DNA from: Tropicimonas isoalkanivorans
Lineage (GTDB): Bacteria > Pseudomonadota > Alphaproteobacteria > Rhodobacterales > Rhodobacteraceae
Direction of reading: 5' to 3'
NCBI RefSeq assembly: GCF_900112335.1
Contig: NZ_FOLG01000003.1
Span: forward strand, 124,001-188,000
DNA: 64,000 bases
Shown: piece after piece, positions 1 through 64,000 of the stretch
How positions within the stretch are numbered: the stretch's first letter is position 1
Layout: every line of letters begins with the position of its first letter
The notes under the pieces: model-generated
Database searches by the model: none
Told to the model about the DNA's origin: nothing
The model's input: only the letters and a program-made list of their open reading frames with translations
Made by a program: the position numbers and the translations under genes

Positions 1-603
1 GGTGCGGTCGGTGTTGATACCGCAGTACCGTGCGCCCAGAGGATTGTTCGAGACAGCCCGGATCGACAGGCCGATGGTGCTGTATTTCAGCAGCCATTGC
101 AGGCCCAGGAACATCACCAGCGCGACCGCGAAGATGATCAGGTCGCCGTTGACGATCGTCACCGGCCCCAACTGGATCTGCTTGTTGATCAGGTAGCTCA
201 GATCGACCGACTGAAACTGGGAGCCGAAGATCAGCTCCAGCGACTCCCGCGCGACGATGGACATCGCCAGCGACGACATCAGCGTCGCCTCGCGCATCGC
301 GCGCGATTTCATGGAGGCCTCGTCCGAGAACCGGCGGAAGGGTTTGAAGGCCAACCGCTCCAGGCCGAAACCAGCGAGTGCGCCCACCGCCATTACCACC
401 AGCAGGACGGCCAACAGCGGCGGCCCGAAAGTCGCGATCATCAGAAGGCCGGCAAAAGCGCCGATGGTGTAGATTTCGCCGTGGGCGAAGTTGACCACGT
501 TGAGGACCCCGAAGATCAGCGTGAAGCCGATCGCCATAAGGGCGTAGATCATGCCCAGAGACAGGCCGATCGTCAGTTGCTGCAAGTAATACGGATCGAG
601 CAC
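1..603 (-). CDS. livH: Branched-chain amino acid-type ABC permease (LivH-like), partial
   Basis: Inner-membrane permease of a LivH/LivM-type ABC importer. The window edge removes its C-terminal part; 201 codons are visible. Translation starts at a GTG (603) preceded six bases upstream by GAGGGG, a good ribosome binding site, and no ATG start fits better. The N-terminus is hydrophobic and carries the LivH-typical stretch GVLNVVNFAHGEIYTIGAF at about residues 32-50. A second family-like segment, STIGLSIRAVSNNP, lies near the cut end. It follows the binding-protein gene on the same strand after about 100 bases that contain stem-loops. The partner permease and two ATPases would be expected further left, outside the window. 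Family assignment is secure; the transported ligand is not known, since Liv-type importers carry many amino acids and small amides. Confidence 0.88.
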   Translation of the reverse strand, partial: MLDPYYLQQLTIGLSLGMIYALMAIGFTLIFGVLNVVNFAHGEIYTIGAFAGLLMIATFGPPLLAVLLVVMAVGALAGFGLERLAFKPFRRFSDEASMKSRAMREATLMSSLAMSIVARESLELIFGSQFQSVDLSYLINKQIQLGPVTIVNGDLIIFAVALVMFLGLQWLLKYSTIGLSIRAVSNNPLGARYCGINTDRT

Positions 604-619
604 CGTAATCCCCTCTGTT

Positions 620-659
620 CGGACGGGCCCGCGCCCGTTCGGCATCGCTTCACGAAGCG
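620..659 (-). other. Two stem-loops between binding-protein and permease genes
   Basis: Between the livK-like stop and the livH-like GTG lie two inverted repeats. The first pairs 620-628 with 633-641 (nine-base arms, one G-U pair, four-base loop). The second pairs 646-650 with 655-659 (arms CGCTT and AAGCG, loop CACG). No T-run follows, so they are not a classic terminator. Inference: they may stabilise the upstream transcript and let the binding protein be made in excess of the permease. Confidence 0.45.
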
Positions 660-703
660 TTGCGGACGGCAGCCCGGAGGCCGCCGCCCGGCGACAGCGC
701 GAT

Positions 704-1822
704 TTACTTCACTTCGACGAATTCGCCGTTCTCGACCGTGGCCTTGGTGAGTTCCTTGAGCGGCTCGCCGTTTTCGTCGAACGACGTATTGCCGGTGACG
801 CCCGGGAAATCCGTCGTCGCGGCCACGGCTTCGCGCATCGACTCCCGGGTCACGTCGGGATAGGCGCGCACGACGGCTTCGAGCATGATGTTGACGGCGT
901 CGTAAGCTTGGGCCGGGAACTGGCCGGGAGCCGCGCCGTCATGGAGCGACTTCCACTCCTCGACGAACTCCTGCACGCCGGCATCCTCGCGCGTCGGCAG
1001 GAACGTGGCGGTGAGGAACAAACCGTCGGCCGCCTCGCCCGACAGTTCGATCAGCTTGTCGTTGTAGGCCGCCGACGTCGAATAGACCGGGATGTCAACG
1101 CCGAGCTGTTCCATCTGCTTCAGGAACTGCGCACCGTCCTCGTAGAAGAAGCCGGTGTAGACGGCATCGGGATTGGTCTCGTCGATCTTGGTGATGATCG
1201 AGCGGAAGTCGGCGAGGCCCCGGTTGAAGAACTCCTCGAAGACGACTTCGCCGCCCATGTCCTTGAACGGGGTCGTGAAGCCCTTCACCACAGACTGTCC
1301 CCAGTCGGTCTGCTCCGCGATCACGGCGACCTTCTCGATGCCCTTCTCGTGCATCCATTCGGCGTTTACGGCGCCTTCCTGGTCCTGGGTGGTGATATTG
1401 CGGAACTGCCATTCGGAAATCTTGGCGAAGTCCGGGTGAGAGGCGGTCTGTGAAAGCTGCACCACGCCAGCCTTCTTGTAGACCTGCGCGGCGGCCATCG
1501 ACACCGTCGAAGTGAAGTCGCCCAGAACCGCAACGATGTCGTCGTTGTCGACGAACTTCCGCGCGATGGTCACGCCTTCCTTGGCGTCGGAGCGAGAGTC
1601 TTCATAGATGATCTCCACAGGCACCGGGAGGGCGCCGGAGGCGTTGAACTTCTCAAGCGCGATCTCGGCGGCCGACTTGAAGTCCTGGCCGTATTGCGCC
1701 GTGTTCCCCGTGAGCGGCAACTGGTATCCGATAACAATAGGGGCATCCTGGGCCCATCCGGCCAACGGGGCGACCGTCGCAGCCAGGGCGAGGGAGACGG
1801 TTAGTCTGCGGCTCAGTATCAT
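704..1822 (-). CDS. livK: Liv-type ABC importer periplasmic binding protein
   Basis: Periplasmic substrate-binding protein (372 aa, normal family size) of the importer whose permease follows. A Sec signal peptide is clear: basic MILSRR, a hydrophobic core, and a likely cut after GWA near residue 24. The mature part begins with IVIGYQLPLTG, the usual opening of the Peripla_BP_6 fold. Internal features such as AVLGDFTSTVSMAAAQVY and YTGFFYEDGAQFLKQ fit the two-lobed amino acid/amide receptors. It sits 78 bases downstream of the thiazoline-carboxylate hydrolase-like gene on the same strand, so all four genes from 4181 leftward look like one operon. This suggests a sulfur- or nitrogen-containing amino acid derivative as ligand, but that is inference from context only. 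Confidence 0.88.
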   Translation of the reverse strand: MILSRRLTVSLALAATVAPLAGWAQDAPIVIGYQLPLTGNTAQYGQDFKSAAEIALEKFNASGALPVPVEIIYEDSRSDAKEGVTIARKFVDNDDIVAVLGDFTSTVSMAAAQVYKKAGVVQLSQTASHPDFAKISEWQFRNITTQDQEGAVNAEWMHEKGIEKVAVIAEQTDWGQSVVKGFTTPFKDMGGEVVFEEFFNRGLADFRSIITKIDETNPDAVYTGFFYEDGAQFLKQMEQLGVDIPVYSTSAAYNDKLIELSGEAADGLFLTATFLPTREDAGVQEFVEEWKSLHDGAAPGQFPAQAYDAVNIMLEAVVRAYPDVTRESMREAVAATTDFPGVTGNTSFDENGEPLKELTKATVENGEFVEVK

Positions 1823-1900
1823 CTGCGTTTTCCTTTGATCGTCAGTGAGTTGGGGAGTTCGTCCGGTTGCGTTCCGGATCTCGCTGGTAAAGTTTTGAAA

Positions 1901-2407
1901 TCAAGCGTCCTCGGCCGGGCCGGGTTCCACGACGAGCCGGCAGCACCCGGTCTTGCCCGGTGTCCAGGTCTCGCCCTTGAAGGTGAAGCCCGCGGCACCG
2001 AACATGCCGGCGTCGATGACGCCCGCGGCCCGGCAAAGCAGTTCGAGGTCCTCGTCGCTCCGGCCGTCGGCAACCCAGTTGTCCTTCAGCGGGCAGCGGT
2101 GGAACTGGATCTCCATGCCCTCGTCGTCGCACTTGCGAAGCTCGGGCGCAAAAAGCTGGTCGCGGCAGGGAATGCCGGACAGGAAGTGATCGGTCAGGCC
2201 CTTGATGTCATCCGGGCCGTGCGGCTTGAGCTTCTGGCCCATGTCGGCGCCGAGGCGGCGCGCGGCCTCCCCGATCAGTTCCACGGCGCGGTCGGCGTCG
2301 TAGGCCTCGCGCAGCACGTCGAACATGTACATATAGAATTTCGCCCGCATGGCGTAGGAACCGGCCAGCATCTCGTAGGTGATTTCGGGATCTTTCGTTT
2401 CGGACAT
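1901..2407 (-). CDS. L-2-amino-thiazoline-4-carboxylate hydrolase family protein
   Basis: A 168-aa cytoplasmic protein of the ATC hydrolase family. Known members open 2-amino-thiazoline-4-carboxylate towards cysteine. The family signature near the C-terminus is visible: HRCPLKDNW, then LCRAAGVIDAGMFGAAGF, then ETWTPGKTGCCRL. The paired cysteines and the HRCP cysteine are conserved features. I start it at the ATG at 2407 (MSETKDPEITYEML) rather than at a longer in-frame start, because the extension overlaps the neighbouring gene and is rich in Arg and Pro. It lies 88 bases after the class V PLP gene and before the Liv importer. The conserved context suggests uptake and breakdown of a small sulfur/nitrogen heterocycle or related amide; the actual substrate is unproven. 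Confidence 0.75.
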   Translation of the reverse strand: MSETKDPEITYEMLAGSYAMRAKFYMYMFDVLREAYDADRAVELIGEAARRLGADMGQKLKPHGPDDIKGLTDHFLSGIPCRDQLFAPELRKCDDEGMEIQFHRCPLKDNWVADGRSDEDLELLCRAAGVIDAGMFGAAGFTFKGETWTPGKTGCCRLVVEPGPAEDA

Positions 2408-2495
2408 CGTATTCTTTCCAAGATATTTCCGGCGGCGTGTGTCGCTCGGGTCGGGGCGGCCGTTTCCGGCTGGAGATAGCAGGTTTCGCCGGGGG

Positions 2496-4181
2496 TTACG
2501 ACCGGTTTCCCGGACTGGGTGCGGCATCCTCCGGCATCCAGAACCAGCGCAAACTTTCGACATCCGCGGCGAATACTGGACGCTTTTTCAGCGAGGGCAA
2601 GGCGCGCGCCTCCGCCATCATTGCCGCCTCCTGCATGAACGTCGAAATGTCAGCCATTCTTCGCGAAGGCGTCTGCGATTTGTGCAACCGAAGGTTGAAT
2701 TCCCGCGGGGACACCGGCTCGCTCCAGTCCTTGTGCCGCCAGACACCGGACGCCGGATCGGCCCGGTATTCGGTCAGGAACCGGGTGCCATGCTTCGCCA
2801 CGAACAGAATGGCGTCCGTGATGTAATCGACCGTCTCCTGGTCGAAAAAGTAGTTGAAGCCCAAACGGACCCAGCCCGGCCGCATCAGGCTTGTGCCCTG
2901 ATCGACCGAGGCTTCGAAGGCGGCGGCGTCCTCCGCCGAAATCTTCAGGAGCTGGTGCCCATAGGGACCGGCGCAGGAACACCCGCCGCGCGCCTGAATG
3001 CCGAAGAGGTCATTCAGCAGCGCCACGACGAAACCATAGTGCAGCGCCTGCTCGCCGGCCTGGATATTGAACGCCAGGATGCCGAGCCGCGGCACGTCTT
3101 TCGGGCCGAGCATGTCGATCGCCGGCTCCGTCCGGAGCCGGGTCAACGACCGGTCTAGGATCTCTGCGTCGCGCCGTTCGATCTCCCCCAAGCCCACGGA
3201 CTGTTTCAGCGCAACTACCGCCCCGGCGCGAATGTCGCCCAGGATGTTCGGCGTGCCCCCTTCCTCGCGCCGCTCGATATCGCGGACGTAGCTGTGGCCC
3301 GATTCGGTGACGTAGCTGACTGTGCCGCCGCCGATCACGCCCGGCTTCGGGTTCTTGAACAACCGGCGCTCGGCCACGAGGACACCGGACGCACCGGGCC
3401 CGCCAATGAACTTGTGGGGAGAGAACACGGCGGCATCGATCCGCGCCTCGGGATCGTCGTCAGCCAGCGAAAGACTGATGTCGATGTAGGGCGCGGCCGC
3501 CGCGAAATCGCAGGCGAAGTCGGCGCCGTGACGGTGCAGAATACGCGCAAGGGCCGGCAGGTCGCTCAGAACGCCTGTGACGTTGGACGCGGCCGAAAAG
3601 GCACCAATCTTTCGGCAGTCTTCCGGGTGCGCGGCGAGCCGCTCCTCCAGGTGTGACAGGGAAATCCTGCCGTCGGCATCAAGGCAGATCCGTTCGATCT
3701 GAGCGCCACACTCCCGCCACGGCAGGTCATTGGAGTGATGCTCGTACGGCCCGACGAAGACGACCGGGGGCCGGCCTTCGGCAATATCCGCAGCGAAATC
3801 CATTCCGCGGAGAAGCTTGTCGACCGCCGCCGTCGCCCCGGCCCCCGCGAACACGACCGCATGGGCCTCCGTGGCGCCGACCGCTTTAGCAATCGCCCTG
3901 CGCGCGGCCTCCCTAAGGGCCGTGGTTTCCCGCCCGGAGAAGGACGTCTCCGTATGCGTGTTGCCATAGGCCGCGAGTACCTGATCCCGAATATAGGACT
4001 CGATCGACTCCAGACCGCGCCCGGACGCGACGTAGTCGGCGTATATCATTGGACGCAAGCCGAACGGCCCGGGGATCGCATTGCGTTCGCCGATCACGCC
4101 GTCGCGGATCATGTGCACGAGTTCTTCCGGCGACGACTCCCGTGCCTCAGACGGTTCCACCCGGACATTTACGCTTTTCAT
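2496..4181 (-). CDS. Class V aminotransferase-fold PLP enzyme (cysteine desulfurase-like)
   Basis: A fold-type I PLP enzyme of the class V (NifS/SufS/isopenicillin N epimerase) group, 561 aa, longer than the usual 400-430. The PLP lysine is K257 in VFSPHKFIGGPGASG; D225 would contact the cofactor and H148/H149 lie in YEHHSND. Residues C401 and C403 in GGCSCAGPYG stand where group II desulfurases carry their active cysteine, so sulfur chemistry is possible. The extra length is a C-terminal extension after about residue 470 with no recognisable motif. It heads the operon running to the Liv importer and has a 326-base upstream gap with a possible promoter. Selenocysteine lyase, cysteine desulfurase or a C-S/C-N lyase are all possible; I would not choose. 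Confidence 0.82.
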   Translation of the reverse strand: MKSVNVRVEPSEARESSPEELVHMIRDGVIGERNAIPGPFGLRPMIYADYVASGRGLESIESYIRDQVLAAYGNTHTETSFSGRETTALREAARRAIAKAVGATEAHAVVFAGAGATAAVDKLLRGMDFAADIAEGRPPVVFVGPYEHHSNDLPWRECGAQIERICLDADGRISLSHLEERLAAHPEDCRKIGAFSAASNVTGVLSDLPALARILHRHGADFACDFAAAAPYIDISLSLADDDPEARIDAAVFSPHKFIGGPGASGVLVAERRLFKNPKPGVIGGGTVSYVTESGHSYVRDIERREEGGTPNILGDIRAGAVVALKQSVGLGEIERRDAEILDRSLTRLRTEPAIDMLGPKDVPRLGILAFNIQAGEQALHYGFVVALLNDLFGIQARGGCSCAGPYGHQLLKISAEDAAAFEASVDQGTSLMRPGWVRLGFNYFFDQETVDYITDAILFVAKHGTRFLTEYRADPASGVWRHKDWSEPVSPREFNLRLHKSQTPSRRMADISTFMQEAAMMAEARALPSLKKRPVFAADVESLRWFWMPEDAAPSPGNRS

Positions 4182-4507
4182 TTCCCTGACCCCGACAACG
4201 AGACGCCGCCGGGACTGACCCTGGCGCGCCGATTAACTTGGAATAGGAATATCAAGGAGAGATCTATATTTACAACTTCGACCTACGTCTGGATCAAAGT
4301 TAGCAAAATTTTTCTACCAAATGCCCGTATGGCGAGATGCATGGCATTCTCTACCCCAGATTGTTCGCGGATGGAGAAATGAGGTTTCCTGGGGAAAGCG
4401 TTGGCAAATGCCACCGACGGCGGAACAGCAGGTGCCCCATCGCGTCTCGCTCGCCTCTGACCCGGCGTCCGTCCCGGGGAGGTGCCGGGCGCGCGCCTTC
4501 GGTTCAC
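4182..4507. promoter_or_regulatory. Intergenic region with a possible minus-strand promoter
   Basis: No gene is visible in these 326 bases. The half nearest the class V gene is AT-rich against a GC-rich background. Reading the minus strand, TTGATC (4297-4292) and TGTAAA (4274-4269) are separated by 17 bases and could be a sigma-70 promoter for the gene starting at 4181, each element matching four of six consensus positions. The other half is GC-rich and carries the end of the upstream operon; no terminator with a T-run was found. Confidence 0.35.
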
Positions 4508-5671
4508 CTACCGCCGGCACTCGATCAGCACCTCCGGCCCGCGCCGTTTCAGGTCTTCGATCGATGTCACCCCCATCAACTGAAGCGTGAGCGTCATTTC
4601 GGTGCGTAAGATGTCGAAGAGGCGCGCAACGCCCGCCTCTCCCCCCGCCGCAACCGCCCAGGCGAAGGGGCGACCAAGGAGGACGAAATCGGCCCCCAGG
4701 GCAAGCGCCTTCAGAATATCGCTCCCCGTGCGGAAGCCGCTGTCGACATAGAGCAACTTCTCGGCGCCCAGAGCCTCTCGGACGAGCGACACCTGCGAGA
4801 TGGTGGACGTGCCGTGATCGAGCTGCCGCCCGCCGTGGTTCGACAGCACGATCCCGTCGGCGCCGGACTCGCGCGCCATGGCAGCGTCCTCGGGGTCCGA
4901 AATGCCTTTCACGATTAACTGACCGCTCCAGTCCTCGCGCAGCCGCTGCACCAAATCCCACGTGAGGGCCTTCTCCAGCCGGGCGGACAGGTGGCTCGCC
5001 TGCGCCAGGGCGCCCTTGCCGAACTCCGGCCGGTCCCTGACAAGTTCCACCTCCGGAAAACCACGGCGAAGAAGGTCGAGCGACCATGCCGGCCGCCGGG
5101 CAAACTGCCAGACGAGGCCCGGCGTCAGACGTTCGGTCGAACGGAACCCGTTACGCACATCCCGCTCCCGAACAGAGGTCACCGCCGTATCGACCGTCAG
5201 GAAGATGCGTTTCACCCCTGCGCGGCGCGCCTGATCAAGGTAGCCGGCGGTGACCTCCGGGTCCTTGTCGATATATAGCTGGAAGTCCGGCGCGGCGCCC
5301 GCTTCGCGCGTCACGGTTTCGAGCCCATCGATCGAAAAGGTGGAGAGCACCGAGGGAACGCCGGCCGCCTCCGACGCGCGGGCCACGTGCACCTCCCCAC
5401 TCCGGCGATACAGCCCCATGAAGCCCACTGGCCCGGCGCCGAAGGGTAAGGCGACGCTCTGATTGCCCAAGCGTGTCGTCAGGTCGGGGTCTGCCAGCGG
5501 TGTCAAAACTCGTTGGCGCAGCGCGTACAGGTCGAAGTCGGCGCGGTTGCGGCGCAGCGTCGTTTCCGAGAACGCGCCGCCGTCGACGTAGTCCGAAAAG
5601 ATCTTCGGCAACCTGCGGTGGGCCGCCTTTTGGAAATCATGAACGTTCACGAAACGCTGCTCGAAGCCCAT
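4508..5671 (-). CDS. FMN-dependent alpha-hydroxy acid dehydrogenase (LldD/mandelate dehydrogenase-like)
   Basis: A 387-aa flavoenzyme that oxidises an L-2-hydroxy acid to the 2-keto acid. The TIM-barrel signature SNHGGRQLDHGTSTI gives catalytic H279, substrate-binding R282 and D285. K255 in IVKGI contacts FMN and Y133 in QLY is the usual active-site tyrosine. Length and start (MGFEQRFVNVHDFQKAA) match bacterial L-lactate and (S)-mandelate dehydrogenases. It is the last gene of the importer-dehydrogenase operon, 12 bases after the APH-type kinase-like gene. In this setting it probably oxidises a pathway hydroxy acid rather than serving general lactate use. The substrate cannot be read from the sequence. 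Confidence 0.85.
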   Translation of the reverse strand: MGFEQRFVNVHDFQKAAHRRLPKIFSDYVDGGAFSETTLRRNRADFDLYALRQRVLTPLADPDLTTRLGNQSVALPFGAGPVGFMGLYRRSGEVHVARASEAAGVPSVLSTFSIDGLETVTREAGAAPDFQLYIDKDPEVTAGYLDQARRAGVKRIFLTVDTAVTSVRERDVRNGFRSTERLTPGLVWQFARRPAWSLDLLRRGFPEVELVRDRPEFGKGALAQASHLSARLEKALTWDLVQRLREDWSGQLIVKGISDPEDAAMARESGADGIVLSNHGGRQLDHGTSTISQVSLVREALGAEKLLYVDSGFRTGSDILKALALGADFVLLGRPFAWAVAAGGEAGVARLFDILRTEMTLTLQLMGVTSIEDLKRRGPEVLIECRR

Positions 5672-5683
5672 TGCGCGTATCTC

Positions 5684-6982
5684 CTATCGGGGCGCGATCC
5701 CGGCAAAGAAGTCGGTAAAGACGTCATCGCCGGAAACGGGCCGTGACCCGGCGGCAAGTGCCACGGACAGACCAATCGCCGACGAGACGGGGTTGTGAAG
5801 CTCCGCCCCCTCCCCCGCGTTCAGGTTCATCACGAGGGTCGGGCACAGGAACAGACCGAGGCGGACGACGTCCTCCCAGTCCTCTGGCAGCAGGTCAACG
5901 TCTTTCAGCGTGGCAAGCCACGGAGCCCAGAAGTGCCGCCCCTTCGCCTGCAGAAGCTGCAACCGCAGGGCGTTCGGGCGCCAGTCCGTTTCGATCAGCA
6001 GCCTGCCGCCGTCCAGGCGCACGCTGGCCGCGTGTCGTTCGGCGGCGAGTTCCGGCGTATAGAGCCAGAACGGATGGGCGAAGACGTTGTGGAAGGTCGA
6101 TTTCACTTCGGCCAGGAGCGACGGCACCGTGTCCCCGGCGAAAGCAGGGTCGAAGAACGCGAGATGGTCGCGCGCTTCCCCGCGTTCGTACCAGACATTC
6201 GCGTTATGAGCGTCGCCATGGGCGACGATACCGCCCGCGTCGGCCAGCCTTTCGGGGGCGTACCGCGTGTGCGCCAGATCGAACAGCTCATCGAGCGAGC
6301 GAGTGTATTCGATGCCGTTGATCACTGGGCGCGCAGGAGCAAGGTCGTCCCAGTGAATCGCGACGCCACCGGGGAAGTCGAACCGCTTGCCGACATAGAA
6401 CCGTGCCAGCCGTCCGCCGGGGTAGACTTTGGTGCTCTGGTCGATCAGGCGTTCGTGGAACAGCCGGTGGATCGGCTCCGCCCGGGAGTGCTCGGGCGTG
6501 ATCGGCCTGAGCGTGGCCTGCGCGCAGGCCAGAAGGCGGTCGTTCAGTTCCGCCTCGGCGGCCACGGCGCGGGCGGCGGCCTCCGGGTCGGGCGTGAGGT
6601 CGAGATCCAACAGAACGTCCGAGAAGCGCGGATCGGCGCGGCGGGCGTAGACCAGCAGTTGCTCGCCCGGCAGCGTGGACATGTGTACCGGCTGATCCAC
6701 CGGCAGCCCGGCCCTGGCTAGAATGTCGGCGCGGTAGTATTCCCCGCGCATCTGCTCCTCGCCTTCCTCCTGGTGAAACTTGAAGAAGTAGTCCCGCCCC
6801 GCGGACGCAAAGAATCCGTTGAGCGAGTTCAAAGAATACCGGTCGACGTTGATCTTGAGACCCTCCACCGGAATCGAGAACAGCTCACCGATCAATTGCT
6901 GGAGCATCGCCTCGGCGCGGGTCAGATCGGTCCGGGCGACGGCGCGAATTTCGGCCGTTCGGGAACGCGGTGCAGTGCTCAC
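5684..6982 (-). CDS. APH/choline-kinase-like phosphotransferase, GTG start
   Basis: A 432-aa protein with the protein kinase-like small-molecule phosphotransferase fold. The catalytic loop is HGDAHNANVW (D257, N260/N262) and the metal-binding aspartate is D278 in AFFDPAFAGD; K68 in DYFFKFH is the likely ATP-binding lysine. Relatives phosphorylate amino alcohols, hydroxylysine, homoserine or aminoglycosides. The start is a GTG at 6982, one base past the alcohol dehydrogenase stop, with GGAGG inside the end of that gene, so translation is probably coupled. It lies between a zinc alcohol dehydrogenase and an FMN hydroxy acid dehydrogenase, so phosphorylation of a pathway intermediate is likelier than antibiotic resistance. 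I do not recognise a named family. Confidence 0.7.
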   Translation of the reverse strand: MSTAPRSRTAEIRAVARTDLTRAEAMLQQLIGELFSIPVEGLKINVDRYSLNSLNGFFASAGRDYFFKFHQEEGEEQMRGEYYRADILARAGLPVDQPVHMSTLPGEQLLVYARRADPRFSDVLLDLDLTPDPEAAARAVAAEAELNDRLLACAQATLRPITPEHSRAEPIHRLFHERLIDQSTKVYPGGRLARFYVGKRFDFPGGVAIHWDDLAPARPVINGIEYTRSLDELFDLAHTRYAPERLADAGGIVAHGDAHNANVWYERGEARDHLAFFDPAFAGDTVPSLLAEVKSTFHNVFAHPFWLYTPELAAERHAASVRLDGGRLLIETDWRPNALRLQLLQAKGRHFWAPWLATLKDVDLLPEDWEDVVRLGLFLCPTLVMNLNAGEGAELHNPVSSAIGLSVALAAGSRPVSGDDVFTDFFAGIAPR

Positions 6983-6983
6983 C

Positions 6984-7982
6984 TCAGGCGCCTCCGCAAC
7001 GGATGATGGTCTTCAGCCCGTCGACCTTTCCCGCAAGATGCCGTGCGTAAGCCTCCGGGACATCGGCAAGAGGGATCTGCTCGGCGATGAAGGGATCGAG
7101 CGCTCCGGTCAGGTCCGGCAGCATGACCGCGATGTCCCTCAGGTCGGAGTCTGTGAAGGCATGACAGCCGAAAAGGGTCGTTTCCCGTTCCACGAGCGAC
7201 AGTGGGTCGATCACCTTTGCCGACCGTCCGATGCCCACGAGCGCAATGGCTCCGCAGCCGGCAATGTTCTGCACGAGCGAGCCGATGACGGCCTCGTGGC
7301 CTGTCGTCTCCACTGCGAAGCGCACCCGCCGACCGCCGAGGCTTTCCAACCCGACAACTTCCGCCCCGGTCGCCGTCGTGACCATTTCGGCGCGGGCGGC
7401 GTTTCGTTCCACAATGCTGACCGGGTTGCCCTGCCGACGTGCCAACAAAGCCACGAGCCCGCCGATGGGGCCACAGCCAGTGACGAGGATCTCAGCTCCG
7501 TCCGGGGCCGACAGTCTGCGCAGCGCGTGCAGCGCCACCGCCAAAGGCTCCGCCATGGCGAGATGCCGGTCGGGCACGAAGTCCGGGGCCGCGATCACGT
7601 TGCGCGCGGGCAGCGTGACGGCCTCGGCGAAGCCGCCGTCGATCGCCTCGCCGAGAAAACCGAGGTTGTCGCAAACCTGCCCCAGCCCGTGCCGGCAGGC
7701 GGGGCACGTGCCGCAGGTATATCTGCTGTCGACGATCACGCGCTGACCGGGGGCGACATGGGTCACCCCGTCCCCAGTGGCGGTGACGACGCCGGAAAAC
7801 TCGTGCCCGGCCACGGACGGCGCCCGGGTGATCCAGGCGCCGGTCCTGAAATTGTGCAGGTCGGAGCCGCAGATCCCGGCGGCGGTGACGGCCAGCGTCA
7901 CCTCCCCCGCCCGTGGCGGCTGCGGCGGGTCTATCGTCTCGACCCGCAGATCCTGTGTGGCGTGGAGCCTGACTGCCTGCAT
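6984..7982 (-). CDS. Zinc-dependent medium-chain alcohol/polyol dehydrogenase
   Basis: A 332-aa NAD(P)-dependent medium-chain dehydrogenase of the polyol/L-idonate 5-dehydrogenase/threonine dehydrogenase type. Catalytic zinc ligands are C38 (GICGSD), H60-E61 (GHEF) and E145 (AEPLAVALHAL). The structural zinc site is intact: C90, C93, C96 and C104. The cofactor loop reads VTGCGPIGGL near residue 170. The gene follows the HisD-like gene by three bases and is followed after one base by the kinase-like gene. Together with the HisD-like enzyme and the SDR nearby it recalls the three dehydrogenases of sulfopropanediol breakdown (HpsN/HpsO/HpsP), but the substrate is not decided by the sequence. Confidence 0.85.
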   Translation of the reverse strand: MQAVRLHATQDLRVETIDPPQPPRAGEVTLAVTAAGICGSDLHNFRTGAWITRAPSVAGHEFSGVVTATGDGVTHVAPGQRVIVDSRYTCGTCPACRHGLGQVCDNLGFLGEAIDGGFAEAVTLPARNVIAAPDFVPDRHLAMAEPLAVALHALRRLSAPDGAEILVTGCGPIGGLVALLARRQGNPVSIVERNAARAEMVTTATGAEVVGLESLGGRRVRFAVETTGHEAVIGSLVQNIAGCGAIALVGIGRSAKVIDPLSLVERETTLFGCHAFTDSDLRDIAVMLPDLTGALDPFIAEQIPLADVPEAYARHLAGKVDGLKTIIRCGGA

Positions 7983-7985
7983 CGT

Positions 7986-9311
7986 TCAGCCCTTGAGGTA
8001 AGTCCGGCGCAGGTCGCTCACCGCGATCGCGTGGGAGGAGAAGCCTTCGTAATCCGCCAGCGTCTTTGCCGCCTTGGCCATTTCCGGATACCCCTTGGCA
8101 GTGACGTAGCCGATGGAGCTCCGGCGCAAGAAGTCGGTCACGGAGAGAGGTCCGTAAGTGGCGGCCCCCATGGACGTCGGCAGCACGGCATTGGGACCAA
8201 GAGCGAAGTTCGCGACCGAAACCGGGGTGTGGGTGCCGAGCAGGATCTCCGCCGCGTTTGTGATCTCGCCCAGGTATTCGAACGCCTTCTCCGACAGGAT
8301 TTCGAGGTGCTCCGGCGCGTATTCGTTCACGAAAGCACAGGCGTCATCCATGGACTCCGCCAGCACGATGCCGCCGGATTGACCCGTCAGGACCGTGCGG
8401 GAGAAGCCCACCCTTTGTTCGGTCATCTCGCCCCAAAGCGTCGGCAGCGCCTCCAGCGCCTGCTCCACGACCCGCTCGCTGTCCGTCACCAGCCAGGCGG
8501 AACTGTCTGGGCCGTGCTCGGCCTCGATCAGAAGGTCCATCGCGGCCAGCCCGCCATGCACGGTATCGTCGGCAAGGATGATGCTTTCGGAGGGGCCGGC
8601 GGGCAGGCCCGGGTCGATCACCCCCGCCAACAACCGTTTCGCCGCCACCACCCAGGGACTGCCGGGCCCCACGATCTTCTGAGCCTTCTTCACCGTCTCG
8701 GTGCCGAGCGCGACGGCAGCCACGGCCTGAGCCCCGCCGACCTTGTAGACGGTCTCGACCCCGGCAATCCGGGCAGCGACGAGGGTCGCGGCGTCCACCT
8801 TCCCGTCCGGACCTGGGGGCGTCACGATGGCAAGGTGGGGAACGCCGGCCACGACGCCCGGCACGGAGGTCATCATGGTCACCGAGGGAAAGGAACCCTT
8901 GCCGCGCGGCACATAGAGCGCCACGGACTCGATGGGCGTGAAGCGGTCACCGGCGAAGGCCCCGGGGCGGATCTCCTTGAGCCACATGGGCTCCGGCGCC
9001 TGCTCCTCGTGGAAGGTGCGGATATTGCCGATACCGAAGCGGATCGCTTCGATCACCTCGTCGTCAACGCGGGAGAACGCTTCCTCGAAGTCTTCCTCCG
9101 TGACCTGCAGCGTCTCCTTCGTCAGCGGTTCGGCATTGTCGAGTTCGCGGCCAAACCGGACGAGCGCCGCATCGCCTTCTTCGCGAACGGCGTCGATGAT
9201 CGGCTGCGCCTTTTCGAGGAAGAACGACAGGTCGGCTTCCGAGCGCTTCACCAGGGCGGCGCGTTCCTCGGGCGACAACTCCTTCAGGCGCTGAACGTTC
9301 ACATCGGACAT
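7986..9311 (-). CDS. Histidinol dehydrogenase-family paralogue with altered zinc ligands
   Basis: A 441-aa member of the HisD family, which oxidises an alcohol through an aldehyde to an acid with two NAD+. The catalytic pair is kept: E334-H335 in YAPEHLEIL. Two of the four zinc ligands known from E. coli HisD (Gln259, His262, Asp360, His419) are changed. Here they read E263 (in LIEAEHGPDS), H266, N368 (in SVANFALGPNAVLP) and H427. The change is reciprocal, Gln to Glu and Asp to Asn. It is not in a his operon but sits with importer and dehydrogenase genes, so a catabolic role is likely. HpsN-type sulfopropanediol dehydrogenase is one relative to consider; an amino-alcohol dehydrogenase is another. 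Confidence 0.82.
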   Translation of the reverse strand: MSDVNVQRLKELSPEERAALVKRSEADLSFFLEKAQPIIDAVREEGDAALVRFGRELDNAEPLTKETLQVTEEDFEEAFSRVDDEVIEAIRFGIGNIRTFHEEQAPEPMWLKEIRPGAFAGDRFTPIESVALYVPRGKGSFPSVTMMTSVPGVVAGVPHLAIVTPPGPDGKVDAATLVAARIAGVETVYKVGGAQAVAAVALGTETVKKAQKIVGPGSPWVVAAKRLLAGVIDPGLPAGPSESIILADDTVHGGLAAMDLLIEAEHGPDSSAWLVTDSERVVEQALEALPTLWGEMTEQRVGFSRTVLTGQSGGIVLAESMDDACAFVNEYAPEHLEILSEKAFEYLGEITNAAEILLGTHTPVSVANFALGPNAVLPTSMGAATYGPLSVTDFLRRSSIGYVTAKGYPEMAKAAKTLADYEGFSSHAIAVSDLRRTYLKG

Positions 9312-9363
9312 TTCGGTTCCTTTCTACTCGGCACCGCGCCCATCAGGGCTGCGGGCAAAGGGA

Positions 9364-10161
9364 TCACTTCGACTTGAGGAAAATTTCCAGCCCCACCAGC
9401 CGGTCGAGAAGCCAGACCGCAAGAAGCGCGATCACGACGAAGACTGACGAGACGGCGGCCAGGTCCGGCGTGATGATGGAGCGGATGTTGTTGTAAATCT
9501 GAACGGGGAGCGTGACGGTGCGCGCGTCTGTCAGGAGCAGGCTCACCAGAAACTCCGTCATCGCCAGCACGAACATCAGCAGCCCGCCGGTGATGACACC
9601 GGGCATTACACCCGGCAGGGTCACGTGGAAAAAGGTCTCCACCCGGCCCGCGCCGCAGTTGGCGGCCGCAAGTTCAAGGTCGCCGTCGAGGGAGGCTGCC
9701 GAGGACGAGACCGACCAGATGATGAAGGGGATGTTGATGACCGCCAGAGCCACGCCCACGGGCCAGACGCTGCCGAGGATGCGCCAGCTTCCGAAGACGA
9801 GCATCATGCCGATGCCCGACCCGATGAGGGGGATCGTGAATGGCAGCAGGAGGTAGACCTGCAAGGCATTGGCGAAGCGCAGGCGATACCGCGTGAGCGC
9901 GAGGCCGGCCAGCGTGCCGACGGGCACGGACACCGCTAGGCATATCAGCGACACGATGATCGACCGCCCGAAGGCTTGGCGAAGGTCCCGCGCCAGGGCG
10001 ATCTCGCCGTACCATTTGAGCGAGAACCCATCGGGAGGAAAAGAAATAATGTTGCCCGCGGTCACCGAGGCTCCGACCACGATCAGCGTGGGCACCGAGA
10101 GGATCACGATGCAGAACCAGACGATGCTCCAGAACAGGATGCGTTGCGTCGGGCTGATCAT
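9364..10161 (-). CDS. PotC-like ABC permease
   Basis: A 265-aa inner-membrane permease of the spermidine/putrescine (PotC/YdcV) type. Several hydrophobic helices are visible, starting with LFWSIVWFCIVILSVPTLIV. The EAA-type cytoplasmic loop shows as DGDLELAAANCGAGRVETF near residues 160-180, which docks on the ATPase. Its start overlaps the stop of the PotB-like gene by four bases, so the pair is translationally coupled. The gene is followed after about 50 bases by the HisD-like gene. PotABCD-type importers carry polyamines, but also opines, 2-aminoethylphosphonate, quaternary amines and other small cations, so the ligand is open. Confidence 0.88.
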   Translation of the reverse strand: MISPTQRILFWSIVWFCIVILSVPTLIVVGASVTAGNIISFPPDGFSLKWYGEIALARDLRQAFGRSIIVSLICLAVSVPVGTLAGLALTRYRLRFANALQVYLLLPFTIPLIGSGIGMMLVFGSWRILGSVWPVGVALAVINIPFIIWSVSSSAASLDGDLELAAANCGAGRVETFFHVTLPGVMPGVITGGLLMFVLAMTEFLVSLLLTDARTVTLPVQIYNNIRSIITPDLAAVSSVFVVIALLAVWLLDRLVGLEIFLKSK

Positions 10162-11111
10162 TTCTTGCCTCCCATGCCGAGTGTGCCGGCCCCGAAGACC
10201 GCGATGACAATACCGACGAGGATCGAGCCGAGCGCGACCAGCAGCAGCGCCAGTGCTGCGCCCAGCCCCTGGTCCGCCGTGCGGAAGAACTGGTCGTAGA
10301 TCGCGTTCGCGATGAAATCCTGCGATCCGCCACCGAGCATGGCCGGCATCGCGAAATCCGTTAGCGAGAGCGTGCCGACGACCAGCCCCGCCCCCACCAG
10401 CCCCGGCTTCGCCATGGGGATGACCACGTGCCAGAAGGTCCTGACCCAGTTCGCGCCGAGCGAGCTTGCGGCCGTCTCCGTTTCCCGCGGGATGGCGGTG
10501 AGCGCGGGCGCCAGCATCAGAACTGCGAAGGGTAGCATGTACTGCACCAGTCCGAACACGACCGCCGGGAAGTTGAACAGCAGCCGCACCGGTTCAACAC
10601 CGAACAGCCCCAGCACGTCGTTGACCGCCCCGGAGGTGCCCAGCACGATGAGGATGCCATAGGCGCGAACAACCTGCCCGATGAAGAACGGCAGGAAGAG
10701 CGCGACGAGCAGCGCCTTTCGAACCGCCGCGCTCGGCGTACGGACCATGATGTAGGAATACGGCAGCGCAAGCAGCAGCGTGAAGAAAACTGTCAGGCCC
10801 GCGCCGAGGAGCGACCGCCACAGCACGCGCCAGTAGGTCGCGCTGTCCGCGACCATCTCGTAATTGGCGAGGGTGTATTCTTCCGCCGGCATGAAGGTGG
10901 ATCGGTCGAGCACATGCAGCGAGCTTTCGGCGATCTGGAACAGCCCGAGGACGAGGATACCGACCAAAAGCAGCGCCGGCATGATCAGCGCCCAGCCTGA
11001 ATACGGGCTGAGACGCCGGGGCCAGAGCACATCCAGCGCGGCCTCCAAGGCATCCATGATCCGCCACCGCAGCGGGTAGCGGAACGTCTTCGTATCGTTT
11101 TCCTGAGACAT
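10158..11111 (-). CDS. PotB-like ABC permease
   Basis: A 317-aa partner permease of the PotB/YdcU type. I start it at the ATG at 11111 (MSQENDTKTF); the longer in-frame version would run almost to the binding-protein stop and adds a Pro/Gly-rich tail unlike the family. A basic N-terminal segment precedes the first helix (GWALIMPALLLVGILVLGLF). The EAA-type loop is RETETAASSLGANWVRTFW. The stop overlaps the PotC-like start. Together with the PotC-like protein it forms the membrane channel of the importer. Confidence 0.87.
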   Translation of the reverse strand: MSQENDTKTFRYPLRWRIMDALEAALDVLWPRRLSPYSGWALIMPALLLVGILVLGLFQIAESSLHVLDRSTFMPAEEYTLANYEMVADSATYWRVLWRSLLGAGLTVFFTLLLALPYSYIMVRTPSAAVRKALLVALFLPFFIGQVVRAYGILIVLGTSGAVNDVLGLFGVEPVRLLFNFPAVVFGLVQYMLPFAVLMLAPALTAIPRETETAASSLGANWVRTFWHVVIPMAKPGLVGAGLVVGTLSLTDFAMPAMLGGGSQDFIANAIYDQFFRTADQGLGAALALLLVALGSILVGIVIAVFGAGTLGMGGKK

Positions 11112-11243
11112 CGCGCAGGCTTTCCCGTGACGAAGAACAGCGTCGCCCCTGAACCCGTCTCCACGTGTCCAGGCGTGCTCAATGACGCTGTCTTGAAAGA
11201 TGTTGGGCGCGCCACCTTTAGGCGGCGCGCCGAGGGGCGGCAA

Positions 11244-12341
11244 TTACCCCTGCATGATTTCCTTGAACTTTGCGAACCAGTCGCTCTCGTTCTGGACCTG
11301 AACAGCCGAGGAGATCCGGATCAGCCGCTCGAAATCCTCGGGCTCGGTCGGGTACGACGGATCGCCCGCGAGCCCTTCCGGCGGCGTCAGGCCGGGCACG
11401 ACACCCGGCAGGCCGAGGCCGTCCAGCCAGACCTGCTGGCCTTCCTGCGTGAGCGCCAGGTTGATGTACTGCTTGGCCCAGTACAGCTCGTTTTCCGGCA
11501 GGTTCTTCGGAATCCACAGGCAGTCCGTGTCGAACTTGCAGCCCTCCTCCGGCACTGTCCAGGCAAGGTCCACACCGTTGCGCTTCGCCCCGAGGGCGTT
11601 GGTCGAGATGGTGCAGGCCGCGTCGATCTCGCCATTCTGGAACCAGGTGGTGAAGTCCGGGTCCTCGCCGAGGAGCGGGTTTTGCTCCTTGATCTGGCGC
11701 ACGAAGTCCCAGCAGGCGTCCATGTTTTCCGGGATGTCGTCCAGCGATCCCCCGCCGGCGACCTGCGCCGGGAAGTGGAAGCCGATGCCGTCGTTATAGA
11801 GCGCGATGCGGCCCTTGAACTTCGGATCGAGCAGGTCTTTCCAGGAGTTCGGCGGGCCGTCCGGGAAGGCGTCCGGGCGATAGGCCAGCACGTAAACGTA
11901 GCCGTAGGTGTTGACGAGCGGGTAGCCGTCAAGCCCGACCGGCTTGGCAAGCTCGGTGGTATTGGCAAGGTTGGACAGGTCCGAGAGGTCTTCGGTCACC
12001 CCGCGCAGCGCCGATTTCGTGGCGTTTGTGGTTGTGTCCCAGTTGATGTGGATCGGCGGCACACGGCCCTGCGCAACGGCGGCCCAGACCTTCGGCTGGA
12101 TCTCGTTGTCTTCCGTCAGGTCGTGGCGGACGGCAATCCCCGTCATTTCCGTGAAGGGATCGGACACGCCCTTCTTCAGCGCTTCGACCCATTCGCCACC
12201 CCAGGCGCGGACGATGATCTCGGTGGGTTTTTCAGGCTCCTGCGCGAGGAGGCGTGTTGCTGGCAGGCCGGAAAGCAGGGCGGCCCCGCTTGTTGCCATG
12301 CCAGCGCGGAGTACGCCGCGGCGGGTAAGCTTGCTCGTCAT
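11244..12341 (-). CDS. PotD-like periplasmic binding protein with Tat signal
   Basis: A 365-aa extracytoplasmic solute-binding protein of the spermidine/putrescine family. The N-terminus has a twin-arginine signal (TRRGVLRAG) and a hydrophobic stretch ending near LLAQEPEKP, so it is probably exported folded by the Tat route, as are many alphaproteobacterial members. The mature domain shows IIVRAWGGEWVEALKKGVSD and FTEMTGIAV, the usual first lobe. It lies between the ATPase and the two permeases, 36 bases after the ATPase gene. The ligand is unknown; the enzyme genes downstream suggest an amine or amino alcohol. Confidence 0.87.
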   Translation of the reverse strand: MTSKLTRRGVLRAGMATSGAALLSGLPATRLLAQEPEKPTEIIVRAWGGEWVEALKKGVSDPFTEMTGIAVRHDLTEDNEIQPKVWAAVAQGRVPPIHINWDTTTNATKSALRGVTEDLSDLSNLANTTELAKPVGLDGYPLVNTYGYVYVLAYRPDAFPDGPPNSWKDLLDPKFKGRIALYNDGIGFHFPAQVAGGGSLDDIPENMDACWDFVRQIKEQNPLLGEDPDFTTWFQNGEIDAACTISTNALGAKRNGVDLAWTVPEEGCKFDTDCLWIPKNLPENELYWAKQYINLALTQEGQQVWLDGLGLPGVVPGLTPPEGLAGDPSYPTEPEDFERLIRISSAVQVQNESDWFAKFKEIMQG

Positions 12342-12377
12342 CGGTAGTCTCTCCTCTGCTGGTGTATCCGCCTGTTC

Positions 12378-13511
12378 TCAAGCGACGGATTTGAAAATCT
12401 TCATGTCGCGCGCGTTCCAACCGATCATGACCGGAGCACCGATGTCGTAGAGGTCGAACGCGTCCGGATCGTGATGGTAGATGCGGAATTCCACCCCCGG
12501 AAGCCCGTCCAGCGCCGCGACGTAGAGCAGCCGTTCGCCTTCGAAGATCACATCGTGTATCTTTCCCGGCACGGCCGTATCGCAGCCAGCGAGCGCCTGC
12601 GGGTCGGCATCGATGCGGATCTGTTCGGCCCGGATCGCACCGCGCGCGGGCGCGCCCTCGGAAATGTCCGTTGCATGGGTGCCGCGCAGAGTCAGCCCAC
12701 CGGCACGCAGCCCATCCGAGGTTGCCTCGCCATCGACGAATGTCGATACCCCGAGGAAGCCAGCCACAAAGGGGTTGTCCGGCCGGCGGTAGAGGTCCAC
12801 CGGCTGGGCATGTTGCTGGATCTTGCCGCCGTCCATCACGATGATGTCGTCGGAAACCACCAGCGCTTCCCGCTGGTCGTGGGTCACGTTGATCGTGGTC
12901 ACGCCGAGCTCGTGCTGGATACGCCGGAATTCCAACTGCATCTCTTCGCGCAACTTCCGGTCGAGTGCGGCGAGCGGCTCGTCCAGCAGCAAAAGCTCCG
13001 GTTCGAACACCAGGGCGCGGGCAATTGCCACGCGCTGCTGCTGGCCGCCGGACAGTTCGTTAATGCGGCGATCTCCGTAGTCCCCAAGCTTCACCAGGTC
13101 GAGGAACTCCCGCACCCGGCCGGGGATCGTCTTCGGATTGAAGCGCCGCATCTTCAGCGGGAAGGCCACGTTCTCGGCCGCGGTCATGTGGGGAAACAGC
13201 GCGAGCCGCTGGAACACCATACCCACGGAGCGCCGGTGCGGCGGCGTGGCATCGACCGCGCGGCCGTTGATGGTGATCGCTCCCGAGGTCGGTTTCTGGA
13301 ACCCTGCGATCATCCGCAGCAGCGTCGTCTTGCCGGAGCCGGACGGACCAAGGATCGTCAAAAACCGCCCCGTCTCCAGATCGAAACTCGCGCGGTCCAC
13401 AGCCAGCGCGCCGCCTCCGAAATCCATCGTCACGTCGCGGACACGCACGGCAACCTTCGGTGGCTCTCCGCGCATCGCCTGCATGGTGCCGGCTGACGGA
13501 CTTTGGTTCAT
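12378..13511 (-). CDS. PotA-like ABC importer ATPase
   Basis: A 377-aa nucleotide-binding subunit. Walker A is GPSGSGKTTLL, the signature is LSGGQQQRVAIARAL and Walker B is LLLLDEPLAALD, followed by the H-loop in NVTHDQREALV. A C-terminal TOBE-like regulatory region fills residues 250-377. I start it at the ATG at 13511 because GGAGGAA lies just upstream; a longer frame to 13562 exists but overlaps the promoter region. It is the first gene of the eight-gene minus-strand operon ending at 4508. A 12-bp near-palindrome at 13571-13582, 60 bases upstream, is a candidate operator for the HutC-type regulator. Confidence 0.9.
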   Translation of the reverse strand: MNQSPSAGTMQAMRGEPPKVAVRVRDVTMDFGGGALAVDRASFDLETGRFLTILGPSGSGKTTLLRMIAGFQKPTSGAITINGRAVDATPPHRRSVGMVFQRLALFPHMTAAENVAFPLKMRRFNPKTIPGRVREFLDLVKLGDYGDRRINELSGGQQQRVAIARALVFEPELLLLDEPLAALDRKLREEMQLEFRRIQHELGVTTINVTHDQREALVVSDDIIVMDGGKIQQHAQPVDLYRRPDNPFVAGFLGVSTFVDGEATSDGLRAGGLTLRGTHATDISEGAPARGAIRAEQIRIDADPQALAGCDTAVPGKIHDVIFEGERLLYVAALDGLPGVEFRIYHHDPDAFDLYDIGAPVMIGWNARDMKIFKSVA

Positions 13512-13570
13512 GGCTTCGTCTTCCTCCGACGTCGGTCTGGCGGGCCCATGCCTAGGAGTCACCCCGCTTT

Positions 13571-13582
13571 TTGTATATACTT
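13571..13582 (-). promoter_or_regulatory. Candidate HutC-type operator upstream of the importer operon
   Basis: The near-palindrome TTGTATATACTT lies 60 bases upstream of the PotA-like start. It matches two other sites in this locus (14431-14442 and 16485-16496) to the consensus WTGTATRKACWT. HutC-family regulators are known to bind TGTAT-N-TACA-like palindromes. The site is seen in the sequence; regulation is inferred. Confidence 0.55.
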
Positions 13583-13626
13583 ATTCCAGACGAAGCCCCG
13601 CATCGGCCCCCGCGCTCGCAGTATGC

Positions 13627-14403
13627 CTAGATTTGCGCCAAAAATCCGCCATCAATGACTATGCATTGGCCAGTTACATAGTCCGCGGCCGAGGATGCAA
13701 GGAACATCGCTGCTCCCTCGAGGTCATCGAGTCGACCCAATCGGCCCAGCGGAACCTTCGCCGTCATCGCTTCTACCCATGCGGGGTCCTCATAGAAGAC
13801 GCCGGTCAAATCCGTCTTGAAATAGCCCGGCGCAATCGCGTTCACCCGGATTCCCTTGGGCGCCCATTCCGCCGCCAGCGCCCGGGTAATCCCGAGAATC
13901 CCGGTCTTGGATGCGCCGTAGGGAACGGCAGTGGGAACGCCAACGTAGGATGTCAGCGACGCCAGGTTCACTATCGCCCCGCCACCGTTTTCCACCATTT
14001 TCGCGGCGACAGCCTGCGCGACGAAGAAAGCGCCCTTGAGGTTGGTTCCGACAATCTTGTCCCAAAGCGGCTCGTCGACGTCGAGTGACGCCCGGACTTC
14101 CTCCACGCCGGCGTTGTTGATGAGCACGTCCACGCGCGGCAGCCCGGCCAGACGTTCCTGGATCTGGCCGACGTCTCGCTGATCGACGGACAAGCAGTCC
14201 ACGTCGCACCCCAGCTTCGCGAGTTGGGTGGCAGTATCGTCCAGCGACTCCGCGTTTCGAGCGGTCAGGACCAGATCGGCACCGCTCCGCCCGAATGCCA
14301 TCGCAAGCGCACGGCCAATGCCGCGACTGGCGCCCGTCACCAACACCCGTCTCCCGGTAAAGTTGTATGTGACGTCCGAGCGACCTTCGGTCTGTTCCAT
14401 CAT
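13627..14403 (-). CDS. Short-chain dehydrogenase/reductase (SDR)
   Basis: A classical SDR of 258 aa that oxidises or reduces an alcohol/ketone with NAD(P). The Rossmann motif is TGASRGIGRA (residues 23-32), NNAG is present, and the active site shows NLASLTS and YGASK with the YxxxK pair. I start it at ATG 14403 (MMEQTEG), with GGAAG about six bases upstream; the second ATG at 14400 is equally possible, and a longer frame runs into the divergent promoter. It faces the HisC-like gene across 80 bases holding a candidate operator, so both are probably co-regulated with the importer operon, whose promoter is just downstream. Substrate unknown; it may reduce or oxidise the same intermediate as the zinc alcohol dehydrogenase. 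Confidence 0.87.
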   Translation of the reverse strand: MMEQTEGRSDVTYNFTGRRVLVTGASRGIGRALAMAFGRSGADLVLTARNAESLDDTATQLAKLGCDVDCLSVDQRDVGQIQERLAGLPRVDVLINNAGVEEVRASLDVDEPLWDKIVGTNLKGAFFVAQAVAAKMVENGGGAIVNLASLTSYVGVPTAVPYGASKTGILGITRALAAEWAPKGIRVNAIAPGYFKTDLTGVFYEDPAWVEAMTAKVPLGRLGRLDDLEGAAMFLASSAADYVTGQCIVIDGGFLAQI

Positions 14404-14430
14404 GTGCGTCTTCCGATCATTGACCTTGAC

Positions 14431-14442
14431 ATGTATAGACAT
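14431..14442. promoter_or_regulatory. Candidate HutC-type operator between SDR and HisC-like genes
   Basis: ATGTATAGACAT is an almost perfect palindrome (arms ATGT and ACAT). It sits in the short divergent promoter region, 28 bases from the SDR start and 42 bases from the HisC-like start. It is the second of three sites with the same consensus in this locus. Confidence 0.6.
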
Positions 14443-14483
14443 AACCGTGCCTTCTCGCCCCGCATGCGTCAACGGAGATCGAC

Positions 14484-15593
14484 ATGGCCTCACCCGAGTT
14501 TGCCCTGCGGCCGGAACTGGCAGCACTTCTGCCCTACAATTCCGGGCTTACACTCGCGGACGTTGCCAGTCGATGCGGTGGAAAGACAATCGCCAAGCTC
14601 GCGTCCAACGAGAACCCCTACCCGCTCCCGGAAGAAGCGTTGCGCGCGATGCAGGCGGCCATCCGGTCCACGCAGGTCTACCCGGACCCGAGCGCCCGCG
14701 ACCTTGCCGTGGCGCTCTCCCGACTGACGGGCGTCCCCGCGGCGCGCGTCATCTTCGGGGACGGCTCCGAGGATCTGCTCAACGTGCTGGCCCGCGCCGT
14801 GCTGCGACCGGGGGACGAGATTGTCACCCTCTACCCCTCCTTCCCGCTACACGAGGACTATGCGCGGATGATGGGCGCACGGGTTGTTACGATCGACCTG
14901 ACGGCGGATCGGCGCATCGATATCGACGCCCTGCTGGCTGCCGTGGCCCGTCCCGTCCGGCTGACGATCCTGGCCAACCCGATGAGCCCCGCGGGCCTCT
15001 GGCTGACGCCGCAAGAGCTTGACCGGGTGCTTGACGCTCAGCATCCCGAAAGCGTGCTGTGCCTTGACGAGGCCTACGTGGAATATGCGCTTGGGGAAGA
15101 CTACCTCGCGGGCACTGAGCGACTTGCCGGGCACGACAAACCGCTTCTCGTCCTGCGCACGTTTTCCAAAGCCTACGGACTTGCCGGCTTGCGGATCGGC
15201 TATGGTCTGTCGAATTGCGACGACCTGATCCGGGGCATGAACCTCGTCCGCACACCGTTCAACGTCAACGCTGTCGCCCAGGCGGCAGCGCTGGCGGTGC
15301 TACGGCATCCGGAGGCGATGCGGGACGCGGTCGCGCGGACACTTGCGGAACGCAGCCGCGTATCCGACGCCCTCCGCGCCCAAGGCCTGGAAGTGCTACC
15401 CTCCAAGGGCAATTTCCTGTTCGTGAATGTCGGGGCGCCGGCCGTCGAGATCGCTGATCGCCTGATTGACCACGGGGTGATCGTCAAGCCGTGGAAACAG
15501 CCGGGGTATGAGAGCTTCATCCGGGTCTCCATCGGTCTGCCCGCGGAGAACGATCAGTTCCTGAGCGCGCTCGAAACTGTTCTCGGAGACTGA
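14484..15593 (+). CDS. HisC-type (histidinol-phosphate) aminotransferase family protein
   Basis: A 369-aa class I/II PLP aminotransferase closest in layout to HisC. The PLP lysine is K229 in RTFSKAYGLAGLRIGYG; D195 (LCLDEAYVEY) and Y66-region residues fit the family. The usual NPNNPTG loop is altered to ANPMSPAG (N165 kept). GGAGATC precedes the ATG at 14484. It is not in a his operon: it faces an SDR and shares a regulon-type operator with an importer and a HisD paralogue. HisC-like and HisD-like enzymes in one catabolic locus suggest oxidation of an amino alcohol to an amino acid and its transamination, which is inference. Aromatic or other broad-range aminotransferase activity is also possible. 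Confidence 0.83.
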   Translation: MASPEFALRPELAALLPYNSGLTLADVASRCGGKTIAKLASNENPYPLPEEALRAMQAAIRSTQVYPDPSARDLAVALSRLTGVPAARVIFGDGSEDLLNVLARAVLRPGDEIVTLYPSFPLHEDYARMMGARVVTIDLTADRRIDIDALLAAVARPVRLTILANPMSPAGLWLTPQELDRVLDAQHPESVLCLDEAYVEYALGEDYLAGTERLAGHDKPLLVLRTFSKAYGLAGLRIGYGLSNCDDLIRGMNLVRTPFNVNAVAQAAALAVLRHPEAMRDAVARTLAERSRVSDALRAQGLEVLPSKGNFLFVNVGAPAVEIADRLIDHGVIVKPWKQPGYESFIRVSIGLPAENDQFLSALETVLGD

Positions 15594-15603
15594 CCCCGGA
15601 GGC

Positions 15604-15626
15604 ACCGGGCTCGGCGCTCGCCCGGT
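15604..15626. terminator. Stem-loop between convergent HisC-like and regulator genes
   Basis: Seven-base arms ACCGGGC (15604-15610) and GCCCGGT (15620-15626) with a nine-base loop lie in the 69-base convergent gap. No T-run follows on either strand, so it could be a weak bidirectional terminator or only a transcript-end hairpin. Confidence 0.4.
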
Positions 15627-15662
15627 TGCCCGCTCGCGATCATAAAGTCCGGACCAAGAGGC

Positions 15663-16439
15663 TCAGCCGCGCCCCTGCCCCGGTGGTGCGTGCGGCGCGA
15701 GTTCCGCCACAAGCTGATGCGACTCCCCTGGATAGAGGAGCCGGGCCAATGTCACCCACCCCGCCTCGACCTGCGTCTTGCGCAGGATCTCGAGGCAGGC
15801 CGCACCGTCCGGCACCCTGAGAAGCCGCGCGTCCGACCCCTCGGCATTCACCGCGCGCACCTGATGACGCGCCGTCGTCCAGGGCATCGAGGCAAGCAGC
15901 CAGTTTCCCGGTACCTCTCGACTGAAGTCCATCCCCGTCGCCTGCGGGACGACCACGGGGTTGATGGCACGCGTTTCCAGGCAAAAAGGTTCGTCGCCAG
16001 CATAATGAATGCCCTGCAGGCACAGCGCGTCCGCTTCCTCAGTCGTCGTCCTGGCTCCGAAAAGCCGCAGGTCACTCAACGTCAGGCGACGCAGTTCGTT
16101 GCTCAGCAGTTTCCACGAATAAGGGCGCCCAAGGGCGGCGACCTCCTCGGCGATATTGTTGACCTCCAGCACCGCCGACTGCACCCGCGCCTTGGCGACG
16201 AACGTCCCGCTGCGTTTGCGGCGGACCAGATACCCCTCCTGCGCAAGCTGCGTCAGGACCTTGTTCATGGTCATCCGGGCGACGCCATAGTCGGCCGCGA
16301 GTTCGGTCTCCTTGGCGAGTTGCCGCCCCGGTTCCCATTCCCCGTCGACAATCTTCGTCCGGAAATCGTCGAGGATCCTTCTGTGGAGCGTTTCCGTCGA
16401 TCCCGAGGGCGGCATGATGGTGGGGCACTCCACTGGCAA
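15663..16439 (-). CDS. GntR-family regulator, HutC subfamily (UTRA ligand domain)
   Basis: A 258-aa transcription factor. An N-terminal winged helix-turn-helix covers about residues 17-80, with VARMTMNKVLTQLAQEGYLV as recognition region and the wing RRKRSGTFVA. A UTRA-type effector domain follows (about 90-250), including FCLETRAINPVVVPQ. HutC members usually repress catabolic operons until a pathway intermediate binds. It is convergent with the HisC-like gene and has its own candidate operator 46 bases upstream (16485-16496), suggesting autoregulation. The operator consensus also occurs before the importer operon and in the SDR/HisC-like divergent region. It is very likely the local regulator; the effector is unknown. 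Confidence 0.87.
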   Translation of the reverse strand: MPVECPTIMPPSGSTETLHRRILDDFRTKIVDGEWEPGRQLAKETELAADYGVARMTMNKVLTQLAQEGYLVRRKRSGTFVAKARVQSAVLEVNNIAEEVAALGRPYSWKLLSNELRRLTLSDLRLFGARTTTEEADALCLQGIHYAGDEPFCLETRAINPVVVPQATGMDFSREVPGNWLLASMPWTTARHQVRAVNAEGSDARLLRVPDGAACLEILRKTQVEAGWVTLARLLYPGESHQLVAELAPHAPPGQGRG

Positions 16440-16484
16440 GGTACGGCGGCGGTCTCGAGGTCAGCTTTCCATGCTGACCGAGAC

Positions 16485-16496
16485 AAGTACATACAT
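16485..16496 (-). promoter_or_regulatory. Candidate HutC-type operator upstream of the regulator gene
   Basis: On the minus strand this reads ATGTATGTACTT, the third copy of the WTGTATRKACWT consensus, 46 bases upstream of the regulator start. The position fits autorepression. It lies in the 93-base gap before the broken monooxygenase gene. Confidence 0.55.
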
Positions 16497-16532
16497 ATTT
16501 ATCCCGCCGCGATCTGACCCAGCCCAAGTCAC

Positions 16533-17708
16533 TCACGCGGCCGAGGCCGGCGGCGCGAACGCCTCCGCCATCCAGGTTTGCTCGCATTTCATCGTTTCGT
16601 TCAGGTCCCGATGAAGCTCTTGTAACTCGCGAAGCGTCCAGTCGAACGAAGCGATACGGTCGGTGATCCGGAAGAGGCCGCGCGACAGCGCATCGCGTCG
16701 CGCTTGATAGCCCGCAAGCGCGGCATCCGTGCCAGCGATCACGGCGTTCGCGAGGATCTCGGCGTCCCGGAGGGCATCGGTGATCCCATGCGCGGTGTTA
16801 GGATCCTTGAAGTACGCGGCATCGCCAACGAGCGCCCAGCCCAGGCCGAAGCTCTCCCGAATATGCCCGTTCGCCCCGCCGAATATGACCGGAGGTTCCA
16901 TTTGTGTCACGTCCGCCAGACTTTGCCCGAACGCCGCATTCGCCCGGCCGGCGAGGGTCGTCAAAAGCCCCTCCCGGTCGTGTCCACGACGGAGGTGGAC
17001 GAATTCGTCGCCCCTGACCGAAGCGAAAACGCAGTGGGCAGCCTGATTGGTCGGGATCGCCCCGGCCGTCGTACCGGGGCCGTAATACCAGTGGTAGCCA
17101 TCCTCCGGCAGGCCGGTGACATAGGCGTAGATGCAGCCGGACCGATGAACGGTCTGTTCCCGGGTCCCTGCCCCGGCCATCCGCGCCACGGAGGACCGGC
17201 GGCCGTCGGCGCCGATGACGATCCCACAGGAGACATTGTAGGTTTGCCCGTTGGGGCCGGACAGGACCGCGCCCGTCACCCGTCCTGTCTGCGGGTCACG
17301 CAACAACTCGCGCAGCGCCGTGCGATGGCGGACCTCGGCCCCTGCCACGCGGGCGGCATCCACGAGGTGCGCATCCAGAAGGGTCCGTCGCGGAGCGATC
17401 AGGAAATCGACGCCAAAGGACGGTCCGATCTCCAAGGGATACGCGGAGGAACCATAGTGAAAGGTGGTCTTGCGCACCCGAGGCGTGCCAGCCGCAACCA
17501 GACCGTTTCAAACGCCCCAGCGATCCAGTTGCATGACCGCGCCCCGCATCAGCGCATGGGTCGACTTGGTATCGGTGCCGGCTGCGTCCCGGTCGATAGC
17601 CAGAACCTTGAGCCCGGCGCGAGAGAGGAGCATGGCCGTCGCGGCGCCAGCCCACCGGGCGCCGACGACCAATGCATCGAATTGGCCGGGGTCTGGTAGA
17701 ATGGTCAT
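16533..17708 (-). pseudogene. FAD-dependent monooxygenase, interrupted by an in-frame TGA
   Basis: Reading the minus strand from ATG 17708, the N-terminal FAD-binding segment (ALVVGARWAGAATAMLLSRA) and QLDRWGV end at a TGA at 17510-17508. The same frame continues at once with NGLVAAGTPRV and RKTTFHYGSS and runs to 16533. It includes the group A flavoprotein motifs IGADGRRSSVARM and ALVGDAAYFKDPNTAHG. Joined, the protein is about 390 aa, the usual length for this FAD_binding_3-type family, so a single nonsense change (or a base error) breaks it at codon 67. The downstream part has only an internal GTG at 17477 as a start, which would lack the dinucleotide-binding fold. It precedes another broken flavin monooxygenase gene. 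Confidence 0.75.
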
Positions 17709-17723
17709 GGGGTCTCTCCTGTG

Positions 17724-18973
17724 TCAGGCGGCGTCGCGATGCGAGCGTTCCAGGTGGTGTGCGATGTCCGCGCTTATCTCGCGCGCGTCCTGACCGACGC
17801 CGTCGATGAAGGTCGAGTTGCGCCGGCGCATGAAGGGCAAGCCGAGGGTGTAGAGCCCGGGACACGCGGTCAGCCCCCCGGACTGGGCGATCTCGCCGGA
17901 CCGGTCCAACACCGGAACCTCAAGCCATGGGTAGGTGCGGCGAAAGCCTGTCGCCCAGACGATGGTGCGTATGCCGGCAGTGCGGAGGTCGAGCGCCCGC
18001 GTGGCTGCGCCGTCGGGAACAGACAAAGTCGGAGAAGGCGCGGCTGCGGGCGCATCAGCCCCTGTGCGCAGAATGAAATCGTCAATGCGTGCGAGCGTAC
18101 GCTCCCTGCGCCCCTCCGCCGCCGCCATGTCGGTGGCCAGTGTGTCCGCGATCCGTACGGCGGTACCTTCTACCCCGGTCACGCGCCCTGTGATGGTCGC
18201 GCCGAGCCTAGCGAGGGTCATCAAGTCGATGTCCCGTGGCGGCACGGAACCGACCAGTTGCAACGACGGCTGGACCAAAGCCCGGTGCGGGGGCACGGAC
18301 GGTCGCGCGCCTCCGCCAGAACGCCGCAGCGGTCCAGCCATTCGAGAATATCGCGGCCGCGATACTGCCGCGGAAGGCGCACATGCGCCCCTGCTGCCAA
18401 CGTGACCGGGCGGCCGGACCGGTGGATCTCTTCAGCCAGTTGCACGCCTGTCGCCGATGCGCCGACCACGAGCACACCGCCCGGTGCCAACTGGTCCGCA
18501 TGGACGTAATCCGCGGTGGTCACTTGGGAGATCCCGGGCGCGACGGTTTGGGAGAAATGCGGAACGGCGGGGCGGTCGCACGCGCCGGTCGCGATCACGA
18601 CTGCGCGCGCCGCCCAGCATCCCGTCTGCGTCTCGACGAGGAATCCGCGACCGGATCGACGCACGCTTTCGACGGCGGCAAATTCCTCGACCGGGGCGGC
18701 GAAGGACCGCGCATACCGGTTCAGCATACCGACGACATGGTCCTTGTGCATGAAGCCCTCGGGGTCCGCGCCCTCGTAGTGCCAGCCGGGAAGCCGGGTC
18801 ATCCAGTTGGGCGTGAGCAGGTGCAGCGAGGCCCAGCGTTCGGCCCGCCAGCGCTGCCCCACCGCGCCCCGCTCCAGCAAGACGTGGTCGATTCCGCGAT
18901 CGGCGAGGCAGCGGCTCATCGCCAGACCGGCCTGGCCGGCGCCGATGATCAGAACATCTGTCTTGCGGATCAT
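17724..18973 (-). pseudogene. FMO/Baeyer-Villiger-like flavin monooxygenase with a frameshift
   Basis: From ATG 18973 the first frame gives a typical flavin monooxygenase: FAD motif LIIGAGQAGLAMSRCL, then W-rich RWASLHLLTPNWM, a second nucleotide-binding motif VLVVGASATGVQLAEEI, and YRGRDILEWLDRCGVLAEA. It then loses homology and stops at 18221. The other frame, open from before 18341 to 17724, picks up the family with LVQPSLQLVGSVPPRDIDL and the late motif TIVWATGFRRTYPWL. A one-base shift therefore lies at about 18275-18300, next to a run of five G at 18289-18293. The combined product would be about 415 aa. It is either a true frameshift or a base-calling error in the homopolymer. Confidence 0.75.
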
Positions 18974-19248
18974 GGGGAGGCTCCATGAAGGGCTGGCTGG
19001 GCGGTGTTGCGGGCGTTGCGACGGCTTTATCCGTCGGCTCGGGCGATCCAGCCGTCGCGGCGGTCGGGCAGGATCGTGGGAAAGCGGAAGACGCGGCAGA
19101 CGGCGCGAGTCAAAAGGCTGCCGACGGGCCGCATGGGACCGGTTGAATGGGTCATCGCTGTATCCTCGGGGCGTGGGGATCGTCGACACCGTGTCAGGCA
19201 CCGCCCCGATTGAACGAGCGACGGGCCGAAGCCCGCCGCGAAACCGGG
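18974..19248. other. Intergenic region before the FMO-like pseudogene
   Basis: No supported gene in 275 bases. A 42-codon minus-strand frame (ATG 19155, stop 19027, with GAGG upstream) is open but has no recognisable features, and I do not call it. The region presumably carries the end of the OsmC-like transcript. Confidence 0.4.
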
Positions 19249-19827
19249 TCAGGTGGCGACGGCCACGTCGACCTTCGTGCCGTTGGTCAGCATGTCGAAG
19301 AAGGCAGACCGCGCAACCGATTGGCGAACGACCTTCTCGAGATCTTCGGCGGCGGCATCGCCCTTGATCCTCACAGTGGCGCGAATGCCCTCGTAGCCGT
19401 TGCGCACCTCTTCGTTGAGGCCAAGGATGCCCTGAAGGTCGATGTCGCCCTCGACTGTGGTCTCCACCGATTCCAGATCGATCTGCCGAACGGAGGCGAT
19501 ATTGCCGATGCCGGCGGTGATGCAGGCTGCGAGGGCCGACAGAAGGTACTCGACCGGCGTCGGAGCCTTGTCGGCGCCGCAGAGAACGGCAGGGTGATCG
19601 CCTTCCACGACGAAGTCGGCCTCGCGGCCATGCTCCTCGCCCGCCCCAAAATAGCCGTTGATCGCGGCACGGCTATGCGTCCCGCTCACCCACTGGCCCT
19701 TGGCGCGAAACTGGAACTTTGCGGCGGCCGGCATTTCTTTGACCACACCGAGGGTGGCCAGAAGGGTGGGAACGTCGACGCCGTTCTTGGCGACCTTGGC
19801 GGGCTTTTCCATGACTGTAGCGTTCAT
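19249..19827 (-). CDS. OsmC-like protein
   Basis: A 192-aa OsmC/Ohr-superfamily protein. The central helix is PTPVEYLLSALAACITAG, with C102 at the position of the peroxidatic cysteine. The second cysteine of the classical pair, expected near the C-terminal half of the fold, is not seen; that stretch reads RQSVARSAFFDM. C83 in VLCGADKAP is the only other cysteine and might substitute. OsmC proteins reduce organic hydroperoxides, but the diverged members have no proven role. It is upstream of two broken flavin monooxygenase genes on the same strand, a grouping that suggests the three once worked together. Confidence 0.85.
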   Translation of the reverse strand: MNATVMEKPAKVAKNGVDVPTLLATLGVVKEMPAAAKFQFRAKGQWVSGTHSRAAINGYFGAGEEHGREADFVVEGDHPAVLCGADKAPTPVEYLLSALAACITAGIGNIASVRQIDLESVETTVEGDIDLQGILGLNEEVRNGYEGIRATVRIKGDAAAEDLEKVVRQSVARSAFFDMLTNGTKVDVAVAT

Positions 19828-20287
19828 CTGTAGGGTGTCCTGTCTGTTGAAATGTTCGTTCGAAGGGGCCGTTTGCTTTCGGCCATGACAGGAGGTGTAC
19901 GGACCCGGCGTTTCAGAATGCGGTCAGGAACACGGGCATCGTGTATCATGTGTTTCTTTCCCACGGGCTGTGTAACTGGCTGCCAAGGGATTGCCGGAAC
20001 AGCCTGTGCATTCACATCGCCCCTTCGAGCGCTTTGCACAGGTCGAATTTCCTCCGGCTGGCGTCGAACGTCACACCGGTGCCCGGCTCCCGCGGGCGAC
20101 CTCTCGCGCCCATGGCCGAAAAAACTGAACCAGTTTGTTCAAGATCAAATCAATAAATTTGAATGTATGCTTATAAGGCCGCAGACGCAGGACTCACCTC
20201 CCCTCCGCGACAGAATGGGCACGCGTCCCCGATCGCCGACCGGAGGAAAATCGTGAGGTCTGTCTCAACGACTCCGCGGAGGACTCC
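19828..20287. promoter_or_regulatory. Divergent promoter region between OsmC-like gene and the Mrp/Nuo operon
   Basis: No gene is visible in 460 bases. An inverted repeat with six-base arms AAACTG (20122-20127) and CAGTTT (20131-20136) lies about 150 bases upstream of the mrpE-like ATG, followed by the most AT-rich stretch of the region (about 20139-20176). This is the likely promoter zone of the 13-gene operon, but I cannot assign a -35/-10 pair. A full FNR/Anr or CRP box was looked for and not found. Confidence 0.35.
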
Positions 20288-20785
20288 ATGAGCGACACGT
20301 TCGCACCCGCAAAACTCTTCGCCACGATGTTCGTTTTCTGGCTGCTGCTGAACGGCGCGCTGCAGCTGGACGTGATCGTTGTGGGTCTGCTCGTGGCCGG
20401 CGGGATCACATACTTTTTCGCAGGAAGCCTGTCCTTCCTGTCCGGCTATCGCGTCTCGGTCGCCTCGGCGAAAGCGACGGCCGGCTATCTGGCCTTCTTC
20501 TTCACCGAGCTGGTCCGCGCGAACCTCGCCATGGCCTGGTTGGTGTTGGACCCCGCTCTGCCGATGACGCCCGCCATTGTGAAAGTGCGAACCCGGTTAC
20601 AGCACCCGGTCGCCCGCCTGCTACTCGCGAACTCGATCACCCTGACCCCCGGCACGCTCTCGGTCGAGCTACGGGGCGAGTGGATCTACGTGCACTGGGT
20701 CGTGGCGCAAACGACCGACCCGGAAGCCGCGACGGAGGCCATCGTGGCCGGCTTCGAGAAATACCTGGAGGTGATGTATGACTGA
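20288..20785 (+). CDS. mrpE: Mrp-type Na+/H+ antiporter subunit E
   Basis: A 165-aa membrane protein of the MrpE/MnhE family, first gene of the 13-gene operon. GGAGGA precedes the ATG. Two or three hydrophobic helices lie in the first 65 residues, then the family-typical cytoplasmic part with NSITLTPGTLSVELRGEWIYVHWV. In Mrp antiporters MrpE is one of the small subunits needed for assembly and transport. The same subunit is found in membrane-bound hydrogenase and sulfane reductase complexes, where it belongs to the Na+ module. Its stop overlaps the next gene by eight bases. Confidence 0.9.
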   Translation: MSDTFAPAKLFATMFVFWLLLNGALQLDVIVVGLLVAGGITYFFAGSLSFLSGYRVSVASAKATAGYLAFFFTELVRANLAMAWLVLDPALPMTPAIVKVRTRLQHPVARLLLANSITLTPGTLSVELRGEWIYVHWVVAQTTDPEAATEAIVAGFEKYLEVMYD

Positions 20786-21038
20786 CACGCTTCTGCTCCC
20801 CGGCGTCATAACGGCGCTCGCGTTCGCCATGGCATTCTGGCGTTTCACCGCCGGTCCGTCCGCAGTGGACCGGGTGGTCGCGTTCGACACGCTCACCGTC
20901 ATCGCCGTCACGGGTCTGGTCATCACTGCACTCGTCTCCGGCCGCGGCATCTACCTGGACGTGGCGCTGGTCTATGCGCTGCTGTCCTTCCTCGGGGTGA
21001 TCGTGGCATCCCGCTACCTGGAAGGAGGCGACCGATGA
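20778..21038 (+). CDS. mrpF: Mrp-type antiporter subunit F
   Basis: An 86-aa, three-helix membrane protein of the MrpF/MnhF family. The characteristic GPSAVDRVVAFDTL stretch is at about residues 25-38, followed by two more helices (DVALVYALLSFLGVIVASRY). It overlaps mrpE by eight bases and mrpG by four, showing tight coupling. It is part of the cation-transport module of the complex. Confidence 0.9.
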   Translation: MTDTLLLPGVITALAFAMAFWRFTAGPSAVDRVVAFDTLTVIAVTGLVITALVSGRGIYLDVALVYALLSFLGVIVASRYLEGGDR

Positions 21039-21370
21039 TCGCCCTCACCTGGCTCGGCGTCGCGGTGATGACCGCGGGCGTCGTGTTCCTTGCGCTTGGC
21101 GGGCTGGGCCTCGTCCGGATGCCAGACACCTACACCCGCATTCAGGCCGGAACCAAGGCTACGACGCTCGGCACCATCCTGTCGCTCTTCGGTGCGGCGC
21201 TGATCATGCCTGGCTGGTCCATCAAGCTGCTGCTGATCGCGCTGTTCCTGATGTTCACGAACCCGCTGTCGTCGCAGGTCCTGGCGCGGGCGGCGCACCG
21301 GGCCGGTGTGCCCGCGACGGACAAGACAAAGGCCGACGCTTTGGCCGACGATCAGGAGGGTCTCGCATGA
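21035..21370 (+). CDS. mrpG: Mrp-type antiporter subunit G
   Basis: A 111-aa membrane protein of the MrpG/MnhG family. The signature GGLGLVRMPDTYTRIQAGTK is at about residues 26-45 and a helix-rich remainder follows, with a short hydrophilic tail. Overlaps of four bases on each side place it firmly in the operon. In related complexes MrpG packs with MrpE and MrpF on the antiporter side. Confidence 0.9.
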   Translation: MIALTWLGVAVMTAGVVFLALGGLGLVRMPDTYTRIQAGTKATTLGTILSLFGAALIMPGWSIKLLLIALFLMFTNPLSSQVLARAAHRAGVPATDKTKADALADDQEGLA

Positions 21371-21621
21371 GTACGGTGTTGCTGGGTCTGGGACTGGTCG
21401 TCGGGCTGGCAATGGTCGGCGCGGCGGCGTTGGCGCTCGTCACCCGCTCGACGGTCACGGCCGTTCTGGCGGCGGGGCTTGTCAGCCTGCTGGCATCCGT
21501 CCTCTTCGTGGTGCTGGCCGCGCCCGACGTTGCGATGACAGAGGCGGCCATCGGCTCCGGCCTCACGACCTTCCTTTTCTTCTTCGTCATGGGCCGCATT
21601 CGACGGGAGGGCGCGAAATGA
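21367..21621 (+). CDS. MbhD-like (DUF4040) membrane subunit
   Basis: An 84-aa hydrophobic protein similar to MbhD/MbxD of membrane-bound hydrogenases and to a C-terminal domain of MrpA. The recognisable part is SVLFVVLAAPDVAMTEAAIG followed by GLTTFLFFFVMGRI. In true Mrp antiporters this piece is fused within MrpA; here it is a separate gene, as in Mbh/Mbx complexes. This already separates the cluster from a plain Mrp antiporter. ATGA overlaps link it to its neighbours. Confidence 0.82.
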   Translation: MSTVLLGLGLVVGLAMVGAAALALVTRSTVTAVLAAGLVSLLASVLFVVLAAPDVAMTEAAIGSGLTTFLFFFVMGRIRREGAK

Positions 21622-22319
21622 TCCGCAATGTCCTGATCGCCGGGTTAGTCGCCCTGCTGGGGGTCGCGTTCTGGACGCTGGCCGCCGGCTATGTACCCGA
21701 TGCAGAGCTGAACCGGACCGCCGCGTACTATGCCGCCAATGCGCAGACCGATGTCGGCGCCCCCAACATCGTCACCGGCATCATCGTCACCTGGCGCGGC
21801 CTGGACACGCTGGGCGAGGTGACGGTCCTGTTCCTGACCTCCGCCATCATCGCGCTGGTGCTGGCACAGTCCAAGACACCTCCCGGTGCGTCCGGGGCCG
21901 GTTTCCTTCCCTCGGGCGAATTGCTGACGACCGGCTCCCGGATGCTGTTGCCGCTCATCACTCTGCTTGGCGCGTACGTCATCATGAACGGGCACCTGAC
22001 GCCGGGCGGCGGGTTCCAGGGGGGCGCCATACTAGCCTCCGGTGTGCTTCTGATGCTGCTCGCAGACCCGTCACACCGCTTCGCCCATTCGGTGATCGCC
22101 CGCGTGGAAAGCATATCGGGGCTGGCCTACGTGCTCGTCGGCCTCGCCGGCATGGCCCTCGCCGGGGGCTTCCTCGACAACGGCATCCTTCCGCTGGGGC
22201 GGTTCGGCGCCATGCTCTCGGCCGGCGCGATCCCCCTTATTTCGGTCCTGATCGGGCTCAAGGTCGGAGCGGAGTTCTCTTCGATCCTGGAAAGCCTCGA
22301 AGAAACGGAGGATGCGTGA
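21618..22319 (+). CDS. MbhE + MrpB-like fused membrane subunit
   Basis: A 233-aa membrane protein starting at ATG 21618, which overlaps the previous stop by four bases; a longer frame from 21306 is spurious. The first roughly 90 residues resemble MbhE (VTGIIVTWRGLDTLGEVTVL). The rest is MrpB/MnhB-like with the signature NGHLTPGGGFQGGAILASG at about residues 125-143. In Pyrococcus-type complexes these are two proteins (MbhE, MbhF). It belongs to the Na+/H+ module. Confidence 0.85.
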   Translation: MIRNVLIAGLVALLGVAFWTLAAGYVPDAELNRTAAYYAANAQTDVGAPNIVTGIIVTWRGLDTLGEVTVLFLTSAIIALVLAQSKTPPGASGAGFLPSGELLTTGSRMLLPLITLLGAYVIMNGHLTPGGGFQGGAILASGVLLMLLADPSHRFAHSVIARVESISGLAYVLVGLAGMALAGGFLDNGILPLGRFGAMLSAGAIPLISVLIGLKVGAEFSSILESLEETEDA

Positions 22320-22675
22320 TGGCCCAGATCGCCCTCGCAACCGGCTTCGTGCTGATCCTCGCAGGAATATACGGCGCCCTGACCAACCGTGACATCCTGC
22401 GGATGATCGTGGCCTTCACCATTGCCGATACCGGCGTGAACGTCGTGCTCGTCGCGGTGGGGTTCCTGCCCGGCCGCACGGCACCGATCCTCGATGCCGC
22501 CGTGCCCGTCGCGCAAGCGGCCGAGCGGATCATCGACCCCGTGCCACAGGCGTTGGTGCTCACCGCCATCGTGATCGGCCTGGGCATCACCGCGCTCATG
22601 CTCGCCTACGCCTACCGGCTGTTCCGGCTGCGCGGCAGCCTCGACATCTCGAACTTCACGGAGCTGAAATGGTAA
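22319..22675 (+). CDS. mrpC: Mrp-type antiporter subunit C (NuoK-like)
   Basis: A 118-aa three-helix protein of the MrpC/MnhC/NuoK family. ATG 22319 overlaps the previous TGA; a GTG three bases earlier is an alternative. Typical elements are GIYGALTNRDILRMIVAF in the first half and PVPQALVLTAIVIGLGITAL in the second, the stretch that packs against the MrpD/NuoN-type subunit. It overlaps the following gene by seven bases. Confidence 0.9.
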   Translation: MAQIALATGFVLILAGIYGALTNRDILRMIVAFTIADTGVNVVLVAVGFLPGRTAPILDAAVPVAQAAERIIDPVPQALVLTAIVIGLGITALMLAYAYRLFRLRGSLDISNFTELKW

Positions 22676-25600
22676 GCCCGGTCCTCATCCTCGCCATCGG
22701 CCTCGGCACCGCGTTTTCCCTCGGGCTGATGAAACCGGCCCGCACGAGGGTCCTCTTTGGTATCACGCTGACGGCACTCGGCGTCATGTCGGCAATCGCC
22801 CTCGGCTGGACGCTGGCGCTCGCAACCGGCGCGGCACAGACGGCCGAGATCCACACCGCCGGCGTCGCCCCGCCGTTTGCGATCAATTTGCGCGTTGGCC
22901 TTCCGGAGGCGGCGCTCTTATCCCTCATCACCCTCACCGGCCTCCTCGCCGCGCTCTCCATGCGCGCGGCGCTGCTGAGGCTCGGACGGGGCAGCCAGGC
23001 AGTTCTTCTGGTGCTCGTCATGGCCGTCTCGGGTCTGGTGATGACGCGGGACCTTTTCAACCTGTTTGTCTTCATCGAACTGATTGCCATTGCCACCGCT
23101 GGCCTCGTGCTGCTGTCGCAGGATGAGCGCGCCATCGGGGCGGGGTTCAAGTACCTCGTGGTCAGCCAGATCATCTCGATTCTGCTGCTGGTCGGTATTA
23201 TCTTCACCTACCACGCGACAGGCTCGCTCAATATTGACGACATCACAGTCGCCCCCGTCGCCTTCCGGGGCGCATCGCTGGCGATGTTCCTGCTGCTGAT
23301 CGCGCTGATCGTGGAATTGAAGCCGTTCCCCGCCAACGGTTGGGCGCTCGACATCTACACCTCCGCCCATCCCGGTTTCTCCGCCCTTTTCTCGGCTGCG
23401 ACCGGCAGCGCGGCGCTCTTTGTCGTCGACAAGGTCGTGGCCCCGGCCGGAACCGAATGGCTGCCGCTGTTGACCGGCATCGGCCTTTTGAGCTTCGTCG
23501 CCTCCAACATCGTCGCGCTCCGGCAGGAGAACGACCGGCGGCTGCTGGGTTACTCCTCGGTCGGGCAACTGGGGCTCATCCTCGCCGTGATCGGCCAGCG
23601 GGACGTGCTGGGCGATGCCTACCTCTATGTCGCGGGCGGCCTGATCCTGTCGCACGCGGTTGCCAAGGCCGGGCTGTTCTGGATGTCCTCCATGGTGCGT
23701 GGCCGCAAGCTGGAGGACTGGGCCGCGCTGCGGACACGGGCGCCGATGGTGCTGGCCTTTGCGACCTTCGTCGCGATGCTGGTGGGCTTGCCGCCCTTCC
23801 CCGGCTTCTATGCCAAATGGGACCTCGCCCAGGCCCTCGTCGCCGCCGGCCGCCTGCCGGTGCTGACGCTGATCCTACTCGGGGTGCTGATCGAATCCGC
23901 CTACCTCTTCCGCTGGTTCGGTTACGCCATCAAGCGTGAGGCGGCCGAGAACGGCCTTGCGTCCAATCCAGTCGATTGCGGCATCACCTTCGCCACGGTC
24001 GCGGGCGGCTGGGCACTCGGGTACCTTTGGGGCAACGGCCCGGAACAATTCAACCTTCTGGCAACGCTTCCAGCGATTACCGCCGTTGTCTTCATCCTAC
24101 TGGAACCGCTCGACGCGCGGATCAAGAACGGCCTCGCCATCGCGGCCCTGTTGGGTTGGTTCGCGATGGTGGCCGGCGACTACGACCCCATGCGACTGAT
24201 CTTCGCCGCCGTGATGATCCCGGGCGGAGCCGTGATCCTCCTCGCCTCTTTCACCGAAAAGGGTCGCAGGCTCGGCTTCTATCCCTCCGCCATGGCCATG
24301 TACGCAGGCCTCGCCCTGCTGCTCGAAGCGACGACCTTCTTCGAGTTCTTCGCGGCGTGGGAGGTCATGACGCTCGGCTCCTACTTCCTGATCCTGCGGG
24401 GCCGGATGTCCGAACCGCACGCGCTGAGCTACATACTCTTCTCGCTCGGAGGCGCCTTCGCGATCCTGACGGGCTTCGCGCTCGCCTCCGGCGGCGTGCA
24501 GCCCCACCCCATCGACGGTCTGCAGGACGTGGCGGCGGCAGACCTGGCGCCGTGGGTGTTCGTCCTGCTCGCCGCGGGGTTCCTGACCAAGACCGCCGCC
24601 ATGGGCCTGCACATCTGGCTGCCCGGCGCCCATGCCGAGGCGGAGACGGATGTCTCGCCCATGGTCTCGGGCATCCTGCTCAAGGCGGGGCTCTTCGGGC
24701 TCTTCCTGATGCTGATGCAGCTCGGACGGCAGAGCCTCTACGGCGTCGATCTGACAGTCGTGCTCGCCTACATCGGCGCGATCTCGGCCTTCCTCGGCGC
24801 GGTGCTGGCCGTCTTCCAGGAGGACGCCAAGCGTCTGCTCGCCTACAGCTCGATCAGCCAGATGGGCTATGCGCTCTTCGGAGTCGCGCTGATGAACCAC
24901 CTAGGCTGGCTGCTGGCCATGATGTTCGTCATCAACCACTACGTCTACAAGTCGATGCTCTTCCTCGCCGTGGGGGGCGTCTACAAGCGCACCCACACCA
25001 AACTGATGTACCAGATGGGCGGGTTGATCACCCTGATGCCGTTCAGCTTCGTTTCGGTACTGGTGGGGATCATCGCAATGTCGGGCGTGCCGCCGCTGTC
25101 GGGCTTTGGCGGTCGGTGGATCTTCTACAACGCGATCATGGATGCCGACCTGCGCCTGCCGCTGATCCTGATCTTCATGGCCGGGCCGGTGGGCTTCCTT
25201 TACCTCTTCCGGCTGATCCACACGATCTTCCTCGGCCAACTCAAGGACCCGCACCGAAAGCTGAAGGAAGCTCCGGTCTGGATCCTGGTCCCGCAAATGA
25301 TCTTCGTGGCCTTCCTGATCGCCTTTGCCGTTCTGCCCGGGATGGCATTGCAAAAGGTCGACGGATACATCGGCTCGATCTTCGGGGACCAACCGCTGGT
25401 CTGGCACGGCCGCGCCATCACGTCGGAGTTCGGGTACTGGAACCCAGTCGCGATCATGGCGGTGATCGTGATGGTCTTCGTGGCGGTCTTCGCAATCCTG
25501 ATCGCCAAGAACCACGACGCCCAGATGGTGAAGCAGTTCAACATCGTCTTCTCGGCCGAACGTCCCTATCGCCCGGAGACGACGCACTTCGCGTGGAACT

Positions 25601-25800
25601 TCTTCGCCCCCTATCGCAAGGCGATGGGGTTCCTTGAAACGCCAGTGGTCACGTCCTTCTGGGGCGGTGTGACGGGTGGCATCAACGGCGCGGGCGAATT
25701 CACCCGGCGCTTCTACAGCGGAAACGGCCAGACCTACGCGGCGCATGTGCTGCTGTTCGTGGTCGCCGTCTACCTGATCGCGATGGGAGGCATCGCATGA
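22669..25800 (+). CDS. Fused double MrpD/NuoN-like ion-pumping membrane subunit
   Basis: A 1043-aa membrane protein made of two antiporter-like (Proton_antipo_M) modules in one chain. Module 1 (about 1-495) has the TM5 glutamate in FNLFVFIELIAIA and a lysine in SHAVAKAGLFW, but its broken-helix region reads LKPFPANGWALDIYTSAHPG instead of the canonical WLPDA form. Module 2 (about 510-1043) is canonical: FFAAWEVMTLGSYF, TKTAAMGLHIWLPGAHAEAE, VSGILLKAGLFG and INHYVYKSMLFLAV. In complex I, Mrp and Mbh these modules are separate proteins, each one ion path. No stop or frame change separates them here, so the fusion is real in this sequence. It overlaps both neighbouring genes. Confidence 0.9.
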   Translation: MVSPVLILAIGLGTAFSLGLMKPARTRVLFGITLTALGVMSAIALGWTLALATGAAQTAEIHTAGVAPPFAINLRVGLPEAALLSLITLTGLLAALSMRAALLRLGRGSQAVLLVLVMAVSGLVMTRDLFNLFVFIELIAIATAGLVLLSQDERAIGAGFKYLVVSQIISILLLVGIIFTYHATGSLNIDDITVAPVAFRGASLAMFLLLIALIVELKPFPANGWALDIYTSAHPGFSALFSAATGSAALFVVDKVVAPAGTEWLPLLTGIGLLSFVASNIVALRQENDRRLLGYSSVGQLGLILAVIGQRDVLGDAYLYVAGGLILSHAVAKAGLFWMSSMVRGRKLEDWAALRTRAPMVLAFATFVAMLVGLPPFPGFYAKWDLAQALVAAGRLPVLTLILLGVLIESAYLFRWFGYAIKREAAENGLASNPVDCGITFATVAGGWALGYLWGNGPEQFNLLATLPAITAVVFILLEPLDARIKNGLAIAALLGWFAMVAGDYDPMRLIFAAVMIPGGAVILLASFTEKGRRLGFYPSAMAMYAGLALLLEATTFFEFFAAWEVMTLGSYFLILRGRMSEPHALSYILFSLGGAFAILTGFALASGGVQPHPIDGLQDVAAADLAPWVFVLLAAGFLTKTAAMGLHIWLPGAHAEAETDVSPMVSGILLKAGLFGLFLMLMQLGRQSLYGVDLTVVLAYIGAISAFLGAVLAVFQEDAKRLLAYSSISQMGYALFGVALMNHLGWLLAMMFVINHYVYKSMLFLAVGGVYKRTHTKLMYQMGGLITLMPFSFVSVLVGIIAMSGVPPLSGFGGRWIFYNAIMDADLRLPLILIFMAGPVGFLYLFRLIHTIFLGQLKDPHRKLKEAPVWILVPQMIFVAFLIAFAVLPGMALQKVDGYIGSIFGDQPLVWHGRAITSEFGYWNPVAIMAVIVMVFVAVFAILIAKNHDAQMVKQFNIVFSAERPYRPETTHFAWNFFAPYRKAMGFLETPVVTSFWGGVTGGINGAGEFTRRFYSGNGQTYAAHVLLFVVAVYLIAMGGIA

Positions 25801-26702
25801 CCTTCGAGTGGATACAGATCCCCTACGCGCTGCTGACGCTTTTCATCATCCTGAACTACGGGCTGCTGATGACGGCGGTGGTGCGCAAGCTTGCAGCACG
25901 GGTCGGCGGGCGGCCGGGCATACCGGTCTACCAGAACTACATCGACCTGGTGAAGAACTTTGCGCTCCGCTCGAAAATCTCGCACGGGGTCATGTACTAC
26001 CTTGGGCCTGTCTTCCGGCTGACTGGCGGCATCGGTCTCATCCTTTTCGTGCCGACGATCTATGGATCGAGTTGGGCGCAGAACTTCGCCTTCGCGGGTG
26101 ACCTGGTGCTGGCGCTCTACTTCGTCTTCTTCGGCACGCTTGGCATGGCGCTCGGTGCGGGTGAAAGTGGGCATCCGCATTCCGCTATCGGTGTCTCACG
26201 CGGCCTCAGCCAGGTGACGATGGCCGAGCTTCCGCTGGCGCTCGCGGTCTATGCCATCGCGGTGCAGTACCAGACGCTCTCGATCACCGAGATCGTCGCA
26301 GCCCAGCAAGGCGGCCTCTTCAACTGGACGCTGTTCACCAACCCGCTTGCCGTCGTCGCAGCAATGTTCGCCTTCGTCGGCACGATGATGCGCTCGCCCT
26401 TCGACGTGGTGCTGGCACCACAAGAGATCCCGATCGGCCCGCCGACGGAATACCATTCGGCCTACCTCGCGCTGATGCAGACCAACCGCGCGATCTTCCC
26501 TATCGCGAAGACGATCATCTACATGAACCTCTTCTTCGGCGGGGCGACCAGCTGGGCGGAATTCGCGATCAAGGCGTTCCTGCTGTACATGATCCCGGCC
26601 GTGATCGGCGTGGTGCACCCGCGCTTCCGGGTCGAGCAATCTATCCGCTTCTTCCTCAAATGGGGCCTGCCCGTGGGCGTGCTGGCCATCCTGACGGTGT
26701 GA
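25797..26702 (+). CDS. NuoH/MbhM-like membrane subunit
   Basis: A 301-aa membrane subunit of the NuoH (complex I subunit 1)/MbhM family, which links the redox arm to the ion-pumping arm. Characteristic cytoplasmic loops are present: GGRPGIPVYQNYIDLVK (residues about 38-55, carrying basic residues of the quinone-cavity face) and MMRSPFDVVLAPQEIPIGPP (about 200-219, with the conserved acidic residues). At least seven hydrophobic helices can be seen. It overlaps the preceding stop by four bases and marks the switch from Mrp-type to Nuo-type subunits. Confidence 0.9.
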   Translation: MTFEWIQIPYALLTLFIILNYGLLMTAVVRKLAARVGGRPGIPVYQNYIDLVKNFALRSKISHGVMYYLGPVFRLTGGIGLILFVPTIYGSSWAQNFAFAGDLVLALYFVFFGTLGMALGAGESGHPHSAIGVSRGLSQVTMAELPLALAVYAIAVQYQTLSITEIVAAQQGGLFNWTLFTNPLAVVAAMFAFVGTMMRSPFDVVLAPQEIPIGPPTEYHSAYLALMQTNRAIFPIAKTIIYMNLFFGGATSWAEFAIKAFLLYMIPAVIGVVHPRFRVEQSIRFFLKWGLPVGVLAILTV

Positions 26703-26706
26703 GACC

Positions 26707-27399
26707 ATGAAAGACGTTGACGACAAGTTCCTGAAGAACATCGAAACCGAGTTCCCCCTTCGCGAAGAGCTTCGCCCCCGCAGGGTGACCACGCCGGACG
26801 GCCAGGAGATCGAGATCGAGCCGTTGAAGGACTACTTCTGCGAAGCGGCGCCGAAGGTTCACCCCAAGGCCTACATCCCGATCGTCGAGGATTTCTACAA
26901 CTGGGCCCGGGCCAACTCGCTCTGGATCCTCGGCTTCGGCACCGGCTGCGGCGCGATCGAGATGCGGCCACTGATGACGCCGCGCTTCGACGCCTATCGC
27001 TACGGCATCCAATGGCGCCCGACGCCCCGGCAGGCGAACCTGCTGATGATCTCCGGCTACCTCTCGGTCAAGACGCTCAAGCGCGCCATCCGCGCCTACG
27101 AGCAGATGCAGGGGCCGAAATACGTGGTGGGCCTCGGCTCCTGCACGATCAACGGCGGGATGTACTGGGACAGCTACAACACCATCAAGCGGCTCGATCA
27201 GTACCTGCCCGTCGACCTCTACATCGCCGGCTGCATGCCACGCCCGGAAGCGCTGCTCGCAGGTTTCATGGAACTGAAGAAGCTGATCAAGGCAGGCAAA
27301 GGCGAAGGGGCGAACAAGTACGCCGAGAACTTCGCGACCTACAAGGCGAACCAGAAGTCCGTGATCAAGGACTGGGACATGCCGGATTACAACTGGTGA
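26707..27399 (+). CDS. NuoB/MbhJ-like iron-sulfur subunit with a missing cysteine
   Basis: A 230-aa peripheral subunit of the NuoB/hydrogenase small-subunit family, which normally carries the N2-type [4Fe-4S] cluster. Expected ligands are a tandem Cys pair plus two later Cys. Here the pair reads GTGCGAIEM, keeping C81 but with G82 in place of the second. C146 (GLGSCTING) and C176 (IAGCMPRPEA) are in place, and the only other cysteine is C45. Thus either the cluster has three Cys ligands plus another donor, or C45 helps. The N-terminal 60 residues are longer than usual and acidic. Four bases separate it from the nuoH-like gene; the stop overlaps the next start. Confidence 0.87.
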   Translation: MKDVDDKFLKNIETEFPLREELRPRRVTTPDGQEIEIEPLKDYFCEAAPKVHPKAYIPIVEDFYNWARANSLWILGFGTGCGAIEMRPLMTPRFDAYRYGIQWRPTPRQANLLMISGYLSVKTLKRAIRAYEQMQGPKYVVGLGSCTINGGMYWDSYNTIKRLDQYLPVDLYIAGCMPRPEALLAGFMELKKLIKAGKGEGANKYAENFATYKANQKSVIKDWDMPDYNW

Positions 27400-27935
27400 T
27401 GGAAATGAGACACCTTCACGCCCTTCTGAAGCAACGTCACAGCCTGGGCCAACTGGAGCCAAAGGGAGGCAAGCTCGCCTTCGTCACCGTCCCGCGAGAG
27501 AACCTGCGCGGGCTCCTGACCGAGCTGCGGGACGTCCATGGCTTCACCCATCTGGTCCTGCTGACGGCGGTGGACTGGATGGAGGACGGCCTTTTCCAGC
27601 TCACCTACATGCTCAACAACCGCGGCCGAGACATGACGCTGGGCATTCGCGTCATGCTCGACCGGCAGGAGGCGCAGGGCGACAGCATCCACGACCTCTG
27701 GCCCACGGCGGCCACTTACCAGCGCGAACTCAAGGAGATGTTCGGCATCGACTTCCCGGGCTCGCCGCGGATCGACGAGGAATTCATCCTCGAAGGCTGG
27801 ACCGACCTTCCGCCCTACCGGCGCGACTTCGACAGTCTCGCCTATTCGCAGCAGACCTACGCCGAGCGCCCGGGCCGCGTGACCCACGACCCGCGCGAAT
27901 ACATGAAATCGAAGCTCTATCCGGACGGGGTGTGA
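27399..27935 (+). CDS. NuoC-like (30 kDa) subunit
   Basis: A 178-aa peripheral subunit of the complex I 30-kDa/MbhK family. The signature YQRELKEMFGIDFPGSPRID is at about residues 106-125, and FTHLVLLTAVDW is the usual central strand. ATG 27399 overlaps the previous TGA; the ATG at 27405 is an alternative. It has no cofactor itself and bridges the NuoB- and NuoD-like proteins. A separate NuoC is typical of complex I and Mbh complexes and unlike enteric fused NuoCD. Confidence 0.87.
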   Translation: MEMRHLHALLKQRHSLGQLEPKGGKLAFVTVPRENLRGLLTELRDVHGFTHLVLLTAVDWMEDGLFQLTYMLNNRGRDMTLGIRVMLDRQEAQGDSIHDLWPTAATYQRELKEMFGIDFPGSPRIDEEFILEGWTDLPPYRRDFDSLAYSQQTYAERPGRVTHDPREYMKSKLYPDGV

Positions 27936-27936
27936 G

Positions 27937-29115
27937 ATGTTCAACTTCAAACCGGACCGCACCCAGTATCCCGCGGCGGACGCGGACGGGAAACTGGAGA
28001 TCGACCTGGAGACGGGCAAGTACCTGAAGCTGTGGCAAGGCCCGAACCACCCCGGCATCACCGGCAACATGTCGGTCGAACTGACCGTCTGTGGCGACGA
28101 GGTGGTCGAGGGCAAGACCCACGTGGGATACCTTCACCGCGGCTTCGAGAAGCTGATGGAGCGCCGGACCTTCATCCAGGTGTTTCCCATCGTCTGCCGA
28201 GTCTGCGTTCCGGAGCCTGACTTCAACGAGTACTGCTATGCCGCTGCCGTGGAGGACCTCGCCGGCATCGAGGTGCCGGAATACGCCACCTGGATGCGCA
28301 CACTGATCCTCGAAATGGGCCGTTTCAACAGCTACATGATGTTTCTGGGCGGGATCGGCGGCGCGCTTGGCCTCGGGATCACCGGCCAATGGATGACCTA
28401 CGTCCGCGACCTGATGCTCGACCGCTTCGAGGAGCTCACGGGCGCCCGGATCTACCACATGTTCATCCTGCCAGGCGGCGTGCGCGGGCACCTGCCCGAG
28501 GGGTTCGAGGCGCGGATGGAGGAGGTGTTGAGCACCGCCGAGCGCTACCTCGACGATATCGACAAGGTCATGTTCTCCAACTCGGTCTTCAAGACCCGCA
28601 CCAAGGGCGTGGGCGTGATCGATCCGAAGCTCTTCGAGCCCTACGGCGTAACCGGCCCGAACGCCCGCGCCGGCGGCGTAGCAAAGGATCTGCGGAAGGA
28701 CAGCCCCTACCTCGTCTACGACCAACTCGACTTCGAGGTGGCGACCGCGACGGACAGCGACATCTTCGCCCGCGCCACGGTGCGCCGGGGAGACGTGCAG
28801 ACCTCCATCGACCTGATCCGCCAGATCCTGCGCAAGATGCCCAAGGACGGCCCGGCGATGGCGAGAATCCCCAACGTCCTGCACTGGAAGATCCCGCGCG
28901 GCGAGACCTACATCAAGGGCGAATGCTCGCGGGGCGAATACGGCTATTACCTCGTCACCGATGGCACCGGCTATCCCCGCCGGATCAACGTGCGGGGGCC
29001 GAGTTATACCCACGCAATGGCGCTGCTGGAACACCTGATCCCGGGAACGAACATCTCGGACGTGGCCGCGCTTATGGTGTCCCTGCACACCTATCCCCCC
29101 GAGATCGAGAGGTAA
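27937..29115 (+). CDS. NuoD/[NiFe]-hydrogenase large subunit-like, Ni site not conserved
   Basis: A 392-aa homologue of complex I 49-kDa subunit and group 4 hydrogenase large subunits. GPNHPGITGNMSVEL (residues 36-50) matches the NuoD histidine loop. The L1 region reads IVCRVCVPEPDF with C87 and C90. Aligned on the hydrogenase R-x-C-x-x-C motif, C90 is the first ligand and E93 replaces the second; read as C-x-x-C, C87/C90 would be the pair. The L2 C-x-x-C is absent: the chain ends SDVAALMVSLHTYPPEIER, which resembles NuoD, and there is no C-terminal processing peptide. A NiFe centre is therefore very unlikely. The active site probably faces a quinone or other acceptor. It is one base after the NuoC-like gene. 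Confidence 0.88.
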   Translation: MFNFKPDRTQYPAADADGKLEIDLETGKYLKLWQGPNHPGITGNMSVELTVCGDEVVEGKTHVGYLHRGFEKLMERRTFIQVFPIVCRVCVPEPDFNEYCYAAAVEDLAGIEVPEYATWMRTLILEMGRFNSYMMFLGGIGGALGLGITGQWMTYVRDLMLDRFEELTGARIYHMFILPGGVRGHLPEGFEARMEEVLSTAERYLDDIDKVMFSNSVFKTRTKGVGVIDPKLFEPYGVTGPNARAGGVAKDLRKDSPYLVYDQLDFEVATATDSDIFARATVRRGDVQTSIDLIRQILRKMPKDGPAMARIPNVLHWKIPRGETYIKGECSRGEYGYYLVTDGTGYPRRINVRGPSYTHAMALLEHLIPGTNISDVAALMVSLHTYPPEIER

Positions 29116-29118
29116 GCC

Positions 29119-30915
29119 ATGGGCCTGCGCGAAGTCCTCACCCCGTTCACCGTCTGGAAGCACGTCTTCGACGAGCCGGTGACCATCAAGAACCCAATCG
29201 GCCGGCCGGCCGCCGACCGCTACCGCGGATTCCACCAGAACGACATGGCGAGCTGCATCGGTTGCGGCACCTGTGAGGCGATCTGTCAGAACGCGGCCAT
29301 CGACATGGTCCCGGTCGACGGTATCGAAACCCGAACGGGCGACTCCGGCCTGCGCCCGCAGATCGACTACGGCCGATGCTGCTGGTGCGCGCTCTGCGTC
29401 GACGTCTGCATGACCGGCTCGCTCACCATGTCGAACGAATACACCTGGGTCGACACCGACCCGGACGCCTTCCGCTTCGTGCCCGGTCTCGAAGAGCCGT
29501 GGAAGGACGATGAGGAAGGCTATGAGCGCGAGGGCAAGCGGGTGCTCTCCGGCATCGAGCGCATCCATATGGAGGAGATGCCGCCGGAGACACGAATCTC
29601 GAATTTCGAGGAGATCGTGGACGGCTACAGCCGCGCCGAGGCAATTCTGGAGGCGGATCGTTGCGTGGAATGCGGCCTCTGTGTCGCCACCTGCCCCGCG
29701 CACATGTCGATCCCCGACTACATCGCCGCCGTGCGCGATCAGGACTACGATCGGGGGCTGGAGATCCTCTACGAGACGAACCCGTTCTCGGAGGTCTGCG
29801 GTCGCGTCTGCACCCACAAGTGCGAAACATCCTGCGCCGCGCTGCACGAAGGCGACCCGATCGCCATCCGCTGGCTCAAGCGGCACATCGTGGACGAGGT
29901 GCCCTTCGACCGCAGGCTGGAGCTGATCGGCAAGCCGGCGGCGCCCACGGGCCGAAAGGTGGCGATCATTGGTGCCGGCCCCGCCGGCCTGACTGCAGCC
30001 TTCGACCTCGCCCGCGCCGGTCATGGCGTGGTGGTGTTCGAGGCGCTGTCCCACGCGGGCGGCATGATGCGCTACGGCATCCCCGAATACCGCCTGCCCT
30101 ATGAGGCGCTCGACCGCGACATCGGCGTCATCGAAGCGATGGGCGTGGAGATACGCACCAACTGCCGTGTCGGCCGCGACGTCACGATGGACGCGCTGCG
30201 CCGCGACTACGACTCGGTGATCCTCGCCATCGGTCTCAACATGGGCCGCTCGACCCGCGTGCCGGGAACCGAGGGTCCGGGCGTGGAGAAGGCAGTGGAC
30301 CTACTGCGCCGGATCACCGACGGCGAGGAGGTGCCGGTGCCCGAACGCCTCGTGGTGATCGGCGGCGGTAACGTGGCGATGGACATCGCCCGCTCGATGG
30401 CGCGTCTTCAGATGCAGAAATACGGGCGTGTCGGCGTCACCCTGACCGCGTTGGAGGACATCGACCATTTCCTGGCGGACCGCGAGGAGATCGTCGAAAG
30501 CCGCGAGGAAGGCGTGCAGATTTTCGACGCCCGCGGCCCGCAGGAGGTGGTCCGCGACGAGAGCGGGGCTGTCACCGGTCTACGGACGTGGCGGGTGAAG
30601 TCCATCTTCGACGCCGACGGGCGGTTCGCCCCCGCTTATGACGAGGGCGACGAACAGATTCACGAAGGTACGATGGTGATCGAAGCCATCGGCCAGATGG
30701 CCGACACGTCGCTCCTGGAGGAAGCGCTGACCGAAGCGCTGGAATGGAACCGGGGACGCATCCGCATTGATGGCGCCTTCCGAACGTCCGAACCTTGGCT
30801 GTTTGCCGCGGGCGACGCCGTGAAAGGACCCGACGTGATCAACGCCGTTGCGGACGGACACCGGGTTGCGCGGACGGTCATGGATGAACTCGCAGCACGG
30901 GAGGTGATGCAATGA
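29119..30915 (+). CDS. NuoI-type diferredoxin fused to GltD/NfnB-type NAD(P)H flavoprotein
   Basis: A 598-aa fusion. Residues 40-105 hold two [4Fe-4S] motifs, C46-x2-C49-x2-C52-x3-C56 and C87-x2-C90-x2-C93-x3-C97 (with an extra C88), like NuoI/MbhN. From about 175 a GltD-like enzyme follows: a cysteine-rich N-domain (C182, C185, C188, C192; then C227, C231, C235, C239), FAD motif GAGPAGL (285-291) and NAD(P) motif IGGGNVAMD (414-422), ending with LFAAGDAVKGPD. GltD/NfnB/SudA proteins pass electrons between NAD(P)H and Fe-S clusters. The fusion offers an electron-input module in place of NuoEFG. It lies three bases after the NuoD-like gene and overlaps the next by four. Confidence 0.88.
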   Translation: MGLREVLTPFTVWKHVFDEPVTIKNPIGRPAADRYRGFHQNDMASCIGCGTCEAICQNAAIDMVPVDGIETRTGDSGLRPQIDYGRCCWCALCVDVCMTGSLTMSNEYTWVDTDPDAFRFVPGLEEPWKDDEEGYEREGKRVLSGIERIHMEEMPPETRISNFEEIVDGYSRAEAILEADRCVECGLCVATCPAHMSIPDYIAAVRDQDYDRGLEILYETNPFSEVCGRVCTHKCETSCAALHEGDPIAIRWLKRHIVDEVPFDRRLELIGKPAAPTGRKVAIIGAGPAGLTAAFDLARAGHGVVVFEALSHAGGMMRYGIPEYRLPYEALDRDIGVIEAMGVEIRTNCRVGRDVTMDALRRDYDSVILAIGLNMGRSTRVPGTEGPGVEKAVDLLRRITDGEEVPVPERLVVIGGGNVAMDIARSMARLQMQKYGRVGVTLTALEDIDHFLADREEIVESREEGVQIFDARGPQEVVRDESGAVTGLRTWRVKSIFDADGRFAPAYDEGDEQIHEGTMVIEAIGQMADTSLLEEALTEALEWNRGRIRIDGAFRTSEPWLFAAGDAVKGPDVINAVADGHRVARTVMDELAAREVMQ

Positions 30916-31406
30916 GCGAGATGAACAAGGCGAAACTGTCGGGAAAGACGACGATCCGGGAGATCTTCGAGACCGCGACCGAATTCGAGAAAGTTGCCCA
31001 CCGGTTCTACACCGCCCTCATTCCCAACGTTTCCAAGGACATCCGCTGGCTCGTTGAGGAACTGGCCGAAGAAGAGCTTGAGCACGTGGACCTGTTCACC
31101 AAACTTGCCAAGGACCCGGCCGTCGAGGCCGTCATGGTAGCGGAAATCGCCCGCCCCGTGGCCGATGGCAAGTTCTCGGACTGCGTTCAAACGCCGGATC
31201 TTGGTCCGAACCCCGACGACCAGGCGGTTCTGCAGTATGCTCTGATGCGGGAGAGCGCGGCGATGGACCAGTATACCGAACTGGCCGAGAGCACGCCGGT
31301 CGGCCCGCTGAAGGATGCGTTCGTCTTCCTCGCGAACGAAGAAACCAAGCACAAGGCGGAGCTCGAAAAAATCTACTACGAGGTCGTTCACTCTGGCGGC
31401 GTCTGA
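30912..31406 (+). CDS. Rubrerythrin-like di-iron protein
   Basis: A 164-aa ferritin-like four-helix protein. Two iron-type motifs are visible: EELAEEELEHVDLF (E55, H58) and LANEETKHKAELE (E144, H147), plus helix glutamates such as E27 and E114. It lacks the rubredoxin [Fe-Cys4] domain of classical rubrerythrin and lacks a signal peptide, so it is a cytoplasmic erythrin. Such proteins reduce peroxide or store iron and need an electron donor. The ATGA overlap with the flavoprotein gene places it in the operon, so it may take electrons from that flavoprotein or protect the Fe-S complex. It is the last of the thirteen coupled genes. Confidence 0.82.
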   Translation: MSEMNKAKLSGKTTIREIFETATEFEKVAHRFYTALIPNVSKDIRWLVEELAEEELEHVDLFTKLAKDPAVEAVMVAEIARPVADGKFSDCVQTPDLGPNPDDQAVLQYALMRESAAMDQYTELAESTPVGPLKDAFVFLANEETKHKAELEKIYYEVVHSGGV

Positions 31407-31828
31407 CGCCGGCCCGAAGCAACCTGAGCTTTCCAAAATAAGCAACTGAAGGGTCGACAGATCCGCCGGGCGATACGCAAGTCGTGGACTGCGCGGCGGG
31501 GGTCCCGGCCGGGGATGAGACCTTTGCCCTACCCGTTGGCAGAAGCTGGCAAGGCCCCCGGCCGGAACCGCACCCGTTTGGCAGCCATCGCCTCGCGGAT
31601 GCCGGCAAATCCAATGCAACTTTTAAAAAAATTCGTGCGCTGGTTGATCCATCTCATGTCGTGGCCGCCGCAAAGGTGGGACACACAGCTTCGTGAATGC
31701 ACTAAATCGAATGTTTGAAGGAGTGAGGGAACTGCACATCGGCCAATCCTGAAGACAACACACGAAATCGCATCGGGGTCCTCCAACCTCATGTCTTGTT
31801 GGTCCTGGTGCACCAGAGGTGACAGACC
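31407..31828. promoter_or_regulatory. Intergenic region upstream of the FadL-type porin gene
   Basis: No gene is visible in 422 bases. An AT-rich patch with T and A runs is at about 31617-31635. A GGCGTC/GACGCC inverted repeat spans the rubrerythrin stop codon but has no T-run. The porin gene probably has its own promoter here; no clear -35/-10 pair was found. Confidence 0.35.
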
Positions 31829-33115
31829 ATGTACAAGAGACCACGCCACGGCAATGCCGCCCGAACCACTGCGGTACTCTGCCTGGCCGGCCTGGGCGCA
31901 ACGCCGGCCCTGGCGACGAACGGGTACTTCGCGAACGGATTCGACACGATATCCAAGGGGATGGCCGGAGCCGGCGTCGCGATGGATGGCGGCGTGATGG
32001 GCATTGCGACCAACCCCGCGCTCGGCACCCAGGTCGGGAACGAAGCCGCATTCTGCCTGACCTACTTCAGTCCCGACCGCAGTTTCGACATCGGAGAGGA
32101 CCCCACAGGGTTTCTTGTGCCGGGCAAGGAGACCAGCAGCAACAAAAGCTTCGTGATCCCCTGCGGCGGCGCGAACTTCATGCTGAACGATCGGAGTTCG
32201 CTCGGCTTCGTGGTCGTCGGCAACGGCGGCATGAACACCGAATACGACGGCAATCCCTTTGCCGGCATTGGCCAATTCTACGGGACCGGTGCCAAGACGC
32301 CCTATGGCGTGAACCTCGAGCAACTGTTCATCGGGCTGAACTACGCCTACGAGGTGAACCCGCAGCTTTCGGTCGGTATCGCGCCGATCTATGCCGTGCA
32401 GCGGTTCAGCGCCACGGGGCTCCAGCCCTTCACGCTGTTCTCGACCGATCCCGGCAACGTGACCGACAACGATGACTCCTGGTCACGCGGCTGGGGCTAC
32501 AACCTCGGCGTGCACATCACGCCGAATGCACAATGGTCCATCGGCGCGGCCTATCGGTCCCGAATCTATATGAGCGAGTTCGACCGCTACTCCGGGCTGT
32601 TCGCCGAACAGGGTGATTTCGACATACCCGCCACCGCGGTCATCGGTGCAGCGTTCACGCCTGCCAGCGCCCCCCGTTGGACGATCACGGGCGAATACCA
32701 ACGGATCTTTTATGGCGACATCAACGCTATCGCCAACAGCGGGTCCGAGATCACACCCACCCTCGGGGACGATGACGGACCGGGATTCGGCTGGAAGGAC
32801 ATGGATATCGTCCGCCTCGCGGCCAATTACGAGGCGACGGATCAGTGGACGATCCGAGGCGGCGTGAGTCATGCCACCGAATTCATCGACGATGACCAGG
32901 TGCTGTTCAACACTCTCGCCCCGGCGACCCCGCAATGGCATGCGTCGATCGGGGCGACCTACGATATCAACAGCAACTGGTCGGTCAGCGGCTCCTACAC
33001 CCACGCGTTCGATAATGACGTGTCGGGCAGGAACAAGACGCCGTCGCTGACCAACCCGGTCACGCTCGATATGTACCAGAACGAGCTGTCGCTCGCGATG
33101 AGCTACAAGTGGTGA
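31829..33115 (+). CDS. OmpP1/FadL-family outer membrane porin
   Basis: A 428-aa outer-membrane beta-barrel of the FadL/TodX family, which lets hydrophobic compounds such as long-chain fatty acids or hydrocarbons cross the outer membrane. The Sec signal runs to about residue 29 (ALA-TNGYF). The mature N-terminus TNGYFANGFDTISKGMAGAG forms the family's hatch region with its NPA-like TNPALG loop. Strands end with a C-terminal aromatic residue (SYKW), as Bam substrates do. GAGGTG precedes the ATG at 31829. It is followed by a strong terminator. It is transcribed in the same direction as the Mrp/Nuo operon but separated by 422 bases, so it may be a separate unit. Confidence 0.88.
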   Translation: MYKRPRHGNAARTTAVLCLAGLGATPALATNGYFANGFDTISKGMAGAGVAMDGGVMGIATNPALGTQVGNEAAFCLTYFSPDRSFDIGEDPTGFLVPGKETSSNKSFVIPCGGANFMLNDRSSLGFVVVGNGGMNTEYDGNPFAGIGQFYGTGAKTPYGVNLEQLFIGLNYAYEVNPQLSVGIAPIYAVQRFSATGLQPFTLFSTDPGNVTDNDDSWSRGWGYNLGVHITPNAQWSIGAAYRSRIYMSEFDRYSGLFAEQGDFDIPATAVIGAAFTPASAPRWTITGEYQRIFYGDINAIANSGSEITPTLGDDDGPGFGWKDMDIVRLAANYEATDQWTIRGGVSHATEFIDDDQVLFNTLAPATPQWHASIGATYDINSNWSVSGSYTHAFDNDVSGRNKTPSLTNPVTLDMYQNELSLAMSYKW

Positions 33116-33152
33116 ACCGGCTCCGGTATCGTCGGCGCGTATAGGCAGATGA

Positions 33153-33179
33153 CCCGGGCGGCCAGGCCGTCCGGGTTTT
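33153..33179 (+). terminator. Rho-independent terminator after the porin gene
   Basis: Eleven-base arms at 33153-33163 (CCCGGGCGGCC) and 33165-33175 (GGCCGTCCGGG, one G-U pair) are followed by TTTT at 33176-33179. The tip will open by a few bases. It lies 38 bases after the porin stop codon. Confidence 0.8.
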
Positions 33180-33307
33180 CCGTCGTTTCGGTCAGAACCC
33201 GCCCACGCAATGGCTCGGCATCTTGTCGCCCCAATCCCGCCAAGTTGCCGACGCGGTTCTGAAGAAGAGGTTACCCCGGGGGCACGACAACATTCCTGGA
33301 CGAGAGC

Positions 33308-34669
33308 ATGTCGGACCCACTTGCGAGCCTCCTACGCGGGATCATCCTCGATCCTGGCCTTCAGAAAAGCATTTCAGACGCCAAAATCGCCAAGGGCGTG
33401 CGCGCCGCCGAGACCCTGAACGCCGTCCTGCTGGATGCGATCGAGGAATCCGGAGTCAACAAGGACGGTCTGCTGACCGCCCGCGATATGGCCACGATCT
33501 CCACGACGGTCTACGGCGACCCCGCCCAGTACGTGAAATTCCTCGAAGCGCACGGCAACGACAACGGCGACGTGGTGTCCGGCTTTCACCACGTTCAGGG
33601 CGACGGCGGCACGCTTGTTTTCAAGGGTCGCAACTTCATCGATACCGTGGCCGACGCGATCTACCACTACGGCTTCAAGGTCAAGGACGGGCGCTACGTG
33701 AACGAAGACGGCGCAGCCAACGAAACGACCAAGGATGTCGCAGGCTGGCTGAACTATTTTCTGAACGGCGAGAACGTCGTCTTCGGCGGCGGCCGTGCCG
33801 ACCAACTCGGGACGGGCGAGTACTCCAAGCCGTTCCGCGACGCCAATAACGAGACCTACTATGCCGGCGGCGGCGACGACAAGATTTGGGCCGGCCAGGG
33901 CCGGGACAAGATCTATGGCCAGGCGGGCGACGACACATCTGGCGGAGGTGACGGCAACGACCGGATGTGGGGCGGCGCAGGCGCCGACCACTTCGGTGGA
34001 GATGCCGGAAGGGACCGGATCTGGGGCGGGGAAGGCAAGGACACTCTCTCCGGCGGGGACGGCGCGGACATGTTGGACGGTGGCGAGGGTGCCGACTATC
34101 TGAACGGCGGGGCCGGCGATGACACGTTGTACGGAGGCGCCAACGCGGACGCCATGTACGGCAGCGACGGGGCCGACCGGATGGACGGTGGAGCTGGCGC
34201 CGATCGGATGGACGGCGGAGCCGGCGGCGATCGCATCTCAGGCGGCAAGGGAGATGACGAACTGAGCGGCAGCGATGGCTTCGACCGCCTTTTCGGCAAC
34301 GCCGGGGACGATACGCTCACCGCAGGTGCCGGAAGGGACCGGCTGATCGGCGGCACCGGCAGGGACGTTTTCAAGCTTTGGGAAAGCAAACAGGCGACCG
34401 ATACTCTCGTGTTCAACCCGGGCGACTCCACGCATCGCAGTGATGGCATCGATCTTGTCGAAGGCTTTAATGTCGACAACGACAAGATCGACCTGAGCGG
34501 CTTCGGCGACATTGTATTCAAGAAGATCGATTTTGCCGGTCATGGCCAAGCATCGGCCTATTACGATGGCACCTATCTTCGGATCGACGAAAACGGCGAC
34601 CGGGCGGTCGACATGATGATCGAGTTCACCAACGTCAACGACTTGAGCGGGGACAACTTCATTCTGTGA
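33308..34669 (+). CDS. RTX calcium-binding repeat protein with a conserved N-terminal domain
   Basis: A 453-aa protein. Residues about 1-160 form a non-repeat domain (DGLLTARDMATISTTVYGDP, HGNDNGDVVSGFHHVQGDGG, ADAIYHYGFKVKDGRYVNED). I recall similar stretches from alphaproteobacterial peroxidase-type RTX proteins, but this has no heme-peroxidase core. Residues about 175-360 are GGxGxDxLxGG nonapeptides that bind Ca2+, and the rest resembles a serralysin-type C-terminal domain ending LSGDNFIL. There is no Sec signal, as expected for type I secretion with a C-terminal signal. No ABC/HlyD/TolC secretion set is nearby. Probably a secreted or surface protein; activity unknown. Confidence 0.82.
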   Translation: MSDPLASLLRGIILDPGLQKSISDAKIAKGVRAAETLNAVLLDAIEESGVNKDGLLTARDMATISTTVYGDPAQYVKFLEAHGNDNGDVVSGFHHVQGDGGTLVFKGRNFIDTVADAIYHYGFKVKDGRYVNEDGAANETTKDVAGWLNYFLNGENVVFGGGRADQLGTGEYSKPFRDANNETYYAGGGDDKIWAGQGRDKIYGQAGDDTSGGGDGNDRMWGGAGADHFGGDAGRDRIWGGEGKDTLSGGDGADMLDGGEGADYLNGGAGDDTLYGGANADAMYGSDGADRMDGGAGADRMDGGAGGDRISGGKGDDELSGSDGFDRLFGNAGDDTLTAGAGRDRLIGGTGRDVFKLWESKQATDTLVFNPGDSTHRSDGIDLVEGFNVDNDKIDLSGFGDIVFKKIDFAGHGQASAYYDGTYLRIDENGDRAVDMMIEFTNVNDLSGDNFIL

Positions 34670-34671
34670 CG

Positions 34672-34690
34672 GGAGGCCGAAACGGCCCCC
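34672..34690. terminator. Hairpin in the convergent RTX/tetR gap
   Basis: GGCCG and CGGCC arms around an AAA loop, extended by two more pairs past a mismatch, lie just after the RTX stop. No T-run is present on either strand. It may end both convergent transcripts weakly. Confidence 0.35.
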
Positions 34691-34727
34691 TGCCCGCGCA
34701 TCGCGCCTTCGCTTGGCGTGGGGCCGT

Positions 34728-35384
34728 TCAACCGCCCCGCTCGACGCCGTAGAATTTCAGGAACATCGCCACCGCCGAGCTGACAACCGGCGCGATCTCC
34801 GCGTCACTGGGTTCTTCCGGCATGTCGTCCAAAAGCCGCCGGCGGAAAAGGTTGGCAAGGCAGAGTTCGCTGAACTGGGAGGCCGCGAGGTCGATATCCT
34901 CGATCTCCATCGTTCCCCTCGCGACCTGGTCCTTCAGAAACGCGCCCAGGACGCGAAGCGCCTGCTGCCGGCCCCCTTGAAAGAACCGGCGGCCAAGCTG
35001 CGGTTTGCGCTCTGTCACCCCGATGACGATCCGGTGCGCGCGGATCACGCGTTCGGAACACAGTAGCTTCGCAACGAACATGCCGTAGCGGGTCAGGATC
35101 TCTCTGGGGGAGCCGGGCAGTTCGAGCAGTTGTGTCGCCTTGCCGAAGATGCGATCGCGTTGCAGCGATACCAACGCCTCGAACAACTCCTCCTTGTTCG
35201 CGAAATAGACGTAGATCGTGCTCTTCGACACGCCGGCCTCGCGCGTGATGTCGTTCATCGACGCCGCATCGAAGCCCAGCCTCGAGAACACAACCTCGGC
35301 CCCCGCGAGAATCTGCTCGCGCTTTGCCGGGTCCTCCCCCGCCGCACGGCGCGGCTTGCTGTCCGCAGGCTGAGTCGCAGACAT
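34728..35384 (-). CDS. TetR-family repressor
   Basis: A 218-aa regulator. The N-terminal helix-turn-helix is typical: REQILAGAEVVFSRLGFDAA, then MNDITREAGVSKSTIYVYFA and NKEELFEALV. The C-terminal 130 residues form the ligand/dimer domain. I start it at ATG 35384 (MSATQPADSK); a longer frame to 35522 crosses both operators and enters the divergent gene. It faces a HlyD/EmrA-type gene across 117 bases that hold two near-identical palindromes. The layout is a standard drug- or solvent-responsive local repressor of its neighbouring efflux pump. Confidence 0.9.
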   Translation of the reverse strand: MSATQPADSKPRRAAGEDPAKREQILAGAEVVFSRLGFDAASMNDITREAGVSKSTIYVYFANKEELFEALVSLQRDRIFGKATQLLELPGSPREILTRYGMFVAKLLCSERVIRAHRIVIGVTERKPQLGRRFFQGGRQQALRVLGAFLKDQVARGTMEIEDIDLAASQFSELCLANLFRRRLLDDMPEEPSDAEIAPVVSSAVAMFLKFYGVERGG

Positions 35385-35403
35385 GGATTCAATCCTCCAT
35401 TTA

Positions 35404-35425
35404 AATCGAACCGGACGGTTCGATT
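35404..35425. promoter_or_regulatory. TetR operator 1
   Basis: Perfect inverted repeat with ten-base arms AATCGAACCG (35404-35413) and CGGTTCGATT (35416-35425) and a GA spacer. It lies 20 bases upstream of the tetR start and shares nine arm bases with operator 2. Confidence 0.8.
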
Positions 35426-35462
35426 GCCTATTGAAATGCCCTCCCATCCGCCGTAAGTCAAC

Positions 35463-35482
35463 ATCGAACCGATCGGTTCGAT
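35463..35482. promoter_or_regulatory. TetR operator 2
   Basis: Perfect 20-bp palindrome with nine-base arms ATCGAACCG and CGGTTCGAT around AT. It lies 20 bases upstream of the efflux fusion-protein start. Its centre is 58 bases from that of operator 1, so each gene has one operator just before its start. Confidence 0.8.
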
Positions 35483-35501
35483 CAAAGCGGGAACGACACC
35501 G

Positions 35502-36659
35502 ATGGCATTCGACGCATCGCAAGACGAGACTCAGAGTTCAAAAACCGAAGCGCCCGCGAAGGGCGCACGCCGCCCCTGGAAGAAGTACTTCATCATTCTG
35601 GTGCTTCTCGGCGCGGGACTTTTCTACGGCGGCCAGCGGCTGCACGGCTACTGGACGACCGGCCGCTTCATGGTGACCACCGACGATGCCTATCTGACGG
35701 CAGACATCACCAAGATCTCGCCCGAAGTCACCGGGCACGTCGTGGCGGTGGCCTTTCGAGAGAACCAAGCGGTCGCGTCGGGCGATATCCTGTTCAGGAT
35801 AGACGACGGCGACTACAAGAACGCGCTGGAACGGGCCCAAAACCAGATTGCGGCGCACGACGAGACGCTCAAGCGTATCTCGGCACAGATCGAGGCCGCC
35901 CGTACCGCCGTGACGCAGGCCGAAGCGAACCGTCAGGCGGCCGAGGCCACGCTGAAGAACGCCCGGTCGACGGCCGAACGGATCCGAAGCCTCAACTCGT
36001 CCAGCTTCGCCAGCACAGCGCAGTTGGACGATGCGGAGGCCGCTCTGGACGAGGCCGAGGCCCAACTTGCAAGCGCTCGCGCCACTGTGGCCGCGGCCAA
36101 CGCCAATGTCGCTGTCCTTAAGGCTCAATATGCCGAAGCGGAGGCCGCGAACCGGGGGCTGGAACTGGCCGTCGAGCAGGCGGAGCGCGATCTGGACCGG
36201 ACCATCCTTCGCGCCCCCTACGACGGCGTTGTCACCAACCTCGCTGTGGAACAGGGCGATCTCGTCAGCCCCGGAAAAATCCTTGCCGCAGTCGTTCCGA
36301 CCGACACGCTCTACGTTGAGGCGAACTTCAAGGAGACGCAACTTGCCGAAGTCACGCCGGGTGCAATAGCGCACCTGACGTTCGACGTTCTCCCCGACCT
36401 AGAGGTCGAGGGGCGCGTCGAATCTCTGGCGCCGGCCACGGGCGCGGTGTTCTCCCTGCTGCCACCCGAGAATGCCACCGGTAACTTCACCAAGGTGGTG
36501 CAGCGCGTGCCCGTCCGCATCGAACTCCCCGCGGCAGCACTGGCAGACGGCCGGCTCCGCGCCGGGTTGAGCACCACGGTTTCGGTCGATACCCGCACGG
36601 CGGATAGCCCGCGTGCCGTGGCCGGTTCGAGCGCACCCGGCAGCGCCACCGGCTCCTGA
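35502..36659 (+). CDS. EmrA/HlyD-family membrane fusion protein
   Basis: A 385-aa periplasmic adaptor of a tripartite efflux pump. One N-terminal helix (YFIILVLLGAGLFYGGQRL, about residues 29-47) anchors it. The biotinyl-lipoyl-like half-motifs surround VTGHVVAVAFRENQAVASGD and APYDGVVTNLAVEQGDLVS. An Ala/Glu-rich coiled-coil hairpin covers about residues 95-215. The C-terminal barrel ends with RVPVRIELP and a Ser/Ala-rich tail. It is followed after 11 bases by an MFS transporter of the DHA2 group, the EmrAB arrangement. Regulation by the divergent TetR repressor is inferred from the two operators. Confidence 0.9.
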   Translation: MAFDASQDETQSSKTEAPAKGARRPWKKYFIILVLLGAGLFYGGQRLHGYWTTGRFMVTTDDAYLTADITKISPEVTGHVVAVAFRENQAVASGDILFRIDDGDYKNALERAQNQIAAHDETLKRISAQIEAARTAVTQAEANRQAAEATLKNARSTAERIRSLNSSSFASTAQLDDAEAALDEAEAQLASARATVAAANANVAVLKAQYAEAEAANRGLELAVEQAERDLDRTILRAPYDGVVTNLAVEQGDLVSPGKILAAVVPTDTLYVEANFKETQLAEVTPGAIAHLTFDVLPDLEVEGRVESLAPATGAVFSLLPPENATGNFTKVVQRVPVRIELPAAALADGRLRAGLSTTVSVDTRTADSPRAVAGSSAPGSATGS

Positions 36660-36670
36660 AAGCGACGGCG

Positions 36671-38215
36671 ATGACAACCGAACCTACCGAAGACGCGATT
36701 CCGCTGCGCCGCATCCTCGCCTTCATGGCGATGGTGTTCGGTATGTTCATGGCGATCCTTGATATCCAGATCGTCGCCGCATCGCTCTCCGAGATCCAGG
36801 CAGGCCTTAATGCCAGCGCCGACGAGATTTCCTGGGTGCAGACGTCGTATCTGATCGCCGAGGTCATCATGATCCCGCTGTCGGGGTTCCTCGGCCGGGT
36901 GCTTTCCACGCGCATCCTCTTTTCCCTCTCGGCCGTCGGCTTCGCTGCCACCAGTTTCCTCTGCGCCACGGCGACGAACATCGACCAGATGATCGTCTAT
37001 CGGGCGGCCCAGGGCTTCATCGGCGGTGGCATGATCCCGGCGGTATTTGCCGCGGCCTACACCGTGTTTCCGCCGTCCAAGCGGGCGATCACGTCGCCCC
37101 TGATCGGCCTCGTCGCGACCCTCGCCCCGACCATCGGCCCGACAGTCGGCGGCTATCTCTCCAACACCTTTTCCTGGCACTGGCTGTTCCTGGTCAACGT
37201 GATCCCGGGCTTCCTCGTTGGGGGCGCGGTCTTCGCGCTGGTCGACTTCGACAAGCCGGACCTCGCCCTGTTCCGCCGTTTCGACTGGACCGGACTGCTT
37301 GCGATGGCCGCTTTCCTCGGGGCGATGCAGTTCACGCTGGAGGAAGGCCCCGGTCACGACTGGCTTGCCGACGAGGCCGTGCTGGGCGCGACGATCCTTA
37401 TGGGCCTGGCCGGCGTTGTCTTCTTTTTCCGAGCCCTGACACGTCAGGACGCGGTGGTCGACCTCGGTGCCTTCCGCAACCGGAACTTCGCCATGGGCTC
37501 CCTGTTCTCGTTCCTCATGGGAACCGGTCTCTACGGGATGACCTACCTCTACCCGCTCTACCTTGCGCAGATCCGTGGCTACGACAGCCTGATGATCGGC
37601 CAGGCCGTGTTTGTCTCCGGCCTTGCAATGTTCCTGATGGCCCCGGTGGCCGGGGTCCTGTCCACCAAAATGGACCCGAGGGTCCTGATGCTACTGGGCT
37701 TCGGCGGGTTTGCGGCGAGTTCGTGGATGCTGACAGGTCTGACGGCAGTGTGGGACTTCGACGAACTGTTCCTGCCCCAGATCCTGCGTGGCGTGTCGCT
37801 CATGCTGTGCATGGTTCCGATCAGCAACCTGGCGCTCGGAACGCTGCCGCCGGCCGAGATGAAGAACGCGTCTGGCCTGTTCAACCTCACACGAAACCTT
37901 GGCGGCGCGGTTGGGCTCGCGGTCATCAATACCCTGCTGACCCATCGCGGAGACTTCCACTATGCCCGGATCGCGGAAAGCGTGACCTGGTCGAATCCCG
38001 CGGCGCAGGCGCAGCTCGACGCAATGGCGGCCAATGCGACCGCCCACGGGCTGGACGGACCCACCGCAGCCCTGTCTCAAATGGTGGGTCGCGTTCTGCA
38101 ACAGGCGACGGTCATGTCATTCATCGACGTTTTCCACCTGTTCTTCCTGTTGTTCCTCGCCTTGGCAGCACTGACGATGACAATGCAGAAACCTGCGGCT
38201 TCGGCTGGCGCCTGA
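36671..38215 (+). CDS. EmrB/DHA2-type MFS efflux transporter
   Basis: A 514-aa inner-membrane H+-coupled exporter of the 14-helix DHA2 family. Typical motifs are GMFMAILDIQIVAASLSEIQ in the first helix, WVQTSYLIAEVIMIPLSG in helix 2 and VYRAAQGFIGGGMIPAVFA in helix 4. It pairs with the fusion protein 11 bases upstream and would need an outer-membrane TolC-type channel, not seen here. Substrates of this family are hydrophobic drugs, uncouplers or bile-type compounds. It converges with the RTX repeat gene. Confidence 0.9.
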   Translation: MTTEPTEDAIPLRRILAFMAMVFGMFMAILDIQIVAASLSEIQAGLNASADEISWVQTSYLIAEVIMIPLSGFLGRVLSTRILFSLSAVGFAATSFLCATATNIDQMIVYRAAQGFIGGGMIPAVFAAAYTVFPPSKRAITSPLIGLVATLAPTIGPTVGGYLSNTFSWHWLFLVNVIPGFLVGGAVFALVDFDKPDLALFRRFDWTGLLAMAAFLGAMQFTLEEGPGHDWLADEAVLGATILMGLAGVVFFFRALTRQDAVVDLGAFRNRNFAMGSLFSFLMGTGLYGMTYLYPLYLAQIRGYDSLMIGQAVFVSGLAMFLMAPVAGVLSTKMDPRVLMLLGFGGFAASSWMLTGLTAVWDFDELFLPQILRGVSLMLCMVPISNLALGTLPPAEMKNASGLFNLTRNLGGAVGLAVINTLLTHRGDFHYARIAESVTWSNPAAQAQLDAMAANATAHGLDGPTAALSQMVGRVLQQATVMSFIDVFHLFFLLFLALAALTMTMQKPAASAGA

Positions 38216-38292
38216 CAGGCCCGCGCCGGCTCCATCGACAGGATGAAGGCGCCCGGCCAAGGGCCGCGCACCTTCTCGATGTCTCCGCCGTC

Positions 38293-40449
38293 TCAGAACG
38301 AGAAGTCGTCGGCGTCCAGTTGCCCCGGCAGGACGTTCTTCACCAGAATATCGACGTTGGCGAATTCGACCAAGGTATCGCCGCCGACCCGGGTCAACGT
38401 CACCTGGCTGAAGTTGCTGGCGCCCGCGCCGATCACGATATCATCCAGATTCACCTGGAAGTCCGTGATCTTGTCCACGCCGTCGCCCTTGCGGAACTTG
38501 AAATCGTCCGCGCCGCCGCCACCGGTCAAAACGTCGTTGCCCTTCTGACCGTTGAGGAAGTCGCTTCCTCCATTGCCACGCAGCTTGTCGTTGCCGCCGC
38601 CGCCCAGAAGCTTGTCGGCACCGACCTGACCAATCAGCAGGTCTTCTCCGCCATTCCCCTTCAGGACGTCGCTACCGCCACCCCCGCGCAACGTGTCGTC
38701 GTCCGCGCCGCCGACGAGGACGTCTTCGCCACCTCGGCCGTTGATGACGTCGTTTCCGCCACTGCCCTTGATACGGTTGGCACCGCTCGTACCCGTAAGC
38801 GTGTCATTGCCGTTGCCGGTCACGAGATTCTCGAAACCCTGGAACGTCTCGAAGCTGGCGCTCGTGGCACCGGTATCGAGGTTGACGACGTAGTTGCCGT
38901 TGTAGGTCTTGGTGTTGAGCCAGTCTGTACCGGTCCCGCCGTAGAGTTGCTCCGTGCTTCCGGACGGCAGACCCAGGTTACCGGCATAGACATAATCGTC
39001 GCCCGCGTCGCCGTAGTAGCGGCCCTCGCCGTTCGAGTAGAGGTAGTCGGTGTCGTTCCCGCCGTAGGCGGTGTCATTGCCGCCCCCACCGTAGATGCGA
39101 TCCTCGCCGTCGCTTCCAGACAAATAGTCGTTACCGAAACCGCCTTCCAATCGGTCGTTACCGGCGCTGCCGTAGAGGTTGTCGTTGTCGTTGCCACCGT
39201 AAAGGCGGTCGTCATCGACACCGCCATAAAGGATGTCGTTTCCGTTCCCGCCGTAGACCGTGTCGTTTCCCGCGTTCCCCCAGATCCTGTTTGCGTCGGT
39301 CGTGCCCGTCAGCGTGTCGTTGCCGGAGCCTGTATAGAGCTCCTCGAACCCCAGGAACGTTTCGTAGCTGTAGTTGGTCGCACCGGTGGTCAGGTTGATG
39401 GTGTAGTTGCCGTTGAAGGCGGTCGTGTAGAGCCGGTCTGTGCCCGCCCCGCCGTAGAGTTCTTCGGTGCGGCCGGTCCCCAAACCGGAATTCCCGGCAT
39501 AGAGATAGTCGTTGCCCGCATCGCCGTAGTACCTGCCTTCGCCGCCGGAGTAGATGTAGTCGGTGTCATTTCCGCCATAGGCAATGTTCTTTCCGCCCTC
39601 GCCATAGATGCGGTCCACCCCGTCGGAACCGGAGATGTAGTCGTCACCCGCATTCCCATAGAGGTAATCGCTGCCGGAACCTCCGTAGATGTTGTCGTTT
39701 CCCACCCCGCCGTAGAGGCTGTCATTGCCTGCGCCTCCATAGAGGCGGTCGTTACCGTCACCGCCATAGACCTTGTCATTGCCGATACCCGAGCTGATCG
39801 AGTTGTCGGCGGTGGTTCCTGTCAGCGTGTCGTTTCCGTCGCCGGTGGTCAGGTTCTCGAAATAGAGAAAGGTCTCGTAGCTGTAATTCGTCTTTCCGGT
39901 CGCCAGGTTAATCGTGTAGGCGCCGTCGAAGCTGGTGGTGTCGAGCCGGTCGATTCCGGAACCGCCGTAGAGCTGCTCGGTCCGCCCCGAGCTTAGACCG
40001 AGGCTGCCCGCGTAGACATAGTCGTTGCCCGAGCCCCCATAGTACCGACCTTCTCCGTTGGAATAGAGGAAGTCGCTACCATCGCCGCCATAGACAGTAT
40101 CACTGCCGCCGCCGCCATAAAGCCGGTCCGAGCCGCCACTGCCGGACAGATAGTCGTTGCCGGTCCCGCCGTAGATGTAGTCGCTGTCGTTGCCGCCATA
40201 GAGGCCGTCGTTTCCGGCCCCGCCATACATCCTGTTGTTGCCGGAACCGCCATAGATGCGATCGTTATCGTCGCCGCCGTACAGGTAGTCCGTTCCGGAC
40301 CCACCATAGATCGTATCTCTGCCGTTATTGCCGCGCAGCGTGTCGTTACCACCATACCCATACATCGTGTCGTGGTGTGAGAAAGGAAAAACATTTAGGT
40401 TCGACATAGACTTGGAGTCGTTGCCGGATGTACCGGTGTAAGTACCCAT
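38293..40449 (-). CDS. Large RTX repeat protein with three 171-residue units
   Basis: A 718-aa acidic protein made almost wholly of GGxGNDxLYGG repeats, with unusually many Tyr residues (variants such as LYGGSGND, IYGGAGND). I start it at ATG 40449 (MGTYTGTSGND), preceded by AAGGAAA. Three copies of a 171-residue unit each carry a non-RTX insert: TEQLYGGSGIDRLDTTSFDG, TEELYGGAGTDRLYTTAFNG and TEQLYGGTGTDWLNTKTYNG, then NYSYETF-type and GNDTLTGT segments. The last 90 residues form the usual C-terminal secretion domain ending QLDADDFSF. There is no catalytic domain, so it is probably an extracellular Ca2+-binding matrix or S-layer-like protein secreted by a type I system located elsewhere. Confidence 0.87.
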   Translation of the reverse strand: MGTYTGTSGNDSKSMSNLNVFPFSHHDTMYGYGGNDTLRGNNGRDTIYGGSGTDYLYGGDDNDRIYGGSGNNRMYGGAGNDGLYGGNDSDYIYGGTGNDYLSGSGGSDRLYGGGGSDTVYGGDGSDFLYSNGEGRYYGGSGNDYVYAGSLGLSSGRTEQLYGGSGIDRLDTTSFDGAYTINLATGKTNYSYETFLYFENLTTGDGNDTLTGTTADNSISSGIGNDKVYGGDGNDRLYGGAGNDSLYGGVGNDNIYGGSGSDYLYGNAGDDYISGSDGVDRIYGEGGKNIAYGGNDTDYIYSGGEGRYYGDAGNDYLYAGNSGLGTGRTEELYGGAGTDRLYTTAFNGNYTINLTTGATNYSYETFLGFEELYTGSGNDTLTGTTDANRIWGNAGNDTVYGGNGNDILYGGVDDDRLYGGNDNDNLYGSAGNDRLEGGFGNDYLSGSDGEDRIYGGGGNDTAYGGNDTDYLYSNGEGRYYGDAGDDYVYAGNLGLPSGSTEQLYGGTGTDWLNTKTYNGNYVVNLDTGATSASFETFQGFENLVTGNGNDTLTGTSGANRIKGSGGNDVINGRGGEDVLVGGADDDTLRGGGGSDVLKGNGGEDLLIGQVGADKLLGGGGNDKLRGNGGSDFLNGQKGNDVLTGGGGADDFKFRKGDGVDKITDFQVNLDDIVIGAGASNFSQVTLTRVGGDTLVEFANVDILVKNVLPGQLDADDFSF
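38801..40339 (-). repeat. Three direct repeats of exactly 513 nt inside the RTX gene
   Basis: Matching landmarks fall 513 bases apart: a GTGTC motif at 38801, 39314 and 39827, and a TAGAG motif at 38942, 39455 and 39968. The units correspond to 171 codons. They have diverged in sequence but not in length, so they are old duplications kept in register. The edges are approximate. Confidence 0.8.
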
Positions 40450-40540
40450 GGGAAATTTCCTTGTTTTGAGAAATGGCGTTCGCGCACCATAAGGACTAAA
40501 AAATAGCACATTTTGAACGAAAATTAAATCTTGCGGCGGA

Positions 40541-40550
40541 TGTGATCACA
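40541..40550. promoter_or_regulatory. TGTGATCACA palindrome upstream of the RTX gene
   Basis: A perfect ten-base palindrome lies about 92 bases upstream of the RTX start, next to an AT-rich stretch (40495-40531) that is the likely promoter. Its half-site TGTGA resembles CRP-type half-sites but the six-base spacer is missing. Only the palindrome is seen; the regulator is unknown. Confidence 0.25.
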
Positions 40551-40637
40551 CTTCGCACGGAGGGCGGATAATGCCGCGCCCCTGCCAAAAAAGTGTCCCG
40601 AACCGCAACAGTGGGAATAGCCGCGACGGTGCCGCCG

Positions 40638-41405
40638 TCAGCTCTGCCTAGGCTTCAGAAGAACCTTCGGACGCGCGGCTTCCGCCGCCTTGAACAGGCT
40701 GAACGTCTGGTTGACGTAGCTCACCGCGCCCGAGATGTGGTTCATGTAGGAGTCGAGCTCCGGCGTCTTCTCGGCCTCGACAAGTTGGATTGGCCTATCC
40801 GGCCCCTCGCCCTCGAACTGGCAATAGAACAGCGGCTCTCCACGGCGCAGGACGATGTCCTTTTCGGGTTCATGCCACTCGAAAGCCCACATCAACGGTC
40901 GCGGCCAGACGTCGATTGGAAACCGGCCGCCGAAAATGGTGCCGGGAAGCTGGTCCTTGCGGTAATGCGCAAACGGCGACAGCTGCGTGATGTAGACCGG
41001 CTCGTCCGCGATGAAGACGTAGGGCAGATGCATCTGGATCGTCGGACGGTCCGGGTAACGCCACTCGTCTTCGGCAACCAGCGTCAACACCTGGCTCAAC
41101 TTCCCGCCACGTACCGCACCAGACTTTCCGGCCCTGTTCTTGATGTGGGGGCCCTTGTCGTCCCGCCCGAAGCCGATGTGCAGGTCGAACGGGCACCGGA
41201 TCAGGAAATAGCGGCTCTCGAGTTGGATTACCGCGGGGCAGCGGGACGCCGATTTGGCGTGGCCCTTGTTCGTCTGCCGAAAACTCACCCGTTCCGGAGG
41301 GCCATAGAGGACGCCCCCCTTCTCCTCGATCCTCAGCCATCCGACCCTGATGGGCCCGGATCCCGGCTCGCCGGGCGGTCGCTCGTAATTGATCGACAGA
41401 TACAT
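40638..41405 (-). CDS. Conserved-looking hypothetical protein
   Basis: A 255-aa soluble protein I cannot name with confidence. GGGAGGG lies well placed before the ATG at 41405. It has no signal peptide or membrane helix. It is rich in aromatic residues and Pro: WLRIEEKGGVLYGPPERVSF, SRYFLIRCPFDLHIGF, PYVFIADEPVYITQLSPF, DVWPRPLMWAFEWHEPEKD, then RRGEPLFYCQF. The pattern of HxxPYVF and W-rich strands suggests a beta-rich fold. DUF6065-type proteins are a possible match from memory. It is the last of six minus-strand genes that include two glycosyltransferases, separated from the previous gene by 135 bases. A role in making or modifying a surface glycan or glycoprotein is only suggested by context. 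Confidence 0.6.
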   Translation of the reverse strand: MYLSINYERPPGEPGSGPIRVGWLRIEEKGGVLYGPPERVSFRQTNKGHAKSASRCPAVIQLESRYFLIRCPFDLHIGFGRDDKGPHIKNRAGKSGAVRGGKLSQVLTLVAEDEWRYPDRPTIQMHLPYVFIADEPVYITQLSPFAHYRKDQLPGTIFGGRFPIDVWPRPLMWAFEWHEPEKDIVLRRGEPLFYCQFEGEGPDRPIQLVEAEKTPELDSYMNHISGAVSYVNQTFSLFKAAEAARPKVLLKPRQS

Positions 41406-41540
41406 GGCCTACCCTCCCGGCTACTGTCATAGAGTTTCGGGAGTAATCGGCGGTCCTGTCAACGAAATGCGGGCGGGATCGGGCCAGGTTCCCGTCTGAC
41501 CCGCGCGGTCGGCGGCCGCGATGGCGAGGCCGGATCGCGC

Positions 41541-41972
41541 TCAGCCCAGACGTTCGAGTTCCCGGCCGTCGATGACGATCGCAAGATCCCAGAACTTTCG
41601 CAACTCCGCTTCCGCCGCCGCAGCGTCGTCTTCGTCCGCCGGGAGGCGTTCCACCCGGAAGCCGAAGCGCTCGAAGCCGCTGGCGTCAACGCGGCTTAGG
41701 ATGACCGGCTCGACGGATCTCTCGATCGCCATCGCGGCCAGGCGGACGGCGGCCTTGTAGGGCGCCGCCAGGGGCTCCGTAATCCGTATTCCGACATAAG
41801 ACGGGCCATCGAGCGGCCGCTGCCAGAGGTCCGCCGACGGCGGGGCGCCGGTCGTCGGAGCCAGTACCGTCCCTCGCGGGCCTATCGCCCCCGCCCCCGG
41901 GATCAGGTCATCGAGGTTTGCAAGACCATGGGGGACGACCCGGCCCAGCATATTATTCCAGTCTGCGGACAT
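41541..41972 (-). CDS. Small hypothetical protein coupled to glycosyltransferase
   Basis: A 143-aa protein (MSADWNNMLGRVVPHGLANL) whose ATG overlaps the glycosyltransferase TGA, so translation is coupled. A longer reading of this frame is a shadow of the upstream gene. The first half is Gly/Pro-rich (PGAGAIGPRGTVLAPTTGAP), and the second half looks like a compact alpha/beta piece: YVGIRITEPLAAPYKAAVRL, ERFGFRVERL and FWDLAIVIDGRELERLG. No family is recognised. The tight coupling suggests it acts with the glycosyltransferase, perhaps as an accessory factor. Confidence 0.6.
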   Translation of the reverse strand: MSADWNNMLGRVVPHGLANLDDLIPGAGAIGPRGTVLAPTTGAPPSADLWQRPLDGPSYVGIRITEPLAAPYKAAVRLAAMAIERSVEPVILSRVDASGFERFGFRVERLPADEDDAAAAEAELRKFWDLAIVIDGRELERLG

Positions 41973-44035
41973 CAGGCGTCCCTCCAGTCTTCGGCGATCA
42001 GCCGTGCCGCGGCCTCGATCCCGGGTTCCGGCAACTCGAACTCCGACAATGCACCACGAAACCTCTCCACCGTCGTACCGTCGAGGCAATCCCGCATCGC
42101 CCGTTCCAGCAGAAGGAACTCCGTCTCCTCGATGGTGACGCACAGGCCACGTTCCTCCACGGCCCGCGCACGGCGGGTCTGATCGTCGAGGTAGGGCGCC
42201 GACTGTGGAATGAGGATCGCCGGAATCCGGTGATAGAGGATCTCGTTTACGGAATTGTAACCCGCCGCCGACACCACCAGGTCCGCAGCGAGACACAGGG
42301 CCGTGGCCTCCAGCGTCTGAACGACATGGGTATTGGGCCAGCCGTGAAGGGCGGGCGCCACGATGCTGTTCGGCCAGACGACGACGAGATGAAGGCAATT
42401 CGGCCGCTCCGCCAGAAGCGCCGAGATCATCTGCAACTGCGCCGCCCGATCCGATGCCACGCCGCCGCCGAGCATACTCACCACCAACGTCTCGAAGCGG
42501 TGCCCGAACCTGTCGCGGAGCGCGTCGCGCAGGGCGGACCGTTCCTCCGGCGACTGTTCCGTCCGTCTCACGATGGGACCGACCATGTGAACGCGCGGGC
42601 CGAAGCTGTAGTGGTCGTTGAGTTCCGCGAACGGCTCCGACGGAACGACGATCCGGTCGAACACATGCTCCCGGTCGAGCGCGATCCGCGCAGATGGACC
42701 GCTTGGCCAGAGGCCGCGCCTGATCCAGACAGAGGACAAGCCTTTTTCGAGGATAGTGCGGAAGATGGAGTCGAAGACATAGCCGCCATCGAACACGAGC
42801 CGGTCCGCCGGCCCGAGCGCCTGCGTCAATCGACGATAGGTCAGGATATCGTTGGCGTTGGCCTGCAAATGGCGGTCGCTCCGCGGCACGAGCGGGAGGC
42901 AATCGAAGCCGCGCCGAAGGATCATCGGCACGCAACTGGGGAACGCGGCAAAGGTGGTCGGTGTGGCTTGCGGCAGGGCTGCGGCGATCAGCGTGCAGCG
43001 CTGCGCATGGCCAAGCCCGACCCCATTCGTCGGGACGAACATCGTCTTTGGCGGCACTGCCGCAGGATCGCGTTCCGGCGGCGTCAGACCGGCTGCGGCC
43101 TCCAGCCGGGCAATATCGACGGACTGCAACCAGGGCGACCGCGCGACCTGATCTTCGATCTGCACCAACCGTTTGATGACGGTATCGGAGAGGTAGCCGT
43201 CCAGCGCGGAGAGCGCCTCGGGCCCGCGCAGCGCAGGCGCCCCCGTCTCGACGATGGCCCGGTCGTCCGTGCAATCTATGACGATTCCTCCGGATGCCAT
43301 CAGGTTCACCGCGACCGACGCCATGCGCTCGCCCGCCATCCCTTGCCCGTAAACCGCGAAAACGTCGGTCATGCGGGCGATGGTGACTGGGGAAAGATCG
43401 GTCAGCAACAACACGGGAAGGTCCCGATGCGCGGACGCCTTGATCTGGGCTTTCTGCTTCCCGCTTGCCACGACCCGGAGCTGGAAATCGCGACTATGGT
43501 TCATCATCGACAGGCATGGCAGGACGTCCGGATCGTCCGGGTCCAACGACCCAAGCAGTACCGTCACGATTGGCGGAGTTCCGGCAGGCCGTGCGCGCGA
43601 TGAGATGGCGGCCAGCAGCGGGTTGGCGGCCTTGGCGATCATGGGCTGGCGCTGCATTTCGCCAAGGTCGATGACCGCCGCCTCGCGCCCCAGTGCGAAT
43701 GCCAGTTTCGCCTTTGCCCCGAGATACCCCTGGTGATCGTCGAACCGGCCCGTCGCGACAACGGGCACATCAGGCCCCAGACCGTACCCCCAAAGCATCT
43801 CCAGCAGAGGGTCTCCCAACTCGTCCGCACCGAGGACGATCACGCCCTTCGGGGCGATGTCCTCCCGGTCCATCAGGAACGGCGCGGCCTCGTAGGTGCG
43901 GGACCGGCCAATGTCGTCGGGAAGAGACGCCGCGTCGATGCAAACCTCATGGCCGCGCCCTGCCAACTGGGCTGCGACGACCATTTGCGCATCGAAGGAC
44001 CTGACACTCCGGGTTCCGGCCGCAACAACAATCAT
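41972..44035 (-). CDS. GT-B-type glycosyltransferase, MurG/UGT-like C-terminal half
   Basis: A 687-aa protein. The C-terminal half (about residues 345-680) reads as a GT-B glycosyltransferase: FVPTNGVGLGHAQRC is the N-domain glycine loop, and LVVSAAGYNSVNEILYHRIP followed by AILIPQ is the donor-binding region of the Glyco_tran_28/UGT type. The first roughly 330 residues (MIVVAAGTRSVRSFDAQMVV, VTVLLGSLDPDDPDVLPC) look like a second, diverged glycosyltransferase-like domain, giving twice the usual length. It overlaps the preceding glycosyltransferase gene by four bases and the following small gene by one. Donor and acceptor sugars are unknown. Confidence 0.75.
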   Translation of the reverse strand: MIVVAAGTRSVRSFDAQMVVAAQLAGRGHEVCIDAASLPDDIGRSRTYEAAPFLMDREDIAPKGVIVLGADELGDPLLEMLWGYGLGPDVPVVATGRFDDHQGYLGAKAKLAFALGREAAVIDLGEMQRQPMIAKAANPLLAAISSRARPAGTPPIVTVLLGSLDPDDPDVLPCLSMMNHSRDFQLRVVASGKQKAQIKASAHRDLPVLLLTDLSPVTIARMTDVFAVYGQGMAGERMASVAVNLMASGGIVIDCTDDRAIVETGAPALRGPEALSALDGYLSDTVIKRLVQIEDQVARSPWLQSVDIARLEAAAGLTPPERDPAAVPPKTMFVPTNGVGLGHAQRCTLIAAALPQATPTTFAAFPSCVPMILRRGFDCLPLVPRSDRHLQANANDILTYRRLTQALGPADRLVFDGGYVFDSIFRTILEKGLSSVWIRRGLWPSGPSARIALDREHVFDRIVVPSEPFAELNDHYSFGPRVHMVGPIVRRTEQSPEERSALRDALRDRFGHRFETLVVSMLGGGVASDRAAQLQMISALLAERPNCLHLVVVWPNSIVAPALHGWPNTHVVQTLEATALCLAADLVVSAAGYNSVNEILYHRIPAILIPQSAPYLDDQTRRARAVEERGLCVTIEETEFLLLERAMRDCLDGTTVERFRGALSEFELPEPGIEAAARLIAEDWRDA

Positions 44036-45099
44036 ACGCAGACCCCGGCTTCCAATTCGAGCAGTTGCACCAGCCTCCGGTGGAACGCGGAGGCGCTCAA
44101 TGCCTCCAGGACCGGCTTCGCGCGCTGGACCTGAGCGGTGTAGCTGTCCGGAGCGGCCACGAAGCCCTGGACCAATCGGTCAACCTCCTCCGGGCGGCAG
44201 GCCACCACCGCATCTCCGAACGTCGCGCCGGTATCTGGATCGGTCAGGACGACCTTACCGGCCGCCAACGCCTCGGCAATCACCCTGCCGAAGCTTTCCC
44301 GCCAGGTGGGGGCTGTGAAATAGACGAGGAAGTCCACCATCTCGAAAAACCTCGCCACGTCCAGCGAGCCGAAGGCCAGCATGGTCCAGTGCGGGCGCGC
44401 GACCTCCGCCGCCATGAGGAAATCCGCGCCGAGGATGACGTTCGCTTCGGAATGGGGTGGGAAACACAGGTCGAGGTCCGCCAGCGGCGGGAATTTCTCC
44501 CGCGTCGGCCGCGAATGGCGCCCGCGACGATCCCGCGGCGGGTCGCGGGGTTCCGATACGTCCGGCACGCAGATGTTGAACCAGTCGCTCCCGAGCACCT
44601 TCCAGTCCAATCGCCCCCGATGTGCTGAGAGCCACTCCGTCATCGTCGCGCGGTTGTGCACAGAGATGGGCGCGAGGCATTTGCTCAGGGCAAGCGTCGC
44701 CCGGTCGATCTGGTCCAGGCAGGTTGCCACGTCGAAGGCCTCGACCCCACCAGGGCGGAGGAAATTTTCATGCGTGACGACAATGAGCTGCCGGGCAAAA
44801 ATACGACCACCAAAAGTGGTCTGGAACTTCAAAAATGAAGGATTGTGAAAGATGACCACGTCGGCCTTGATCTCGGGCGCGTCCCAGATCAGAGGCAGCG
44901 AAAGCTCGTCGATTGCCTGCCGAAGGACTGGCGCGACGTGGCGGTCCCCGCCGAACATCGTCGACCGGCGCGCGTGAACGACGACTGGACCGAGTTGGGC
45001 AGTGACGCGCAGCTCGGCCGCGACGGCGGCGGAGGTGCCGCCCGAAAAACGCGGCTCGACGACGTAAGCGAAACTCGTACCGATGGGCCTTCCCGACAT
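44032..45099 (-). CDS. Glycosyltransferase (GT4-like)
   Basis: A 355-aa protein of GT-B type. The N-domain starts with a glycine-rich turn after the first strand (YVVEPRFSGGTSAAVAAEL). The C-domain carries ADFLMAAEVARPHW and the GT4-like EX7E region: FTAPTWRESFGRVIAEALAA, with E at both ends of the motif. It contains VTHENFLRPGG, as in enzymes acting on cell-surface glycans. It is 20 bases after a small exported protein gene and overlaps the large glycosyltransferase. The pair probably builds a glycan on a surface polysaccharide or protein. Confidence 0.72.
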   Translation of the reverse strand: MSGRPIGTSFAYVVEPRFSGGTSAAVAAELRVTAQLGPVVVHARRSTMFGGDRHVAPVLRQAIDELSLPLIWDAPEIKADVVIFHNPSFLKFQTTFGGRIFARQLIVVTHENFLRPGGVEAFDVATCLDQIDRATLALSKCLAPISVHNRATMTEWLSAHRGRLDWKVLGSDWFNICVPDVSEPRDPPRDRRGRHSRPTREKFPPLADLDLCFPPHSEANVILGADFLMAAEVARPHWTMLAFGSLDVARFFEMVDFLVYFTAPTWRESFGRVIAEALAAGKVVLTDPDTGATFGDAVVACRPEEVDRLVQGFVAAPDSYTAQVQRAKPVLEALSASAFHRRLVQLLELEAGVCV

Positions 45100-45119
45100 T
45101 CAGTTGCCTGTCATCGCGC

Positions 45120-45479
45120 TCAATAGGGCACGGCGCCGGCAACGTCGGCAGCCCGTGACGCAGCGACGCCGCCTGCCTGCGCCGCCGCGGCGTCTGCACC
45201 CGCCGCTTCCGCGGGCGACGATCCGGGGACGTAGTGGCACGACAGCCGGCCAAGCGTCACGTCGTTGCAGAACTTGCGCAGCTCCAACGACAATTCGTCC
45301 TCGCCTGACAGGAGTTCGGGATACTGCTGCATGTAGGCCCAGAGCGCGCGGGTATCGTTAGCCGAAAGAAGGCGGTCGATGGTTTCCAGTTGCTCCAGCG
45401 TCGCCTCCGCGTCGGCGCCGGGCGCAAGAGCGGACATCATCAAGGCAGTCACCACGGCAACCAGTCGTTTGTCAGGCAT
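45120..45479 (-). CDS. Small exported protein, unknown
   Basis: A 119-aa protein with a Sec-type signal (MPDKRLVAVVTALMMSALAP, likely cleavage after ADA near residue 24). The mature N-terminal part is helical and acidic (LEQLETIDRLLSANDTRALW), with two cysteines (C69 and C80 approximately) that could form a disulfide in the periplasm. The last 35 residues are Ala-rich and probably disordered. No family is recognised. It lies between a long membrane protein gene and a glycosyltransferase in one minus-strand run, so it may be a periplasmic helper of the same process. Confidence 0.65.
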   Translation of the reverse strand: MPDKRLVAVVTALMMSALAPGADAEATLEQLETIDRLLSANDTRALWAYMQQYPELLSGEDELSLELRKFCNDVTLGRLSCHYVPGSSPAEAAGADAAAAQAGGVAASRAADVAGAVPY

Positions 45480-45550
45480 GTCCCTCTCTCAATCTCATCG
45501 TTCTCGAAGTGCCATTGGCCGTTCGTGCACCCGGCCCCCGCCGCGCTTCG

Positions 45551-47647
45551 CTACTGGTTCGTCGCACTTCTCAATTTCTGTATGACACGGTTGCGCAGAT
45601 TTTCCGAACGCCGTGTCGCGGATCTGGTGGGCTGTCGCACGGTCGGCTGCCGCACGGTGGGCTGACGCGCGACCGCTTGCGACGCCGCCGGCTTCGGTTT
45701 CGCCGGGGCCGCTCCGCCGCTTTCGCCGGCCAGCCACAACTCCACCGTGCCGGGCGGAACACTGGCGCCCTTGCTCGTAAAATCGCGCAATAACGCTCCG
45801 GTATCCTCGGCAAGGGCGGCCGCGAGAGCGGCGTCCTGGGTGTGGTAGTATCGAACGTTCGACTGGCTGATGGAGAAGCCGACCCGGGCCGAGCTTCTGA
45901 GTTCGTAGCCGACCGCGTTGAGTTCCGCCGTCAAGGCTCCGACCGTAGCTTCAGCGACCCCTCCCGGTGCGAAGAGCCTGATCTGCCTCTCCACGATGAC
46001 CTTGCCCGAAACCGGAACCGCATGGTTCAAGGCCTCCAGCACGGTTCCTTCGGCCGGGTTCTCCACAACGCTGAGCGGTTCCGCGCCCCCCGCCCCATCC
46101 TCGGCGACTTCGGCGATCACGGCATCGGGCGCATGTTCCGGCGCGACCTGTGGCGGAGCCGGCGGCGTTGCTTCGCGGGCGGGGGTCGCCGTCTGTTCGG
46201 GGGTGACGTAAGCGTCCGGCGCGTCAGCACCCACCGCCTGCGCCGAGGTCGGCTCCGACACAGGCTCAACCTTGGGAAGCGACGACGTTTCCAGTTGCCC
46301 TGTCACGACAGCCTCCGCGGCAAGCGCCGCCACGACGTCCGGGTCCGGCGCGCCGGTTGAGGGGCTGGCAGCCGGTTGCAACTTGGCAATCCCTTCCGGA
46401 GGCTGGTCCATCGTGGCTGCAACCACGGGGGCAAGGGGCGCCGCGGGTTCCAGGTTTGCGACAGCCTCGGAGCGGGTTGACGTCATCGTCTCCGGCCCGT
46501 TCGGCGGCGCAGTGTCGTTCGGTATCACACCTGCAACCTCGGACGCGTCTCGACCGCCTGCTGCTTCGACCGGCTGTCGGTCCGGAATTGCCATCATGTC
46601 CGGCGCGCTCGCGATGGAGGTCGCGTCTACCTCCTGCCCGACGATCACCTCGACGGGCGAACGGTCCAAGGCGAATGCCGTCTGTTGCCGGCCGGCAATC
46701 ACGGTCGCGCCGGCACCGGAAAGGCCTGCCTCACGTGGAGGCCGTGCCGCAAGTCGGGTCGTCGTTTCGGGGGCCTTGTCCCGCGATCCGATATCGGTAC
46801 GCGGCACAGCGTTGGTTGCCACGGTTGCGATCCGCTCTCCCGGAACGTTCCGTTCTCCACCGATTGCGGCCGGGCTCTCGGTGGTCTCGGCTTGGAGTGC
46901 ATCGGGGCGTTCTGGAGCACGCGTCGCCGGGGTGGGTGCTGGAGTCGCCGCCGTGGAGGCAGTTTCGGCCTGAGACTCCACGCTCCCGGACGGGGGGGAA
47001 ACCGATTGCACCGCGTCATCGCTTCGGCCAGCGCCCGGCGCCGCGGCGTCGGTGGTCTGGGTGGCCGGCACGTCGACTTCAACCGTTTCAATCGGGGCGG
47101 GCTCCGAGGTGAACCGAAGTCCATGCCATTTGGTCAAGGACATGCCCGCAAAGGCCCCGAGCCCCACGATCAGCGCCACGATTGCAACGCCGGGGTGGCG
47201 CACGAGGTAGGGCCGCGTGTCGCGGATCGGCTTGCGTTCCACAGAGAATGGCAGCGACGGGGCTTCCACCCGAAGCGCCTCCGGGGTCAGGGGGGGCGCG
47301 GGGGCCTTCTCCTCGCGATGGTTCGTCTCGATCCGCAAGGTATCCAGACCGGGAACGCCGGGCGCCTCGCCGTCATCGCCTCGGAACGTACGCGGCTGTT
47401 CCGGCGCACTCCGCGCAGGTGGTATCTGCGGCTGCTGTGGAATGGACGTCTCCATGGTACGCTTGCCGGAGGCCAGAGCAGTTTGGGCCGCCGCACGTTC
47501 CACGGCCGCTTCGTGTCGCTGCGTTTCGAGCTTTTTGAGACGCTCTTCCCACCAATCGTCGAGAGGAGGCGCAGAGTCATCGGCGCGGCCGCGGTGGTTG
47601 CGGCCAGCGGCCGCTTTCGGCGCTCTGCCTTCAATCCCTCTGGTCAT
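45551..47647 (-). CDS. Single-pass membrane protein with long Ala/Pro linker and LytR_C-like C-terminal domain
   Basis: A 698-aa bitopic protein. About 145 N-terminal residues are hydrophilic and cytoplasmic (DDWWEERLKKLETQRHEAAV may be a coiled coil). One helix follows at about 150-172 (GVAIVALIVGLGAFAGMSL). Then comes a long Ala/Pro/Thr-rich, low-complexity periplasmic linker. A folded domain at about 560-655 (AELNAVGYELRSSARVGFSI, SNVRYYHTQDAALAAALAED, VPPGTVELWLAGES) resembles LytR_C/VanZ-associated or SPOR-like periplasmic domains. The C-terminal tail has VRQPT repeats and is basic. It heads the six-gene minus-strand run. The layout fits a cell-envelope anchor or peptidoglycan/glycan-sensing scaffold; the exact role is unknown. 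Confidence 0.65.
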   Translation of the reverse strand: MTRGIEGRAPKAAAGRNHRGRADDSAPPLDDWWEERLKKLETQRHEAAVERAAAQTALASGKRTMETSIPQQPQIPPARSAPEQPRTFRGDDGEAPGVPGLDTLRIETNHREEKAPAPPLTPEALRVEAPSLPFSVERKPIRDTRPYLVRHPGVAIVALIVGLGAFAGMSLTKWHGLRFTSEPAPIETVEVDVPATQTTDAAAPGAGRSDDAVQSVSPPSGSVESQAETASTAATPAPTPATRAPERPDALQAETTESPAAIGGERNVPGERIATVATNAVPRTDIGSRDKAPETTTRLAARPPREAGLSGAGATVIAGRQQTAFALDRSPVEVIVGQEVDATSIASAPDMMAIPDRQPVEAAGGRDASEVAGVIPNDTAPPNGPETMTSTRSEAVANLEPAAPLAPVVAATMDQPPEGIAKLQPAASPSTGAPDPDVVAALAAEAVVTGQLETSSLPKVEPVSEPTSAQAVGADAPDAYVTPEQTATPAREATPPAPPQVAPEHAPDAVIAEVAEDGAGGAEPLSVVENPAEGTVLEALNHAVPVSGKVIVERQIRLFAPGGVAEATVGALTAELNAVGYELRSSARVGFSISQSNVRYYHTQDAALAAALAEDTGALLRDFTSKGASVPPGTVELWLAGESGGAAPAKPKPAASQAVARQPTVRQPTVRQPTRSATRRSENLRNRVIQKLRSATNQ

Positions 47648-47690
47648 TCGCCGCCCCCGGCAATCTATAACTCGACAATCGAAAATTCGC

Positions 47691-47710
47691 GCGTCACTCG
47701 CAGGTGACGC
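47691..47710. promoter_or_regulatory. Inverted repeat upstream of the envelope operon
   Basis: Perfect seven-base arms GCGTCAC (47691-47697) and GTGACGC (47704-47710) with a six-base centre lie 44 bases upstream of the ATG at 47647, near a TATAGA-like element (minus strand, about 47664-47669). It may be an operator. The rest of the 287-base gap to the DUF305 gene holds no gene. Confidence 0.4.
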
Positions 47711-47934
47711 ACGCCACCAGCCGATCGCGCTACACCTTTCTACCCAATGCCGGAGTGTGAAACAATGCAGGAGGGCGTTACGGGTAGTTTCTCAGGGGAA
47801 AACATCGCCCCTTAGGCGGCGTAATCCCAGGCTGATCTCGCCCGACAGTCTGCGGCGGGGGCAGGATTTGTGCGCAAGCGCCCGCCCGCTCCCAGATTTG
47901 GTCCCTTTGCCCCCCAAACGCGCAGCGCGCTTGG

Positions 47935-48786
47935 TCAGGATGCACACGCATACAGTCCGCGGAATCCCGCCTCATACTCGGGGCCGGCTCCGATGATGAG
48001 GTCATGAAGGTCGTCGTCATCGGTTGGCTCGATCGCCGCGCGCATGGGCGATGCCTCGAATGTGCCGCCATCAGGGCCCGCGTCAGAAGCGGCGAGGCGC
48101 ACCAGATCTCCGCTGATCTTGATAAGCGCAGCAGGTCCGTCCGCGTCCTCGCCGGTGACCAGGACTGCCGGGCTGCGGCCGGTATAGGCGAACCTGCACG
48201 TCGCGCCATCCGGAAACACCGTGGCAATGTCGTCCGACGTCAGGAACTCCGGATCCACTGTCCCGACCACTTCGGAGGACAGAGCTTCCTCCGCACTCTT
48301 GAGCACCGCAGGTGCCGCCTCGGTACCGGAGGACGCTTCTCCGTTCGCATCGATGTCAGCGATAAGGTAGCGCATTTCCGCGATCTCCTTGTCCTGCGCA
48401 AAGACAATCCCATCGGCCAGTTCGCGAACGCGGGGGTCGGTCAGTTCGGCGCGCGTGGATGTCATGATCGCGATAGAATGGTGCGGAATCATCGCTCGCA
48501 TGAAGCTCCGGTCCTGAACGGTCACTTGGCTCCGGACGAGCCAGAGGGCGCCGGCGAAGAGAACGATGGAGCCTGCGAAGATTGCGATGTTCAGAGATCG
48601 GTTGGTGTACATCGACAGCATGAAGGCGAGCATGATGACTGCCATCGTCGCGCCCATCACAAGTGCCATGTAGGCGCGCGTCTCCGACCAGAAGACATGG
48701 CTGACGAGGTAGGTGTTCAGGTACATTAAACCGAACATCACCACCGTCGAGGTTGCGATCATCGCGAAGAAACGACCGTAGTGCAT
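47935..48786 (-). CDS. DUF305-domain membrane protein
   Basis: A 283-aa protein. I start it at ATG 48786 (MHYGRFFAMI), with GGAG seven bases before it; an earlier in-frame ATG lacks such a site. Three helices lie in the first 88 residues (IATSTVVMFGLMYLNTYLV, YMALVMGATMAVIMLAFML, NIAIFAGSIVLFAGALWLV). A DUF305 ferritin-like helix pair follows with the metal-type motif SFMRAMIPHHSIAIMTSTR (H102, H103) and FAQDKEIAEMRYLI. A further region of about 90 residues at the C-terminus (VFPDGATCRFAYTGRSPAVL) has two cysteines and no recognised family. DUF305 proteins are often linked to copper handling. It lies between a class V gene and the envelope operon without close coupling. Confidence 0.78.
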   Translation of the reverse strand: MHYGRFFAMIATSTVVMFGLMYLNTYLVSHVFWSETRAYMALVMGATMAVIMLAFMLSMYTNRSLNIAIFAGSIVLFAGALWLVRSQVTVQDRSFMRAMIPHHSIAIMTSTRAELTDPRVRELADGIVFAQDKEIAEMRYLIADIDANGEASSGTEAAPAVLKSAEEALSSEVVGTVDPEFLTSDDIATVFPDGATCRFAYTGRSPAVLVTGEDADGPAALIKISGDLVRLAASDAGPDGGTFEASPMRAAIEPTDDDDLHDLIIGAGPEYEAGFRGLYACAS

Positions 48787-48912
48787 TGGGGGCCTCCAAC
48801 TCATTTGATATCGTTGGAGAAACGCCCTTCCAGCGCTGGATGGTTCCATGTGGATATTGCGCGGGAAGGCCGGGAATGGATGGTTCCGGCCACGGGGGGC
48901 GAGGCCGGGCGA

Positions 48913-50175
48913 TCACCCGGCGTCGTCGGCAATGTCCTTCATGGCTTGCAGGAACCGCGCCACCTCCAACTCCGTGTTATAGTGGCACATGGAGACCCTG
49001 ACGCAATGGGCCATACCGAGCGGCTCCAGAATGTTGCTGGAGTAGTGGTCGGCCTTCCGCGTGTGCACCCGCACCCCTCGCTCGCGCAAGGCGGAGACCA
49101 CGTCGGGCGCTGGCAGTCCGTCCAGCGCAAACGACACCAGACCCTCGCGCAGCGGATTGTCCACGCCGCCGATGATCGTCACACCGTCGAATTCCGCCAG
49201 CCCCTTGAGATTGCCAGTGCCATGCAACATCGCCTCGGCCAGCTTCGCTTCCTGGGCATGGATCGCCTCGCCCGCAGCCTGGATGCGGGTACGACGATCC
49301 TCGCTGTCGGAAAACTGCGCGCCGAGCCAGTCGAAATAGGCCACGACGTCGGAGAACGTCGCGTAGGCGCCGGTGTCCCGCGTGCCGAGCTCCCATGGCG
49401 CATTGGGAGCGCCCATCAGGTGATCGTGCGGCATGGAGGCCAGCCGGTCGGACACCCACGCGATGCCGTAGCCGTGGCGCGAGAATACCTTGTACGGAGA
49501 AATCACGTAGCCATCGACGTCGTAGCTGGCGATGTCCAGCCGCCCATGCGCCGCGTGCTGGATGCCGTCGACAATGATGACGCAATCCGGCGCGATCGCG
49601 CGGATTTGCGCGGCAACCGCGCGCACGTCGACGCCCATGCCAGTGACCGGAGACGTGTGCAGGATGGTCGCCACGACGGTGTGAGGCGTGACGTGTTCCG
49701 CATAGTTGGCGGGCCCAACCGACCCTGTGGCAGTGTCGTGCGGGAGCACGACATAGGGCTTCCCGGCGACCTTGGCCCATCGGTCGCAAGCGCTGCGGGT
49801 GGCCGGATGCTCCAGCGAGCTCCCCACGACGCGCCCCTGAGGCGTGCCCAGACAGGCGGCGCGGATGAGGCGGAACAGAAGTTCGGTTCCGCTTTCGCCG
49901 ACGAAGAAGTTGGCGTTCGGCGCCCCGAAGAACACCCGCATGTCCTCCCGTGCGGAGTCGATCATGCCCTGCAGCGCCTTGGAAGCCGCATTGTCCCGAC
50001 CCTGGTTGTCGGGGATCGCCGCCATCTTGGCCGAGGTCTCCACCACGGCGTTCAGCGTCAGCGCTCCGCCCGCGTTCTCGAAGAACACCCGCTCGCCCTC
50101 AAACGGGCAGGCCTCCACATGGGCGAAGCGCGCGCGGATCTGGTCGATCAGGTCGGGTGTGATGTCGTACGCCAT
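48913..50175 (-). CDS. Class V aminotransferase-fold PLP enzyme
   Basis: A 420-aa class V PLP enzyme. K229 in VISPYKVFSRHGYG is the Schiff-base lysine, D203 (IIVDGIQHAAHG) pairs with the cofactor nitrogen and H123 (SSLEHPATRSA) stacks on the ring. No active cysteine loop of the desulfurase type is visible; the region after 330 reads GVDNPLREGLVSFAL. I start it at ATG 50175 (MAYDITPDLI). It is the third gene after glutaryl-CoA dehydrogenase and a CaiB CoA transferase on the same strand, separated by 186 bases with a stem-loop. It may act as an aminotransferase or lyase in the same pathway. It is a different subgroup from the class V gene at 2496-4181. Confidence 0.8.
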   Translation of the reverse strand: MAYDITPDLIDQIRARFAHVEACPFEGERVFFENAGGALTLNAVVETSAKMAAIPDNQGRDNAASKALQGMIDSAREDMRVFFGAPNANFFVGESGTELLFRLIRAACLGTPQGRVVGSSLEHPATRSACDRWAKVAGKPYVVLPHDTATGSVGPANYAEHVTPHTVVATILHTSPVTGMGVDVRAVAAQIRAIAPDCVIIVDGIQHAAHGRLDIASYDVDGYVISPYKVFSRHGYGIAWVSDRLASMPHDHLMGAPNAPWELGTRDTGAYATFSDVVAYFDWLGAQFSDSEDRRTRIQAAGEAIHAQEAKLAEAMLHGTGNLKGLAEFDGVTIIGGVDNPLREGLVSFALDGLPAPDVVSALRERGVRVHTRKADHYSSNILEPLGMAHCVRVSMCHYNTELEVARFLQAMKDIADDAG

Positions 50176-50219
50176 TTTCAGTGTCACCAAATTGTTAGTC
50201 CGGGGAGTGCGTCGGGTCC

Positions 50220-50264
50220 GCGTGGCTCGGGCGCGAATGGCTCCGTAACCCATTCACGCCACGC
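50220..50264. other. Bulged stem-loop between class V and CaiB genes
   Basis: Outer arms GCGTGGC (50220-50226) and GCCACGC (50258-50264) enclose inner arms GAATGG (50235-50240) and CCATTC (50250-50255), with an eight-base bulge on one side. It lies in the 186-base gap upstream of the class V gene and may be a transcript-processing or attenuation structure. Confidence 0.35.
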
Positions 50265-50361
50265 TCCCATTGCGGTTGTCCTTCGGCAAAGGCAGCAGCC
50301 TTGTCAACGCGATACGGGTTTCCGATCTGCGGCCTCCCCACGACCACCTGATCCGCAGCCA

Positions 50362-51531
50362 TCAGGTCTCGTCCCCGCCGTCGGTCGTGCTGAAACTCCA
50401 CGATCCTGTGCCGAGGGATGGCGCGGCGCGGGTGAGCGAGAGCGCGCTGCGCGAGAACCGGATCGGCGTGCGCAGCCCTGCGATGCCTTCGGGGGCGATC
50501 TGCAGGCCACGCGCGGCGACTTGCGGCTCAGTCAGCGCCTCGGCCACGGAATTGATCGGACCGGCCGGCACCCCGGATCGGTCGCATGCGGCGATGAGAT
50601 CGGATCTCGGCCTCGCCCGGGTCCGTTCAGAGATCATGGCGACAAGGGCGGCCCGATTCTCCACGCGTGCCGGGTTGGACGCGTACGCCGGAGTGTCGGC
50701 GAGGGTGTCCAGCCCGAGAACCCCGCACAGCGCCCGGAACTGCCGGTCGTTGCCACAGGCAATAATCAAGTGGCCGTCCGAGGCCTCGAAAACCTGGTAG
50801 GGCACGATGTTGGGGTGCGCGTTGCCGAGCCGGGTAGGAACGAAGTTCCCCAACATGAAATTCGTGGCCTGGTTTGCCAGAACGCCGACGCCGCAATCGA
50901 GCAACGACAGATCGACGTGCTGCCCCCTGCCCGAACGGTCCCGCTCCGCGAGTGCCGCCTGCACGGCGATGACGCCATAAAGCCCCGTAAAGACGTCGAT
51001 CCACGCCACGCCGACCTTCTGTGGCGCGCCGTCCGGTTCGCCGGTCAGGTCCATGATTCCACACATGCCCTGAATTAGGAAATCATAGCCCGGCTGCATG
51101 GCGCGCGGGCCGTCCTGCCCGAACCCGGTGATCGAGGCATAGATCAACCGTGGATTGATCCGCGCGACCGCATCGTAGTCCAGCGCGAATTTCTTCAGTC
51201 CACCGACCCTGAAATTCTCCACCAGCACATCCGCTTCGGCGATCAGATCCTTCAGCCGGGCCAGATCCTCCGGATCGGAGAAATCGCAGGTGACGGAGGT
51301 CTTGCCGCGATTGGTGGCGTGGAAATAGGCCGCGACCGTCTCCGTGCCACCGCCGGGAAGCGGCCGCTCGATGAACGGCGGACCCCAGCGGCGGGTATCG
51401 TCGCCCTCAGGTCCTTCGACCTTGATCACCTCGGCACCAAGGTCGGCCAGCGTCTGGCCGATCCAGGGGCCAGCCAGAATCCGGGCCAGTTCCACAACCT
51501 TCAATCCCCTGAGCGGGGCGTCGCCGTTCAT
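50362..51531 (-). CDS. CaiB/BaiF-type CoA transferase
   Basis: A 389-aa class III CoA transferase, usual length. The start PLRGLKVVELARILAGPWIG and LADLGAEVIKVEGPEGDDTR are the N-terminal CoA-binding signature; the catalytic aspartate is in GYDFLIQGMCG. The next landmark is QHVDLSLLDCGVGVLANQA. It follows glutaryl-CoA dehydrogenase by 11 bases, so the likely reaction is transfer of CoA to glutarate (as in SUGCT-type enzymes), giving glutaryl-CoA. That substrate is inferred from the neighbour. The reading frame is open far upstream, but only ATG 51531 gives a family-like start. Confidence 0.87.
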   Translation of the reverse strand: MNGDAPLRGLKVVELARILAGPWIGQTLADLGAEVIKVEGPEGDDTRRWGPPFIERPLPGGGTETVAAYFHATNRGKTSVTCDFSDPEDLARLKDLIAEADVLVENFRVGGLKKFALDYDAVARINPRLIYASITGFGQDGPRAMQPGYDFLIQGMCGIMDLTGEPDGAPQKVGVAWIDVFTGLYGVIAVQAALAERDRSGRGQHVDLSLLDCGVGVLANQATNFMLGNFVPTRLGNAHPNIVPYQVFEASDGHLIIACGNDRQFRALCGVLGLDTLADTPAYASNPARVENRAALVAMISERTRARPRSDLIAACDRSGVPAGPINSVAEALTEPQVAARGLQIAPEGIAGLRTPIRFSRSALSLTRAAPSLGTGSWSFSTTDGGDET

Positions 51532-51542
51532 CGGGCGGCCCG

Positions 51543-52742
51543 TTACGCGAACGCCGGGATGCCGGTGATCGCGCGGCCGAGGATCAACGCATGCACGTCG
51601 TGCGTTCCCTCGTAGGTGTTGACCGTCTCCAGGTTCTGCGCGTGCCGCATGACGTGATATTCGATCTGGATTCCGTTGCCGCCGTGCATGTCGCGCGCGT
51701 TGCGGGCAATCTCCAGCGCCTTGCCACAGTTGTTGCGCTTGATGAGCGAGATCATCTCCGGCGCGAAGCGTCCCTCGTCGAAGAGCCGGCCGACCCGCAG
51801 GCAAGCCTGCAGGCCCAACGCGATTTCCGTCTGCATGTCGGCCAGCTTCTTCTGGTAGAGCTGGGTCGCGGCGAGCGGGCGGTTGAACTGCTTTCGGTCG
51901 AGCCCGTACTGGCGCGTGCGCTGGAAGCAATCCTCCGCCGCGCCCATCACCCCCCAGGCAATCCCGTAGCGCGCACGGTTCAGGCAGCCGAAGGGGCCGC
52001 CCATGCCCTCCACTCCGGGCAAGAGCGCGTCCTCGCCCACCTCCACGTCATCCATGACGATCTCGCCGGTGATGGAGGCGCGAAGCGAAAGCTTGCCGCC
52101 GATCTTTGGCACGGTGAGGCCCTTCATGCCCTTTTCCAGGAGAAAGCCGCGCACCTTGCCACCGTGGGCCTCCGACTTGGCCCAGACGACGAAGACGTCC
52201 GCAATCGGGCTGTTGGAGATCCACATCTTCGTCCCGGTCAGCCGGTAGCCGCTATCGGTGCGGACGGCTCGGGTCTTCATGCCCGCCGGATCGGAGCCGG
52301 CGTCGGGTTCCGTCAGGCCGAAGCAGCCTATCAGGTCGCCGCACGCCAGCCCGGGCAGGTATTTCCGCTTCTGCTCCTCGGAGCCATAGGCATGGATCGG
52401 GAACATCACGAGCGAGGACTGGACCGACATCATGGAGCGGTAGCCGCTGTCCACCCGCTCCACCTCGCGGGCGACCAGCCCATAGGCCACGTAGGAGGCA
52501 CCGATGCCGCCGAACTCCTCGGGGATCGTGACCCCGAGCAGCCCCGCCTCCCCCATCTCGCGGAAGATTTCCGGGTCCGTCGTTTCGTCGAGGTAGGCCG
52601 TCTGGATCCGAGGAAGCAGGCGATCGGAGGCGAAGGCGGCCGCGGAAGCGCTGATCATCCGCTCGTCTTCGCTCAGTTGATCGGCGAGCAGAAACGGGTC
52701 CTCCGGATTGAACGAAACGCCCTTGTGCGTCGTGGTCGGCAT
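51543..52742 (-). CDS. gcdH: Glutaryl-CoA dehydrogenase
   Basis: A 399-aa acyl-CoA dehydrogenase. The C-terminal motif [19 protein letters not shown] is characteristic of glutaryl-CoA dehydrogenase and holds the catalytic glutamate (YEGTHD). FAD contacts are in [20 protein letters not shown] and [17 protein letters not shown]. The enzyme turns glutaryl-CoA into crotonyl-CoA and CO2 in lysine, tryptophan or cadaverine/5-aminovalerate breakdown. I start it at ATG 52742 ([16 protein letters not shown]). It lies 176 bases after the PotABCD-type importer operon and 11 bases before the CoA transferase. The importer next to it suggests a cationic amine or amino acid feeds this route. Confidence 0.9.
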
Positions 52743-52918
52743 GGAGTCCTCCGCTACTTCTCCAATTTTTTTTCGGCTCACATTGCGCCCGCCCGGGACA
52801 CGATGGAGACCGGCGAACGCGACGGTACGTGGCTGCCGGCGGATTGCAAGACGAGGAGGCAAAGACGGCTCGGTCCGAAATGACGCAGAACCAGCCGGAC
52901 CGGGCTGGCGCTACGGCG

Positions 52919-53770
52919 TCAGTTGCGCCGCTGGAATGCGATCACCAGCAACGCGAGGCAGGAGGAGCCAAGCATCAGCAGGAGCGAGACCGCATTCAAA
53001 AGTGGCGTCGACCCCTCCTTCAGCCGGTCGAACATGGCGATCGTCAGGGGGGCATCCGAGCCGACCAGCATCAGGGTCGTGTTGAAGTTCTCGAAACTCA
53101 TCAAGAAGGCGACCACGAAGGCCCCGATCATCGCCGGCATCAGATACGGCAGCGTCACCGTACGAACGGCAGTCAGGCGGTTCGCACCGAGGTTCAGCGC
53201 GGCATCCTCCAGCGTGCGGTCGAACTTCTGCAGCCGTGCCGAAATCACCAGCGTGGCGATGGTCGCGATGAAGGAGAACTGCCCGAGGATGACGAGCACG
53301 AGCCCAGGGCGGAGCGCCTCGAAGTCCCACTGAGCTATCTCCCATAGCCCGTTCGCGACCCGGCTGGAAAAGACCAGGATCGAGATCCCGAGAACGATCC
53401 CGGGAACGACAAGCGGGAGCAACATCAGGATGTAGAGAATGCCCTGTCCCGGGAACCGATAGCGGTTGAACAGGAACGCATTCGACAGCCCGATGGCGAC
53501 CGACAGGACCGACACGCAGACCGCAACGAACGCGGACGTTCCGATGGCACGCAGGATGGAGCGCTCGTGGAAGACGCCGATCATCGGGCTTTCGGAGCCG
53601 AAGAACCAGTTCCAGGTGAACCCCTCCCAGGGCAACGACGGGAACTGGCTGTCATTGAAGGCGAAGACCGCGACCACTGCCAGCGGCAGCGCGAGGAACA
53701 GGAAGAAGGCGGCCACGTAGGCCGTATAGGCGACGGTCAGAAGGCGCGGTTGGGGGATGGTTGGGATCAT
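52919..53770 (-). CDS. PotC-like ABC permease (second importer)
   Basis: A 283-aa permease of the PotC type, fourth gene of the second importer operon. It opens with hydrophobic helices (AAFFLFLALPLAVVAVFAF) and shows the EAA-type loop FDRTLEDAALNLGANRLTAV. It lies 10 bases after the PotB-like gene. It differs clearly in sequence from the PotC-like protein at 9364-10161, so the two importers are separate systems and not a recent duplication. The substrate is unknown; proximity to glutaryl-CoA genes suggests cadaverine, 5-aminovalerate or a related compound. Confidence 0.87.
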   Translation of the reverse strand: MIPTIPQPRLLTVAYTAYVAAFFLFLALPLAVVAVFAFNDSQFPSLPWEGFTWNWFFGSESPMIGVFHERSILRAIGTSAFVAVCVSVLSVAIGLSNAFLFNRYRFPGQGILYILMLLPLVVPGIVLGISILVFSSRVANGLWEIAQWDFEALRPGLVLVILGQFSFIATIATLVISARLQKFDRTLEDAALNLGANRLTAVRTVTLPYLMPAMIGAFVVAFLMSFENFNTTLMLVGSDAPLTIAMFDRLKEGSTPLLNAVSLLLMLGSSCLALLVIAFQRRN

Positions 53771-53780
53771 GTCGCGGCCC

Positions 53781-54638
53781 TCACCCCACCGTCCGTTCGA
53801 GCGACTGCCCGGTCAGCTTGAGCATGCCCCAGACGATGGCCGATGACAGAAGCAGCAGCATGAACCCGAAGGCGGCGCCAAGCTCCCAGTTGAAGCGGAC
53901 GATGAACTGGGAATAGATCAATTCGGTGAACCACAGGCTGTCCTTCCCGCCCAGCATGATCGGCGTGAGGTAGTTGCCGAGGCTCAGCATGAAGACGACG
54001 ATGCAGCCGGACACGATGCCGGGCGTGGCGTGCGGGATGATGATCTCGCGCAGCACGGAGAAACTGTTGCCGCCAAGGTCGTAGCCCGCCTCCACGACCT
54101 CATCCGGCAAGGTCTGGAGCGTGGTGACCAGCGGCACCACCATGAACAGCATGGAGGTATAGACCAGTCCTACCATGATCGCGGCGTCGTTGTAGAGCAT
54201 CTCCACCGGCCCCTCCACGAGGCCCAGGAACTGCAGCAGGTTCGATATGATCCCGGTCTCTCGCAGCAGGATCATCCAGCCGAATGTGCGCACCAGTTCG
54301 GACACCCAGAACGGCACGAGGCACAGCAGGAACAGCGCCGACTGCACCCTGCCCCGCGCGATCTTGGCGATGTAGTAGGACACCGGAAAGCCGATGAGCA
54401 GCGTGATGACCGTTGCCAGCGTCGACATCACCGCTGTGCGCATAAAGGTGCGAAGGTAGAGCGGTTCGCTGAGAAACGCCCAGTAGTTTGCGAGGCTCGT
54501 CCGGTAGACGCCGGCGCTGACGCGCTCGCGCAGGGAGACAAGCAGCATGTCGACGTGCGGGATGAAGATCAGCAGCGTCAACCACAGCAGGAGCGGCGTG
54601 AGCAGAAGGACCAGTCCGAGTTTCGCTTGCGCCCGCAT
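53781..54638 (-). CDS. PotB-like ABC permease (second importer)
   Basis: A 285-aa permease starting MRAQAKLGLVLLLTPLLLWL. Periplasmic loop and helices match the PotB/PotH type, and the EAA-type loop reads EVVEAGYDLGGNSFSVLREI. The start base coincides with the last base of the ATPase gene. It forms a heterodimer with the PotC-like partner in the inner membrane. Confidence 0.87.
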   Translation of the reverse strand: MRAQAKLGLVLLLTPLLLWLTLLIFIPHVDMLLVSLRERVSAGVYRTSLANYWAFLSEPLYLRTFMRTAVMSTLATVITLLIGFPVSYYIAKIARGRVQSALFLLCLVPFWVSELVRTFGWMILLRETGIISNLLQFLGLVEGPVEMLYNDAAIMVGLVYTSMLFMVVPLVTTLQTLPDEVVEAGYDLGGNSFSVLREIIIPHATPGIVSGCIVVFMLSLGNYLTPIMLGGKDSLWFTELIYSQFIVRFNWELGAAFGFMLLLLSSAIVWGMLKLTGQSLERTVG

Positions 54639-55735
54639 CAGGCCTCCGGGGATGCAAAGCAGTTGCCCTGCGCACCGGACCAGCCGATGTGAACGGGCGC
54701 ACCGCGGGCGAGTCCGGCGAACTCCCCCGATTGCGGCAGGTTGACCGCGACCTCGTCCGAGCCTGCCGCGTCTACCAGGATGCGGCTGTCCGCGCCGTTG
54801 AACAGCAGCGAGGTGACACGCCCCGAGATGCGGTTGTCGAAGTGCTCCAGCTCTTCCGCCGAATGGGCGATGCGGATCGCCTCCGGCCGGACGAAGATCT
54901 CCGCCCGGTCGCCGGTGGACAGTGCCCGACCGTGGCGTTCGCCGCGAAGGGTCATGCCGCTCTCGGTGCGCATCTCGAGCATGTCACCCTCGACGCGCTC
55001 GATGCGGCCGAACCAGCGGTTCGTGTCGCCGACGAAGCCCGCCACGAAGGCGGTGGACGGACGATAGTAGAGATCCTGCCCGGTCCCGACTTGCTCGAAG
55101 CGGCCTTCGTTCATCACAGCGATGCGGTCGGACATCACCAGCGCCTCGGATTGGTCATGGGTGATGTAGACGAACGTGGTGTCGAAGGCGGCCTGCAACG
55201 ATTTCAGCTCCACCTTCATGCGTTCCCTGAGTTTCAGGTCCAGCGCGCCGAGGGGTTCGTCCAGCAGGAGCACATCCGGTTCCAGCACCATGCAGCGGGC
55301 GATGGCTACGCGCTGTTTCTGTCCGCCGGAGAGTTCGTCCACCTTTCGGTGACCGATCCCCGGAAGGCCGATCCGGTCCAGCGCCTCCTCGACCTTGCGG
55401 GCGATATCGGCCTTGCCCATCCCGGCGCGGCGCAACCCGTAACCGATATTGTCGGCAATGTTCATCATCGGGAAGAGCGCCAGGTGCTGGAACACCATGT
55501 TCACCGGCCGTTTGTTGGGCGGGGTATCCAGCACCGACTTTCCCCGTATCAGGATGTCGCCGGAGGTGGGTTCGAGAAACCCGGCAATCATTCGCATGAT
55601 CGTGGTCTTGCCACAGCCCGAAGGACCGAGGATGGAAAAGAACGAGCCGCGCGCAACGTCGAACGACACCTCGTCCACGGCAAGGGTCTCGCCAAACCGC
55701 TTGGTCAGGCTCTGGCATTCAAGATCGGGCGTCAT
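54638..55735 (-). CDS. PotA-like ABC ATPase (second importer)
   Basis: A 365-aa ATPase. Walker A GPSGCGKTTIMRM, signature LSGGQKQRVAIARCM, Walker B VLLLDEPLGALD and the H-loop YITHDQSEALV are intact. A TOBE domain occupies the C-terminal third. It starts MTPDLECQSLTKRFG 58 bases after the binding-protein stop. The gene order binding protein, ATPase, PotB, PotC differs from the first importer, where the ATPase comes first. Confidence 0.9.
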   Translation of the reverse strand: MTPDLECQSLTKRFGETLAVDEVSFDVARGSFFSILGPSGCGKTTIMRMIAGFLEPTSGDILIRGKSVLDTPPNKRPVNMVFQHLALFPMMNIADNIGYGLRRAGMGKADIARKVEEALDRIGLPGIGHRKVDELSGGQKQRVAIARCMVLEPDVLLLDEPLGALDLKLRERMKVELKSLQAAFDTTFVYITHDQSEALVMSDRIAVMNEGRFEQVGTGQDLYYRPSTAFVAGFVGDTNRWFGRIERVEGDMLEMRTESGMTLRGERHGRALSTGDRAEIFVRPEAIRIAHSAEELEHFDNRISGRVTSLLFNGADSRILVDAAGSDEVAVNLPQSGEFAGLARGAPVHIGWSGAQGNCFASPEA

Positions 55736-55793
55736 GGGAATTCCGGTCGAGAGGATGCGGCGCCCACGGAGGTGCGGGCGCCGCGGATTCAGA

Positions 55794-56864
55794 TCAGTTG
55801 GCGGCCTTCACACGGTCCAGAACGCCGCCTTCGATGACTTCCAGTCCGGTGGGCACCGTCGGATACCATTTGATGTTGTCGATGGCTTCCGGCGGGAAAC
55901 TGGCCTGGAACCGCGCCTTCTGCTCTTCGTTCACCAATTCGTCCGCTCCTTTCGAGGCGGTGAAGTAGCTCGACGATTCGGTGATCTTCGCCGCTATTTC
56001 AGGCTTCATCACGAAATTGATCCAGGCATAGGCGGCCTCGTCGGCCTTGCCCTTCGCGGGCAGCGCGAACGTGTCGATCCAGCCGAGCGCCCCGGAGGTC
56101 GGCGCAATGAAGTTAATGTCCGGATTGTCGGCGTTCAGTTTCCATCCACCGGCGTCCCAGGCCATCGCCGCAACCGCCTCGCCCGAGCGCATCAACCCGA
56201 TCAACTGGTCGGAGCCGTCCCAGTAAGTTTTGACGTTGGCCTTGCACTCGATCAGCTTGGCCTCGACTTTCTCCATCATCTCCGTGTACGCGGCCTCGTC
56301 GCTGTAGGCGGCGAACGGGTCCATTCCCATGGCGAAGGCGAAGCCGATGAGCGTGGGACGCTTGAGGCGGTAGGACACCTTGCCCGCCACGTCATCGTTG
56401 CAAAGGTCGGTGTAGTCCTTGACCGACGGCGCATTGGCGGTATCGACCACCAGGCCGCTGGTCCCCCAGATGTGCGGCACGCCGTACACGTCTCCGCCGA
56501 CAGTCGTATTGCCCTTTGTGGCCTCAAGCATGGAGGGGATGAACAGCGCGGTGTCGATCTGTGACATGTCGATCGGCTTGTAGATGCCGAACTCCTCCTG
56601 CGGCCCGGCGATCCGGTCCTGGCTCGGCTGCGCAAGGTCGAACCCGCCGCCGCCCGTGGCGCGCAGTTTGGCGATCATCTCCTCGTTGTTGGACGTCGTC
56701 ACCTCCACCGTGTGGCCGGTCTCTTCTTCGAACTGCGCAATGACGTCGTCCGGCGCGTAGCCACCCCAGGTCAACAGCCGGAGCGTGTCGGCAGTCGCGG
56801 GTGCAACTGCGACGCAAAACGACAGAGCGACAGCAGAACATGCTGCGGTTGTTTGCAATTTCAT
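55794..56864 (-). CDS. PotD-like periplasmic binding protein (second importer)
   Basis: A 356-aa periplasmic receptor with a Sec signal (MKLQTTAACSAVALSFCVAV, cleavage after ATA near residue 25) rather than the Tat signal of the first importer. The mature start TLRLLTWGGYAPDDVIAQFE is the PotD/PotF opening. It heads the second importer operon and has a 276-base upstream gap. It is the most abundant component expected and the best handle for finding the ligand, which the glutaryl-CoA genes suggest may be a C5 amine or amino acid. Confidence 0.88.
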   Translation of the reverse strand: MKLQTTAACSAVALSFCVAVAPATADTLRLLTWGGYAPDDVIAQFEEETGHTVEVTTSNNEEMIAKLRATGGGGFDLAQPSQDRIAGPQEEFGIYKPIDMSQIDTALFIPSMLEATKGNTTVGGDVYGVPHIWGTSGLVVDTANAPSVKDYTDLCNDDVAGKVSYRLKRPTLIGFAFAMGMDPFAAYSDEAAYTEMMEKVEAKLIECKANVKTYWDGSDQLIGLMRSGEAVAAMAWDAGGWKLNADNPDINFIAPTSGALGWIDTFALPAKGKADEAAYAWINFVMKPEIAAKITESSSYFTASKGADELVNEEQKARFQASFPPEAIDNIKWYPTVPTGLEVIEGGVLDRVKAAN

Positions 56865-57140
56865 GATTGGGTCCCCGTTGGTTCGTCTTCTCTGAACGTG
56901 CAGCCAGCTTGGCGGTCTCGTCCTCGCGCGTCAAATTTTATCGGCGTGACCGCAGGGCACTCTCGGCAACTTCCGCCGCGACTGTCCTTCGGGCTGGCAA
57001 CATGTCCGTCATCCTACGAACAGACCGTGACATGTTTGTAACGTCTTCATCGTCTTGGGAATTTTGCGTGCGGACGACCGGTGGCAGGCGGCGATGGGGT
57101 CAGGCGCACGGCCCCTGCTGCACCCGCACCCCTGACATGG
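56865..57140. promoter_or_regulatory. Intergenic region upstream of the second importer operon
   Basis: No gene in 276 bases. An AT-rich run (CAAATTTTAT) is near 56934, about 70 bases before the importer start, and is the likely promoter zone. Further up, AACATGT (56999-57005) and ACATGTT (57030-57036) form a widely spaced inverted repeat of unknown meaning. Confidence 0.35.
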
Positions 57141-58199
57141 CTACCGGATCCGCAATTCCGTGTCGGCGTCGAAGAGATACGCCTTCTCGAGCGGAATGGT
57201 CAGCCCCACCCGCGCGCCGGCCTCCGTCCGAACGTCTCCGCGCTCCTCGACGATCAACGTCTCTCCCGTCGGCGTTACAAGGTGTGCGTAGGACACGCCC
57301 CCGAGCGCTTCGGTCAGCTCGACTGTGAGCGTGTCGCCAGCGGGATCGATCTCCAGGTGCTCCGGCCGCAGCCCGACGCTCACCTTGCGCCCGTCTTCCT
57401 GCAGATTGAGCGGCAAGGCCAGGTCCTGCTTCAGGCCGGGGACGGATACATGGCCGCCCGCCGTGGTCCCATTAAGAAAATTCATCGCGGGCGAGCCGAT
57501 GAACCCGCCGACGAACTTGTTGTCGGGGTCGGAATAGAGCTCCATCGGCTTACCGACCTGCTCAATCCGCCCGGAGCGCAGGACCACGATCTTGTTGGCG
57601 AGCGTCATTGCCTCGGTCTGGTCGTGGGTGACGTAGATCATCGTCGCGCCGATCTCACGGTGCAGCCGCGCGATCTCCACCCGCATCTCGACGCGCAACT
57701 CCGCGTCCAGATTGCTGAGCGGTTCGTCGAACAGGAAAACTTCCGGTCCCCGGACGATGGCCCGCCCGATGGCAACCCGCTGGCGTTGCCCGCCGGAAAG
57801 GGCCTTCGGCCGTCGGTCGAGATACGGGTCCAGCTTGAGGATGCGGGAAGCCTCGGCCACCTTGCTATTGATCGTATCCTTCGGATGGCCGGTCATCTTC
57901 AGGCCGAAGCCCATGTTCTCTGCCACGGTCATGTGGGGATAGAGCGCATAGGTCTGGAAGACCATCGCCACCCCGCGCTCGGACGGGTCCATCCGGGTCA
58001 CGTCCCGCTCCCCGATGAGGATCGTCCCTTCGGTCGTCTCCTCCAGCCCGGCCACCATACGCAGCAAGGTGGACTTGCCGCAGCCGGACGGGCCGACGAA
58101 GACGCAGAATTCGCCGTCATCGATCTCAAGGTCGACACCGTGGATCACCTGCACTTCGCCAAAACGTTTGACGACATTGTTCAGAACAACTCCCGTCAT
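57141..58199 (-). CDS. UgpC/MalK-type sugar ABC ATPase
   Basis: A 352-aa ATPase of the carbohydrate CUT1 type. Walker A GPSGCGKSTLLRM, signature LSGGQRQRVAIGRAI and Walker B VFLFDEPLSNLD are present; the TOBE-containing C-terminus ends RIR. I start it at ATG 58199 (MTGVVLNNVVKRFG); the longer frame is a shadow of the IclR gene. It lies 13 bases after the IclR gene and probably powers the importer encoded on the other strand at 59158-62254, as in other alpha-galactoside loci where one ATPase serves the permease pair. Confidence 0.9.
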   Translation of the reverse strand: MTGVVLNNVVKRFGEVQVIHGVDLEIDDGEFCVFVGPSGCGKSTLLRMVAGLEETTEGTILIGERDVTRMDPSERGVAMVFQTYALYPHMTVAENMGFGLKMTGHPKDTINSKVAEASRILKLDPYLDRRPKALSGGQRQRVAIGRAIVRGPEVFLFDEPLSNLDAELRVEMRVEIARLHREIGATMIYVTHDQTEAMTLANKIVVLRSGRIEQVGKPMELYSDPDNKFVGGFIGSPAMNFLNGTTAGGHVSVPGLKQDLALPLNLQEDGRKVSVGLRPEHLEIDPAGDTLTVELTEALGGVSYAHLVTPTGETLIVEERGDVRTEAGARVGLTIPLEKAYLFDADTELRIR

Positions 58200-58212
58200 T
58201 CTGTCCTCCCTC

Positions 58213-59004
58213 TCATCTGGCCGCCGATCGCTCGACGGGAAATGCCCATTGCGTCGCCTCCTCGGCGATCTCCTCCACACACTCCGCCAAGCGAGGCACC
58301 CACCCCTCCAGCGTTCCCATGTCGATCCGATCCGCCGATCCGGAAAGGCTGACCGCGCCGAGCGGGCGCCCCTCCCCCGACAGGATCGCAGAGGCGACGC
58401 ACAGGACGCCGCTCTGGTATTCTTCCCGGTCCACGGCATAGCCCCGGGCGCGGATCTTGCTCAGGGACTGGCGCAGCACGGCTTCACTGCCCAGCGTGGT
58501 CGGCGTGAAACGCTGGAAGCTCTGCATGCCGAGCACGTGATCCAACTCGGCCGGCGGCAAATGCGCCAGCATCGCCTTCCCGACGCCGGTGCAATAGGCC
58601 GGCGCGATCTTGCCTGCGTCGCTGAAACCGGCATCCGCCTCCGATCCATCCCGACGGTCCAGGTACAAGACATGGCCGTAATCCATCTGGGCCAGATGCA
58701 CGGTCAGCCCGGTGCTCCGCGCCAGCGCGTCGATGTGCGGCCGCGCGATTGGCGCCAAGGAAGCTTGCCGCCACGCGGCATGTGCAAGGCGCACCAGGCG
58801 AACGCCGAGAGAGTATGCACCGCTATCCGGATTCTGAACGACCATGCCGCTGTTTACTAAAGTCTGTACTAATCTGTAAAGCGTCGCCTTCGGCAAGGGC
58901 GACAGGCGCTGTAGCTCGCCAAACCGCACCGGACGTTCCTGCGCCGCGATCAGGTCGAGCACGTCGAGGGCCTTATCTACAGTGCCAGAAGATGGGGTCG
59001 CCAT
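58213..59004 (-). CDS. IclR-family regulator
   Basis: A 263-aa IclR regulator. The winged helix-turn-helix is at about residues 8-70 (VDKALDVLDLIAAQERPVRF, LSPLPKATLYRLVQTLVNSG), and the effector-binding domain follows (residues 85-260) with the common GKAMLAHLPPAELDHVL stretch. It is transcribed divergently from the binding-protein gene and with the ATPase gene. A perfect 17-bp palindrome in the divergent gap is its likely operator. Control of an alpha-galactoside operon by IclR, rather than by LacI or AraC types, is somewhat unusual. The effector is unknown. Confidence 0.88.
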   Translation of the reverse strand: MATPSSGTVDKALDVLDLIAAQERPVRFGELQRLSPLPKATLYRLVQTLVNSGMVVQNPDSGAYSLGVRLVRLAHAAWRQASLAPIARPHIDALARSTGLTVHLAQMDYGHVLYLDRRDGSEADAGFSDAGKIAPAYCTGVGKAMLAHLPPAELDHVLGMQSFQRFTPTTLGSEAVLRQSLSKIRARGYAVDREEYQSGVLCVASAILSGEGRPLGAVSLSGSADRIDMGTLEGWVPRLAECVEEIAEEATQWAFPVERSAAR

Positions 59005-59111
59005 CGCCTCCGCCTTTCCCTAACCCCAAGCCGCCCTGCCCGCGCGCATGCCGTATGGGATGTTGACAACCATAGGCGATTCGAGATTAGAGTTTCAATA
59101 TGCAAAACATG

Positions 59112-59128
59112 GTTTCATTAAATGAAAC
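59112..59128. promoter_or_regulatory. Candidate IclR operator in the divergent promoter
   Basis: Seven-base arms GTTTCAT (59112-59118) and ATGAAAC (59122-59128) with a TAA spacer form a perfect palindrome. A degenerate copy (GTTTCAA, TAT, GCAAAAC; 59092-59108) lies 20 bases upstream, two helical turns away. A perfect -35 hexamer TTGACA is at 59063-59068; no good -10 was seen. Confidence 0.65.
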
Positions 59129-59157
59129 TTGTTCTGTAACGCAAACGGGAGGAAACC

Positions 59158-60390
59158 ATGCGCTTGAAAGCCACCGTGTCGATCTCGGCCCTCGCCGCGA
59201 TCGCCGCTTCCACGGCCTATGCCGGTACGGTCAAATACTATGGGGACTTCGACCCGGCGCCTCTGGCCGCCATGCAGGCCGTGATCGCCGACTTCGAGGC
59301 GGCGAACCCTGACATCAAGATCGAGTTCCAGAACTTCGACCACGAGGGGTACAAGACCTCGATCCGGAACTTCCTGTCGGCGGACGCCCCGGACCTCGCA
59401 AACTGGTACGCCGGCAACCGGATGGCGCCCTTCGTCAACGCGGGCCAGTTCCAGGATATCTCGGATGTCTGGGAAGAGAACGGACTGAAAGAGGCACTGG
59501 CCTCGGCCCTGCCCTCCATGACCATGGACGACAAACAGTGGGGTATCCCTTACACGTACTACCAGTGGGGAATTTACTACAATAAGGACGTCTATGAGCA
59601 GGTCGGCGTGGAGGTGCCGGAGACCTGGGACCAGTTCATCGAGAACTGCGCCGCCTTCAAGGAGGCCGGCATCGACTGCGCGACCACCGGGACCAAGGCG
59701 CTGTGGCCGGGAGCCGGGATCTTCGACTACCTGAATCTGCGGACGAACGGCTACGAATTCCACATGGATCTTGCCAACGGCGAGGTGCCCTGGACCGACG
59801 ACAGGGTCAGGGCGACCTTTGCCGAATGGGGCAAGCTGGTCGAGCCGGGCTACATCACCCAGAACCACGCCGCGCTGGATTGGCAGGACGCCGCCGCCCT
59901 GCTGGTTCAGGGCCAGGCCGCGAACTACGTCATGGGCAACTTCGCCGTCGCCGTTTTCAAGCAGGGCGGAATGACGGACGATACGCTGGGCTTCATGCCG
60001 TTCCCGACCATCAACCCCGATGTGCCCCGCGCCGAGGAGGCGCCGACGGATACGGTGCACCTGACGAGCGCCGCGCAGAATCCAGAGGACGCCAAGGCCT
60101 TCCTCGCCTACCTGGCATCGCCCGACGCACAGACCAAGATCAACGCCGCAATGGGTCAGCTTCCGATCAACAAGGACGCGACCGTCGCCGAGGACGATCC
60201 CTTCATCCAGGCTGGCTTCGAGCTCCTGTCGAGCACCGAAGGCGGAATCGCGCAGTTCTTCGACCGTGATGCGCCGCCCGAGATGGCTAAGATCGGCATG
60301 GAGGGCTTCCAGCAGTTCATGGTGCAGCCCGATCAGCTCGACAACATTCTCGAGCGCCTCGAGAAGGCCCGCGGACGGATCTACAAATAA
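59158..60390 (+). CDS. Sugar ABC transporter binding protein
   Basis: A 410-aa periplasmic carbohydrate-binding protein (CUT1, SBP family 1). GGGAGGA precedes the ATG. The Sec signal is MRLKATVSISALAAIAASTA with cleavage before GTVKYYGDF. The mature domain has the common PDLANWYAGNRMAPFVNAGQ and WGIPYTYYQWGIYYNKDVYE elements. It is first in the operon with two permeases and an alpha-galactosidase, so the ligand is probably an alpha-galactoside such as raffinose or melibiose, or a galactosyl glycoside of algal origin; this is inferred. A strong hairpin and a terminator-like structure follow it. Confidence 0.9.
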   Translation: MRLKATVSISALAAIAASTAYAGTVKYYGDFDPAPLAAMQAVIADFEAANPDIKIEFQNFDHEGYKTSIRNFLSADAPDLANWYAGNRMAPFVNAGQFQDISDVWEENGLKEALASALPSMTMDDKQWGIPYTYYQWGIYYNKDVYEQVGVEVPETWDQFIENCAAFKEAGIDCATTGTKALWPGAGIFDYLNLRTNGYEFHMDLANGEVPWTDDRVRATFAEWGKLVEPGYITQNHAALDWQDAAALLVQGQAANYVMGNFAVAVFKQGGMTDDTLGFMPFPTINPDVPRAEEAPTDTVHLTSAAQNPEDAKAFLAYLASPDAQTKINAAMGQLPINKDATVAEDDPFIQAGFELLSSTEGGIAQFFDRDAPPEMAKIGMEGFQQFMVQPDQLDNILERLEKARGRIYK

Positions 60391-60404
60391 CCTCCCGCCA
60401 CTCC

Positions 60405-60428
60405 GCGCGGCCGGTTCGCCGGCCGCGC
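60405..60428 (+). other. Long perfect hairpin with TTCG loop
   Basis: Ten-base arms GCGCGGCCGG (60405-60414) and CCGGCCGCGC (60419-60428) enclose the TTCG tetraloop, one of the most stable RNA loops. It lies 14 bases after the binding-protein stop and would protect that message from 3' decay. Confidence 0.8.
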
Positions 60429-60434
60429 GCCCTC

Positions 60435-60461
60435 GGCCCGGGACGTCCGGGCCACCTTTTT
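60435..60461 (+). terminator. Terminator-like stem-loop between binding protein and permease
   Basis: Seven-base arms GGCCCGG (60435-60441) and CCGGGCC (60447-60453) with a five-base loop are followed by ACC and five T. It is a likely partial terminator that leaves more binding protein than permease transcript. Confidence 0.75.
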
Positions 60462-60486
60462 CATGCCATGCGGAAGGGGATTGGCC

Positions 60487-61407
60487 ATGAGCATCGCGAT
60501 TTCGGACACCCATTCCCGAAGAACCTGGTGGCGCGAGAACCAGCAGAAGCTGACGCCCTATATCTTCCTGATCCCGGGCGTTCTGTTTTTTCTGGTCTAC
60601 GTCATCATCCCGATCTTCGAGAGCTTCTGGCTGTCCGGCTACGACTGGGACGGTCTGGGCGCCAAGACCTGGATCGGCCTCGATAACTACCGCGAACTGT
60701 TCGACGACGAGGCGTTTTATACCTCGCTGAAGAACAACGTCCTGTGGCTCGTCCTCTATATGCTGGCCGTGCCTGCGGGACTTGGCATCGCGATTTTCCT
60801 GAACCAGAAGGTTCGCGGAATTCGTGCCTACAAGTCGCTGTTCTTCTTCCCCTTCGTGATCTCACAGGTCGTGGTCGGCCTGATTTTCGCGTGGTTCTAC
60901 GCGCCGAACTTCGGCCTCTTCTACAACCTGATCGAATGGGCGACGGGTTCCGGCATCGCCATCCTCGCGGACCCCAACCTCGTGACCTACGGCATCATCG
61001 CCGCCGGTCTCTGGCCGCAGATCGCCTACTGCATGATCCTCTACCTCACAGGCCTGAATGCCGTTGACCCCGAGCAGATCGAGGCCGCGCGGCTCGACGG
61101 CGCCAAGGGCTTCCGAATGCTCTGGTACGTCATCCTGCCGCAGCTCCGCCCCGCCACGTTCATGGCCGTGGTCGTGACCGTCATCGGCGCGCTCAGGTCC
61201 TTCGACCTGGTCTCGATCATGACGGATGGCGGCCCGTTCGGCTCATCCCGCGTGCTCAGCTTCTACATGTTCGAGCAGGCGCTGTCCGAATACGGCTACC
61301 GCATGGGCTATGGCGCGGCCATCGCCGTGATCCTGTTCCTCATCATGATGGTCTTCATCTCCGGTTTCATCTGGAAGATGGTCGACGACGAAAGAAAGGG
61401 GCTCTGA
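60487..61407 (+). CDS. Sugar ABC permease (MalF/UgpA-like)
   Basis: A 306-aa CUT1 permease. I start it at ATG 60487 (MSIAISDTHSRRTWW), with AAGGGG seven to eight bases before; an ATG at 60463 has no such site and lies in the terminator tail. The first helix is TPYIFLIPGVLFFLVYVII. The EAA-type loop is IEAARLDGAKGFRMLWYVIL and ends near QLRPATFMAV. It pairs with the following permease and the ATPase at 57141-58199. Confidence 0.88.
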   Translation: MSIAISDTHSRRTWWRENQQKLTPYIFLIPGVLFFLVYVIIPIFESFWLSGYDWDGLGAKTWIGLDNYRELFDDEAFYTSLKNNVLWLVLYMLAVPAGLGIAIFLNQKVRGIRAYKSLFFFPFVISQVVVGLIFAWFYAPNFGLFYNLIEWATGSGIAILADPNLVTYGIIAAGLWPQIAYCMILYLTGLNAVDPEQIEAARLDGAKGFRMLWYVILPQLRPATFMAVVVTVIGALRSFDLVSIMTDGGPFGSSRVLSFYMFEQALSEYGYRMGYGAAIAVILFLIMMVFISGFIWKMVDDERKGL

Positions 61408-61408
61408 G

Positions 61409-62254
61409 ATGTTTCCCCGTCCCATCGAACAACAATCCCAGGCAATTCGTATCGGCTATCAGGTGGCGCTGCCCATCGCGCTCTTTCTCTGGCTCCTGCC
61501 GCTTATCGGCGTCGCCATCACGAGCGTGAAGCCGGCGTCGGACCTGGCGGCCGGTAATTACTTCGGCATGCCCTCCGCGATCGCCGTGAACAACTACGCG
61601 GAGATCTTCACCCAGTCGCCAATCGGGCAGTACATCTGGAACTCGTTCAAGGTGACGATCCCGACCGTCATCGGAACGTTGGTCCTGAGCTGCCTGACTG
61701 GGTTCGCGCTTGGCATCTACAGGTTCCGGGGCAACATCTGGATCTTCTTCATGTTCGTCGCGGGCAACTTCGTGCCGTTCCAGATCCTCATGGTGCCGGT
61801 GCGGGACATGACGGTGAACCTCGGGCTCTACAACACCACCACGGGGCTCGTTCTGTTTCACGTCGCCTTCCAGACCGGGTTCTGCACCCTCTTCATGCGC
61901 AACTTCATCCGCGCCCTGCCCCGCGAACTGATCGAGGCAGCGCGGGTCGAGGGCGTCAGCGAGTTCCGGATCTTTTGGTACGTCGTGCTGCCGCTCATGC
62001 GCCCGGCCATCGCAGCGCTCTCGGTGCTGATCTTCACCTTCATCTGGAACGACTACTTCTGGGCGACCGTCCTGACGACGTCCAAAGAGACGCAGCCCGT
62101 CACCGCCGGCCTCTATTCCCTCAACGGGCAATGGATCGCGCAGTGGCAGCTCGTTTCGGCCGGCGCCATCGTCGCAGCCCTTCCGCCAGTTGCGATGTTC
62201 TTCCTGATGCAGCGCCACTTCATTGCCGGTCTGACGCTCGGAGCCGTGAAATGA
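61409..62254 (+). CDS. Sugar ABC permease (MalG/UgpE-like)
   Basis: A 281-aa CUT1 permease partner, starting one base after the previous stop. First helix QVALPIALFLWLLPLIGVAI; the EAA-type loop is LIEAARVEGVSEFRIFWYVV, followed by LPLMRPAIAALSVLIF. Its stop overlaps the alpha-galactosidase start by four bases (ATGA), so sugar uptake and hydrolysis are translationally coupled. Confidence 0.88.
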   Translation: MFPRPIEQQSQAIRIGYQVALPIALFLWLLPLIGVAITSVKPASDLAAGNYFGMPSAIAVNNYAEIFTQSPIGQYIWNSFKVTIPTVIGTLVLSCLTGFALGIYRFRGNIWIFFMFVAGNFVPFQILMVPVRDMTVNLGLYNTTTGLVLFHVAFQTGFCTLFMRNFIRALPRELIEAARVEGVSEFRIFWYVVLPLMRPAIAALSVLIFTFIWNDYFWATVLTTSKETQPVTAGLYSLNGQWIAQWQLVSAGAIVAALPPVAMFFLMQRHFIAGLTLGAVK

Positions 62255-64000
62255 TCCAGACATGGCGCGTCGATGGCCCCGGCCAGACGCTCGTTCTGGG
62301 CTCCCGGGACGGCCGCCTCGCAGAGGTGGTCTACTGGGGGCCACGCCTGCCCGAGCGGGAGGATCTGGAGACGGTCTTCAAGGCGCACCGAAGCGACGTG
62401 ACCGGCGGCATGCTTGACGAAAACCCGGAGCTATCGATCTGCCCGGAGGCCTCCCGGTCATTCCCCGGCCAGCCCGGCCTCGTCGTCTCGGACGGCAACG
62501 GCGCGCCGCTGACACCTTCCTTCCAATACGAAGCCGAGGTTGCAGGTCCCGGCCGTCTTACACTCACCTATGCCGATGCCGACACCAGCCTCGTCTACCA
62601 TGCGCACTTCGCGATGGATGAAGAAACGAACGTGCTCACCGCCTGGTCCGTGCTCGAGGCCGACCGGCCCGTACGTCTCCACTGGCTCGCCGCGCCCGTG
62701 TTGCCGGCACCGCAAGCGTCCAACGAGACGATCGAGATCTCTGGCCGCTGGTGCGGGGAGTTCCAGCTCTCCCGCCACCCGTGGTCCACGGGGGCCCGAC
62801 TGCGCGACAACCGCACCGGTCGGACCGATCACGCGCACTTTCCCGGCGTAATCCTGCCCTGCCGCAGCGCAACGAACACCGCTGGTGAGGCATATGCTTT
62901 ACACTATGGATGGTCGGGCGGGCACCGCATGGTGACGGAGGAACTGCCCGACGGCCGCCGCCAGGTTCAGTTCGGCCATGCCGGCGGCTCCGAAACGATG
63001 TCGGGAACCCGTTTCGAGTCGGCCAGGCTCTATGCCTGCTATTCCGACAGCGGCCTGAACGGATGCGCCGTCGACTTCCAGCGTCACCTTCGCGACCGGA
63101 TCGTGACGTGGCCCGATGCGGCCCGCCCGCGCCCGGTGCATTACAACTGCTGGGAGGCGGTCTATTTCGAGCACGACCTCACCACGCTGAAGGACATCGC
63201 GAGCCGCGCCGCCGCCATCGGGGCGGAACGCTTCGTTCTGGACGACGGCTGGTTCGGGCGGAGGGGCGACGACACGTCCTCGCTCGGCGACTGGACACTG
63301 GACGAGCGCAAGTTCCCCGACGGACTGGGGCCGCTGATCGACCATGTAAAGGCCTGCGGGATGACCTTCGGTCTCTGGTTCGAGCCGGAGATGGTCAACG
63401 AGGATAGCGACCTCTGCCGCGCCCACCCGGACTGGGTGCTGGGCCCGCCCGACCAGATCCGGGGGCGGCAGCAGCTTTGCCTCGACATGGCAAATCCCGA
63501 GGTGCGGGCGTACCTTTACGACCACATCGCGGACCTGCTTGCCGGCAACGACATTGACTACATCAAATGGGACCACAACCGCGTCCTGCCCACACCGGAC
63601 GCCGCCCAGACGCGCGGCACCTATGACCTGCTCGACCGCCTTCGCGCCGATTTCCCGGCGGTGGAGATCGAAAGCTGCTCGTCCGGCGGCGGCCGGATCG
63701 ACTTCGGCATTCTTGAGCGAACGCAGCGGGTCTGGCTGTCAGACAGCAACGACGCGCTGGAGCGGCTGCGGATCCAGCACAACGCCGCGCTCTTCCTGCC
63801 GCTTGCCGTGACGGGGTCCCACGTTGGTCCACGGGAGTGCCACACGTCGGGCCGAGTCTTCGACATCCGGTTTCGGGCCTGGGTAGCGGCCCAGCGGCAC
63901 CTCGGCTTCGAGATGGACCCCCGGGAGCTGACCGACGCGGAGACGGAGGTTCTGAAACAGGTCACCGCTTGGTGGAAAGCGAACCGGGACTGGATGACCG
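62251..64000 (+). CDS. GH36 alpha-galactosidase, partial
   Basis: The first 583 codons of a cytoplasmic glycoside hydrolase family 36 alpha-galactosidase; the window edge removes the C-terminal part (full enzymes are about 700 aa). Motifs in order: VHYNCWEAVYFEHD, ERFVLDDGWFGRR, GLWFEPEMVNEDSDL, then the nucleophile D441 in YIKWDHNR and the acid/base D498 in WLSDSNDA. There is no signal peptide. It overlaps the permease gene by four bases. It releases terminal alpha-1,6-galactose from sugars such as melibiose and raffinose brought in by the importer. The N-terminal beta-sandwich domain covers roughly residues 1-280. Confidence 0.9.
   Translation, partial: MIQTWRVDGPGQTLVLGSRDGRLAEVVYWGPRLPEREDLETVFKAHRSDVTGGMLDENPELSICPEASRSFPGQPGLVVSDGNGAPLTPSFQYEAEVAGPGRLTLTYADADTSLVYHAHFAMDEETNVLTAWSVLEADRPVRLHWLAAPVLPAPQASNETIEISGRWCGEFQLSRHPWSTGARLRDNRTGRTDHAHFPGVILPCRSATNTAGEAYALHYGWSGGHRMVTEELPDGRRQVQFGHAGGSETMSGTRFESARLYACYSDSGLNGCAVDFQRHLRDRIVTWPDAARPRPVHYNCWEAVYFEHDLTTLKDIASRAAAIGAERFVLDDGWFGRRGDDTSSLGDWTLDERKFPDGLGPLIDHVKACGMTFGLWFEPEMVNEDSDLCRAHPDWVLGPPDQIRGRQQLCLDMANPEVRAYLYDHIADLLAGNDIDYIKWDHNRVLPTPDAAQTRGTYDLLDRLRADFPAVEIESCSSGGGRIDFGILERTQRVWLSDSNDALERLRIQHNAALFLPLAVTGSHVGPRECHTSGRVFDIRFRAWVAAQRHLGFEMDPRELTDAETEVLKQVTAWWKANRDWMT

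Follow-up and report, generated by a model that had tools for sequence, protein, structure and literature searches.

The locus of interest lies in a 64,000-nucleotide stretch of the Tropicimonas isoalkanivorans genome (hereafter, the window), and consists of 13 plus-strand ORFs at positions 20288–31406 (Table 1). A check of the ORF positions revealed that nine of the 12 gene junctions are overlaps of 1–8 bases, while the remaining three are gaps of 4 (nuoH/nuoB), 1 (nuoC/nuoD) and 3 bases (nuoD/gltD). ATG 21618, which lies within a longer mechanical ORF, is the start codon of the MbhE-MrpB gene, and nuoC starts at 27399. Comparison with three relatives gave dN values of 0.025–0.314 and dS values of 0.49–1.99 across the 13 genes, the high dS values being near saturation. 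The 13-gene operon is confirmed as real. These coordinates and junctions agree with the initial annotation, which described 13 plus-strand genes overlapping or lying at most 4 bases apart; the gene names that it gave are backed by Pfam and NCBIfam matches, and the same matches bear out the absence of NuoEFG among the 13 operon genes. Its statement that full-length MrpA is absent is misleading, because the MrpA antiporter part forms the second half of the fused MbsH-MbsH' antiporter (1043 aa). A second PF00346 match, stronger than that of the operon, is found on another contig (C15) of the same genome.

Table 1. Features of the operon and its upstream region (positions within the window).
Feature	Position	Strand	Basis
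FNR/Crp-type dyad TTGTT-N4-ATCAA, candidate oxygen-responsive promoter site	20135..20148		9/10 consensus bases
MbsA/MrpE-like subunit	20288..20785	+	PF01899 (MNHE) E 8e-36
MbsB/MrpF-like subunit	20778..21038	+	PF04066 (MrpF) E 4.5e-17
MbsC/MrpG-like subunit	21035..21370	+	PF03334 (MnhG); NF009314 over cut-off
MbsD/MbhD-like subunit	21367..21621	+	PF13244 (MbhD) E 1.3e-17; AMTEAAI 56/56
MbsE-like subunit, MbhE and MrpB fused	21618..22319	+	PF20501 and PF04039 (MbhE+MnhB)
MbsG/MrpC-like subunit	22316..22675	+	PF00420 (Oxidored_q2)
Fused antiporter, MbsH-like (N half) and MbsH'-like (C half)	22669..25800	+	Two PF00361 (Proton_antipo_M) stretches; 6u8y_X, 6u8y_H; residue table
MbsM/NuoH-like membrane anchor	25797..26702	+	NADHdh; 6u8y_M 9.7e-38
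MbsJ/NuoB-like subunit, predicted three-Cys proximal [4Fe-4S]	26707..27399	+	Oxidored_q6; 6u8y_J 1.7e-60
MbsK/NuoC-like subunit	27399..27935	+	PF00329 (Complex1_30kDa)
MbsL/NuoD-like subunit without Ni-Fe or quinone residues	27937..29115	+	Complex1_49kDa; 6u8y_L 2.6e-92; R[IV]CVPEPD 80/80
MbsN/NuoI-like ferredoxin domain fused to Nfn/GltD-type FAD protein	29119..30915	+	NF010590 866 bits; 6u8y_N 9e-22
Rubrerythrin-like protein, diiron ligand pattern	30912..31406	+	PF02915 (Rubrerythrin)

The FNR/Crp-type dyad lies 139 bases upstream of mrpE. FNR-like boxes are enriched (28 of 57 upstream regions score at least 8, versus 9.3 expected), and the block containing the box is conserved in six aligned rhodobacterial loci, the window included.

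Of 80 loci, 56 have all 12 genes from mrpE to gltD in this order on one strand, and another 23 are contiguous up to a break no more than 200 bases from where the contig stops. The single split locus, L062, retains nuoB-gltD and the rubrerythrin gene; the 4.4 kb before them contain no recognisable nuoH or mrp genes, which makes this locus a genuine exception. The initial annotation had called for a count of this kind, and its outcome indicates that the gene set is not a product of chance. Occurrence is patchy: the operon was found in five of 397 Pseudomonadota genomes, of most of which only the three best first-look candidates were scored against NF010590, such that a miss is possible. One control genome exceeded the NF010590 cut-off. 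The complex had been labelled alphaproteobacterial, which proves too narrow; the same operon also occurs in beta- and gammaproteobacteria and in Magnetococcales, and carriers include named isolates (Celeribacter, Tropicimonas, Magnetospirillum and purple sulfur bacteria). Clustering of 578 flanking ORFs revealed no widely shared neighbour except the rubrerythrin-like gene (other clusters span at most four loci) and no sulfur gene as a conserved neighbour; gene context therefore indicates no substrate. Plasmid carriage was considered and rejected: the 246 matching plasmid records all fall below 60% identity (~33–36% among the 30 matches listed), and a weak RepA match over 54 residues (E 8.8e-4) is all that was seen on the contig carrying the operon (C48).

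Six subunit equivalents (L, J, M, H', H and N, in five proteins) were compared with solved structures, N being ranked among NuoI-type chains; each matched MBS, the membrane-bound sulfane reductase of Pyrococcus furiosus (6u8y), better than complex I or hydrogenases. The best matches of the MbsL-, MbsJ- and MbsM-like subunits are 6u8y_L, 6u8y_J and 6u8y_M, the last followed by formate hydrogenlyase at 5.8e-12; the fused antiporter matches 6u8y_X (3.2e-49) and 6u8y_H (1.2e-35), and 6u8y_N is the best NuoI-type chain for the NuoI-like half. In a tree whose branches are very long and which includes a single archaeal MBS, the window clade groups with MbsL (support 99/99). Measured against the MBS subunit table in the accessible part of PMC8415708, the set A, B, C, D, E, G, H, H', M, J, K, L and N is present in full, with H-H' and N-GltD as fusions; the same source gives P. 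furiosus MbsE as a MbhE-MrpB fusion too. Judged by sequence, the complex is a member of the MBS/MBX branch of the Ehr group. The family search and tree proposed in the initial annotation thus uphold its description of an Ehr-class candidate ion pump with an Mrp-linked NuoBCDH-type core, no intact [NiFe] site and a GltD-type module; its placement was right but too loose, and the 6u8y matches, the tree and the active-site residues narrow it to MBS/MBX.

The ferredoxin-GltD fusion joins a NuoI-like half to Fer4_20/Pyr_redox_2 domains, and its NF010590 score lies below the 946-bit cut-off. Its four 4-Cys sets are invariant in 29 rows, and the Nfn-type Arg beside flavin N5 is kept (motif in 71 of 80 loci). 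The NADP arginine pair, the role of which is known from NfnB (accessible part of PMC6405883), is absent as YRR from all 74 readable loci; these carry A[LM]E (69), CLE (3) or RK (2), the motif of L011 and L015 having been read by eye. The operon also contains no NfnA-type gene. With an acidic motif replacing the NADP arginines, the GltD-type half probably has an NADH-type site, narrowing the NAD(P)H input of the initial annotation to probable NADH. The predicted model of the fusion has a mean pLDDT of 67.8, with values below 50 over nearly all of the first 147 residues.

Carriers were compared with an unmatched sample of non-carriers. Of the 36 distinct carriers examined, 33 have the sulfur-oxidation protein SoxB over cut-off, versus 73 of 397 phylum-sample genomes; within Rhodobacteraceae the link is weak (12/12 carriers versus 26/36 non-carriers). 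Rhodobacteraceae carriers tend toward (i) 2-oxoacid:ferredoxin oxidoreductases (POR_N over cut-off in 11/12 versus 4/36; Fisher p 6.5e-7), and (ii) RuBisCO (10/12 versus 15/36 over the Pfam cut-off; 10/12 versus 6/36 at 400 bits or more, a bar that we set to drop RuBisCO-like proteins). In the same family, neither anaerobic ribonucleotide reductase (0/12 versus 0/36) nor NosZ (7/12 versus 14/36, with 2 and 1 of these below cut-off; p 0.32) separates the groups, and NifH and Rnf, each in 2/12 versus 0/36 (p 0.059), are too few. Outside Rhodobacteraceae, POR_N (24/24 carriers, 6/6 non-carriers) and RnfC (23/24 and 5/6) are common in both groups and therefore non-discriminating.

The POR_N association raises an alternative: reduced ferredoxin from 2-oxoacid oxidoreductases could feed the MbsN/GltD clusters; in place of Rnf, the complex would then pump ions as a ferredoxin oxidoreductase, whether or not NAD+ takes part. 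Such a role would fit with the presence of Rnf over cut-off in just two of the 12 Rhodobacteraceae carriers, with the retained Arg near flavin N5, and with MBS itself, which takes electrons from ferredoxin (PMC7684303). However, the association may reflect lifestyle, is uninformative beyond Rhodobacteraceae, and was drawn from an unmatched sample, while fusion to a pyridine-nucleotide flavoprotein favours NAD-linked input; we consider a ferredoxin-fed complex unlikely.

In the MbsL-like subunit, one of the four Cys of the Ni-Fe L1 and L2 CxxC ligands that mark group 4 [NiFe] hydrogenases is left. The C85 equivalent is kept and Tyr replaces the C385 equivalent in 79 of 80 loci (one unread), such that the pair of cysteines found in MBS is incomplete. 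P. furiosus MbsL, the one species described, keeps two of the four, C85 and C385, and mutating both left MBS activity comparable (PMC7684303); since both are dispensable there, we treat the Tyr as a variant rather than as exclusion from MBS/MBX. In the MbsJ-like subunit, the motifs of the three-Cys proximal cluster (C28/C93/C123 equivalents) can be read in 74 of 78 loci, the other four being truncated. It is at a three-Cys proximal [4Fe-4S] cluster of this kind that MBS, which lacks Nqo4 H38/Y87 and MbhL E21, cleaves S-S bonds (PMC7684303). Placement in MBS/MBX makes sulfane or polysulfide sulfur the specific candidate for an acceptor that the initial annotation had left unnamed.

These residues also bear on whether the operon encodes an alternative complex I that passes electrons from NADH to ubiquinone or menaquinone with Na+/H+ pumping. 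Overall NuoBCDH homology is in keeping with quinone reduction, as is the size of the MBS chamber, which resembles that of the complex I chamber (PMC7684303). Against it, the Nqo4 H38 and Y87 equivalents align with Thr and Val, within GP[NQ]HPGITGN and R[IV]CVPEPD motifs conserved in 80 of 80 loci, and a single Cys of the NuoB-type adjacent pair is present; a quinone-reducing enzyme is, in our estimation, rather improbable. The antiporter has changed as well: family-wide, the equivalents of K250 and H330 in the MbsH half and of H336 in MbsH' have been lost, with Arg in place of K399, and pumping may therefore differ from that of MBS. These changes and the patchy distribution could suggest an Mrp-type antiporter that is a relic or works without redox chemistry, its redox subunits being vestigial. 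This reading is made very improbable by the invariant GltD-fusion cysteines, low dN relative to dS in the redox genes, the recurrent gene order, and L062, which keeps the redox genes while membrane genes are not adjacent.

We propose, with a probability of about one half, that the product of the operon is a proteobacterial energy-converting complex of MBS/MBX type, equipped with an NADH module of its own, which couples electron transfer from NADH to sulfane sulfur with ion movement. The most likely activity is that of an ion-translocating NADH:sulfane oxidoreductase, perhaps a reversible one. NADH would reduce the FAD of the Nfn/GltD-type half, and electrons would pass through two [4Fe-4S] clusters there and two in the MbsN/NuoI-like half to the MbsJ-like proximal cluster. 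Within a chamber to which the MbsL- and MbsM-like subunits contribute, the open iron of this three-Cys cluster would exchange electrons with sulfane sulfur (polysulfide, or persulfide/disulfide); the fused MbsH-MbsH' antiporter and the Mrp arm would link this reaction to the movement of H+/Na+. Running forward, the complex may dispose of NADH onto zero-valent sulfur in anoxia; running backward, possible at a small redox span, an ion gradient may drive NAD+ reduction from reduced sulfur. In favour of this proposal are the 6u8y matches, the tree, the three-Cys motifs, the missing NADP arginines, the frequency of SoxB among carriers and the enriched FNR-like boxes. The long branches of the tree, the altered antiporter residues, the Tyr in place of the dispensable MbsL C385, the Arg-Lys pair instead of the acidic motif in two of 74 readable relatives, the weak SoxB link in Rhodobacteraceae and the lack of a sulfur gene among conserved neighbours count against it. 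Function was likewise inferred rather than observed in the initial annotation, and that caution stands.

The rubrerythrin-like protein may shield the oxygen-sensitive open cluster. Its diiron ligands are well conserved across 65 rows (E26 in 60, E55 in 64, H58 in 65, E114 in 63, E144 in 65 and H147 in 64). Its AF2 model (pLDDT 88.8) gave weak ferritin-like fold matches only, and structure searches found no close solved relative.

Standard potentials are ~ -320 mV for NADH and ~ -260 to -275 mV for polysulfide, a small gap that leaves little energy for pumping several ions in the forward direction. It is possible, though doubtful, that the complex runs mainly in reverse, with ions entering through the Mrp arm and thereby driving electrons, donated by reduced sulfur at the open [4Fe-4S] cluster, up to NAD+. 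If so, sulfur-oxidising, possibly also iron-oxidising, Proteobacteria would have an uphill route, not dependent on quinone, to the NADH used in CO2 fixation. The NADH:sulfane proposal, if true, would give models of sulfur lithotrophy and of dark sulfur metabolism an additional site at which NADH and sulfur are coupled. The characterised MBS is archaeal and ferredoxin-fed, whereas the relative described here is apparently NADH-wired and occurs in Proteobacteria, with SoxB in most of the carriers examined. A bacterial system with one of four Ni-Fe cysteines left also opens the stepwise loss from hydrogenase to complex I to genetics. A literature search, outside which most subscription papers fell, met no description of a GltD-fused MBX in Proteobacteria and no test of what such a complex does.

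Respiratory complex I resembles the complex in its NuoB, C, D, H and I homologues and pyridine-nucleotide input, but differs in that the operon here lacks NuoEFG and encodes MBS-type active-site residues and an Mrp distal arm. The T. maritima MBX operon may include a GltD-type gene. According to the accessible part of PMC9431562, Thermotoga maritima MBX is a 13-subunit bacterial MBS homologue, with mbxA upregulated by S0 and thiosulfate; it is like the operon here in subunit number and bacterial origin, and unlike it in its hyperthermophilic, anaerobic host. A putative Mrp-Mbx is also given for the sulfur-oxidising Riftia symbiont Endoriftia, where it shares first co-expression neighbours with rTCA genes (accessible part of PMC11636981). 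NfnB/NfnL and GltD flavoproteins, as described in the accessible part of PMC6405883, share with the fusion FAD, two [4Fe-4S] clusters and the Nfn-type Arg by the flavin; they differ in that the protein here lacks the NADP arginine pair, mostly has an acidic A[LM]E, and is fused to a NuoI-like domain. The closest counterpart, P. furiosus MBS (6u8y; PMC7684303), is alike in subunit set, MbsE-type fusion, three-Cys proximal cluster and loss of quinone and Ni-Fe residues. The complex here differs in its MbsH-MbsH' and MbsN-Nfn/GltD flavoprotein fusions, additional diiron gene and bacterial host, and in the replaced MbsL C385 and antiporter residues.

The 13 genes of the operon run in the order MrpE, MrpF, MrpG, MbhD, MbhE-MrpB, MrpC, double antiporter (1043 aa), NuoH-, NuoB-, NuoC- and NuoD-like, NuoI-GltD fusion (598 aa) and rubrerythrin-like (164 aa), and neighboring genes either overlap by 1–8 bases or have gaps of 1, 3 or 4 bases between them. 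Comparison of the window with three relatives gave dN of 0.025–0.314 and dS of 0.49–1.99 (the higher values being near saturation) across the 13 genes. The genes downstream of the operon, encoding a FadL/TodX-type outer membrane protein and a protein with RTX repeats, are not conserved as its neighbors elsewhere.

Locations of the operon and other features in the genome of T. isoalkanivorans (G000; C48 is the contig carrying the window, at 124001-188000; C36 is a separate contig)
Feature	Location	Strand	Evidence
Operon, 13 genes	window 20288-31406	+	gene order, profile matches
FNR-like dyad	window 20135-20148		consensus score
FadL/TodX-type outer membrane protein and RTX-repeat protein	window 31829-34669		
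NifH	G000:C48:26623-27447		
RnfC	G000:C48:53896-55188		
NosZ	G000:C48:235564-237435		
GltD-type protein (504-aa frame) adjoining POR_N-type 2-oxoacid:ferredoxin oxidoreductase gene	G000:C36:28629-30005 and 30917-31510		

The Pyrococcus furiosus membrane-bound sulfane reductase, MBS (PDB 6u8y), is the top solved-structure match for every subunit equivalent tested, namely the NuoD-, NuoB- and NuoH-like proteins, both antiporter halves and the NuoI-like domain. The NuoD-like protein matches MBS at 2.6e-92, ahead of Thermus Nqo4 (6.9e-63) and MBH (5.2e-38). Against 6u8y, the NuoB-like protein scores 1.7e-60, the NuoH-like protein 9.7e-38, and the antiporter halves 3.2e-49 (chain X) and 1.2e-35 (chain H); the NuoI-like domain matches 6u8y_N at 9.2e-22, with the runner-up among NuoI-type chains at 6.1e-11. 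In a 29-row tree, for which the program warns of long branches, the single MbsL joins the 24-row window clade (99/99); the three complex I representatives fall outside this group, as does E. coli HycE. The genome's second, stronger match to PF00346 (the NuoD family), on a different contig, presumably represents its canonical complex I. We place the probability that the operon is of MBS/MBX-type kinship at well over 0.9.

Relatives were collected by scanning the NuoD-like protein against the genome_contigs collection and keeping the best 80 of 165. These 80 share 73–96% NuoD-like identity with the window and are all either Proteobacteria or MAGs whose phylum is not named, including Rhodobacteraceae, Magnetospirillum, Magnetovibrio, Magnetococcales, Rhodocyclaceae, Gallionellaceae, Rhodoferax, Thiothrix, purple sulfur bacteria and others. 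The mrpE-to-gltD stretch of 12 genes is complete, collinear and on a single strand in 56 of these 80 loci; in 23 of the remaining 24, the genes are contiguous and start less than 200 bases from a contig end. The sole true exception, L062 (a Thiorhodovibrio MAG), has nuoB-gltD and the rubrerythrin gene, and no recognizable nuoH or mrp genes in the 4.4 kb upstream (L062:1-4434, free of Ns); its operon may be split or rearranged. The rubrerythrin-like gene is present in 67 of the 80 loci, directly downstream in 65 and upstream of mrpE in two (L073, L078). Among the 13 loci lacking it, eight end within 424 bases; L032 and L082 have space for the gene, yet gave no match; and L045, L047 and L050 carry in the same slot another rubrerythrin-like protein of ~151 aa, with CLE as the NAD motif, possibly marking a separate subfamily. 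No other widely conserved neighbor was found among the flanking genes.

In MBS (PMC7684303), three cysteines ligate the proximal cluster, whose open iron cleaves polysulfide; the enzyme lacks the quinone residues and the glutamate of hydrogenases. Of the best 80 relatives, 78 have a NuoB-like protein: in 74 it carries the three cysteine motifs of this cluster, and in the remaining four it is truncated. MBS C25, which is dispensable there, is replaced by Gly in the window. In the NuoD-like alignment, Nqo4 H38 corresponds to Thr and Y87 to Val. Of the four Ni-Fe cysteines, a single one is left, within R[IV]CVPEPD (80/80 loci); at the C385 position, 79 loci have Tyr (one unread).

Besides an Nfn/GltD-type FAD domain, the GltD fusion has four 4-Cys sets, all complete and without variation across the 29 rows of an alignment that comprises the window and 28 of the best 80 relatives. 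Of the 80, 71 have a match to T. maritima NfnB's flavin-side arginine (R187, part of GIPEFRLP); five are short and four show no match. Two conserved NfnB arginines bind the extra phosphate of NADP (PMC6405883), and with these we would equate a YRR motif that is in all five homologue alignments printed, yet in none of 74 readable relatives from the best 80. There, the position holds A[LM]E (69), CLE (three) or an Arg-Lys pair (L009 and L060). Because YRR is absent and mostly replaced by A[LM]E, NADH is the predicted nucleotide for most members; L009 and L060 have possibly switched to NADPH. Bifurcation is not claimed, because the operon has no NfnA-type partner. Elsewhere in the genome, the GltD-type protein and POR_N-type oxidoreductase on C36 are a candidate ferredoxin:NADP pair.

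The membrane arm was compared in 60 aligned fused antiporters (the window and 59 relatives above 950 aa), with the H330 and K393 equivalences from motif reading and the rest from alignments to 6u8y chains. In the MbsH half, residues equivalent to E138, E219 (57 E, 3 D) and K393 are retained, and those equivalent to K250 (T/A/S/G, 60/60) and H330 (L/I/V, 60/60) are lost. The MbsH' half retains the counterparts of E128, K217 (59/60, one X) and K248, loses H336 (F in 59/60), and has Arg for K399 (60/60). With these family-wide changes, the complex could move fewer protons or route them differently, which would suit a small redox span.

An ion-coupled NADH:sulfane oxidoreductase mechanism fits the operon's parts, a reading to which we give even odds. 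By standard potentials, the forward reaction yields little free energy, and for this reason near-equilibrium or reverse operation is plausible.

FNR-like dyads, scored against the FNR consensus, reach at least 8/10 in 28 of 57 upstream regions versus 9.3 expected from first-order Markov sequences (coding control, 8/79), the regions coming from related loci and the counts thus not being independent. The block holding the window's dyad is conserved in six aligned loci, the window among them. Anoxic control is likely.

The operon's distribution is rare and patchy. NF010590 matches above 800 bits occur in 5/397 Pseudomonadota genomes (in most of which three first-look candidates were scored), and the NuoI-GltD N-terminal part, at a minimum of 65% identity, in 3/246 genomes of the window's family (about one per genus sampled), G403—the other genome of the window's genus—lacking it at that identity. 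A search for a plasmid copy found no close match. SoxB is over cut-off in 33 of 36 distinct carriers examined (mostly from similarity search rather than random sampling; G642, whose matches coincide with those of G089, and locus L004 are left out) versus 73/397 in the phylum sample. Within Rhodobacteraceae (12 carriers versus 36 non-carriers, about one per genus), the counts are 11 versus 4 for POR_N over cut-off (p 6.5e-7), 10 versus 6 for RuBisCO above 400 bits (p 5.9e-5) and 12 versus 26 for SoxB over cut-off (p 0.048), p-values that overstate independence because four carriers belong to Celeribacter, and the window's genome and two near relatives account for three. Outside the family, POR_N (24/24 carriers, 6/6 non-carriers) and RnfC (23/24, 5/6) over cut-off discriminate nothing. 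NifH, RnfC and NosZ share the 379-kb contig with the operon; among the 12 Rhodobacteraceae carriers, NifH and RnfC are both over cut-off only in the window's genome and R. aestuarii (G632).

No report of the GltD-fused form in Proteobacteria was found in the literature searched. The nearest found concern a 'putative Mrp-Mbx' of Endoriftia (PMC11636981) and T. maritima MBX (PMC9431562); there are also reports of an Ehr complex in Nitrospirales, its function given as unknown (PMC12342949), and of Ehr complexes in lineages sibling to Cyanobacteria (PMC6349859). The published MBS subunit table (PMC8415708) matches the operon one to one except for the two fusions; in it, MbsE is the same fusion as the window's, and MbsH' contains the MrpA part.
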